Below are positions 1 through 42,566 of a stretch of DNA of 42,566 bases, piece after piece. The stretch is from positions 98,077 to 140,642 of the forward strand of contig JAJYDJ010000004.1 of the NCBI GenBank assembly GCA_021777565.1, given 5' to 3'. The DNA is from a bacterium (GTDB lineage Bacteria; Patescibacteriota; Microgenomatia; Levybacterales; UBA12049). Each line of letters starts with the position of its first letter. Within the stretch, counting starts at the first letter, position 1. The notes under the pieces were generated by a model that saw nothing but the letters and a program-made list of their open reading frames with translations, had not been told where the DNA came from and ran no database searches. A program made the translations under genes and the position numbers.

Positions 1-836
1 ATCGCACTCTCAAGCCTCCCCATGGCATTAAGTCTCGGGGCAATAATATGGCCAATTTCATACACATCTATCCGGCTCGGGTCTTCTATCCCTGCTTCTT
101 TGAATAATTCTTGCAGTCCTACGCGTTTGGTTTTTCTCAACGTTGGCAGTCCGTGAAACACTATGGCACGATTGGGGCCACTCAGGGGCATAAGATCAGA
201 GATAGTTGAGAGCGTGAGTAAGTCTAAATACGTCTCTTTTGCAGAAGAATCTAGCGATTGTGCGAGTACCCATCCGACACCAGCGCCACAGATATCCAGT
301 GTATGAATAATGGCATATGCATCAGGAAGTGTATCTGACAGTTCATGGTGATCGGTCACGATCACATCAATGCCGAGGCTATTGGCAAAAGCGACTGCCG
401 GGTGAGCCATGATACCGTTATCGACCGTAATGATCAGACTGCAGTCTTGTAGCTTTTCTTGTTTTTTTATATTCTCAATACCGGCAAGAGACAGTCCATA
501 CCCTTCTTCAGAGCGAAGTGGAATATATGGGTGCACATTGGCACCAAGCCCGTGCAGTGCTTCCCAGAGAATGGCAGTACCGGTGACCCCATCCACATCA
601 TAGTCACCATAAATCACAATAGTTTCTTTTTTCTCTATGGCTTTTTTTATCCTATCCTGTGCCTTTTTGAGTTGGGTGAGATTAACATGCAGTTTCTCAG
701 GAGTTAGATCATCAAGAGTCGGATGCAAGAAATCTGCTTTTTCTGCCTCAGTATTGATATGTCGATTTGCCAAAAGAAGCGGCACAGTGTCACTTATGTG
801 TAAGTTAGATAATTCGTTGAGTATTTTCCATTTCAT
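1..836 (-). CDS. recJ: Single-stranded-DNA-specific exonuclease RecJ (DHH family), N-terminal part, truncated by window edge
   Basis: Manual reverse-strand translation from ATG at 836: MKWKILNELSNLHISDTVPLLLANRH...IVIYGDYDVDGVTGTAILWEAL; the GDYDVDGVT DHH motif is diagnostic. Open to base 1. Confidence 0.9.
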   Translation of the reverse strand, partial: MKWKILNELSNLHISDTVPLLLANRHINTEAEKADFLHPTLDDLTPEKLHVNLTQLKKAQDRIKKAIEKKETIVIYGDYDVDGVTGTAILWEALHGLGANVHPYIPLRSEEGYGLSLAGIENIKKQEKLQDCSLIITVDNGIMAHPAVAFANSLGIDVIVTDHHELSDTLPDAYAIIHTLDICGAGVGWVLAQSLDSSAKETYLDLLTLSTISDLMPLSGPNRAIVFHGLPTLRKTKRVGLQELFKEAGIEDPSRIDVYEIGHIIAPRLNAMGRLESA

Positions 837-862
837 GAATGCTATAATTTTATCAGAGACCT

Positions 863-2227
863 ATGAAATTCACTATTCCAGAACCAGTGATCGCATTATA
901 TACCACACTCGCTGACGCGGGATATGAGGTATATTTGGTCGGAGGATGTGTGAGGGATTTACTGCTTAACCAACAACCAAAAGATTGGGACTTCACGACT
1001 AATGCAACACCTGAGGAGATACTGAAAGTCTTTCCCGATGGATTTTATGATAATGCCTTTGGAACGGTTGGGGTACCACAACAGACTGAAGAGAAAGAAA
1101 TAGTAGAAATTACGACATTTCGAACCGAGCGTGAATATAGTGATAACCGTCACCCCAGCTCAGTGGCCTGGGGGAAAACCATTGAGGAAGATCTTGAAAG
1201 ACGAGACTTCACGATCAATTCTATGGCGCTTCATAAAAAGGACGGAGATTGGGAGCTGATTGACCCTCACCATGGCCAAGAAGATCTAGAGAAACAATTG
1301 GTACGTGCCGTTGGCAATCCTTCAGAGCGCTTTAAAGAAGATGCACTCAGACTCATGCGCGCCGTGCGATTTGCGACACGATTTGGATTTCAAATAGAGA
1401 AAGATACGTGGGACGCCATCAAGACAGATGCCGCACTGCTGCCAATGATAGCCTCGGAGCGTGTCAGAGATGAGCTGATGAAGATACTGGCAACTGACTA
1501 TCCGTATGAAGGGATCATGATGCTTAAAAATGCGGGACTACTGGTCCATATTCTGCCAGAACTTCTGGAAGGGGAGCGCCTCTCACAAGCACGTCCTGGC
1601 AGACATCATATTTATGACGTCTTTGAACACAACGTGTTATCAATGAAACTCTGCCCGAGTACCGATCCGTTGGTACGATTTGCCACGCTGATTCATGACG
1701 TGGGCAAGTCACGGGTCGTGGGGTCAGATCAGAATGGACTGGTGATTTTTTACAATCACGAAGTGATGGGCGCACGTATGGCGTATGAAATCTGCCAACG
1801 TCTGCATTTCTCTAAAGTTGAGAGAGATAAAGTAGTCAAACTCGTCAGATGGCACATGTTTAGTGTGGATGAGCACCAGACGGATGCGGCAATTAGACGA
1901 TTTATCAGACGTGTAGGTGTTGATAATGTACAAGATATTCTTGATCTACGTATTGGAGACAGATTGGGCAGTGGCATACCAGAGCATAAAGCAGAAAGTT
2001 GGAGACTCAAAGAATACAAAGAAAGGATTGCAAAGGAACTTGGTCCAAAACCGTTTAGCATTACTGACATGGCAATTGATGGCAATGACATTATGAAAGA
2101 ACTAAATATCAAACCAGGACCCGAAATTGGGAGAATTCTTAAGACACTTTTTGAAGAAGTAGATGAAGATTTATCTAAAAATACGCGTGAATTCCTGCTT
2201 GAGAGAGTCAAAGAGTTACAAAAATAG
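863..2227 (+). CDS. CCA tRNA nucleotidyltransferase / poly(A) polymerase family with HD domain
   Basis: VYLVGGCVRDLLLNQQPKDWDFTTNATPEEI, RRDFTINSMAL, RFKEDALRLMRAVRFATRFGF, plus HD motif LIHDVGKS. Confidence 0.95.
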   Translation: MKFTIPEPVIALYTTLADAGYEVYLVGGCVRDLLLNQQPKDWDFTTNATPEEILKVFPDGFYDNAFGTVGVPQQTEEKEIVEITTFRTEREYSDNRHPSSVAWGKTIEEDLERRDFTINSMALHKKDGDWELIDPHHGQEDLEKQLVRAVGNPSERFKEDALRLMRAVRFATRFGFQIEKDTWDAIKTDAALLPMIASERVRDELMKILATDYPYEGIMMLKNAGLLVHILPELLEGERLSQARPGRHHIYDVFEHNVLSMKLCPSTDPLVRFATLIHDVGKSRVVGSDQNGLVIFYNHEVMGARMAYEICQRLHFSKVERDKVVKLVRWHMFSVDEHQTDAAIRRFIRRVGVDNVQDILDLRIGDRLGSGIPEHKAESWRLKEYKERIAKELGPKPFSITDMAIDGNDIMKELNIKPGPEIGRILKTLFEEVDEDLSKNTREFLLERVKELQK

Positions 2228-2231
2228 GCAC

Positions 2232-2253
2232 AAAAAAAGCCCCTTGCGGAGCT
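2232..2253 (-). terminator. Candidate intrinsic terminator reading on the minus strand
   Basis: Minus strand AGCTCC-GCAA-GGGGCT (one G-U pair) followed by TTTTTT. Confidence 0.45.
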
Positions 2254-2383
2254 CCCTTTGCATCTCTTGCGAGATATGTCTTATTGCTAAGACTTTTGTA
2301 GTATATCATGTTGCTGATAATCCGTCAACACCTAATTTGATACCACTTGTTATCTCATTATTATTCTTGTTAGAATAAATCAC

Positions 2384-3004
2384 ATGCAAGAAAAACCAAA
2401 ACCACAGTGGATTGTTTTTGACATTGGCGGCGTTCTTTTCGATACGCCAAAAGCTTTGCAGACACTTGCGACCTATGCCGGTGTACCAGTTGATGAACTG
2501 ACAGACTTCTTCACTCAGTCGACACTGGAAGAAGGGGAACTTGGCGAGATAGGCTTTGCTGATGCGTGGCTTGATTACTTCAAAAACTTAGGGATTGAGA
2601 TGGATGCGGAGACCTTCCTGTCTCTCTATATTAGTCCAAATAATTTTGTTCCAGGGACACTGCAACTCGCACAAGATTTACACACTGCCGGATACAAGCT
2701 CGCGACACTGACCAACTCATGGAAGGGGATCATGCAACGGGACGAACAGATTGAGCCACTGAACGTCCTTTTTTCATCAATTATCGACAGCTCAGAAATA
2801 GGACTTCGAAAACCACACCCTGAGATATTCACCTACACCGAGACACTTCTGAGCGCTAAAGGGCCAGAACTTTTCTATATCGATGATGCACCTGCCAATG
2901 TGGAAGAGGGAGAGAAATTTGGCTGGCAGACCTACAAGTACGATTTATCCAGCGATGAGGGCAAAACTGCCAACGAAATCCTGAGGGCACGGCTGTTAGG
3001 CTAG
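2384..3004 (+). CDS. HAD-superfamily hydrolase
   Basis: WIVFDIGGVLFDT (motif I), TLTNSW (motif II), IGLRKPHPEIF (motif III), FYIDDAPANVE (motif IV). Confidence 0.9.
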   Translation: MQEKPKPQWIVFDIGGVLFDTPKALQTLATYAGVPVDELTDFFTQSTLEEGELGEIGFADAWLDYFKNLGIEMDAETFLSLYISPNNFVPGTLQLAQDLHTAGYKLATLTNSWKGIMQRDEQIEPLNVLFSSIIDSSEIGLRKPHPEIFTYTETLLSAKGPELFYIDDAPANVEEGEKFGWQTYKYDLSSDEGKTANEILRARLLG

Positions 3005-3047
3005 TTTGCCAACCAAAGTTGAGGGATGGTATAATAGGGACATACTT

Positions 3048-3121
3048 GCGGGTGTAGTTCAATGGTAGAACACGAGCTTTCCAAGCTTGGTACGAGAGTC
3101 CGATTCTCTTCACCCGCTCCA
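3048..3121 (+). tRNA. tRNA-Gly(TCC), CCA encoded
   Basis: Cloverleaf GCGGGTG-TA-GTTC..GAAC-A-CGAGC-TTTCCAA-GCTTG-..-GAGAG-TCCGATT-CTCTT-CACCCGC-TCCA. Confidence 0.93.
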
Positions 3122-3132
3122 AAATAACCAAG

Positions 3133-4038
3133 TCAAGTTGATTGTCTCTTAATTAGAAACTGTTCGAAGAGTTGCCTGCAGGCAATAACTAGTTCCATCT
3201 CATCAACGATCAACTCTTCAGTACCTCTAAAATCAAATAGAAAACCGCCTTCTTTCTCTTGCCCTGAAAGTTTCCCAGAATGTAAGTAGCTCGATCGTAG
3301 TTCACTGTAAAGCGTCTTAATCTTCGCCACGCCTTGACTAAGTTCATCTCCTGTAAGCAATTCCCTCATTAAATATTCTATCGCTTGCTTCTCACCTGTA
3401 AGTTGATGTGCTAATTTTTTATCGCATACCTCACAAATTGGTTGATTTCGACAATATAGAGGTTCATTAGCTAATTGGTTTATTGCACTTAAAAATAAAG
3501 TCATGTAGAGAGTGTATTTCAGGTGAGGATTGGGTAACTCTCTAAGTTCTAATGCCCAAACGTATGTGTTTAAAGCATTTTCAAGCTTGTCAAAATCCTT
3601 TTTATTCAATCTATGCATGAGATCCACACAGGATTGAACCCTAGCAATATGATTTGGCCTCGATGCGGTCCCGCTGTAGCTTCTATCTGGATAATAAAAA
3701 TTATTGGCACCAAATTTTAAAATCAGATTATCGACAATATCCTCCTGATCAATCTTCACCAGCAATGGATACGTGGGTAAACCTGTTTCCATATAAACCA
3801 CGTTTAATAAACTTTGCAGATTGTTAAACCTATTACCATCATTTAACTCTTTTGTAAGTTCAAGATATATGTAAACTACACTTGTGTCCTGTGTCTGATC
3901 ATTTTTACCACCAAAGATAACTACTTTCTTTTGGTCTGAGCACGGTATTGGGTTAATTTCATAACTAACTTGCTCATTATTAAAAATGTTGAGCGGCAAT
4001 TTAAATAAATACCGCCATAACTCTTTAGTTTCATCCAT
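3133..4038 (-). CDS. Hypothetical protein with HEPN-like (Apea-type) C-terminal region
   Basis: 301 aa; C-terminal LYSELRSSYLHSGKL contains an Rx4H motif in a helical context; CxxC pairs upstream (CRNQPICEVC). Confidence 0.6.
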   Translation of the reverse strand: MDETKELWRYLFKLPLNIFNNEQVSYEINPIPCSDQKKVVIFGGKNDQTQDTSVVYIYLELTKELNDGNRFNNLQSLLNVVYMETGLPTYPLLVKIDQEDIVDNLILKFGANNFYYPDRSYSGTASRPNHIARVQSCVDLMHRLNKKDFDKLENALNTYVWALELRELPNPHLKYTLYMTLFLSAINQLANEPLYCRNQPICEVCDKKLAHQLTGEKQAIEYLMRELLTGDELSQGVAKIKTLYSELRSSYLHSGKLSGQEKEGGFLFDFRGTEELIVDEMELVIACRQLFEQFLIKRQST

Positions 4039-4127
4039 AATAAGTTACTGCTAAAGTGTATGACATCATAAATGTAATTCTGTACCATGAGTATATCACT
4101 CAGAAGAACCCTCGGGATATTTTTATC

Positions 4128-4712
4128 TTACAGCTTCAGTTTATTTTCTTTCCCTTCAAGGAGCCGTTTGATGTTCTCCCGGTGGGAGTAGGCGATGACC
4201 AGCGCTGCAAAGAGAGCATAGCAGGTGAAGACGAGTGAGTGTGTTGCAAGGATCACGATGATGATGACAATACCACTTAAGATGAGGTTGACTAGACTCA
4301 TGAGTTTGGTCGCGTACAGCCCTACGATCCATAACAAAAGGAGCAAAATAAACAAGGGCAGTCCGAGTATCACACTCATCGTCCCCGCATAGGTCGCCGC
4401 ACCTTTCCCCCCCTTAAACTTCAGATATAGGGGAAAGATATGCCCCAACAGTGCTACTGCGGCCACAAGCGCCACAGAGACTTGTGTGTGAAGAAAGAGT
4501 GATGCCAAAAGCACCGGGAGTAATCCTTTCGTGAAATCTAGTAAACCGACCGGTATCGCGTACCAGATACCAAGGGCACGAGAGACATTGGTCGCTCCGA
4601 TATTGCCACTGCCAACTTTCCTGATATCCACCCCGCGAAGCCGACTGATCAGGAGCCCGAAGGGGATTGAGGCGTATAAATATGTTGTGATGAGAAACAC
4701 AATCAAGGCCAT
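4128..4712 (-). CDS. plsY: Glycerol-3-phosphate acyltransferase PlsY
   Basis: YASIPFGLLISRLRGVDIRKVGSGNIGATNVSRALG...GHIFPLYLKFKGGKGAAT, canonical PlsY motifs. Confidence 0.93.
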   Translation of the reverse strand: MALIVFLITTYLYASIPFGLLISRLRGVDIRKVGSGNIGATNVSRALGIWYAIPVGLLDFTKGLLPVLLASLFLHTQVSVALVAAVALLGHIFPLYLKFKGGKGAATYAGTMSVILGLPLFILLLLLWIVGLYATKLMSLVNLILSGIVIIIVILATHSLVFTCYALFAALVIAYSHRENIKRLLEGKENKLKL

Positions 4713-4741
4713 AATTTGTTACAATATACATTGTAGCAAAT

Positions 4742-5635
4742 ATGAATGAACTGACACTCTCCCAACTTCAGTCTATGATTCTCTCAGGATGCGCAAAAGC
4801 CATCACCCATAAAGACCAAACCAACGCTATTAATATTTTCCCTGTTCCAGATAAAGATACTGGGAGCAATATCGCAAGCACTCTCACTGCCGTCCATCAG
4901 ACGCTTGAGAAAAATAATTATCAAACGCTTCCCGAGCTGGTAGAGGAGACTATGCAGGCAGTGTTGGTCGCAGCCGCGGGCAATTCTGGGATCATGATGG
5001 CCAGTTGGCTACAAGGATTTTTACAGGCATTGGACAACAAAGATACCTACACAGCAGAGGACATGCATGTTGCCTTCACACAAGGGCATCTCAAAGCTAC
5101 GCAGTCCGTCGAGACGCCACTGCCAGGGACTATTCTTGATGTCATGTCAGCAGGTGCAACATTTCCGATAGAGTCATCAGTCACAGAAGGATTTGAACAT
5201 ACGATGATTAGGGTCCAGCAAGCACTTTCAGATACTGAGCATCATATGCAGCTTCTTGAGAGTCATCATGTCATCGATGCGGGGGCGCTGGGATGGAGTT
5301 ATTTTTTTGCCGGCATGACTGAGTATGTTTTGTCTAGTCCGGTTGAGTTGTATACCCCAGACATGCAGGTCGTCGGGGATGTGCCACTGACAGAGAGTGC
5401 CAATGTGTATGAAGTTATCGCTATTCTGAGTGAGGTGACTAGCACACGAGAGGAGTTAAAACAAACACTGGAAAGTTTGGGAGATTCCCTGGATATTCTT
5501 ATTACTGATACGGGATGCAAAATGCATATTCACACCAATCAGCCAGACCTGGTCAACGAATTACTTCAGACACTTGGCACCGTGAGTCATACCCAAACAA
5601 CCGATATGCGCACCCAAGTCCACACGTCACTATGA
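4742..5635 (+). CDS. DAK2/DhaL-domain kinase, FakA-like fatty acid kinase
   Basis: NAINIFPVPDKDTGSNIASTLTAV, AAAGNSGIMMASWLQGF, DAGALGWSYFFAGM; overlaps the downstream DegV gene by ATGA. Confidence 0.85.
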   Translation: MNELTLSQLQSMILSGCAKAITHKDQTNAINIFPVPDKDTGSNIASTLTAVHQTLEKNNYQTLPELVEETMQAVLVAAAGNSGIMMASWLQGFLQALDNKDTYTAEDMHVAFTQGHLKATQSVETPLPGTILDVMSAGATFPIESSVTEGFEHTMIRVQQALSDTEHHMQLLESHHVIDAGALGWSYFFAGMTEYVLSSPVELYTPDMQVVGDVPLTESANVYEVIAILSEVTSTREELKQTLESLGDSLDILITDTGCKMHIHTNQPDLVNELLQTLGTVSHTQTTDMRTQVHTSL

Positions 5636-6489
5636 AACACTTAGGCATTCTTGTTGGTACTGATGCTGATCTTCCAGAGGAGCTCGCGAAACAAAACGAG
5701 ATCATGATCTATCCGTTTGCAGTTCACTGGGAAGGACATACAGGGAATATGCAGGATAAAGACGTACTGTATACTGCCATGAGACAACCATCACCAGTGG
5801 GGTCACCACAAACATCCCAACCCGCCCCGCAGGTGTTTCTTGATCACTTTCAGACCCTTCTGAAAACCTATCAGGATATCCTTGTCCTTACTATTTCATC
5901 CGAAGTATCAGGATGTTTTAACAGTGCCAGACAAGCACAACAACAATTACCAGAGATTGAAAGAAATAGAATTCATATTGTTGACTCACAAGCATCCACA
6001 GGCGCTGAAGGGCTTTTGGCACTGAAAGCACGAGAATTAAGCAGAGAAAGGAAAAGCATACAAGAAATCCTGACACTGTTATCACTCTCTCAAGTCAGAC
6101 TTTTTGGTACCTTTGATGATCCCTCATGGGCACAAAAAGGGGGAAGACTGAGTAGTATCCAGGCAACGCTTGTCAGACACATGATCGCTCAGGGATTTCG
6201 TCCCGTTCTGACCCTTAAAAAGGGCCAAATCGCCACCCATAAAATTCAAATGGGCACCAAAGAAAAAGTACCTGCACTGCTTGCTCAGCTCAAAGATGTA
6301 TGTACACCCGAAACATCATTTACCTATGCAATAACGCATGGAGATTGTCCGGACCAAGCAGAAAAGCTTCATGAGCAAATAAAAGTCATGTATCCCAACG
6401 CTAACTGCGCTTATACCAATACGCTTTCGGCAGTCCTTGCCGCACATGTGGGTCCTGATAGTCTTGTGTTATCATTATTGATGCAATAA
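5632..6489 (+). CDS. DegV-family (FakB-like) fatty-acid-binding protein
   Basis: LGILVGTDADLPEELAKQNEI..YPFAVHW, TSQPAPQVFLDHF, SSEVSGCFNSAR, VDSQASTGAEGLLALKA. The track ORF opens at 5515, but ATG at 5632 (overlapping fakA stop) fits the family N-terminus. Confidence 0.88.
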   Translation: MKHLGILVGTDADLPEELAKQNEIMIYPFAVHWEGHTGNMQDKDVLYTAMRQPSPVGSPQTSQPAPQVFLDHFQTLLKTYQDILVLTISSEVSGCFNSARQAQQQLPEIERNRIHIVDSQASTGAEGLLALKARELSRERKSIQEILTLLSLSQVRLFGTFDDPSWAQKGGRLSSIQATLVRHMIAQGFRPVLTLKKGQIATHKIQMGTKEKVPALLAQLKDVCTPETSFTYAITHGDCPDQAEKLHEQIKVMYPNANCAYTNTLSAVLAAHVGPDSLVLSLLMQ

Positions 6490-6495
6490 TACACT

Positions 6496-6561
6496 GTCAT
6501 CCTGAGTGAAACGAAGGATCTCTTTTTAAAATAAGATTCTTCACTCCGTTCAGAATGACAG
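6496..6561. repeat. Imperfect intergenic inverted repeat (MITE/REP-like hairpin)
   Basis: TGTCATCCTGAGTGAAACGAAGGATCT ... AGATTCTTCACTCCGTTCAGAATGACA arms are imperfect reverse complements. Confidence 0.75.
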
Positions 6562-6573
6562 AACTATGTCGAA

Positions 6574-7218
6574 TTGCTTATAACAGTTATGCCTATTCTT
6601 TTTCTTATCATTGGCTACTTACTTGGTTCCTTTCCAACCGCCTATTTTGTCGTAAAAAAGTTTACTGGCAAAGATATCCGTTTTGAAGAGACAGGTAATG
6701 TCGGTGCGATGAATACGGCACGAACCACCGGAAAGTTTTATCTGTTCTTTTTGGTATTTGCCGGTGACGCACTGAAGGGATATCTTGGCGTACTCCTGCC
6801 ACTCATGCTGACTCACCATGACGTGCTATCAGTCACCTTGGGAGGATTTGGGGTAGTCCTGGGGCATTGTTATTCGCTGTATTTTAAAATCAAAGATGGG
6901 AAATTTGCTGGGGGGAAAGCAATTGCTTCACTTTTTGGGATACTCACAGGAGTTCACTTCATACACTTATTTATTCCCTGGGGAGCGGCTATGCTGATCC
7001 CAGTCCTTCTCACGGGTAATTTATTTTTAGGTCAATTTTGTGGAACACTGGCGCTGCCATTGATTGGTTTTTTCTTATTCCCACAATACTTTCTCATGAC
7101 CGTACTTCTGGCAATTCCTGTATTTATCAAACAATGGCCACGTGTCATCCCCATGCTGCAGGGCAAAGAGCCATCATGGTATTTTAAGCCCAAAAAAAGT
7201 ATTACCAATCAAAAATAA
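6574..7218 (+). CDS. PlsY-like membrane acyltransferase, divergent second paralogue
   Basis: GYLLGSFPTAYFVVKKFTGKDIRFEETGNVGAMNTARTTG...VVLGHCYSLYFKIKDGKFAGGKAIAS parallels PlsY motifs. Confidence 0.8.
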   Translation: MLITVMPILFLIIGYLLGSFPTAYFVVKKFTGKDIRFEETGNVGAMNTARTTGKFYLFFLVFAGDALKGYLGVLLPLMLTHHDVLSVTLGGFGVVLGHCYSLYFKIKDGKFAGGKAIASLFGILTGVHFIHLFIPWGAAMLIPVLLTGNLFLGQFCGTLALPLIGFFLFPQYFLMTVLLAIPVFIKQWPRVIPMLQGKEPSWYFKPKKSITNQK

Positions 7219-7221
7219 CCT

Positions 7222-7836
7222 ATGACTACCGATAACTTTACCAAACACACCACCACCGCATCACTCAAACAAATGAAATTTCTGCAGCGTTTCCTCATCG
7301 ATCGTTTTTTAGTCAGACTTATCAGAATTCTCAAGCCACTGAGTGTTAGCTCAATTCTTGATGTTGGCGCCGGGGAGGGATTTACGCTGGCACGACTGGA
7401 AAGGGAAGGGATAGGGGAGAGACGAGAAGGAGTGGAGATACTCGACAGTGCACTTGCACTCGGCAAAAAATTTCATCCCCATATCAAACTCGTAAAAGGC
7501 TCTATTTATGAATTGCCCTATAAAGATAACAGCTGGGATCTGGTCTTATGTACAGAAGTATTAGAGCACTTGGAAGATCCCGAAAAAGCACTTGCAGAGC
7601 TTTTTAGAGTGTCCAAAAAATATATTTTACTCTCAGTCCCCAATGAACCGTGGTTCATGCTCGGGAACTTCCTGCGTGGCAAGAATCTTTCACGCTGGGG
7701 CAATGATATCGAGCATATCAATCACTGGACAGGGCAGAGTTTTATCAGCTTTGTGAAGCGTAATCATAAAAAGGTACGCATCAAGGCAGACTTCCCACTG
7801 CCATGGACCGTCCTGCTTCTTGAGAAGCATAGCTAG
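7222..7836 (+). CDS. Class I SAM-dependent methyltransferase
   Basis: ILDVGAGEGFTLARLEREG (motif I), WDLVLCTEVLEHLEDPEKALAELFRVSKKYILLSVPNEP. Confidence 0.9.
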   Translation: MTTDNFTKHTTTASLKQMKFLQRFLIDRFLVRLIRILKPLSVSSILDVGAGEGFTLARLEREGIGERREGVEILDSALALGKKFHPHIKLVKGSIYELPYKDNSWDLVLCTEVLEHLEDPEKALAELFRVSKKYILLSVPNEPWFMLGNFLRGKNLSRWGNDIEHINHWTGQSFISFVKRNHKKVRIKADFPLPWTVLLLEKHS

Positions 7837-7874
7837 CCTCATTTTTCACAACATGCTACAATACAGGTATCCTT

Positions 7875-7947
7875 GCGCCCATAGCTCAGTGGATAGAGCA
7901 CATCGGTTCTAACGATATGGTCGGGGGTTCGAATCCCTCTGGGCGCA
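7875..7947 (+). tRNA. tRNA-Arg(TCT), no encoded CCA, attachment site of the integrated element
   Basis: GCGCCCA-TA-GCTC..GAGC-A-CATCG-GTTCTAA-CGATA-TGGTC-GGGGG-TTCGAAT-CCCTC-TGGGCGC-A; C-A mismatch at the base of the anticodon stem. Confidence 0.92.
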
Positions 7948-9631
7948 CAGACGGGGATTTTTGTTGAATATATTCAAAAATCGAGGCTAATTCGGGTGTT
8001 CCATCTTTAATTTCTTGATAGGTAGCTGATGTATCAAAGAGTAAGCTAAACATAAGTGCATTTTGAACTGGATCTGTGCCTGAAAGAATCAATTCGTGAA
8101 GGTGTTCCATATAATAAATGAGATAGTTGGTAAGCGTATTGACATTAATCTCTTCCTCTTCTTTATTGCCTCGTTTACATATCAATTTAAGTCGTTCCTG
8201 CTCAAGTGTATCCAATTCTGCCTCTACTGCTTTTATTGCAACTTCACTGGTGAGTTTTTTTATCGTTTCAATAATTACTCTTTGCTCACCTTTTATTTGA
8301 GCAATACGTTCGTCAAGTAACGCACTGTCACTCAGGAGGCTTTCTTTTCGTGTACTCCATGCTTCAAGTATCTTCATTTTTAATTTTTGTTGTGCCTCTT
8401 TTGTAAATTCAACCCCTTGAACAAAGCTTTCTACTGTGTCATGAAATTCTGCCTTTTTAATTCGATAATATCTATGACCTTTACTACAATGGTATGCTGG
8501 ACGAGGTTTCCCACCTTTTCCTGTTGAGGCACTTGCTTGAAAAGTCTGCATACAATGAGGACAAAGTATGTGTTGCTTATATGGATATTCAGAACTAACT
8601 GTATTCTTTTGTTGTCTCCACTTTGGAATAAAACCTTTCACTACTTTTAATAAATCTCCCTCTTCAAGAATAGTGACTTTCCCTTTATTCGCTCTATTGA
8701 ACATATCGACTGTTACAAGCCCACCTTTATATAGCCTTACTGGCGTGCCATCTGTCCATTTTTCTGTATTCACTCCTGCATAAATCGGATTTTGGATATA
8801 ATCATGAAACTGCTTTATAGTTAATGGTTTTTCACCTTTGTAATCAATAACTTTCGTCTGATCATTCTTATCTCGTACAAATATTCTTCTTGATTTGAAA
8901 CCCATATCATTTATTATGCGTACTATTTGTTCATCAGTAAGGTTTCCTTGTATGCGAAGTTCAAACATTTTTATAAACCAAACTGACTCAATTGGGTCAG
9001 CTGTACGAATGCTCCGTTTACCATGCGGAGTTTCTACTGTTTCATTCTTATATCCCATTTGTGGTCGTCTAGCAGTGTATCCCATTCTTGTATAACGAAC
9101 CTCTGCGCCAATCATTCTGCTGAGAATATCTCTTACTTCTGATTTTGCCCTTTCTGCCTCTAAAAGTTCACTCGTCCAAGAAGGACTATATTCGCTCCAA
9201 TTATATTTTACATTCAAATGGGATAGAGTATTGATCGTTTGACTACTAATTACACCATAGGTATCAACAAGCGTTACGCCAGCTTTTGCAAATTCTGCCT
9301 TTAAATATCCATAGACTGCAGATCCAGCACGGGTCACTCGGTCAATACTTTTAATAAACGCAAACTCGATCTTATATTCTGGATTTTTACAGTATTCGAC
9401 CGCTTTTAATAGAGGCTGCATGTCTAATTCACCACTAGCAGATTCGGTAAACTCAAATCTTTGTTTGATTTTTATCTTACACGAGAGTGTTGCTTCAATA
9501 CGCAAAATGGCAGACTGATTTCTATTTCCCTGATCGTTCAGGCTGTCACCAGTTAGATCCTGCTTTACAGAAGAGACTCTTCCTATTTCAATGCCGTTCC
9601 TGATTTTAGTATCCATCTCTCTGTCTTTCAT
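7886..9631 (-). CDS. Large serine recombinase / integrase with recombinase domain, zinc ribbon and coiled coil
   Basis: GRVSSVKQ..GDSLNDQ resolvase N-terminus, FIKSIDRVTRAGS, IQNPIYAGVNTEKWTDG (recombinase domain), CPHCMQTF..YHCSKGHRYYRIKK zinc ribbon, coiled coil. C-terminal RPEGFEPPTISLEPMCSIH is antisense tRNA-Arg. Confidence 0.93.
   Translation of the reverse strand: MKDREMDTKIRNGIEIGRVSSVKQDLTGDSLNDQGNRNQSAILRIEATLSCKIKIKQRFEFTESASGELDMQPLLKAVEYCKNPEYKIEFAFIKSIDRVTRAGSAVYGYLKAEFAKAGVTLVDTYGVISSQTINTLSHLNVKYNWSEYSPSWTSELLEAERAKSEVRDILSRMIGAEVRYTRMGYTARRPQMGYKNETVETPHGKRSIRTADPIESVWFIKMFELRIQGNLTDEQIVRIINDMGFKSRRIFVRDKNDQTKVIDYKGEKPLTIKQFHDYIQNPIYAGVNTEKWTDGTPVRLYKGGLVTVDMFNRANKGKVTILEEGDLLKVVKGFIPKWRQQKNTVSSEYPYKQHILCPHCMQTFQASASTGKGGKPRPAYHCSKGHRYYRIKKAEFHDTVESFVQGVEFTKEAQQKLKMKILEAWSTRKESLLSDSALLDERIAQIKGEQRVIIETIKKLTSEVAIKAVEAELDTLEQERLKLICKRGNKEEEEINVNTLTNYLIYYMEHLHELILSGTDPVQNALMFSLLFDTSATYQEIKDGTPELASIFEYIQQKSPSVRPEGFEPPTISLEPMCSIH
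7943..7951. repeat. attL core candidate (GCGCACAGA)
   Basis: Identical to 24655-24663; lies on the last bases of tRNA-Arg. Confidence 0.65.
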
Positions 9632-9800
9632 CGTAGGTTATATTTTTGTAAACCTCAATATGCCATTCTTTCTATCCTCAAGCATACGATCGATGACTAA
9701 GTTAACAAAGATATTCATACGCTCATTATCAGTTACAGACTTCATAACCTGTCTTTCCCGTTTAATGGATATTTTTACTGAAGATCGCCTATTTAATTTT

Positions 9801-10343
9801 TTAATAAGCTACCTCCTTATTTTTGTTTGAAAGTTCTATGTCTATCTCATCAGGGTCAATATATACATCTGCAAAAGAACTTAAATTAACCTTAGAAGAA
9901 ATATTAAAGCTTTGATAGCCAATCTGGCCTCGAGTGCTATGCAAAGCAGCATAGTCTTCTTGCAATTCTGCATTGATCCTATGTATATCTGCATAAAGCT
10001 CATGCAAATTTGCATAGTTCATGCTGTGCATCTTTTTTGCAACATCCTTAAGAAATAGTGGAAAATAAGCAAGATGAATAGAATCTTTATACCTAATAAG
10101 ATACTTTTTCTTTTCAAGATTTTTTAACTGTCTCGAAACAGTAGATTGATTGCAGTTCATTATGACTGCAAGGCTAGAATGCGATTTAGTGATATAAGAG
10201 AATTGAAGATTACTTCTATCCCATACTGCTTCCATTATTAATGTTATGTAAAAACCAAATAGGGCGTATCCTAGGTCTTTTTCAAGTAACTTTGCTTGTC
10301 TTGGTAAAACCAGATACCCATGATAATTCACTTTATTTTCCAT
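9801..10343 (-). CDS. Winged-helix DNA-binding protein, possible replication initiator (RepA_N-like), with heptad-repeat C-terminal segment
   Basis: FGFYITLIMEAV..SHSSLAVIMNCNQSTVSRQLKNLEKKKYLIRYKDSIHLAYFPLFLKDVAKK winged helix-turn-helix; YANLHEL/YADIHRI/NAELQED/YAALHST heptads. Confidence 0.55.
   Translation of the reverse strand: MENKVNYHGYLVLPRQAKLLEKDLGYALFGFYITLIMEAVWDRSNLQFSYITKSHSSLAVIMNCNQSTVSRQLKNLEKKKYLIRYKDSIHLAYFPLFLKDVAKKMHSMNYANLHELYADIHRINAELQEDYAALHSTRGQIGYQSFNISSKVNLSSFADVYIDPDEIDIELSNKNKEVAY
9939..10031. repeat. Iteron-like array: ATGCA-N4-TGCAT-type dyads at 21-bp period inside the Rep-like gene
   Basis: ATGCAAAGCAGCAT (9939), TTGCAATTCTGCAT (9960), ATGTATATCTGCAT (9981), ATGCAAATTTGCAT (10002), ATGCTGTGCAT (10021). 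Confidence 0.65.
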
Positions 10344-10368
10344 ACCTATACATCTCTCTTGTTTAGTT

Positions 10369-10620
10369 TTAACCGCTAAAAATCATATCCTTGATATCTC
10401 TGAAAGCGGAATAAAGTACTTTAGGCTGGATTGCTAACGCATTTAAGTTCCAGTAACTTTGTATAAGCTCTTCCGCTTTAGCTTTAGGAGTGAATTGAAA
10501 AAGAATTGCTCCATTAGGCAATCTTCGTTTCCCAAGAAGCTGTACTTGATTTGTAGCGTATAAGTACGAAGCTACTGCTATATCTTTTATCTCTGCGGCT
10601 GAATTCTCATTCCTATCCAT
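10369..10620 (-). CDS. Small hypothetical protein, DUF5659-like
   Basis: 83 aa; AVASYLYATNQVQLLGKRRLPNGAILFQFTPKAKAEELIQSYWNLNALAIQPKVLYSAFRDIKDMI. Confidence 0.55.
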   Translation of the reverse strand: MDRNENSAAEIKDIAVASYLYATNQVQLLGKRRLPNGAILFQFTPKAKAEELIQSYWNLNALAIQPKVLYSAFRDIKDMIFSG

Positions 10621-10730
10621 ACTATCTAGTATTATTGTATTTGAGGCTAAACAATTACTTATACATTTTTAAAATGATGTATTGGGAGGAGTGAGGCTAT
10701 GTATATAAATTGCTCTAATGTGATATACAT

Positions 10731-11090
10731 TTAGACAGAGTTTTGTAAACTCTTCTCTAGTTCTTCAATGCGTTTCTCAAATTCTGCTTTCTCATGAGCA
10801 TCTAACCAACACCGCGTCAAAAATCCTATGGTCGAACCCACCTTTATTGGTACTTTCCCTTGCCAGATACCATTGATTGTTTTGCTTATAAGCATCTGTA
10901 TGTCTTTAGGTGTTCTTAGTGTTATTTCCTCTTGAAAAGAAATGGATGGACTCCTATTAGTTCCACCTTTCTGAGAAGCAGCATAAGCCCGTGTAATGTG
11001 TTCAGGACTATGCCGAAAGCAAAGTTGAGTATCTACAATACTGTTCGCCTTGCATTGCTCTTTATTTGTTTTTATATAGGTGCATTTCAT
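10731..11090 (-). CDS. Small putative zinc-binding protein (C-x8-C-x10-C-FRH N-terminal motif)
   Basis: MKCTYIKTNKEQCKANSIVDTQLCFRHSPEH; 119 aa with C-terminal coiled coil. Confidence 0.6.
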   Translation of the reverse strand: MKCTYIKTNKEQCKANSIVDTQLCFRHSPEHITRAYAASQKGGTNRSPSISFQEEITLRTPKDIQMLISKTINGIWQGKVPIKVGSTIGFLTRCWLDAHEKAEFEKRIEELEKSLQNSV

Positions 11091-11299
11091 ACAGAAATTC
11101 CATCTTTGGTTAAATAAGTCTTAATAAGAATAATATCTGTACTTTTTTTTGAGTTATCCCACTCCACAAGCCCGCCATTTTTGTACATATAGATAACCTT
11201 TCCAACTTGATAAAGAGTAAGAGTTGTAGGAATCGTTTCAATAGACTCAGTCTTGCCAATTTGAGCCTCAAGTTGTCTTAATCGCATATATACATTCAT
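11087..11299 (-). CDS. Small hypothetical protein
   Basis: 70 aa ORF overlapping the 11090 start by 4 bp (ATGA coupling). Confidence 0.5.
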   Translation of the reverse strand: MNVYMRLRQLEAQIGKTESIETIPTTLTLYQVGKVIYMYKNGGLVEWDNSKKSTDIILIKTYLTKDGISV

Positions 11300-11403
11300 A
11301 ACTTAGTTATGGGGTACCCAGTTTTATAGTAGCTGAACGTAAGAGAAATCTTATACAAAATAGAGATAACAGAAAAAAACATACCAACTGTTATAATAAA
11401 AGC

Positions 11404-12141
11404 ATGGATTTAGAAGTAAAAGAAAAGCTACTTAAAAAGCATTGGTTTCCTCCTCAATATGTCTTGCACGCATGGAATACAATCTTAGATATATTTGGTG
11501 TTGATATTATCAACTCCGATACTGATTTAAAAAAGGTGCAAGAAATGAAAGCTACCTCGATTATGATGTTAGGAATATATAAAAACCTTGGTTTTGAAAA
11601 ATATTTCATGCAAGGAGCAACAGAAAAAGAACAATTTCCTGACACTTTTACCATTTATCAGACTGAGCACCCAGTAGAAACAAAATGGCAAACAATTGAA
11701 GTAGTAGGCTATGGAGACCAAGATAATAGACATATTGATGTAGGTCAATTCATTCTTGAGACAAAACTTGTTAGTAAGAAGAAAGCATATGATGAAGATA
11801 CAATTATCCTATGCAATATCCTGAAGGATAATACTCAAATTGATTATGTTGACATATTTAGTAAACTGAGCTCTGCAAAATTTAAACCTACCCGAGTATA
11901 CGTTGTCGGAAATCTTCATGATGATATTTGGAGATTATCTCAGGTGTGGCCAACAATAACACATGTAAATATAGACGTAGTTGCAGAAGCAAATAATTAT
12001 CCTGAGAAACGTCCCTTTCTATTTCGTCTAGGAAAATCTGAGACTTTTGATGTCCAGCATCATCAACTCATTCCTGTTCCTAATGCGTTCGAAATATTTG
12101 GACTAGATGAAAGCAAGTTAAGAGCAAGATATAATAAGTAA
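11404..12141 (+). CDS. Hypothetical protein
   Basis: 245 aa ORF, good length and codon bias, no motif recognised with confidence. Confidence 0.65.
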   Translation: MDLEVKEKLLKKHWFPPQYVLHAWNTILDIFGVDIINSDTDLKKVQEMKATSIMMLGIYKNLGFEKYFMQGATEKEQFPDTFTIYQTEHPVETKWQTIEVVGYGDQDNRHIDVGQFILETKLVSKKKAYDEDTIILCNILKDNTQIDYVDIFSKLSSAKFKPTRVYVVGNLHDDIWRLSQVWPTITHVNIDVVAEANNYPEKRPFLFRLGKSETFDVQHHQLIPVPNAFEIFGLDESKLRARYNK

Positions 12142-12168
12142 AATTAGGAACATGGAACAAAACATAAT

Positions 12169-12657
12169 ATGTGGAATAATTTATTAAGTGGGCTCATTGG
12201 TGCGGTAATAGGTGCTGTTATTGGTGGTTACCTTTCTTATCTTGGAGCAATAAAAGCAGCAGAAAAAACTATTACAGCTCTATATAAACAGGACCACGAA
12301 CGTAGGGAAATAGAAGCTAAAGAAAAGAAAGATGCAATTGTTAATAACCTGCTAGGTGAAATAAGTGAAAATATTGACCTTGCAGACCAAAATCAAATAG
12401 CGCACGCAAAGATAAAATTCATTACTGATGCTTGGGATAGCGCTAGAGGTAATTTGTATTACCTGAGTGAACCTACTCAGGCTCAAATACAAAAAGCCTA
12501 CATAAATGCACACAACTATAATGCTTTAGTTGAGTATGATTTAGCAAAAGTTCCCTATGGAGCGGGTTACTTTGATGACGAAATGAAAAAGAGAGCCTTA
12601 GCAACCAAAGGTGAGCTAGTTGTTTGCAAGACAGAGTTAGAGAAATTAAAGAAATAA
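12169..12657 (+). CDS. Membrane-anchored hypothetical protein (paralogue A)
   Basis: N-terminal Gly-rich TM segment LLSGLIGAVIGAVIGGYLSYLGAIKAAEKTITALYKQDHERRE. Confidence 0.65.
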   Translation: MWNNLLSGLIGAVIGAVIGGYLSYLGAIKAAEKTITALYKQDHERREIEAKEKKDAIVNNLLGEISENIDLADQNQIAHAKIKFITDAWDSARGNLYYLSEPTQAQIQKAYINAHNYNALVEYDLAKVPYGAGYFDDEMKKRALATKGELVVCKTELEKLKK

Positions 12658-12658
12658 T

Positions 12659-13483
12659 ATGAACATCACTCCAGAATTTGTGACAGCGCTATTAAGCGGC
12701 CTCGTCGGATCCATACTAGGAGCAGTGACTGGTGGATATTACTCATATAAAGGATCAATTGATTCTGCAAAACAGCAAATTTCATCACTTTACAAGCAAG
12801 AAGAGGACAGAAGAAGGCATGAATCTAAAAGAAGAATTCATGACATAAGACATGACAAATACTACGAACATAGAAATACTATTGTTCAAATTGAGCAAGA
12901 GTTAATACCACTCCGAGTAAACATCTCTCGAGATATAATATCTATAGCAGATGCTATTACCAATACACATGAGGCAAATGTCAGATTTATTTTAAGATTT
13001 TATGGGTTACACCTCAGTAATGGTCTCGGACTTCGACTTATGAATTTAGACATAATCAATAAGTATGCTGAATTATATTCAGCTATTGAGAGCTTTAATT
13101 CAGATATTCAGTATGTTTCTGGTATGGTTTCATCTTTTATGGATGATAGGAAAGCTGGAAAAATTGACGATTCAATGATCGAGTCATATAAAGTATTTAT
13201 ACCTCAATTACAAGATACATGTGAACAAATTGACCAGAAATCATTGGAGCTCTTGGGAATGTGTAAGCTAGCGATAGGTAAAGAAGATAAAAAGATTCGA
13301 GATCAATATGTAGAAGATGGCAAGGAGATTAAATACACTTTTGATAAAAAATCCTTAAATAATAAATATGAAGGAATTAAAAAAGAAGAAGATGGTTCAC
13401 TCCATCAGGCTGAAAAACAACCCAAATTTGTCTCTCCTTTCTTGGATTTAAAAAAAGTACTTATAACACCCGTAAACGTTTGA
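12659..13483 (+). CDS. Membrane-anchored hypothetical protein (paralogue B)
   Basis: N-terminus ALLSGLVGSILGAVTGGYYSYKGSIDSAKQQISSLYKQEEDRRR matches paralogue A; longer helical C-terminus. Confidence 0.7.
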   Translation: MNITPEFVTALLSGLVGSILGAVTGGYYSYKGSIDSAKQQISSLYKQEEDRRRHESKRRIHDIRHDKYYEHRNTIVQIEQELIPLRVNISRDIISIADAITNTHEANVRFILRFYGLHLSNGLGLRLMNLDIINKYAELYSAIESFNSDIQYVSGMVSSFMDDRKAGKIDDSMIESYKVFIPQLQDTCEQIDQKSLELLGMCKLAIGKEDKKIRDQYVEDGKEIKYTFDKKSLNNKYEGIKKEEDGSLHQAEKQPKFVSPFLDLKKVLITPVNV

Positions 13484-13532
13484 TTCTAGGATGCTGAAAA
13501 AAGCTCAAGACCTATCGATTCTCTCGAAAAAA

Positions 13533-13769
13533 CTAAAAAGCGATGAGGTCTCTTGCCTTCACTCCAAGTCCTTTGGAGATTTTAATTAAATATCTGATTG
13601 TTGTATTAACATAACCATTCTCAATTTTTGCTAAATAAGATACATCAAGGCTCGCTTTATCAGCTAAATCTTCTTGAGTCATTCTTTTCCCTTCCCTAAG
13701 AGACTTTATTGTTTCCCCAAGTAGCCTTCTTTCTTTTTGGAACGGATTATCCTGTGAGTATCCTCGCAT
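13533..13769 (-). CDS. XRE-family HTH transcriptional regulator
   Basis: LGETIKSLREGKRMTQEDLADKASLDVSYLAKIENGYVNTTIRYLIKISKGLGV. Confidence 0.9.
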   Translation of the reverse strand: MRGYSQDNPFQKERRLLGETIKSLREGKRMTQEDLADKASLDVSYLAKIENGYVNTTIRYLIKISKGLGVKARDLIAF

Positions 13770-13854
13770 AAAGCAATTATTGAAGAACTAGCAATATAGC
13801 ACCATTCCATATATAGAAAGTTTCTGATAGAATTAGACTGGAGGTTATATTAAT

Positions 13855-14121
13855 ATGAGCACTCTGCACGACACACTTTTATTCCAATCAAAGACATTTG
13901 GGCAAACAATTACCGTATATACAGGCTATATTGAAGTCAACTCTCTTGGATTAAAGAATACTATTCCGATCTCCAACATAGCTGAAATCACACAATGGCC
14001 AAGTGTTTTTAGAAAGATGATTAGATTGAGCTTTAACAACGGCAAAAAGCTAGATATATACCCCAAAAATTCAGATGAGTTCTTGTTAATAGTGAGCAAG
14101 CTCACGAACGTGAACAAATAA
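13855..14121 (+). CDS. Small hypothetical protein, possibly PH-like fold
   Basis: 88 aa, beta-rich VYTGYIEVNSLGLKNTIPISNIAEITQW...IRLSFNNGKKLDIYPKNSDEFLLIVSKL. Confidence 0.5.
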   Translation: MSTLHDTLLFQSKTFGQTITVYTGYIEVNSLGLKNTIPISNIAEITQWPSVFRKMIRLSFNNGKKLDIYPKNSDEFLLIVSKLTNVNK

Positions 14122-14348
14122 ATCTTTTCCCAGATATTCTGGAATAATGTCTGCAAGTGGCATTCTAGAGTCTTGTAGCTTACCTCTATGAGAGAGCCAG
14201 ATACTGATCGATCACCTCAATATTCCATATATGGCGCTATAGTACAACCTTTCCTGCTTTTGGTGCTGATATATAAGTTGATATGGCCAAATAATTGTAA
14301 ATAGTCTAGTTTTATACTAAAATGTGCAGATTGATAAGATAAATAATT

Positions 14349-15176
14349 ATGGGACTAGAATTAGAACAATCCACGCTCCAAGCACTTTTTAACCCGCAAG
14401 AGTTTCGAGACTTTAGTGGAATTATCAGTGAAGTTTGCGCTAGACATCCCGACGTACAAGGAGTGGTTATAACTGGTAGCTTAACCCAAAGACTCAGATT
14501 ACCAGAACCCCCAGATGGGCACTTTGAGAATCCATACCAAGAAGCATATAGCCTTATCGAAAGGCCTGGTAGGCGAAGAATATTTCCTAGCGCAACGTCA
14601 GATTTAGATGTATGGGTTTGTCTCAAAGACCCAGACGATATAGGAGATGTAAAGCTTGCATTAGAGACCAGAGCGATAGAGCTTATCAAATGGTTGGCAG
14701 ATCATCAAGGTTTATATCCAACCGCTGAATGGGCACTTCTCAAACAGCAAGCATTTGATGCATTTTATAAACAAGCATATATGTATTCACACGTTTGGAA
14801 TGAGCTTAATCCACAGTATCCCTGGAGAGGTGGTCACTTAAAACGAGAAATAATACGAGAATTACAAGGTAGTATGCCAAGCTTGATCGCTAGAATAAAC
14901 CATCATTTTACAAAAGGGATTCCTGGTCAATTTATTGAACTTAGAGCACTCCCAGCTTCAACGTTTAATCTACGACCTGATGAGAATATTATTGATGGAG
15001 TTGAAGATAAGTCTCCATTCCCAAGGATCATTGAACGTTTGTTAGATATGGATAGAAACTGCTTTGTATTGTTTATTTCCAACACAGGACAAGAAGAAAT
15101 GATATATCCTTTCAATATGGATGGGGAGCGACTTGGACAAGGAATACTAGATTTTATTACAACCCCTCAGGACTAA
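14349..15176 (+). CDS. Nucleotidyltransferase-like protein (Pol-beta superfamily), paralogue 1
   Basis: GVVITGSLTQRLRLPEP...RRRIFPSATSDLDVWVCLKD: G-S and DLD motifs; paralogous to 20645-21523. Confidence 0.75.
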   Translation: MGLELEQSTLQALFNPQEFRDFSGIISEVCARHPDVQGVVITGSLTQRLRLPEPPDGHFENPYQEAYSLIERPGRRRIFPSATSDLDVWVCLKDPDDIGDVKLALETRAIELIKWLADHQGLYPTAEWALLKQQAFDAFYKQAYMYSHVWNELNPQYPWRGGHLKREIIRELQGSMPSLIARINHHFTKGIPGQFIELRALPASTFNLRPDENIIDGVEDKSPFPRIIERLLDMDRNCFVLFISNTGQEEMIYPFNMDGERLGQGILDFITTPQD

Positions 15177-15202
15177 TATTGCTCCAAAATAGCTATAATT
15201 CG

Positions 15203-16480
15203 CTATAGGGGGTAAGCAAATAATGGGATTTCCATTTCATTTCTACTCAGACCTCCATGTTGCCCCTTAGCCTGCTTCAAATATTTATCGCCTCTATACC
15301 ACCAGACTGATTGCCCATTATAAGGGAGAATAATAAGATCTCCAACAATCTTTTTAAAACGATTTGATGGGGTAGCACTTCCGAAAAATCCTTGATCTAG
15401 CAGATCCTTGCTTTTATACACTTCCGCAACTCCATTCAAAGACTGTTCTAATTTTTCTTTTGCTTTGTCTACATAATCAGGCTTTATATATAAAAATAGA
15501 TCTTTGGCTGATCCTCCAGGTAAGATTGGCTCATTATTTGCATTTCTCTTTAAGTAGTCTTCAAACTCAGGGATGATTTTATTAATATATATTGTTTCTT
15601 CTGGATCAAAAACGTCATGTCCATGATCTGCAGTAATCAGTAAAAGTGTCTTTGATTGCTTCTCCCGCACTTTATTTAATAACAATTCATCAATTAGTCT
15701 TAATGTATTGTCAATTTCTAGATCAAGCTCAGGAGAACCCGCACCATATTTATGGGCAATATCATCTATAGAGTTTATATAAAAATAAAAGAACCGTTTT
15801 CCCTGCGCAGGTTGATCAATAAGTTTAGATAGTTCATATAGACCTTCATTTAAGGTGATATAAGAAAACATATTACTGCCCTCCATGAGTACTTTATTAA
15901 ATTCAGAGTTTGCATAACTATCACCCAAGAATGTAAAAGAGGTAATTCCCTCGTTGGCAAACTCCTTATAAACATTTTTTGCAGGATAAAGTTCACTAGG
16001 GGACAGTTGAAATTCTTTTGTTAAATCTACTCTACTTTTATATCCATGCTTAAACTTGATTGGCATAATAATATCATCAGCTTTTTCGTTATACTGCCTG
16101 AATTCAATTAGCTCCGTTTCTACGGGTTCCATGCCACTATTCATTGTGGGAACCGCAGCAGCTGTGGTAGAAGGAAAAACTGAAGTTAGCTTTGACAAGA
16201 CGCCATTCGATGTAAGTTTTTTTACTACTAAATTATCTTTTAATCGTGGCTCAATAAATCTCCAACCCAACCCATCTATAAAGAATAAAACTACGGTGTC
16301 AAATTCGTTACCAAGATTCCCCAGTACATCTTCAGGAAGTTTTTTATCAGACTTTCCAGTCAATATGGATTCTATTGTCCCAATCACATTGCTGAAACCA
16401 TAACTCTCATAAAGTGGTCTGATAAATGCTTTTGAGAATCGAGATTCATCGATAGCCTTTAGCGATTTGTCATTTACCAT
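15203..16480 (-). CDS. Alkaline-phosphatase superfamily phosphodiesterase/pyrophosphatase
   Basis: VVLFFIDGLGWRF, SVFPSTTAAAVPTMNSG, INSIDDIAHKYG, LLITADHGHDVF, GQHGGLSRNEMEIPLFAYPL: full metal/nucleophile motif set. Confidence 0.88.
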   Translation of the reverse strand: MVNDKSLKAIDESRFSKAFIRPLYESYGFSNVIGTIESILTGKSDKKLPEDVLGNLGNEFDTVVLFFIDGLGWRFIEPRLKDNLVVKKLTSNGVLSKLTSVFPSTTAAAVPTMNSGMEPVETELIEFRQYNEKADDIIMPIKFKHGYKSRVDLTKEFQLSPSELYPAKNVYKEFANEGITSFTFLGDSYANSEFNKVLMEGSNMFSYITLNEGLYELSKLIDQPAQGKRFFYFYINSIDDIAHKYGAGSPELDLEIDNTLRLIDELLLNKVREKQSKTLLLITADHGHDVFDPEETIYINKIIPEFEDYLKRNANNEPILPGGSAKDLFLYIKPDYVDKAKEKLEQSLNGVAEVYKSKDLLDQGFFGSATPSNRFKKIVGDLIILPYNGQSVWWYRGDKYLKQAKGQHGGLSRNEMEIPLFAYPL

Positions 16481-16512
16481 AGTAAGATAATACTCCTTTT
16501 ATAGCTAAATCT

Positions 16513-17691
16513 CTAGTTTTGATCTTCAAGAATACTTCTAATTTGTTCTTGTCTAAGATCTCTTTGTAGTAACCATGTCTCGTCAACAATAGGGGCTTTT
16601 TGATAGAAGAACCCTAACGCTGATAATCCATTACCTGTTGAGACTAATCTAGGAGCAAAATAGATACTATCTGGTGTTTCACCTTCTTCATAAGCCATAT
16701 ACATTGTGTAGGCGCACCCCCGAAGGAAGACCCTTTCCGTATTTGATCTTACATCTTCACCAGATTTCAGATTATGGGCAAGAAAAGATAACCATCGTAT
16801 GACTGATTCAGAATTCACCTGATATTCAATTAGAAAGCTAGCTAATCTAGTTTCAGCTTCTATTGTTGACCGCCTACGTGGCATACCTGTATGATCAATA
16901 TCATTCGTATCTATAAAGAGACTTGTAATCTCACCATATAAAGCAACTAAGTTGCTATGAAATATTTGTAAATCTTCATAGAATTGAATATCGTTTAATT
17001 GATCAGGCCTAAATGAAAGCTTTATTCCTTCTGAACGTCCTAAATCAATACTTGTAAATGAAGAAGTACCTCGTACCAAATGCTCCTGTATAGAGGGAAC
17101 CTCTAATAAGTTCGTAATGAGAGTGTTAAATGGGTCATCCATATAGTCTTGAAATCCTTTGGAAAGAGTAGAGCTCCTTACTTCTTGCAATGTTGAAGCT
17201 TCATGCTCGCTAATAGCAAATGCATGAAAATGCAAATCAGGGAGTGACTGCACGTGAACTTTCTTACCAAATACAGACTGATCATAAATAGGATCAACAT
17301 GGAAACTAGTAGAAATCACATGAGCTCTAGTTGGAGTTATTTCACTATAAGCATGATGTAATGCAAAAAGTTCCTGGAAGGTTCTCTGCAACTCGTGGGG
17401 AGATAGCGCATCAATAGAGTTTACTGTATCATTCTCCCGAGCAATATATAGCATATTATCTAATCCAGGTTCTGCAATATATGGATTCCTTTTGGGGAAT
17501 AAGTAGGCACCAAGTGTTGCAGAAAGATCTCGATATAAGAAAGATGCCTGTTCCAATTGGGCTTGTCCTCCTTCAATCCTACGTCCTTGTTCATATAAAG
17601 CATCACTGGTTGACATATTACCCTTCGGAACATCACCAATGGTGATCATTTTATATCTGCTCTCTGGTGAATGGGATAATAACTCTATCAC
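16513..17691 (-). CDS. Hypothetical protein, possibly divergent HIT/GalT-like nucleotide-binding protein
   Basis: NPYIAEPGLDNMLYIARENDT..LSPHELQRTFQELFALHHAYSE..VHVQSLPDLHFHAFAIS; resembles HIT motif HxHxH with first His replaced by Asp. Confidence 0.4.
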   Translation of the reverse strand: MIELLSHSPESRYKMITIGDVPKGNMSTSDALYEQGRRIEGGQAQLEQASFLYRDLSATLGAYLFPKRNPYIAEPGLDNMLYIARENDTVNSIDALSPHELQRTFQELFALHHAYSEITPTRAHVISTSFHVDPIYDQSVFGKKVHVQSLPDLHFHAFAISEHEASTLQEVRSSTLSKGFQDYMDDPFNTLITNLLEVPSIQEHLVRGTSSFTSIDLGRSEGIKLSFRPDQLNDIQFYEDLQIFHSNLVALYGEITSLFIDTNDIDHTGMPRRRSTIEAETRLASFLIEYQVNSESVIRWLSFLAHNLKSGEDVRSNTERVFLRGCAYTMYMAYEEGETPDSIYFAPRLVSTGNGLSALGFFYQKAPIVDETWLLQRDLRQEQIRSILEDQN

Positions 17692-19040
17692 ATTGAATCC
17701 CCCTTATATGCATCAAAAAGTCTCCATACGTATATTTTTCTTAACTGATAATCCTGTTTAATCGACCTAGCTATTGGGAGAGTGCCAACCGATGTTTGAA
17801 AATCTGGATGCATAAAGTTTGCAATATACGCTGATCTTCGTTCTGCAGAACTTCGTTGTTTATAAATAACTCTATAAGGATCAATTTCAACAAAGCTTAA
17901 CCTAACTGAGTCTGCTCCTAAATCTACAAGTGTGTCATGAATAAGCTGCGCTGTTTGACCTGAGTTTGCGTTATCCTCGACAACCTGAATTTGTTTTCCA
18001 ATAATTTCTGCTTCATGACGTAGTAGGTAAGCTCTTAGCTGCTCGTCAGAAAAAGCTTCAAACGAATTGATAGTTGTAGAATGTAATGAAAGAGGTACAT
18101 ACAGGATTGGTAAATCTTTGCCATTGAGATGACGGTATGCCATTTGAAATGCAATTGCTGTTTGAGTCCCACCACTGACAAGCGCTAAGAGCGTATCTGC
18201 AATATATCCCTGTCTGAGAGTTTCCTGGATATGTGCCATGATACGCAAAGGATGATCTACTTCCTGCACCGTATATTGTCTATAGTTTCTATCCTGTTGA
18301 GATAAAAAACTAAGCAAATCAGTAGTTTCCTGTTGTAACTGAGTAAAGTCTAAATCTTTGTCATATTCACGCCCAAGAAATGTTTGATAATACATCCTTG
18401 TTGCTATCTCTGCCAATTGAATAGCATGTTCCCTATATGCATGATATAAATCATCTGTAATAAGGTTTCCAAAACGTTCAGGATAAGTTAAAACATGTAA
18501 GGCAGTTAACGCATGTTGTTTGAAGTAATCAACCACACCTAGTAACCCAAGCAGGTCGTCTTGAGACGCGGTATTTCTATCAAAATGATGGATAACATGC
18601 AATGCGTCCACCATATCTCTCTGCATTATCTCAATCTTGCTTTGTGAGTCAATAAATTCTGGGTCAACAGCGACATAATAACTCTTTCCACGATTTTCAA
18701 CCCTTCCTCTATGATCATAATGCCTGGACTTGTGTTCAAAAAAGTCTAATATCGATTGATCTGTTATGCCATGTGGCAATATAACAGCTCCTGTTAGCGG
18801 TTCGAATTGAGTGGCAAGATCAACTTCTTTAAGGCTGGGCAATTCTGTTCCCCAAAAAATGGAAGAGTGAATATCACTTTCCAATTGAGATACTCTTTGC
18901 GCTAACAGTCTATCTGTCTCCGTAACTAATGAGTAAACATCTACATGGTCAGCTTGCAAAGAATATTGCTGAGAATCTTCAGGTGAGATTGGCCAGATAT
19001 TAGTTCTTACTACTTCTTGTTCATGAATTCTTATACTCAT
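17688..19040 (-). CDS. Phosphoribosyltransferase-domain protein
   Basis: LLALVSGGTQTAIAFQMAYRHL...QIQVVEDNANSGQTAQLIHDTLVDLGADSVRLSFVEIDPYRVIYK resembles the PRPP-binding loop; ATGA overlap with downstream gene. Confidence 0.7.
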   Translation of the reverse strand: MSIRIHEQEVVRTNIWPISPEDSQQYSLQADHVDVYSLVTETDRLLAQRVSQLESDIHSSIFWGTELPSLKEVDLATQFEPLTGAVILPHGITDQSILDFFEHKSRHYDHRGRVENRGKSYYVAVDPEFIDSQSKIEIMQRDMVDALHVIHHFDRNTASQDDLLGLLGVVDYFKQHALTALHVLTYPERFGNLITDDLYHAYREHAIQLAEIATRMYYQTFLGREYDKDLDFTQLQQETTDLLSFLSQQDRNYRQYTVQEVDHPLRIMAHIQETLRQGYIADTLLALVSGGTQTAIAFQMAYRHLNGKDLPILYVPLSLHSTTINSFEAFSDEQLRAYLLRHEAEIIGKQIQVVEDNANSGQTAQLIHDTLVDLGADSVRLSFVEIDPYRVIYKQRSSAERRSAYIANFMHPDFQTSVGTLPIARSIKQDYQLRKIYVWRLFDAYKGDSM

Positions 19041-19044
19041 AAAC

Positions 19045-20112
19045 TTATCTCCTTACTTGTTGCTGCAGTCGGGGCACTTCACTACGAATACTTTCTCCAA
19101 CAGTATCATTAAAAGATTCATCGGATGCTCTTCCTCTAATGAGTCCAAATACAAATGATGATAATGTATTATCAATATTAAATATGTTGATTCTTGCTTG
19201 AAGTAAATTAGGCGAATGAAGTAGTGTTCTAGCAAAATCTGCACTTGCCCATCCCAGTGCTTCTCTAGCAGATATATATGCATCAACTAATGCAAGTTTT
19301 TGTTCTGGTGAAAGTGGTGGTCTATATCTATCTGGCCTTGTAGGATCGGGGAGCTGATTAGAAGATAGCATAAGCAGTTTTTCAATATCTGCGTACCAAT
19401 CGCCGCCATTAATGCCTTGCTCAAAATCAATTATCCCAATACTCCCATTATCAAGAAGCAAATTTTGGTGTCGTAAGTCTCCATGAATAGTACTCGCAAC
19501 TTCGGTATCATTTACAGCAATATTAAGTATAGATTCTCCATACGCAATTATTTCCTCAATTCTTTGAAGATCGGCTGCATCTATGTGTGTGTCTCCTTCT
19601 AAGGATGAGAAAAACTCTTTTAAGTGATGAAAGCGTGTAGCAAAGTACTCCCGTAAAGGAGTGGTATTCTCATGTCCGTGATGAAACTCTGCAAGCCATA
19701 AAGTTAATTGTGAATATGTTCCATACCCCAATCCATCAAATGATGCTTCAGTAAGAGTCTGCCCATGAAGATAGGTTTCTGCCCAATAACTTACAGGGAT
19801 TCCTTGATAAACTTGGTCTCCCTCTGCAGTTACTGATGGAGTACGAATACCATGACTAACAGGTAGTGAATCGTAGAGTGCTTTTATTTGCCTTCCTTTT
19901 GACGGATAAATCCATCGATTGGCAATCATTATTTCTGATTCTGTTGAAAGAATAAGAGGTAGAGTAGCGTGTAGCACTTCATCATTACCACGTCTCATGT
20001 TAATATGCACATCCCCATGGCCAATAGTCGAGTATTGAGATAATTCTTCTGCACTATATGGAGTAACAGACGTTAAATATTCTATAATTTGTTCTCTGCC
20101 TTCTAGTTTCAT
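19045..20112 (-). CDS. Aminoglycoside phosphotransferase (APH)/choline-kinase-family protein
   Basis: STIHGDLRHQNLLLDNGSIGIIDFEQGINGGDWYADIEKLLML: Brenner HGDxxxxN and IIDFE motifs. Confidence 0.88.
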   Translation of the reverse strand: MKLEGREQIIEYLTSVTPYSAEELSQYSTIGHGDVHINMRRGNDEVLHATLPLILSTESEIMIANRWIYPSKGRQIKALYDSLPVSHGIRTPSVTAEGDQVYQGIPVSYWAETYLHGQTLTEASFDGLGYGTYSQLTLWLAEFHHGHENTTPLREYFATRFHHLKEFFSSLEGDTHIDAADLQRIEEIIAYGESILNIAVNDTEVASTIHGDLRHQNLLLDNGSIGIIDFEQGINGGDWYADIEKLLMLSSNQLPDPTRPDRYRPPLSPEQKLALVDAYISAREALGWASADFARTLLHSPNLLQARINIFNIDNTLSSFVFGLIRGRASDESFNDTVGESIRSEVPRLQQQVRR

Positions 20113-20114
20113 AA

Positions 20115-20648
20115 TTACCTTTCTGTAAAATTTAACAATGCATTATATTGAAATGCTAAATCATCATAATCAGGTGCATGAATATGATGTAATGCTACAT
20201 CAATAGATGCAAGGCCATTAATAATGGTATATCTTCTAATGCCTATCTCAGCTCTAATCTCACGTTTGATCCGAGCCAATGCTTCATGTGCATCTTGTGA
20301 ATTAACAGGATCGTTTAGAACAAAAGCATAGGCAAAGTCAGCGTGAGTACCGAATAAATGCCTATTTAACATAAGCCATGCATAACTATGTGGTTTTTCT
20401 GCAACAACAGGATATATGTATCTCCCCATGAGTTCAAAGTTATTAACTTCAGCTTCTCTTCGAACGCTCAATCCATGATTTGCAATTGATGCACGAATTT
20501 CATCGAGATGTTGTATACCCGAGGGTAGAACGAGAAAAAAAGGTAGTGGCTCAGTTTGATAATCACGTAAGGGAGGAAGCTCACCAAAGTATTGTTCTGG
20601 TACGTCATTGAGGTGAATTATAGTTACATCTGCATGTTCCAGGCTCAT
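20115..20648 (-). CDS. Divergent nucleoside-diphosphate-kinase-like protein (tentative)
   Basis: LPFFLVLPSGIQHLDEIRASIANHGLSV...YAFVLNDPVNSQDAHEALARIKREI...HHIHAPDYDDLAFQYNALLNF follows NDK order, with IHAPDYDDLAF at the NAVHGSDSxExA position. Confidence 0.5.
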   Translation of the reverse strand: MSLEHADVTIIHLNDVPEQYFGELPPLRDYQTEPLPFFLVLPSGIQHLDEIRASIANHGLSVRREAEVNNFELMGRYIYPVVAEKPHSYAWLMLNRHLFGTHADFAYAFVLNDPVNSQDAHEALARIKREIRAEIGIRRYTIINGLASIDVALHHIHAPDYDDLAFQYNALLNFTER

Positions 20649-21523
20649 ACAAAGTCATCCCTTCTTACAAGTTTTTGTAGCCTCTCATTAAGAATTTCTC
20701 CTTTAGAATTAAATGGATAGATAAGCTCGTCTTTTGATTCCTCTCGTGCGTATAATACATAACAATTATCATTAAGATCTACAAGATCATCTAAAGGGAA
20801 AGGGAATGGCGTTTTATCTATTTTCCCTTCTACCATAATTTCCTCTGGTCTAAGGTTAAACACACTTGTGGGGTATGATCGCAGTTCAAAGAATTCTCCA
20901 GGTATCTTCTTTTCAAAGTTATGATTAATCCTATTAACTACTCTGGGCAGACTGCTTTCAAGCTCTCTAATAATTGCACGCTTTAATTTACCACCCCTCC
21001 ATGGATATTCTGGATTTTTCTTAATCCACGCTTCAGAGTACATGGAATTTTGCTTATAAAATTCATTAAATGCTTTCTGTTTTCTATTGATCCATTCGTA
21101 ATAATAATTAGGAGAATGCATATTCTCGGCTAACCATTGAACTAGTTCGATGGATCTGTCCTCCAAAGTTGACTTAACTCTCTCAGCAATATCTTGAGGA
21201 TAGGGATCTTTAGTTAAGACCCAAATATCTAAGTCTGAAGAACGTGACGGAAAGATTCTTCGCCTCTGCTTATTTAAGATTAATTTGTATGCCTCATTGT
21301 AAGCATTAGCATTTATTGTTGCTTTGGGATCTGGCAGTTGAAGGTTTTGAGTAAAGCTACCTGTTATTAACACTCCTAGGACATCTTTGTCTTGATCACA
21401 AACCTCCTTTAGAATGAATAAAAACTTTTGATATTCGTTTTCATCAAAGATTGATTGCAAAATAGATTCATTAACGTGTCTCATGTAAATAACATTATAC
21501 ATCCAATTAACTTGCCACATCAA
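20645..21523 (-). CDS. Nucleotidyltransferase-like protein (Pol-beta superfamily), paralogue 2; probable start at 21484
   Basis: GVLITGSFTQNLQLPDP...RRRIFPSRSSDLDIWVLTKD; alignment with paralogue 1 favours MRHVNESILQSIF as N-terminus. Confidence 0.75.
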   Translation of the reverse strand: MMWQVNWMYNVIYMRHVNESILQSIFDENEYQKFLFILKEVCDQDKDVLGVLITGSFTQNLQLPDPKATINANAYNEAYKLILNKQRRRIFPSRSSDLDIWVLTKDPYPQDIAERVKSTLEDRSIELVQWLAENMHSPNYYYEWINRKQKAFNEFYKQNSMYSEAWIKKNPEYPWRGGKLKRAIIRELESSLPRVVNRINHNFEKKIPGEFFELRSYPTSVFNLRPEEIMVEGKIDKTPFPFPLDDLVDLNDNCYVLYAREESKDELIYPFNSKGEILNERLQKLVRRDDFV

Positions 21524-21560
21524 CCTATATTAGTTATACTCCAGTTACTAAATAACACGT

Positions 21561-22706
21561 ATGGCATATGAGGCATTATCACCACGAAGTAGAGAAAGAT
21601 CCCTATTTGAGGGAGATATCGTAATGGTTTCGCATGAGAGAAGAGAAGCTGTACCAATTGTTCCGTATCTTCTCAATCAGGAATCTACCCCAGAGCAAAT
21701 TTTATCCGCATTTATGCCTACTAGTGAGTGGATCTTTCCTGCCAGTCAAGCTGACTTACTTAATCAATCCGTCACAGATGCAATGAGTACCGTCTTAACT
21801 ACCACAAGAGATCTGTATCTTTTAGCCCAGCAATCTCTAGAGGGCGTAAACTGGTTTGGATATAATGATCATGGACCTGCACACATAAGATCTGTTGCTG
21901 AACGAGTTAACTATTTAGCTAACCGATTACACATAGCTGACAGCCCACATATAATTGCTTTAGTTGCTGCAGGAGGGCATGATTTAGGAAATCTTATTTC
22001 GCGTGATATTCATTCTTTTATTTCTTCTTCTGTTCTTTTTCGTGTTTTCCCAAATTTATTAAATACTCCTGAACAAGCCAGAGAAGTAAGGAAGACTATA
22101 GAACTTCATGACGGGCTTGTTTATGACAAAGTAGTAGCAGGCTTACAAACTCAAGGCTTCGAGGGAGAACAGTTCATTTCTCGATTTAGAGAGATAGCTG
22201 GTACACCAGGACTGCTATTGCTCATAGCAGATAAAACCGACATTGGAAGACATAGGGTCAATAGAAAGGCATTGTCTCCTGCCGCAATTGATAGGCATGC
22301 TCATTCTGAACTAAATTTATTATTTGAGACACAAGCTGTCGACATAAATCCTAATGATGGCACATTCAACTGGGAGATAGAGTTTAGCCAGCTTGTGCAT
22401 GATGTCGATATGCCAAGATTTGCTGGATTAGTTCTTCCAGCGGATGAAAGGCATCTATATGCCTCTAAACGAGTAGTAGTATCACAAGACAGTTCAGAAG
22501 CAGATTTTAATAAAAGCATTGAGCTTTTGCTCAATAAATCCAGATCAAGAATAAATATCGCTCTCCTTTCGGCTTTTGCATTAGATCAGCGAGTACAGCA
22601 AGCAAATATAATAATTCACCAAATAAATTCCCAAGGTGAGCGAGAAGAATATATACTTAATATGAGAAGGGAAGAGTTTGTGGCTTATATGCTAGAACAA
22701 ACATAA
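21561..22706 (+). CDS. HD-domain phosphohydrolase-like protein
   Basis: DHGPAHIRSVAERVNYLANRL...ALVAAGGHDLGNLISRDIHSF...IELHDG: H...HD...HD pattern. Confidence 0.75.
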   Translation: MAYEALSPRSRERSLFEGDIVMVSHERREAVPIVPYLLNQESTPEQILSAFMPTSEWIFPASQADLLNQSVTDAMSTVLTTTRDLYLLAQQSLEGVNWFGYNDHGPAHIRSVAERVNYLANRLHIADSPHIIALVAAGGHDLGNLISRDIHSFISSSVLFRVFPNLLNTPEQAREVRKTIELHDGLVYDKVVAGLQTQGFEGEQFISRFREIAGTPGLLLLIADKTDIGRHRVNRKALSPAAIDRHAHSELNLLFETQAVDINPNDGTFNWEIEFSQLVHDVDMPRFAGLVLPADERHLYASKRVVVSQDSSEADFNKSIELLLNKSRSRINIALLSAFALDQRVQQANIIIHQINSQGEREEYILNMRREEFVAYMLEQT

Positions 22707-22727
22707 GACAATTATTTTAATAAACAG

Positions 22728-24548
22728 ATGAGTGATACAAATACTTCTAAACCACATATAACCTTAGATTTATTAGCTCTTGCAAGGGAGCATGTTGACC
22801 AGGTAACAAATAGTATTTCTGCTAAAAAAGATTTTGTTGATACACAGATAACTTACTTAAGAAAACGTATTATACATGCCCGCGGAGACGACAGAGATCA
22901 ATTCGAAGGAAGGTTGCTTCATGAGTTAGAAAATCAACGCATGATGGAAACTCAGATACAGTCTCCTTACTTTGTGCGCTGCGATGTTCACCTAGATGGA
23001 GAGCAACAAGCCAAAATTTGGTACTTTGGTAAATTCCCATTTCTTTCAGAATCAATCTATTCATGGGTTACACCAGCGGCAACAATTCGCTTTGAATCAC
23101 CTGGTAGATTTAGATACACAACCCCAGAAGGTGAAGACATTACTGGAGCATTGCTACGTAAAGATCAATTTCTGATTGTAAATAAGAAAATCCTTTTTAT
23201 GGCGACTGAGAATAAAGAGCAACAAAGAAAGTTAGTGTACCAAGAGTACTTTTCTCAAAAGAAAGATAGTTTTGCGTTAACAGAAATTGTGGAACAAATG
23301 GAAAAGGCACAGGATACAATTATTCGAGCACACCACAGAGGATCATTTTTAATATCTGGCCCTGCTGGTTCAGGAAAGACTACTCTTGCACTTCATCGGG
23401 TCGCATTCTTAGTACAATCACCAGATACATCCGCTTTATTCCCTGAAAAAGAAATAATTATTTTTGTTCAGGACAGAGTCACACAAGAGTACTTTGCGAA
23501 ATTACTTCCATCACTTGGTATTTATGATGTATCAATTACAACATTCGATCAATGGGCCATGAGCATTTTAGGGCTTACAAATGTGTCATATGCTATGAGA
23601 TCTTCTACGTCACTTGGCGAACTTGAGCTAGATGCATATGAATTTGCTAAGTATCAGTCAATGAAAGAGATTAAAAGTTATCCAACGAATCTGTTAAGGG
23701 TATTCGATTATTTAGAACAATGTTATGAAAAAGAATTCACTACTGAACAAAAAGAACTCTTTAAAAAACAAAAAAAAGCATTAATTCTAGATAGATTTGA
23801 TCTAACACTTCTTTTGAAAGCTACATTAAAGACAAAAGATAAACTCACTATACAGAAGGAGAAGTTCACACGCACTGCAAGTGGCAAATATACAAAAAAA
23901 CTGACTGATAAGGATGTTTCTTTTGCTCTTATGGTCATTGACGAAGCAGAAAATTATCTTCCAGAGCAGTTACAAATCTTCAAATCATGCAGCAATAAGC
24001 AAACTCAAGCGATCATTTATGTCGGTGATCTTGTCCAACAGACACTTCCATTCACGATTAAACAATGGGCTGACATTGAAGAAAAGTTTGACGATGAAAG
24101 GAAAGTAGTTCTTCAAAAGGTATATAGAAATACTAAACAAATCCTTGAATATATTAAAAGCCATGAATATGAAGTTGTTATTCCAGAAGAAGCTCGTGGA
24201 GGCGAAATGGTTGAAGAAATCGCAGAATCAAAAGTTAAAGAGCTGATTATTAACAAGCATATCAAGGATACAAGTATTGGCATACTTGCACAGTCTGAAC
24301 AATCCCTTGGTAAATATCGAAGGCTTCTGGATAGTTATAAAAATGTACATTGCTTCACTATCAATGAAGCTCAAGGAGTTGAATTCGACACAGTATTCCT
24401 GGTATCACCTCATAAGCCTGAGGATAATACGCATCATACTCAAAACAATGAGTTAATTAAAGAAAGAGAAAAGGTTAATCGCGACCTATTATATGTTGCA
24501 TACACACGAGCTATACAAAAGCTGTATATTGTAAAAGCTATATCATGA
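22728..24548 (+). CDS. HelD-like UvrD/Rep superfamily I helicase
   Basis: SGPAGSGKTTLALHRVAFLV (Walker A), LMVIDEAENYLP (Walker B), KVYRNTKQI, INEAQGVEFDTVFLVSP, LLYVAYTRAIQKLYIV; HelD-like N-terminus (YFGKFPFLSESIYSWVTPAA). Confidence 0.88.
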   Translation: MSDTNTSKPHITLDLLALAREHVDQVTNSISAKKDFVDTQITYLRKRIIHARGDDRDQFEGRLLHELENQRMMETQIQSPYFVRCDVHLDGEQQAKIWYFGKFPFLSESIYSWVTPAATIRFESPGRFRYTTPEGEDITGALLRKDQFLIVNKKILFMATENKEQQRKLVYQEYFSQKKDSFALTEIVEQMEKAQDTIIRAHHRGSFLISGPAGSGKTTLALHRVAFLVQSPDTSALFPEKEIIIFVQDRVTQEYFAKLLPSLGIYDVSITTFDQWAMSILGLTNVSYAMRSSTSLGELELDAYEFAKYQSMKEIKSYPTNLLRVFDYLEQCYEKEFTTEQKELFKKQKKALILDRFDLTLLLKATLKTKDKLTIQKEKFTRTASGKYTKKLTDKDVSFALMVIDEAENYLPEQLQIFKSCSNKQTQAIIYVGDLVQQTLPFTIKQWADIEEKFDDERKVVLQKVYRNTKQILEYIKSHEYEVVIPEEARGGEMVEEIAESKVKELIINKHIKDTSIGILAQSEQSLGKYRRLLDSYKNVHCFTINEAQGVEFDTVFLVSPHKPEDNTHHTQNNELIKEREKVNRDLLYVAYTRAIQKLYIVKAIS

Positions 24549-24654
24549 ATGTTCTAGTAAATAGTTAGTTTTGAATAAGTATCTGTGCCTGCTGAAAAGT
24601 GTTATATAATCTAATACAATATACCTGTAGGGTGTTCCATTCTGGGAACTCTCT

Positions 24655-24663
24655 GCGCACAGA
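24655..24663. repeat. attR core candidate (GCGCACAGA), preceded by GTTCC-ATTCTG-GGAAC dyad
   Basis: Identical to 7943-7951; followed by AAAGATTTTTTT, plausible original 3' flank of tRNA-Arg. Confidence 0.65.
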
Positions 24664-24748
24664 AAGATTTTTTTACTCCTTTAATTTTGTGATCTAGATT
24701 ATTGACGTGACAAATTTGTAACCTCATACTGAAGTAGCAATCGTATTC

Positions 24749-24853
24749 GCGCCCGTAGCTTATTTACAAGAGCGTGGTGTCTTTAAGCAAATGGGGAGCA
24801 ATCCCTGTAGACAAAAAGGTACTGAGGAGAGAGTGCAAGGCTTTCCGGGCGCA
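24749..24853 (+). ncRNA. tRNA-like structured RNA of uncertain identity (105 nt)
   Basis: Perfect 7-bp GCGCCCG/CGGGCGC acceptor-like stem + A, TA spacer, GCTT/GAGC D-like stem, GAGAG-TGCAAGG-CTTTC T-arm-like hairpin; no canonical anticodon arm found. Confidence 0.4.
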
Positions 24854-24915
24854 TAAATTTACTTCAAGAAGCCTCCCTCTTTGCAATTTCTGAATTTCGA
24901 CTATACTAGTAGTAT

Positions 24916-26238
24916 ATGGCACTTCCATATCTCCCTATTTTATTTGAAAGTTTTTGGCGGGATGAAGCATTTTCCGTCCTGATAGCCAGACACCAACCAC
25001 TTCAGATTATTCAACTCATGATGAAGGACCAGAGTCCGCCACTATACTTTTTACTCCTTCATTACTGGATGCAATGGTTTGGCATAGGAGAGGCACCAGT
25101 GAGAATGCTTTCATATATTTTATTTCTAGGAATTCTTGTTGCGACCTTTGTATTCTCCTGGAAAATTATGAAAACCATTCCTGGGAGGTTGGTATTTTTA
25201 GGTTTGTTGTATCTTAACCCATTTTTATTGCAGTATGCTTTTGAGGCAAGACCGTATGCGCTTTTTGCCTTTACGACCATCGTCGCAGCGGCAGCATTAG
25301 GGTTTAATCAGCTTTTTATTGCTAGTATTTTTCTTGCTCTTGGCATTCTTTCCCATAACTTCGCCGTCTTTGTTACCGCAGCTATTTTTGTCTGGTTTGT
25401 CTGGACAAGATACAAGACCTGGAAAACAAGTATCAAAGATTTCTTCTTACTTTTTACTCTTCCGGCGCTGACCTTTCTGGCATGGAGTGGTGCAATCTTT
25501 CAACAAGTGGCTAGGGTCAGTGCAAGTTTCTGGATCACTGAGAAGACGAGTGCCATGTATTACTATCTGTTTACGAGTTTTACCACCGGGTCTATTTGGT
25601 TTAAGACTCATGATATTCTCCAGTTCTTCTCAGTCACTCTATTAGTTCTGGGTGCTGCACCTCTTATTATGTCCTTTATCAAGAAAGAGACCATCAGTCC
25701 ATGGACCAAACTTGCTGTCTGTATTTCTCTTATTCCAATAATTTGTACCTATATCGTGTCTCACTTCAAAACCCCAATTTATTATGATCGTTACTTGATC
25801 GCGTCACTTCCTTTTGTATTTCTTTTGATGGCTCAAGGGATTGAGAAACTTATCAAAGAGGGAAGTATCGCGTGGAAAATATTCCTGTGCCTTTTTGTCT
25901 ATGCGTATGCACTTAGTCTTCTACTGGCATATCAGGATATTCAGCAAGCTTCTACCAAACCAGCCATCAACTGGGCAGTAGGGCAGGCGCTCCAAAGAGC
26001 AAAACCTCAAGACATGATCATCTCAGAAAGTGATCTTAACTTCCTTGAGACCAAATGGTACACACTCAACAACCCGTTACATATCAAAGCTCATATTGTC
26101 TCTCCATCAGGCACCATACCATACTATATTGGGGCTGCAGCCATAGAGCCAGGAGACGTGATCAAGTCTATCCCACCACACACCACCGTTTGGGTTATTC
26201 AACAAAATGGCGGCTACCACAAGGAAGTAACGAAGTAA
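24916..26238 (+). CDS. Polytopic membrane glycosyltransferase (GT39/GT83/PMT-like)
   Basis: FWRDEAFSVLIARHQPLQIIQLMMKDQSPPLYFLLLHYWMQWFG..PVRMLSYILF, multiple TMs. Confidence 0.82.
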   Translation: MALPYLPILFESFWRDEAFSVLIARHQPLQIIQLMMKDQSPPLYFLLLHYWMQWFGIGEAPVRMLSYILFLGILVATFVFSWKIMKTIPGRLVFLGLLYLNPFLLQYAFEARPYALFAFTTIVAAAALGFNQLFIASIFLALGILSHNFAVFVTAAIFVWFVWTRYKTWKTSIKDFFLLFTLPALTFLAWSGAIFQQVARVSASFWITEKTSAMYYYLFTSFTTGSIWFKTHDILQFFSVTLLVLGAAPLIMSFIKKETISPWTKLAVCISLIPIICTYIVSHFKTPIYYDRYLIASLPFVFLLMAQGIEKLIKEGSIAWKIFLCLFVYAYALSLLLAYQDIQQASTKPAINWAVGQALQRAKPQDMIISESDLNFLETKWYTLNNPLHIKAHIVSPSGTIPYYIGAAAIEPGDVIKSIPPHTTVWVIQQNGGYHKEVTK

Positions 26239-26247
26239 AAGACTCTT

Positions 26248-26625
26248 TTAGTCTTTCTCTGCAATCATACTCATCTCAATTTTTGCACCAAGAGGAAGTT
26301 CCTTAACGCACACTGCTTCTCTAGCAGGGTAGGGAGCGGAGAAATAACTGCCATAGATGCGATTTATTTCACCATACAATGACATGTCAGTCATATAAAT
26401 AGTAGCTTTTACAACATGCGAGAATGATGATCCTGCAGCAGATAAAATCTCACTAAGATTATCCATAATCTGTCTCACTTGTTCCTCAGTAGTGCCTTCA
26501 AGCAGCTTACCATCAGGGGTCAGGTAGATGACTCCTTGAGTAAAAACCAAGTTGCCAGTTACTATTGCTTGTGAATGGGGACTCATACCAGGAAGAGGTG
26601 CTTTGCTAGTTTCAACCTTATGCAT
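26248..26625 (-). CDS. RidA (YjgF/YER057c/UK114) family protein
   Basis: PHSQAIVTGNLVFTQGVIYLTPDGKLLEGTTEEQVRQIMDNLSEIL..VVKATIYMTDM..YPAREAVCVKELPLGAKIEMSMIA. Confidence 0.93.
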   Translation of the reverse strand: MHKVETSKAPLPGMSPHSQAIVTGNLVFTQGVIYLTPDGKLLEGTTEEQVRQIMDNLSEILSAAGSSFSHVVKATIYMTDMSLYGEINRIYGSYFSAPYPAREAVCVKELPLGAKIEMSMIAEKD

Positions 26626-27476
26626 TATTTCTTCAGTTCTGCATCGATAGCAGCCTTGAATGCGTCATATGGCTGAGCACCTACGAGTGGTGTGCCATTG
26701 ATAAAGAAGGTTGGTGTACCAGACACTCCTGCTTTTTGACCATCTTGATAGTCTGTCTGTGAGCGAGCATCGTCAGACTTGTTACTCAGACAGTTACTGA
26801 ACTGTGTACCATCCATACCCAGACTCGTTGCTGCTGCGGTCAGCTTATCAGTGGCATACAGAGATGTATCTGTCTCTGCTGGCTGATTCTGATACAACCA
26901 ATCATGCATTGCCCAGAATTTGTTCTGATCTTGGGCACACTCAGCGGCATCAGCTGCCACATTGGAAGCTGGGCCAAGGAATGGGAATTGGCGGAAGTAG
27001 AATGCGATCTTGCCAGTGTCAATATAATCTTTCTTGAGCTGTGGGTAGGTGTTGGTTGCAAATTGTTCACAGAATGGGCAACGGAAATCAGCAAATTCGA
27101 TAACAACAACTTTTGCATTGGCATTACCAAGTGCTGGGAAATGACCATTTGTCACATTTTGTTTTTGTGCAGGTGCTTGCTGACCAGCTGCTTGTGGATT
27201 TTGCCCAACGACTGATGGCTGTTGTGCTGCTTGCTGCGCTGTTGGCGCACCACCGTTTTGCATGTACTGGATTTGTGCACTCATGCGACCCAAGAAGAAG
27301 GCACCGACGATCATCCCAATAACCAAAAGTGGTGTGTAGTCAAAACTTTGTGGGAGCTTGAGTTTAGGGAAAGAAAAGCGCTTTTTGGTGACAACACTTA
27401 CTTCTTCTGGAAGAGTCTCTGCAACTGTTTCTTTTACTGGAGATTTTTTTCTCGCTGGCATAGATGTATGTAGCAT
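26625..27476 (-). CDS. DsbA/BdbD-like membrane-anchored thiol-disulfide oxidoreductase
   Basis: N-terminal TM; VVVIEFADFRCPFCEQFATNTYPQLKKDY (CPFC), GVSGTPTFFINGTPLVGAQPYDAFKAAID. Confidence 0.93.
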   Translation of the reverse strand: MLHTSMPARKKSPVKETVAETLPEEVSVVTKKRFSFPKLKLPQSFDYTPLLVIGMIVGAFFLGRMSAQIQYMQNGGAPTAQQAAQQPSVVGQNPQAAGQQAPAQKQNVTNGHFPALGNANAKVVVIEFADFRCPFCEQFATNTYPQLKKDYIDTGKIAFYFRQFPFLGPASNVAADAAECAQDQNKFWAMHDWLYQNQPAETDTSLYATDKLTAAATSLGMDGTQFSNCLSNKSDDARSQTDYQDGQKAGVSGTPTFFINGTPLVGAQPYDAFKAAIDAELKK

Positions 27477-27606
27477 AACAGTATTTTTTTCAAACTGTCA
27501 ACTGCATCAAAATCGTACGAGTGGAAGCTGACTGTTTGCTGAATGGTATGTATTGAAAAACTACCAGAGTTGCATGAAAATATCTTATAATATATAATCC
27601 GGTGAC

Positions 27607-28701
27607 ATGATAGAAGCCCCAATATTCTCATTGAACTTGGGACCTCATAACCGTACAGAATCTAGAGCACAAGATAACGATACGCTTCAACAGGTCATCA
27701 TGAACGTTGCCACCGGACGATATAGGCTTGGAATAGTTCGAGATGGAGAACTAGTACAACAAGTACGAGTCGGCCTTGGCGTCACGATCCCAGCAAATGA
27801 AGCAGGCTTAGAAGAAGTTCCATACGGCCTCACATCTTTACAATTTCCACTCCAGAGAGATGGGGAACGTCTGGCTTTAATGGTTGATCTTGGCATAGCC
27901 GAAGCAGCTCTCCAGATGTACATCTCTGAAAGATATACGACCCAATATGGAGTAAGAGAATTATCATTCTATGATCAGGAGCTTCTACTCAAAACTTTTG
28001 CAATCATTGATTTAGCTCTCCAACATAGCCTTTTTGTCGACACGCAAGGTGATACGCCTGTCAGACTCTCGCTCAAGCGTACCAGACTTACTGACTCACT
28101 GCGCAGAGAGCTTGAAAAAACTATTGCAGAGATACGACCTGATTTTTTAACGAACCCGATATCACATGTGAGATGGCTTACCGCACATTTCCCACGATCA
28201 AATACGGTTATTGGTTCAACAACCGGAGATGAAGACAGGGATAGGCAAGTCAATCCTGCGATCGCTGACGCCTTAAAAAGCAGTGACCATGTCAGTGGCA
28301 GGGACCAACTCCATCGTACCCTTGCTCTCATTCGTGCAGACTCTGCCAGAAGGCAAGCAGACCTACGTGAGAGAGAATTGCATGCACCAGCAAGTTTGGA
28401 TGAAGAAGACGAGGATGGGCTTAGCCTACATGGGGTAATTGCCTATACCGCGCCTACTCAACCAGTAAATGACGAACAAGTAAGAGAACAACTTATCGGG
28501 TATGGTCTCGATCAGTTCCACGTTAATCTGATACTTGACCACTATCTTGATGGTCTTACCTATCAAGAGCTCGACGGTAGATATGGTCTCAAAAAAGGCC
28601 AGGCATCAGCCATGGTTCGGGCACTTATCAAAGACCAGACCTTTATGACCCAGCTCCACGCCTATATCGCAAGCCGCGTAGACCTGAGAAGAACAAGCTA
28701 A
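27607..28701 (+). CDS. Hypothetical protein with C-terminal HTH-like region
   Basis: 364 aa; C-terminal LILDHYLDGLTYQELDGRYGLKKGQASAMVRALIK resembles sigma-region-4-like HTH. Confidence 0.6.
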   Translation: MIEAPIFSLNLGPHNRTESRAQDNDTLQQVIMNVATGRYRLGIVRDGELVQQVRVGLGVTIPANEAGLEEVPYGLTSLQFPLQRDGERLALMVDLGIAEAALQMYISERYTTQYGVRELSFYDQELLLKTFAIIDLALQHSLFVDTQGDTPVRLSLKRTRLTDSLRRELEKTIAEIRPDFLTNPISHVRWLTAHFPRSNTVIGSTTGDEDRDRQVNPAIADALKSSDHVSGRDQLHRTLALIRADSARRQADLRERELHAPASLDEEDEDGLSLHGVIAYTAPTQPVNDEQVREQLIGYGLDQFHVNLILDHYLDGLTYQELDGRYGLKKGQASAMVRALIKDQTFMTQLHAYIASRVDLRRTS

Positions 28702-28740
28702 ACTGTTGTTAATATCACAAGGAACCGGTAAAATACCTTC

Positions 28741-29607
28741 ATGTGGCTTATTTTATCCTTTATTAACGCTGCGATGACCGGGTTGCAAAACGCATACTTT
28801 AAAAAACGTGACGTGCAAATTTCACCGATACTAATGGCCTGGAGTGTTTTAGTTGTCTCTTCAATTCTTTTCTCGCCACTCTTTCTTCTTGGCATCCCTC
28901 ATTTAAATCATACTTTTTGGGTTGCCGTATTTTGGCGATTAATTATCGACTCACTCGCATTTACTCTCTATATTAAAGGCGTACAGATGTCTCCACTTTC
29001 ACTCACTGCACCTATGCTCTCACTCACAACTCTTTTTGTACTCATTACGCAATTCCTCATTGATCATCTAGTGCCGACACCAATCGGTGTGGTAGGAGTA
29101 ATCGTCATCGTTATAGGAATATACATACTCCACTTTGACCATGACACAAAGCATATTCTTTCGCCATTCAAGGCAATCATCAGAGAGAGGGGAGTACTTA
29201 TTGTCAGTATTGCAGCAATTTTGTGGAGTTTTGTTGTGGCGTTTCAAAAGCTTGGCGTTGATAACTCAAATCCATATTTCTACACTGCGTTTTTTCAACT
29301 CTTTTGGGCTATATGCTTTACCCCAGTTGCTATCTTTACTCACAGAAAAGAATTTTTAAGCATTTTAAATTTTAAAATGGCAAAAAAACTTTTCCCAGCA
29401 GGAGCATTTGATGCAATGCAAGTTTTTCCACAATATGTTGCCTATGCACTGGCATTACCCGTATACGTAAACGCAGTAGGAAACACACAAATTTTATTCT
29501 CTTCAATCTTTGGATGGTTCTTTTATAAAGAGAAACTTGAAAAACATATCATTCCAACAATCTTGATCGTCATAGGAGTCGTTCTCGTAACAATTGCCCA
29601 AAAGTAA
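28741..29607 (+). CDS. EamA/DMT-superfamily transporter
   Basis: About ten TMs in two halves; LLGIPHLNHTFWVAVFWRLIIDSLAFTLYIKGVQMSPLSLTAPMLSLTTLFVLITQFLI; NTQILFSSIFGWFFYKEKL. Confidence 0.82.
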   Translation: MWLILSFINAAMTGLQNAYFKKRDVQISPILMAWSVLVVSSILFSPLFLLGIPHLNHTFWVAVFWRLIIDSLAFTLYIKGVQMSPLSLTAPMLSLTTLFVLITQFLIDHLVPTPIGVVGVIVIVIGIYILHFDHDTKHILSPFKAIIRERGVLIVSIAAILWSFVVAFQKLGVDNSNPYFYTAFFQLFWAICFTPVAIFTHRKEFLSILNFKMAKKLFPAGAFDAMQVFPQYVAYALALPVYVNAVGNTQILFSSIFGWFFYKEKLEKHIIPTILIVIGVVLVTIAQK

Positions 29608-29666
29608 TACTACTTCTTATACATATTGATAACACTCTCCAAATCTCGTAAACTACAGGACACAAT

Positions 29667-30371
29667 ATGGCGACTGAAACAGAGCAAATAGTCGAATCAG
29701 AGGGAGAGGTATTCGCAGAAGGATATAGTGGAGAGGTGCGTCGTGCTCCTCAAGCACCCGGATACTGCTATAAAGTCCCGAAACTACAAGGAACTCCTGC
29801 TCGCGAGATGATAAATCAAGAGAAAGCCACGCATGATCTCTTAGTATCATTAGGAGTTTCTACAATTCCTGAGTACGAGATTGAGGAATTTCGTTATGTA
29901 AATGCACGAGGAAGGCTAGCCATTGGAGTCAGGGCACGTATGACCGATCTTTCCCAGGGTGGAAGAAATCTGGTCTGCTCTCTTCCTGATCTTGTGCAGC
30001 TTAAACAAGCAGATGTGAGACTCTACGCTGATCTCGCAGCAATAACCCGCACGCGACCAGTCTATAACGCACCAGAATTCTTTGCGCAACTGGGCGAGAT
30101 TATTCGCCTCACTCGTCAGGCTGGTATTACTGTAAGTACCGGATTCATGCTGGTGGCGACTCATGAGGGAAGGCTGAGCACCGTAGTGGGAGATTATGAG
30201 GATGGGGTAAACCTTCATGCCACTGCATGGGGAATCGAGCAAGGATGGTATTCATCGGTGGAACGATATACTATGCAGGTTATCGAGCTTTTCCCACAGA
30301 TGAGAGAGCAGGGGATGCACTTTATTCAGGAAATGATGGAAGAGATGAAGAGATCTATTGCACAAAAATAA
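29667..30371 (+). CDS. Hypothetical protein with protein-kinase-like N-lobe
   Basis: FAEGYSGEVRRAPQAPGYCYKVPKLQG.. EMINQEKATHDLL resembles Gly-rich loop, Lys and alpha-C Glu. Confidence 0.5.
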   Translation: MATETEQIVESEGEVFAEGYSGEVRRAPQAPGYCYKVPKLQGTPAREMINQEKATHDLLVSLGVSTIPEYEIEEFRYVNARGRLAIGVRARMTDLSQGGRNLVCSLPDLVQLKQADVRLYADLAAITRTRPVYNAPEFFAQLGEIIRLTRQAGITVSTGFMLVATHEGRLSTVVGDYEDGVNLHATAWGIEQGWYSSVERYTMQVIELFPQMREQGMHFIQEMMEEMKRSIAQK

Positions 30372-30374
30372 TCC

Positions 30375-30986
30375 TTACAATGGCCTGAGAATTCTACTTA
30401 CTTGATCCATAGGCGTCCCTATCGAGAGGTTTGCAACGGGTATTTCAAACCAAAATTGTGCGCCATTTCCAGGTCCTTTGTTCTCAAATCCAAATACTGC
30501 GTCAAATTGTTCACCAGCTCTTCCTGCTGTTGCCAAAGCTTGACCAGCGCCTCCCAAGTGAGCATCTGATTTTGTTGACATAATACCGGCATGAAACAAA
30601 GCTGCGGTTTGAGACTCGTCAAGTCCGATGCCATTATCTTCCATAATAAATCTCAACTTGCCATCATGGAAGAGTATACGGATCCCAACAACCCCATCAA
30701 AATCTCCTAATGCCTGCTTTTTTGATCGTATACTGTCAGCACTGTTTGCAAAATAGGCAAGACCAGTGTTGATAATAAAGCTGGCAGCATCATATGAGAC
30801 ATCTCGAATAAGACCTTGATCAATAAGAGCTGATCTCACTGTATCTGTAATAGCACCTCTGTGGTGACGAAAAGCGGTAGTGGGTTCTGTGTACCAAGGT
30901 TCATCAATCGGTATTTGAAGTGCATAGAGTGTGGTTTCATCTTCTGGAGAATGTTCAATGTGTATGGATTGTTCCCATTCGTACAT
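30375..30986 (-). CDS. Stand-alone GHKL (HATPase_c) ATPase-like protein
   Basis: ASFIINTGLAYFANSADSI, LRFIMEDNGIGLDESQTAALFHAG, SDAHLGGAGQALATAGRAGEQF (N, G1 and G2-like boxes). Confidence 0.7.
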   Translation of the reverse strand: MYEWEQSIHIEHSPEDETTLYALQIPIDEPWYTEPTTAFRHHRGAITDTVRSALIDQGLIRDVSYDAASFIINTGLAYFANSADSIRSKKQALGDFDGVVGIRILFHDGKLRFIMEDNGIGLDESQTAALFHAGIMSTKSDAHLGGAGQALATAGRAGEQFDAVFGFENKGPGNGAQFWFEIPVANLSIGTPMDQVSRILRPL

Positions 30987-31089
30987 ATTATGGAGAGTAA
31001 TGCGAGAATGAGTTGCGAGTTTTTTGTTTTTTTTGAGACAAATACCACTTTCGTGGAGAGAGTGGGTACTGTGGGGGGGCTAAACTAAC

Positions 31090-31335
31090 TTACTTCAGAG
31101 GGCCAGCAGTCGCTGCCATGATGATCCCGACGACGAACGCTAAGACGAGAAAGAGTGAACCTCCTCCCTTGAGAAACTTTAACCGTTTCCACAGAGAGAG
31201 TAGGAAGCACCCACCGCTCAGGCCGACACAGACGAACCAGATGATCAGTAACACCGTCATGTTTCTGCTCCTTTCTCCCCCCCACAGAGCCACCGCCCAA
31301 ATTACTTTAGACTGTCGCTCTGTGAGAGAGAGCAC
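31090..31335 (-). CDS. Small membrane protein (two TMs), start uncertain
   Basis: MTVLLIIWFVCVGLSGGCFLLSLWKRLKFLKGGGSLFLVLAFVVGIIMAATAGPLK; internal Met likely the true start. Confidence 0.45.
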   Translation of the reverse strand: MLSLTERQSKVIWAVALWGGERSRNMTVLLIIWFVCVGLSGGCFLLSLWKRLKFLKGGGSLFLVLAFVVGIIMAATAGPLK

Positions 31336-31516
31336 TATACCGATTCTCTACTCGCAACTTATTAAGGTACATTGAGATCAAATTCCTTGCATGTAAGGAA
31401 CGATCCGAGAATATGAGACAGTCGTCTTATATTCGACATCATAGTAGTACAAATCTGAGAAATTGTCAAGCCTATAATATAAAATAGCGAGGAAATGAGG
31501 CTAAGAAGTGACTGTG

Positions 31517-31589
31517 TCGGGGGTAAAGGACTCGAACCTTCGACCTCACGGTCCCAAACCGCGCGCTCTACCAACTGAGCTAACCCCCG
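31517..31589 (-). tRNA. tRNA-Pro(TGG)
   Basis: Minus strand CGGGGGT-TA-GCTC..GAGC-G-CGCGG-TTTGGGA-CCGTG-AGGTC-GAAGG-TTCGAGT-CCTTT-ACCCCCG-A. Confidence 0.92.
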
Positions 31590-31982
31590 TAAGAAACCTA
31601 CGGCTAAGTATACCAGATTCTTGGCCAAATCAAAATGTGCACCATCAGGGATTATGTTTTACCCTCTCTGATTTCTAAAATAGATTTTAACGAAAAAGTG
31701 CACTTTTTCTGCTATCTTTCAGTTCAAGAAAAAGGGGAAGACAAACAACATCCTCAATCTCTTTTGAACATAGACCAGTAACCAGATTTAGCAACCTCTA
31801 TTTTATGCTATGATGCTACTTTCTACAAACAGTTTGTAAATGATTGCAGCATTGCTAATTACAACATCTTTTCTAGATGAATAAAAAGTACTCTTTGAAT
31901 CCATCCTTTGAACTCTGTATTTGCTATATTTTTCAAACAAAATTATACGCGTTCTTTCTGTAAGAAAGATATCTCTAGTGAA

Positions 31983-33746
31983 TCACTCTTGTTCTTCAAA
32001 AAAATCTCCTGGCTGAAAACTTGGGACGAGCGGATTCCCTGTAAAAACATTATTTTTCAATCCACTAGAACCTCCAGTAAAAGATGTATTCCCAATCATC
32101 CTCTGCAATACATTGTTTGTCATAATTTCCAATGCTTTTGATTCAGGAGTATTTTTTGTGACTCTAAAGTTAGTAAGCGCTGTTGACCAATTCATTGCGC
32201 CTGCATTAAATATAATATTTCCTGTTGGCAGTATATCGATAATAGCATTGGTTGTAAAAACTTTATTTCCATAGCCTATAAATGGTGAGTCACCAATAAT
32301 CGTTATTTTATCTTCTGGACTAATGTTTATATCATCAACAAATGTATCTGCTTCAACTCCTAGTATGCTTGGGATTTTATCTCCATCTTGCAAACCAGTT
32401 CCGTTATATATCCAATTAGAGGCGTTTTTTACAACGAAGTCTTGTTGTAGAGAAGTATTGCCTGTACCATAAATCCACTCTTCTTTAATTGTTTTATTTT
32501 CAGGATTATTAACTGGGGTTGCTCTCCATTGAGTTGTAGTTAGATATTGTAACGGGTTAGATGCAACATCATATGGATCGTATGGAGTAGGATTAATCGC
32601 GTCCTTGTATTCAACAATATATCTGTTTTGTTGGTTATTGGAATCAGGTAAATTTCTTATTTGCCAATACATACTATTGCCTCCAAAGAATCCGACGTTT
32701 AGTCCCTTTGCTATTCCTAGGTCAAGCTTATTTCTTTCAGAAAGCGACCAATATTCATCGTGTCCCATGGAAATAAAACCTTTATAGTTAGTTAAATTTG
32801 TTTGCCCTAACGCCACTGCATTATTAGTTGTGTATGTCACATCGTAGCCTTGTTGTTCAAGGAATCGTGCCATTGGATAACCCCAATTAAACAGAAATCC
32901 TACACCTCCTCGCACGGTATACGGTCTATTATACGAGGCTATAAATGCCCAGTAGGGATTGGTGGAGCATTTTCCCGTTGATGGACATAAACGATAATTA
33001 ATATATAGAGACGTTCCCCCCCAGTAATTATATGCCTGATCTGTATTAAATGGATACTGAAGTACTAAGTCTGCTTTTCGAGAGTCATCTCTTACTATGA
33101 AAGGAGCTTCCCATTGATACCCGTGATGGGTCTCTGTAACCTTTACAAGGTAAATTCCACTGAGAAGTGTATTTGTTGGTATTGCCAATGGATTTCTCCA
33201 ATTTGCATCACTTATATACGTCTCATTCCCTTTGCTATCTTTCAAACTTGTAATAAATTGACATGTGCCTCCAGTTGGGCAAATAGGATATGCTGCATTT
33301 TCAGATTGATCATAATATCCTTGCTGTAAAGCTGTTCTATAGGTACTACGCCACTCAAATCGTCCTCCTTTTCCACCATAATATCCCAAACGATAGAGCG
33401 AGTATGTGTATCTATCATTTGGTTCTTTTACACTCACATATAAAAGTTCATGTTCACCCTTATTAACACTATCTTTTCCTACGTATGCCTGAATCTCGCC
33501 GTGAGGAGCAACATTTGTCATTTGCCAATCAGTTGTACCTGGAAGTGCATTCTCTAACTGTATTAAGTTTTGTGATGTCCTCACCCCCAAAACATTTCCG
33601 ACCAATCCACTTGATGAAAAGAAGTTTAAAATATAGATTCTCTCGCAAGTGATAAATACGATCAATATAATAAGCAAAGCCAAGATAAGATACTTAATAT
33701 TGTATGTTTTGATATTAAGCTTTTGTTTCTTTTTCTTTCTTCCCAT
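31983..33746 (-). CDS. Membrane-anchored N,N-dimethylformamidase beta-subunit-like domain protein
   Basis: N-terminal TM; YSLYRLGYYGGKGGR, GIYLVKVTETHHGYQWEAPFIVRDDSRKADLVLQYPFNTDQAYNYWGGTSLY, GFLFNWGYPMARFLEQQGYDVTYTTN, KGFISMGHDEYWSLSERNKLD, GGNSMYWQIR. Confidence 0.82.
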   Translation of the reverse strand: MGRKKKKQKLNIKTYNIKYLILALLIILIVFITCERIYILNFFSSSGLVGNVLGVRTSQNLIQLENALPGTTDWQMTNVAPHGEIQAYVGKDSVNKGEHELLYVSVKEPNDRYTYSLYRLGYYGGKGGRFEWRSTYRTALQQGYYDQSENAAYPICPTGGTCQFITSLKDSKGNETYISDANWRNPLAIPTNTLLSGIYLVKVTETHHGYQWEAPFIVRDDSRKADLVLQYPFNTDQAYNYWGGTSLYINYRLCPSTGKCSTNPYWAFIASYNRPYTVRGGVGFLFNWGYPMARFLEQQGYDVTYTTNNAVALGQTNLTNYKGFISMGHDEYWSLSERNKLDLGIAKGLNVGFFGGNSMYWQIRNLPDSNNQQNRYIVEYKDAINPTPYDPYDVASNPLQYLTTTQWRATPVNNPENKTIKEEWIYGTGNTSLQQDFVVKNASNWIYNGTGLQDGDKIPSILGVEADTFVDDINISPEDKITIIGDSPFIGYGNKVFTTNAIIDILPTGNIIFNAGAMNWSTALTNFRVTKNTPESKALEIMTNNVLQRMIGNTSFTGGSSGLKNNVFTGNPLVPSFQPGDFFEEQE

Positions 33747-34007
33747 ATATTCATTATATGGGTCATTATCTTTTTTTCAATAGTTCTTATTTTGAGAAAT
33801 GGGAACTCAGAAGAAAAATGAATCATCTTCAGCTCAGTCGGCTCGAAACTGATCTTACTAGATCAAAATTACACTTCCAGATTCGATGTTTGTTTTCAAT
33901 ATAAAAATTGGGGCAAAACGTACGGAAGATGAATTGAACAAGATCGAACCCAGAAACTGATTATCAAATCTATCCAATCTAAAAAATTATTAAAAAATTC
34001 TGTATGG

Positions 34008-34090
34008 TGCCGCGGGGGGGACTCGAACCCCCACGCCGGTAAAGGCAAGGGCTCTTAAGGCCCCCGTGTCTACCATTTCACCACCGCGGC
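34008..34090 (-). tRNA. tRNA-Leu(TAA)
   Basis: Minus strand GCCGCGG-TG-..-GGGGC-CTTAAGA-GCCCT-long variable arm (TGCCTTTACCGGCG)-TGGGGGTTCGAGTCCCCC-CCGCGGC-A; class II. Confidence 0.92.
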
Positions 34091-34161
34091 GTACTTGTAT
34101 TTTACCTGTATCTGCCTCATTCTTCAACTTATCCTTCTTATATTGACAGGCATCCCATAAT

Positions 34162-34695
34162 ATGGTACTTTACAGACATCCTATGAACACGCGAAAACAA
34201 CTCATTGTATCCATGCTCACACTAGCCTGTGTATTCACAGCCGCCACCGTACTTCCAGGGTCTGCTTTGGCCAACGATGAGCATCACACCAATCAAAATT
34301 GTGGCAATAACAACGAAAATAGCAACTGCAATACGAACAATAACAACAACTCAAGCTCATCCAACAGTTCTAGTTCATCCTCAAGTTCTAGTTCTTCATC
34401 CAGTTCAAGTAACTCCTATAGTTATGTCAATAACAGTGGCAACAACACAGTCGACGGCAGTGGGAATAGTAATAACTCAAATACCTTTAATCCAACTATT
34501 GATGTCACTAGTAACAATACCAATACCGTTACGGTTCCATCCCAAGTAGTCTATGGTTCTTATGCAGGCAATGTCCAAGTACAACCAGCTGCACAGGCAA
34601 CCTCACTTCCTAAGACTGGGCCTGAAGATTTAGGATTTCTTGTTACGATGATCCCATTTGGCGCATTTATTAAGCGCTTTACCAAACTTGCCTAA
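34162..34695 (+). CDS. Secreted Ser/Asn-rich surface protein with C-terminal LPKTG sorting-like signal; likely start 34183
   Basis: Signal peptide MNTRKQLIVSMLTLACVFTAATVLPGSALA, poly-Ser/Asn stalk, LPKTGPEDLGFLVTMIPFGAFIKRFTKLA. Confidence 0.8.
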   Translation: MVLYRHPMNTRKQLIVSMLTLACVFTAATVLPGSALANDEHHTNQNCGNNNENSNCNTNNNNNSSSSNSSSSSSSSSSSSSSSNSYSYVNNSGNNTVDGSGNSNNSNTFNPTIDVTSNNTNTVTVPSQVVYGSYAGNVQVQPAAQATSLPKTGPEDLGFLVTMIPFGAFIKRFTKLA

Positions 34696-34698
34696 CGG

Positions 34699-35703
34699 TT
34701 ACCCGTGGCGAGGCGGAGTAACGCCTTCTTCCTTCAGTACATAATCCAGCAAATCCTTCATTTCACCTCTCCTATCATCACTATTGAGCACCACGGCGAT
34801 GATCTTGTGCCCCTGATAATCTAAATACGTCACCAAACACATGCCTGCCTCAGGCGTGTAACCGGTTTTGACCCCTTTGACCCCAGGATAGGAAGTAAGC
34901 AGGTTGGTTTCATTCTCGATGTAGTACGCTTTGTGCGTATCTGTCTGGTCAAGATTGATATATGTTGTTGCGGCGATATCACGAAACTCAGGGAAACCTG
35001 TGAGCGCGTAGTGTGTCATGACCAGTAAATCATACGCAGTTGTATGCTGGTCACCATCACCTTGCAAGCCCGTAGGGTTGGTAAAGTGCGTATCACTCAG
35101 CCCCAGGCTTTTTGCCTTCTGATTCATAACGTCCACAAAGGTATTACGCCCCCAGGGAGAATCCGTGGCCAGTGTCTCGGCCGCATCATTACCCGAGTTC
35201 AGGATAAGCCCATACAAAAGCTCTTTTTTTGACAAGACTTCACCAGCTGAGAGCCCCATACTGTCTTCACCAACGATATTGGCAGGCTGGACGACATACC
35301 GATCATCCTGGCGAGGATGCTCCAGGGTGAGAATTGCGGTCATAATTTTAGTGAGTGATGCCATAGGCATTTGCTGAGAAATGTTATCGCTATAGAGAAA
35401 CTTATTCTCTGTCATGTCATAAGCAAGAGCACTACGAGCAGTAAGCCCCAGTGGATTACTACTGATAGGCGGCTTTTCAGGAAGCCATAGAGAAAGAGAG
35501 GTTACTGAGGTATTATCGGTAGCTGACAGATAGGAAGGAAGCGGGGAAGTAGGCGAAATAGGATTGGGAGCCGCAAGTAGATAGGACTTTGCCGCAGCAG
35601 AGGCACAACTTATCAAGATAACCAGTATCAAAAAGAGCAGTTTTTTTGCTGACATGACTCTTTCTATGCTACCGAGGATTTCTACCCCTTGCAAGAGGTG
35701 CAT
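34699..35703 (-). CDS. D-alanyl-D-alanine carboxypeptidase (PBP5/S11 family)
   Basis: MASLTKIMTAIL (SxxK), NSGNDAAETLA (SGN), KTGYTPEAGMCLV (KTG). Confidence 0.93.
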   Translation of the reverse strand: MHLLQGVEILGSIERVMSAKKLLFLILVILISCASAAAKSYLLAAPNPISPTSPLPSYLSATDNTSVTSLSLWLPEKPPISSNPLGLTARSALAYDMTENKFLYSDNISQQMPMASLTKIMTAILTLEHPRQDDRYVVQPANIVGEDSMGLSAGEVLSKKELLYGLILNSGNDAAETLATDSPWGRNTFVDVMNQKAKSLGLSDTHFTNPTGLQGDGDQHTTAYDLLVMTHYALTGFPEFRDIAATTYINLDQTDTHKAYYIENETNLLTSYPGVKGVKTGYTPEAGMCLVTYLDYQGHKIIAVVLNSDDRRGEMKDLLDYVLKEEGVTPPRHG

Positions 35704-35739
35704 GAGGCTTTTTGATCCATTATCAGGTATAATACAGAT

Positions 35740-36720
35740 ATGTTAGTCGATAACGTGAGTATTACCGTAAAAGCAGGCAATGGTGGAAATGGGTCCATGC
35801 ATTTCCTTCGCAATGCCCAAACCCGCAAGGGTGGGCCAGATGGTGGCAATGGAGGCAATGGGGGGAGTGTCTATCTGCAAGGCGTTGATGATATCCTCGG
35901 ACTTGCGCAATTTCGCTTCAGAAAAGAACTCGCTGCTGAAGATGGTATAAGTGGAGGAGGGAAAAACCTCTTTGGGAGAAATGGGGATGATCTCACGATT
36001 TATCTGCCACTTGGGACCCAAGTCATGGATATCGAGACAGGGCAGACCTGGCAAATTGTTGATACGACCAGACCTATTCTTATAGCCCAAGGTGGTACTG
36101 GCGGACGAGGGAACAACGAGTTTAAAACCTCGACCAATCAAACTCCAACGTATGCTGAGAAAGGGACTCCTGGACAAGTAAGACAATTGCAACTTGATCT
36201 AAAAATTATTGCAGACATCGGACTTATTGGACTCCCTAATGCCGGCAAAAGTAGTCTTCTGGCAACTCTTACCAATGCTAATCCCAAGATTGGCAATTAT
36301 CCTTTTACCACGCTTGAGCCAAATCTTGGGGTACTTATCATGCAAGATAACAAACGTGTTGTTTTGGCAGATATCCCAGGGCTTATCGAAGGAGCATCTG
36401 CTGGTAAAGGGCTTGGGAGTGAGTTTTTACGCCACGTCGAGAAAACCAAATTTTTAGTACATTGTATTGATAGTAGTAGTGAAACAATTACCAGCGATTA
36501 TCAGACTATCAGGAAAGAATTAGAGAGTTATAGTGAGATCCTCGCCGCCAAACAAGAAGTTATTCTGCTCACTAAAACCGACCTTATATCACCTGAAGAA
36601 CTAGAGAAGAAAGTCCAAGAAGCGAAGAAATTAAACGAGAGAGTATATACGTTCTCTATTTATACCCCAAAGGAAACGCACCAACAGCTTGCAGCACTCT
36701 TCCAATCTCTTACACAGTAG
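35740..36720 (+). CDS. obg: GTPase Obg/CgtA
   Basis: Gly-rich Obg N-terminus (VKAGNGGNGSMHFLR..GGPDGGNGGNGGSV), GLPNAGKSSLL, DIPGLIEGASAGKGLGSEFLRHVEKT, TKTD. Confidence 0.97.
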   Translation: MLVDNVSITVKAGNGGNGSMHFLRNAQTRKGGPDGGNGGNGGSVYLQGVDDILGLAQFRFRKELAAEDGISGGGKNLFGRNGDDLTIYLPLGTQVMDIETGQTWQIVDTTRPILIAQGGTGGRGNNEFKTSTNQTPTYAEKGTPGQVRQLQLDLKIIADIGLIGLPNAGKSSLLATLTNANPKIGNYPFTTLEPNLGVLIMQDNKRVVLADIPGLIEGASAGKGLGSEFLRHVEKTKFLVHCIDSSSETITSDYQTIRKELESYSEILAAKQEVILLTKTDLISPEELEKKVQEAKKLNERVYTFSIYTPKETHQQLAALFQSLTQ

Positions 36721-37471
36721 AAAGCTCTAGCACCACGGGACAATGATCTGATCCAAAGACATCGTGCCTGATCACTGCACTGGTCACTTTTTTGGTAAGC
36801 TCAGGGGAGGTAAGAAAATAATCAAACCGTATACCTTGATTGCGGCCTCTAGTTGGGTCTTTCAAATTCCACCAAGAATAGTGCCCTTTTTCTTTTTCAA
36901 ACAGTCGAAACGTGTCACTCATTCCAAGGGCTACAAGTCGATCCATCCAAGCACGCTCGTCATTCAAAAATCCTGAATGATTCGTCAGTGTTGCATCAAA
37001 AATATCAAGCGGCGTATGGGCGACATTCAGATCGCCACCCATAACGACGTGTTTGTTTTCCGAAAGCAGCTTCGCAATACGATGTTCAATCGCGTCATAA
37101 AATCGATATTTAAATGACAATCGGTCAGGATTGCCTCCATTTGGCGTATACCAATTGATAATATGGGTATCACCCATCACTGCCTCAATCGTACGCCCTT
37201 CACTATCAAGCAGTTCGTCCCCAACCCGAGCCGTCACCTCTAAGGGGAGTGTCTTCTTCCAATACAATGCTGTGCCAGAATAGCCCGCTTTTTCTGATGG
37301 ATTAAATATGACCTCATAGCCATCAACCAGCTGGAGAAAAAATGAAAGATCGTGGGGGAATGCCCGCAGCTCCTGAATCATCATGACATCAGGCTGTTCG
37401 CTCTCCATAAAACGCAAAAAAGCATCTTCAGCATTTCTCAAACTATTTACGTTCCAGGAGACAAGTCGCAT
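36710..37471 (-). CDS. xth: Exodeoxyribonuclease III (AP endonuclease family)
   Basis: MRLVSWNVNSLRNAE, DVMMIQELRA, HVVMGGDLNVAHTPLDIFD, GIRFDYFLTSPEL, FGSDHCPVVLEL. Confidence 0.95.
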   Translation of the reverse strand: MRLVSWNVNSLRNAEDAFLRFMESEQPDVMMIQELRAFPHDLSFFLQLVDGYEVIFNPSEKAGYSGTALYWKKTLPLEVTARVGDELLDSEGRTIEAVMGDTHIINWYTPNGGNPDRLSFKYRFYDAIEHRIAKLLSENKHVVMGGDLNVAHTPLDIFDATLTNHSGFLNDERAWMDRLVALGMSDTFRLFEKEKGHYSWWNLKDPTRGRNQGIRFDYFLTSPELTKKVTSAVIRHDVFGSDHCPVVLELSTV

Positions 37472-37480
37472 GGTATCTTA

Positions 37481-38062
37481 TTATGCAAGGTTCACCAGGG
37501 GTTCACAAGTCACCGTTCCATTCTCGAGGGAGATGGGTCTGATCGTACCTTCTTTTTGGTATTCTGGATCTGATGTATTTCCTGATTCATGCATATTTTC
37601 TTGATCAAGTGGATGATCTGTCAGAGAACAATACAATGTCCAGAGGGGATGTCCATGAGAGACGATAACAACATTTTCTGTTTCATCCTTGATCATTTCA
37701 TCCCAAAACGCGCGCATACGTTTCTCTTGATCAATCAAATTTTCGCCCCCAAGCTCTTCCAAATGTCCATAATTATCATGCCAATCGACACCATGGTCGT
37801 ATCTCATCCCTTGATACGCACACGACGTCTCGACGAGACGAATATCTTTTATAGGGGAGATACTCTCTCGTGAAATAATTTCCGCCGTCTGAACCGCACG
37901 GTAGACAGGGCTTGTATAAATCTTCGTGATGTTTTTATCAGCAAAAAAATCTCTCAACTTTTCTGCCTGTTCAGTTCCTTTTGGGGATAGTTGTACCGGG
38001 AGTCTCCCCGGGATCCACTTTCCAGAATCTATGTAGTCACAATGCCTCACCAGATAAATCAT
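37481..38062 (-). CDS. Histidine phosphatase superfamily (phosphoglycerate-mutase-like)
   Basis: MIYLVRHCDYIDSG.. LSPKGTEQAEKLRDFFADKNITKIYTSPVYRAVQTAEII, VVIVSHGHPLW. Confidence 0.92.
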   Translation of the reverse strand: MIYLVRHCDYIDSGKWIPGRLPVQLSPKGTEQAEKLRDFFADKNITKIYTSPVYRAVQTAEIISRESISPIKDIRLVETSCAYQGMRYDHGVDWHDNYGHLEELGGENLIDQEKRMRAFWDEMIKDETENVVIVSHGHPLWTLYCSLTDHPLDQENMHESGNTSDPEYQKEGTIRPISLENGTVTCEPLVNLA

Positions 38063-38240
38063 CTTCTCTATTGTAGAACATAGTGGCAGATCTGTCTATC
38101 AGGGCAAGATGTCGTTTGGCACATGACAGATAGTCCTTTACAAGTCACAAAAGGGGAGTATAATGAATGTGTTATTAACAGTTAGAGAGCCTCAGCGCTG
38201 GCTTCATAAGACCCTCCTCGCTAATAACAGGAATCTATTT

Positions 38241-42470
<4,230 letters not shown>

Positions 42471-42473
42471 GTT

Positions 42474-42566
42474 ATGGCAAGTGAGACCATTCTTGACGAG
42501 CAAGAATTGGCGAGTATCCCACAAGGTGATCGATGTGTTCACTACGCTACCGTTCCTGATCAATTT
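42474..42566 (+). CDS. Hypothetical protein, N-terminal fragment truncated by window edge
   Basis: ATG at 42474 just after gpmI stop, open to end: MASETILDEQELASIPQGDRCVHYATVPDQF. Confidence 0.5.
   Translation, partial: MASETILDEQELASIPQGDRCVHYATVPDQF

Follow-up and report, generated by a model that had tools for sequence, protein, structure and literature searches.

A nine-gene cluster of predicted nucleotide-handling enzymes carried by a probable integrative element of a Levybacterales bacterium

The gene cluster and its probable mobile element

The window analysed here, a stretch of 42,566 nucleotides, holds a cluster of nine genes, all of which were recovered by ORF calling at the coordinates originally predicted (Table 1). 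Six of them are tightly packed on the minus strand (15203-21523), with intergenic gaps of -4, +2, +4, -4 and +32 bp, and the divergent HD and HelD-like genes and the second NTase paralogue at the far end were also found as had been described. Of the two ATGA overlaps announced, the one between the HHxHAPD and NTase-1 genes (20645-20648) is indeed ATGA, whereas that at 17688-17691 is GTGA, with a GTG start downstream of the ribosome-binding-like stretch AAGGGGG. A promoter scan gave no signals above those of shuffled sequences. The cluster is confirmed as real: six long, near-abutting ORFs on one strand with enzyme motifs, together with three families that recur side by side elsewhere, are not expected by chance. 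Fold assignment has statistical support for the AP-superfamily phosphodiesterase, APH and HelD-like proteins, and is based on motifs and weak matches for the NTase, PRTase, HD and HIT/GalT proteins. Of the six folds named in the original prediction, five hold or are probable, but the NDK label failed every test. PADLOC returned only marginal matches for the six-gene cluster, in agreement with the earlier view that its composition fits no named system.

Table 1. Features of the window; positions are counted from its first nucleotide.
Feature	Position	Strand	Basis or remark
Integrative element, whole, 16.7 kb	7949-24660 (about)	n/a	right end approximate, near GCACAG at 24656-24661
tRNA-Arg (TCT), insertion target	7875-7948	+	ARAGORN, Rfam
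Large serine recombinase (integrase)	7886-9631	-	phrog_95 integrase, E 7.7e-15; 3' end of gene runs into tRNA-Arg
NTase-2	14349-15176	+	second nucleotidyltransferase paralogue, GS...DLD motif
NPP-family phosphodiesterase/pyrophosphatase (AP superfamily)	15203-16480	-	PF01663; proposed eraser
HIT/GalT-like protein	16513-17691	-	LHxHxF motif and low-confidence model
PRTase	17688-19040	-	N-terminal part without assignment; C-terminal type I PRTase-like domain
APH-fold small-molecule kinase	19045-20112	-	PF01636; IHGDLxxxN...IDFE motif
HHxHAPD ("NDK-like") protein	20115-20648	-	homologues in G465 and G462
NTase-1	20645-21523 (likely start near 21484)	-	motifs, weak profile matches; proposed writer
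HD-motif protein	21561-22706	+	HD residue pattern; divergent from operon
HelD-like RNA-polymerase-recycling motor	22728-24548	+	NF041464, PDB 6wvk

The evidence supports the claim of mobile carriage: a large serine recombinase has probably inserted a 16.7-kb element at tRNA-Arg, with all nine genes among its cargo. The GC content of the element is 0.362, against 0.438 and 0.424 in the flanks, and GC3 is 0.22-0.33, against 0.33-0.49. The best match of the tRNA-Arg 3' end within the window falls in tiles 24401-24601 (score 33; next 31; mean 19.8, sd 3.4), a sequence resembling the tRNA 3' end lies near 24656, and 10-mers are common to both termini (7994, 8072 and 8101 versus 24581 and 24630), as in none of 836 control tiles. 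It is from the drop in GC3, the tRNA 3'-end-like sequence and the terminal repeats that we assigned the element. In genome G518, a homologue of the recombinase (21% over 568 aa) runs into a tRNA-Leu adjoining a tRNA-Arg. We looked for the empty insertion site by way of the DsbA-like neighbour gene and found none, since the 13 regions compared from relatives were not syntenic; nor did the putative attB match any of the 3' flanks of tRNA-Arg in relatives.

Predicted enzymes of the cluster

The phosphodiesterase gene encodes a protein that can be solidly assigned to the NPP family, with its predicted catalytic residues intact: PF01663 is matched at E 3.9e-23, and further profile matches are to ENPP1/ENPP3 and bacterial NPP. 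Residues D69, T105, D239, H243, D285, H286 and H408, which we take to be the catalytic Thr and the metal-binding Asp/His set, are invariant between this protein and the NPP of G465, and all but H408 lie inside the stretch aligned with ENPP3. While it shares the PF01663 match and these residues with the NPP/ENPP phosphodiesterases, to which PglZ of BREX is related, the protein stands alone. Identity as PglZ was rejected: PF08665 scored a marginal 19.9 bits against a cut-off of 25, the BREX models stayed far under theirs, and BREX partners are absent among the nine genes.

Judged by their sequences, NTase-1 and NTase-2 are true paralogues (about 50-51% identity), and NTase-2 is 42.5% identical to the NTase of G465. 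The pattern G55-S56...S96-D97-L98-D99 is invariant across the three homologues, with E213 as candidate third acid. Both window proteins thereby carry what we used to define the pol-beta superfamily, namely the hG[GS]...Dh[DE]h motif and, if E213 is accepted, a third acidic residue, although profile matches are only marginal: Polbeta and NTP_transf_2 match NTase-1 weakly, and Adenyl_cycl_N, the class I adenylate cyclase domain, matches all three weakly. Translation of NTase-1 probably begins at an ATG near 21484 instead of the listed TTG at 21523, since both homologues begin there.

The protein of the HHxHAPD row in Table 1 had been read as NDK-like. We reserve that name for proteins with detectable similarity to the NDK family (PF00334) and the GTIR...HGSD motifs, a combination that this protein lacks. 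It has no match to PF00334 in Pfam; hhalign against the NDKs of relatives, hmmsearch --max and shuffled local alignments were all non-significant; and a low-confidence AlphaFold model brought no NDK among its Foldseek matches. All that is left of the likeness is a short stretch resembling HAPD, and strands and helices that follow each other in roughly the same order. From its sequence, the protein is a new family with an HHxHAPD motif, recognised by no library used. Its homologues in G465 and G462 are 39% and 34% identical, and the alignment has 33 invariant columns.

For the kinase, PF01636 gave E 9.8e-8 and 32.5 bits, above the gathering cut-off of 23.2, and the HGDxxxxN and D motifs are present. 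The putative PRTase has a PRPP-loop-like motif, VEDNANSGQTA; HGPRTase was matched at E 0.041, weak HGPRTase and PyrR matches cover one common stretch, and five of eight PDB matches are to PRTase families, weakly. In the HIT/GalT-like protein the two histidines of the LHxHxF motif (H154/H156) are conserved in the G179 homologue; sequence-level searches found no match, and the top nine PDB fold matches of its model (pLDDT 45) are mostly of the GalT family (best E 0.02). The HD protein shows the pattern H104/H108...H140-D141...D224 and matches phrog_3921 (E 7e-4), with no Pfam family found. The HelD-like protein matches NF041464 HelD (E 3.5e-34) with 117.8 bits, far under the equivalog cut-off of 419, and PDB 6wvk HelD (E 1.8e-27). 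The alignment with B. subtilis HelD takes in the N-terminal arm and the first ATPase region. The protein is closest to class I HelD, but it is shorter than the known HelD/HelR motors (606 aa versus 774-779).

Recurrence elsewhere and the nearest known systems

Two families of the cluster proved rare. Among 240 genomes of the class, 2 have the NTase and 3 the HHxHAPD protein, for which there was one further, doubtful match, and neither family has any other member among 384 genomes of the phylum; a match of the latter in G347 (E 8.8e-4) was dismissed for its three stop codons. Searching genome contigs with the NTase alignment returned solely the contig of G465. Viral contigs gave no relatives of the integrase, NTase, HHxHAPD, PRTase, GalT-like or HD queries, plasmids gave no matches to the PRTase, GalT-like, APH and HD queries, and neither plasmids nor phages matched NTase-1. 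Close relatives of the PRTase, HD and APH proteins were absent from every collection searched for each.

In G465, of the same class but another family, the NTase, HHxHAPD and NPP genes lie together beside restriction-modification genes, and a Nudix gene adjoins them. The first two are 39-42% identical to those of the window and again overlap by 4 bp; the NPP gene product is 33% identical over 366 aa. Because the NTase and HHxHAPD families are so rare, their joint recurrence is unlikely to be accidental. PRTase and APH genes are absent alongside, so conservation does not extend to the whole pathway, and the added genes of the window could be cargo with no relation to the core. In G462, a third HHxHAPD copy forms one protein with a MazG-like region, and the next gene encodes an APH-fold kinase; the island also has restriction-modification genes; the two APH proteins have only the motif region in common, which makes this a link of fold and not of orthology. 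The GalT-like homologue of G179 has different neighbours, one nearby gene showing a weak nucleoside-deoxyribosyltransferase match. The co-occurrence on which the original prediction depended was thus seen for three of nine families, at the single locus of G465, with a fourth only as the APH-fold neighbour in G462; all nine were nowhere together, and the PRTase and HIT/GalT families did not co-occur in the genomes sampled. HelD-like proteins with the N-terminal arm are rare among relatives (2/90), and the only close one (G507, 49% identical) stands alone with no nucleotide genes nearby; the motor is then separable from the cluster and is not supported as an intrinsic part of it.

Anantharaman, Iyer and Aravind, whose work is cited in PMC7159879 and PMC12839542, reportedly predicted in 2012 that a Ter-associated pathway makes a nucleoside-like metabolite. 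Like the window, it would involve PRTases in bacterial accessory operons, but the nine proteins have no Ter-family Pfam/NCBIfam match and the module is not known to include an NTase, NPP, APH or GalT-like member. The hexosamine 1-kinase of bifidobacteria is presumably APH-related. There, this kinase and a GalT-type uridylyltransferase form a pathway acting on one sugar (PMC8106489); the window also combines a kinase with a GalT-type enzyme, but it has no sugar phosphorylase or GalE, and nothing in that pathway corresponds to its PRTase, NTase or NPP.

Proposed function and its alternatives

Our leading reading, which we hold tentatively and at somewhat less than an even chance, is that the operon on the element serves to synthesise and turn over a small molecule linked to a nucleotide. 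We observe the gene set, its operon layout, its mobile carriage and a second occurrence of the core formed by NTase, HHxHAPD and NPP; the chemistry is inferred, as is any role against phages or competitors. The PRTase might attach phosphoribose to an acceptor resembling a base; alternatively, the APH-fold kinase might phosphorylate an acceptor. The nucleotidyltransferase and the adjacent HHxHAPD protein would be the writer, moving a nucleoside monophosphate from an NTP to the acceptor, as their motifs and the conserved overlapping gene pair suggest. The GalT-like protein may swap or hydrolyse the nucleotidyl group; in G465 a Nudix gene adjoins the core. The NPP, with its family and residues established, would be the eraser, presumably cutting a phosphoanhydride or phosphodiester and so limiting the product. 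Kinase, PRTase and GalT-like enzyme would extend this pair into an operon of synthesis and turnover, with the divergent HD and HelD-like genes as accessories. The handling of a nucleotide-like metabolite, as originally proposed, is consistent with the typically small nucleotide substrates of the NPP family (PMC12839542) and with the NTase/NPP pair in G465. As stalled RNA polymerase is released by HelD proteins, and HelR confers rifampicin resistance (PMC10719064), one guess is a product that perturbs RNA polymerase.

An insertion hot spot could instead have gathered the genes, with joint function limited to the NTase, HHxHAPD and NPP core. The solitary HelD-like relative, the different neighbours of the G179 homologue and the G465 core with no PRTase or APH beside it agree with such accretion, but six genes on one strand at -4 to +32 bp, two pairs of them overlapping, and a uniformly low GC3 make it unlikely. 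Reduced genomes rely on salvage, and a biosynthesis-poor bacterium of 1 Mb might scavenge host bases and nucleotides with the PRTase, APH-fold kinase, NPP and HD phosphohydrolase. The first three folds are also found in salvage pathways; however, the genome already has a standard NDK (C3:26500) and a second NDK match, the cluster includes no transporter, the nucleotidyltransferase pair and GalT-like enzyme are not salvage steps, and rarity and mobile carriage suit an accessory role better than core metabolism, so we consider salvage improbable.

Cyclic dinucleotides are cleaved by ENPP1-like NPPs, and a nucleotide-signal immunity resembling CBASS/Pycsar, in which another kind of nucleotidyltransferase would act as the sensor while the NPP turned the signal off, would accommodate the polymerase-beta-type motif, the weak cyclase-domain matches, the carriage on a mobile element and the restriction-modification neighbours in G465 and G462. 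It seems quite improbable, however, given that PADLOC matched neither NTase, that profile scores were far under the curated cut-offs, that no recognisable effector (nuclease, pore, phospholipase) is encoded in the operon or among the nine genes, and that the kinase, PRTase and GalT-like genes are extra. Among the enzymes with APH and NTase folds are some that modify aminoglycosides, and a resistance island is conceivable in which these and other proteins inactivate antibiotics and the HelD-like motor shields RNA polymerase from rifamycins as HelR does. HelD/HelR takes rifampicin off RNA polymerase (PMC10719064), and the rarity of the HelD-like protein in relatives would fit; yet all ncbifam resistance models scored under cut-off, resistance genes are not known to couple an NTase with HHxHAPD and NPP partners, and the motor is nearest to class I HelD, for which Surette et al., in the part relayed by PMC10719064, report no effect on rifampicin MIC. 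A newer B. subtilis study reports protection (PMC12802891). We think this explanation hardly probable.

Returning to the synthesis-and-turnover operon, it could plausibly act against phages or other elements. It is a bolder and rather unlikely step to regard the NTase, HHxHAPD and NPP genes as the heart of a nucleotide-based conflict system, so far undescribed, in ultra-small bacteria, where the new family would partner a pol-beta-type NTase, the NPP would destroy the nucleotidylated effector or signal, and the add-on enzymes would vary. Mobile-element cargo is little known in bacteria with genomes of about 1 Mb, where each kilobase is costly. A recurring writer/eraser set with an unrecognised family would be a small, testable entry to nucleotide-based chemistry in this group, and the HHxHAPD protein offers structural biology a new target.

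Gene order and mobile carriage

Our ORF calls reproduced all nine genes where the original prediction had placed them. The six minus-strand genes are spaced by -4, +2, +4, -4 and +32 bp; of the two ATGA 4-bp overlaps claimed, the one at 20645 was found, whereas that at 17688 is GTGA. NTase-1 and NTase-2 are paralogues (~50% identity). The host genome is 1.02 Mb, and its size and content suggest a member of the Patescibacteria.

The proposal that these genes are mobile-element cargo was supported by a serine recombinase at tRNA-Arg, a drop in GC and GC3, and 10-mers shared between the ends; judged from these sequence features, an integrative element carries the genes as cargo. The large serine recombinase matches the phrog_95 integrase (E 7.7e-15) and abuts and reads into tRNA-Arg; in G518, another genome searched, a homologous recombinase reads into a tRNA-Leu adjoining tRNA-Arg. 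GC is 0.362 from the recombinase/tRNA-Arg side to ~24660 vs 0.438 and 0.424 outside, and GC3 is 0.22-0.33 in every element gene vs 0.33-0.49 in sampled flanking genes. The 10-mers common to both ends attain a level reached by none of 836 control tiles, and the window's top match to the tRNA 3'-end lies directly past the HelD-like gene, its score of 33 being slightly ahead of other places (31). No empty insertion site was found, the relatives' neighbour genes being non-syntenic and their tRNA-Arg flanks without a match, so the right end (~24660) is approximate.

Immediately outside this end lies a tRNA-like fold (MFE -36.9 kcal/mol, z -2.4) with a 7-bp acceptor-like stem and a long anticodon-arm insertion; it has no TTCGA T-loop and was called by neither ARAGORN nor Rfam. 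Among three element genes of unassigned function, those at 12169 and 12659 start with a hydrophobic glycine-rich stretch.

Coordinates of the features (window unless a relative's DNA stretch is named)
Feature	Position	Strand	Content
tRNA-Arg	7875-7948
Unassigned genes	11404-13483
NTase-2	14349-15176	+
NPP	15203-16480	-
GalT-like	16513-17691	-
PRTase	17688-19040	-
APH	19045-20112	-
HHxHAPD	20115-20648	-
NTase-1	20645-21523	-
HD	21561-22706	+
HelD-like	22728-24548	+
tRNA-like fold	24751-24855	+
G462 island	L018 660-10330 + L019 1-4184		MazG-like/HHxHAPD fusion, HisRS-like, AsnRS-like, S66 + S51 peptidases, RelA/SpoT-like, restriction-modification genes
G179 similar proteins	L012 3387-5316
G507 HelD-like	L104 8387-10201

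Protein families and known systems

The expected AP-superfamily phosphodiesterase belongs to the NPP family (PF01663, E 3.9e-23), with profile matches to ENPP1, ENPP3 and bacterial NPP; the NPP Thr and metal-ligand residues are retained both here and in the protein of G465, a genome of another family in the same class. The kinase has the predicted APH fold, exceeding the Pfam gathering score, and the HelD-like protein resembles HelD across the N-terminal arm and the first ATPase region but scores far under the equivalog cut-off. The predicted PRTase carries a PRPP-loop-like VEDNANSGQTA, with weak PRTase matches over that same stretch, and the HD protein shows an HD-type motif pattern and was assigned to no Pfam family. 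The NTase GS...DLD motifs are invariant across three homologues, with marginal profile matches only. The LHxHxF motif of the GalT-like protein is kept in the sole homologue found; since even its low-confidence model (pLDDT 45) ranks GalT-family structures top (best E 0.02), the protein is probably, short of proof, GalT-like.

The NDK-like label, on the other hand, gained no support from any test used, whether Pfam, Foldseek (poor model), hhalign, hmmsearch --max or shuffled alignments. We describe this protein, by its motif, as a new family, HHxHAPD, with 33 invariant columns in three members. Separately, in NDKs of relatives (L028, L029, L031) a long insertion separates the first half from the region of the GTIR/His motif.

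As anticipated, no named system was recognised: no PADLOC model covers the six-gene set, marginal PglZ and KwaB matches aside. BREX PglZ, CBASS, NDK and HelD were each rejected as identities on a defining membership test. The nearest idea in kind is a Ter-associated nucleoside-like pathway; none of the nine proteins matched a Ter family in Pfam or NCBIfam.

Recurrence in other genomes

In samples that imply no census, the NTase occurred in two of 240 class genomes and HHxHAPD in three (plus one doubtful), with no other among 384 phylum genomes; the HelD arm occurred in 2/90, and the PRTase was absent from all other genomes in samples of 290 and 60. Plasmid, phage and viral-contig collections held no relatives of the element proteins queried.

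In G465 the NTase and HHxHAPD genes also overlap by 4 bp. Next to the pair lie genes for a Nudix protein and an NPP (33% over 366 aa), and a 5mC methyltransferase is encoded in the vicinity, as is a large helicase that matches defence models. In G462, an HHxHAPD domain forms a fusion protein with a MazG-like region, and genes for an APH-fold kinase and an S51 peptidase come next; the pieces of this island were joined because the contig ends share a 99-base overlap. Its restriction-modification genes are type I, and the mix of peptidases with two aminoacyl-tRNA-synthetase-like genes is reminiscent of peptidyl-nucleotide pathways.

A GalT-like homologue (29%) in G179 lies close to a gene with a weak nucleoside-deoxyribosyltransferase match; that gene encodes one of two similar proteins (185-186 aa) flanking a methyltransferase. 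The HelD-like gene of G507 (49% identity over 588 aa) has ABC-transporter and MFS genes near it and no nucleotide genes around it.

Proposed function

We observed the gene content and order, the mobile carriage and the recurrence of the core, and we infer the chemistry and the product, as well as any action against phages or competitors. In the common core, the nucleotidyltransferase would act as writer of a nucleotidyl group, the HHxHAPD protein as its partner and the NPP as eraser; the window's additional kinase, PRTase and GalT-like genes could provide or vary the acceptor. That restriction-modification genes lie near these loci in G465 and G462 hints at a setting of conflict without showing it.
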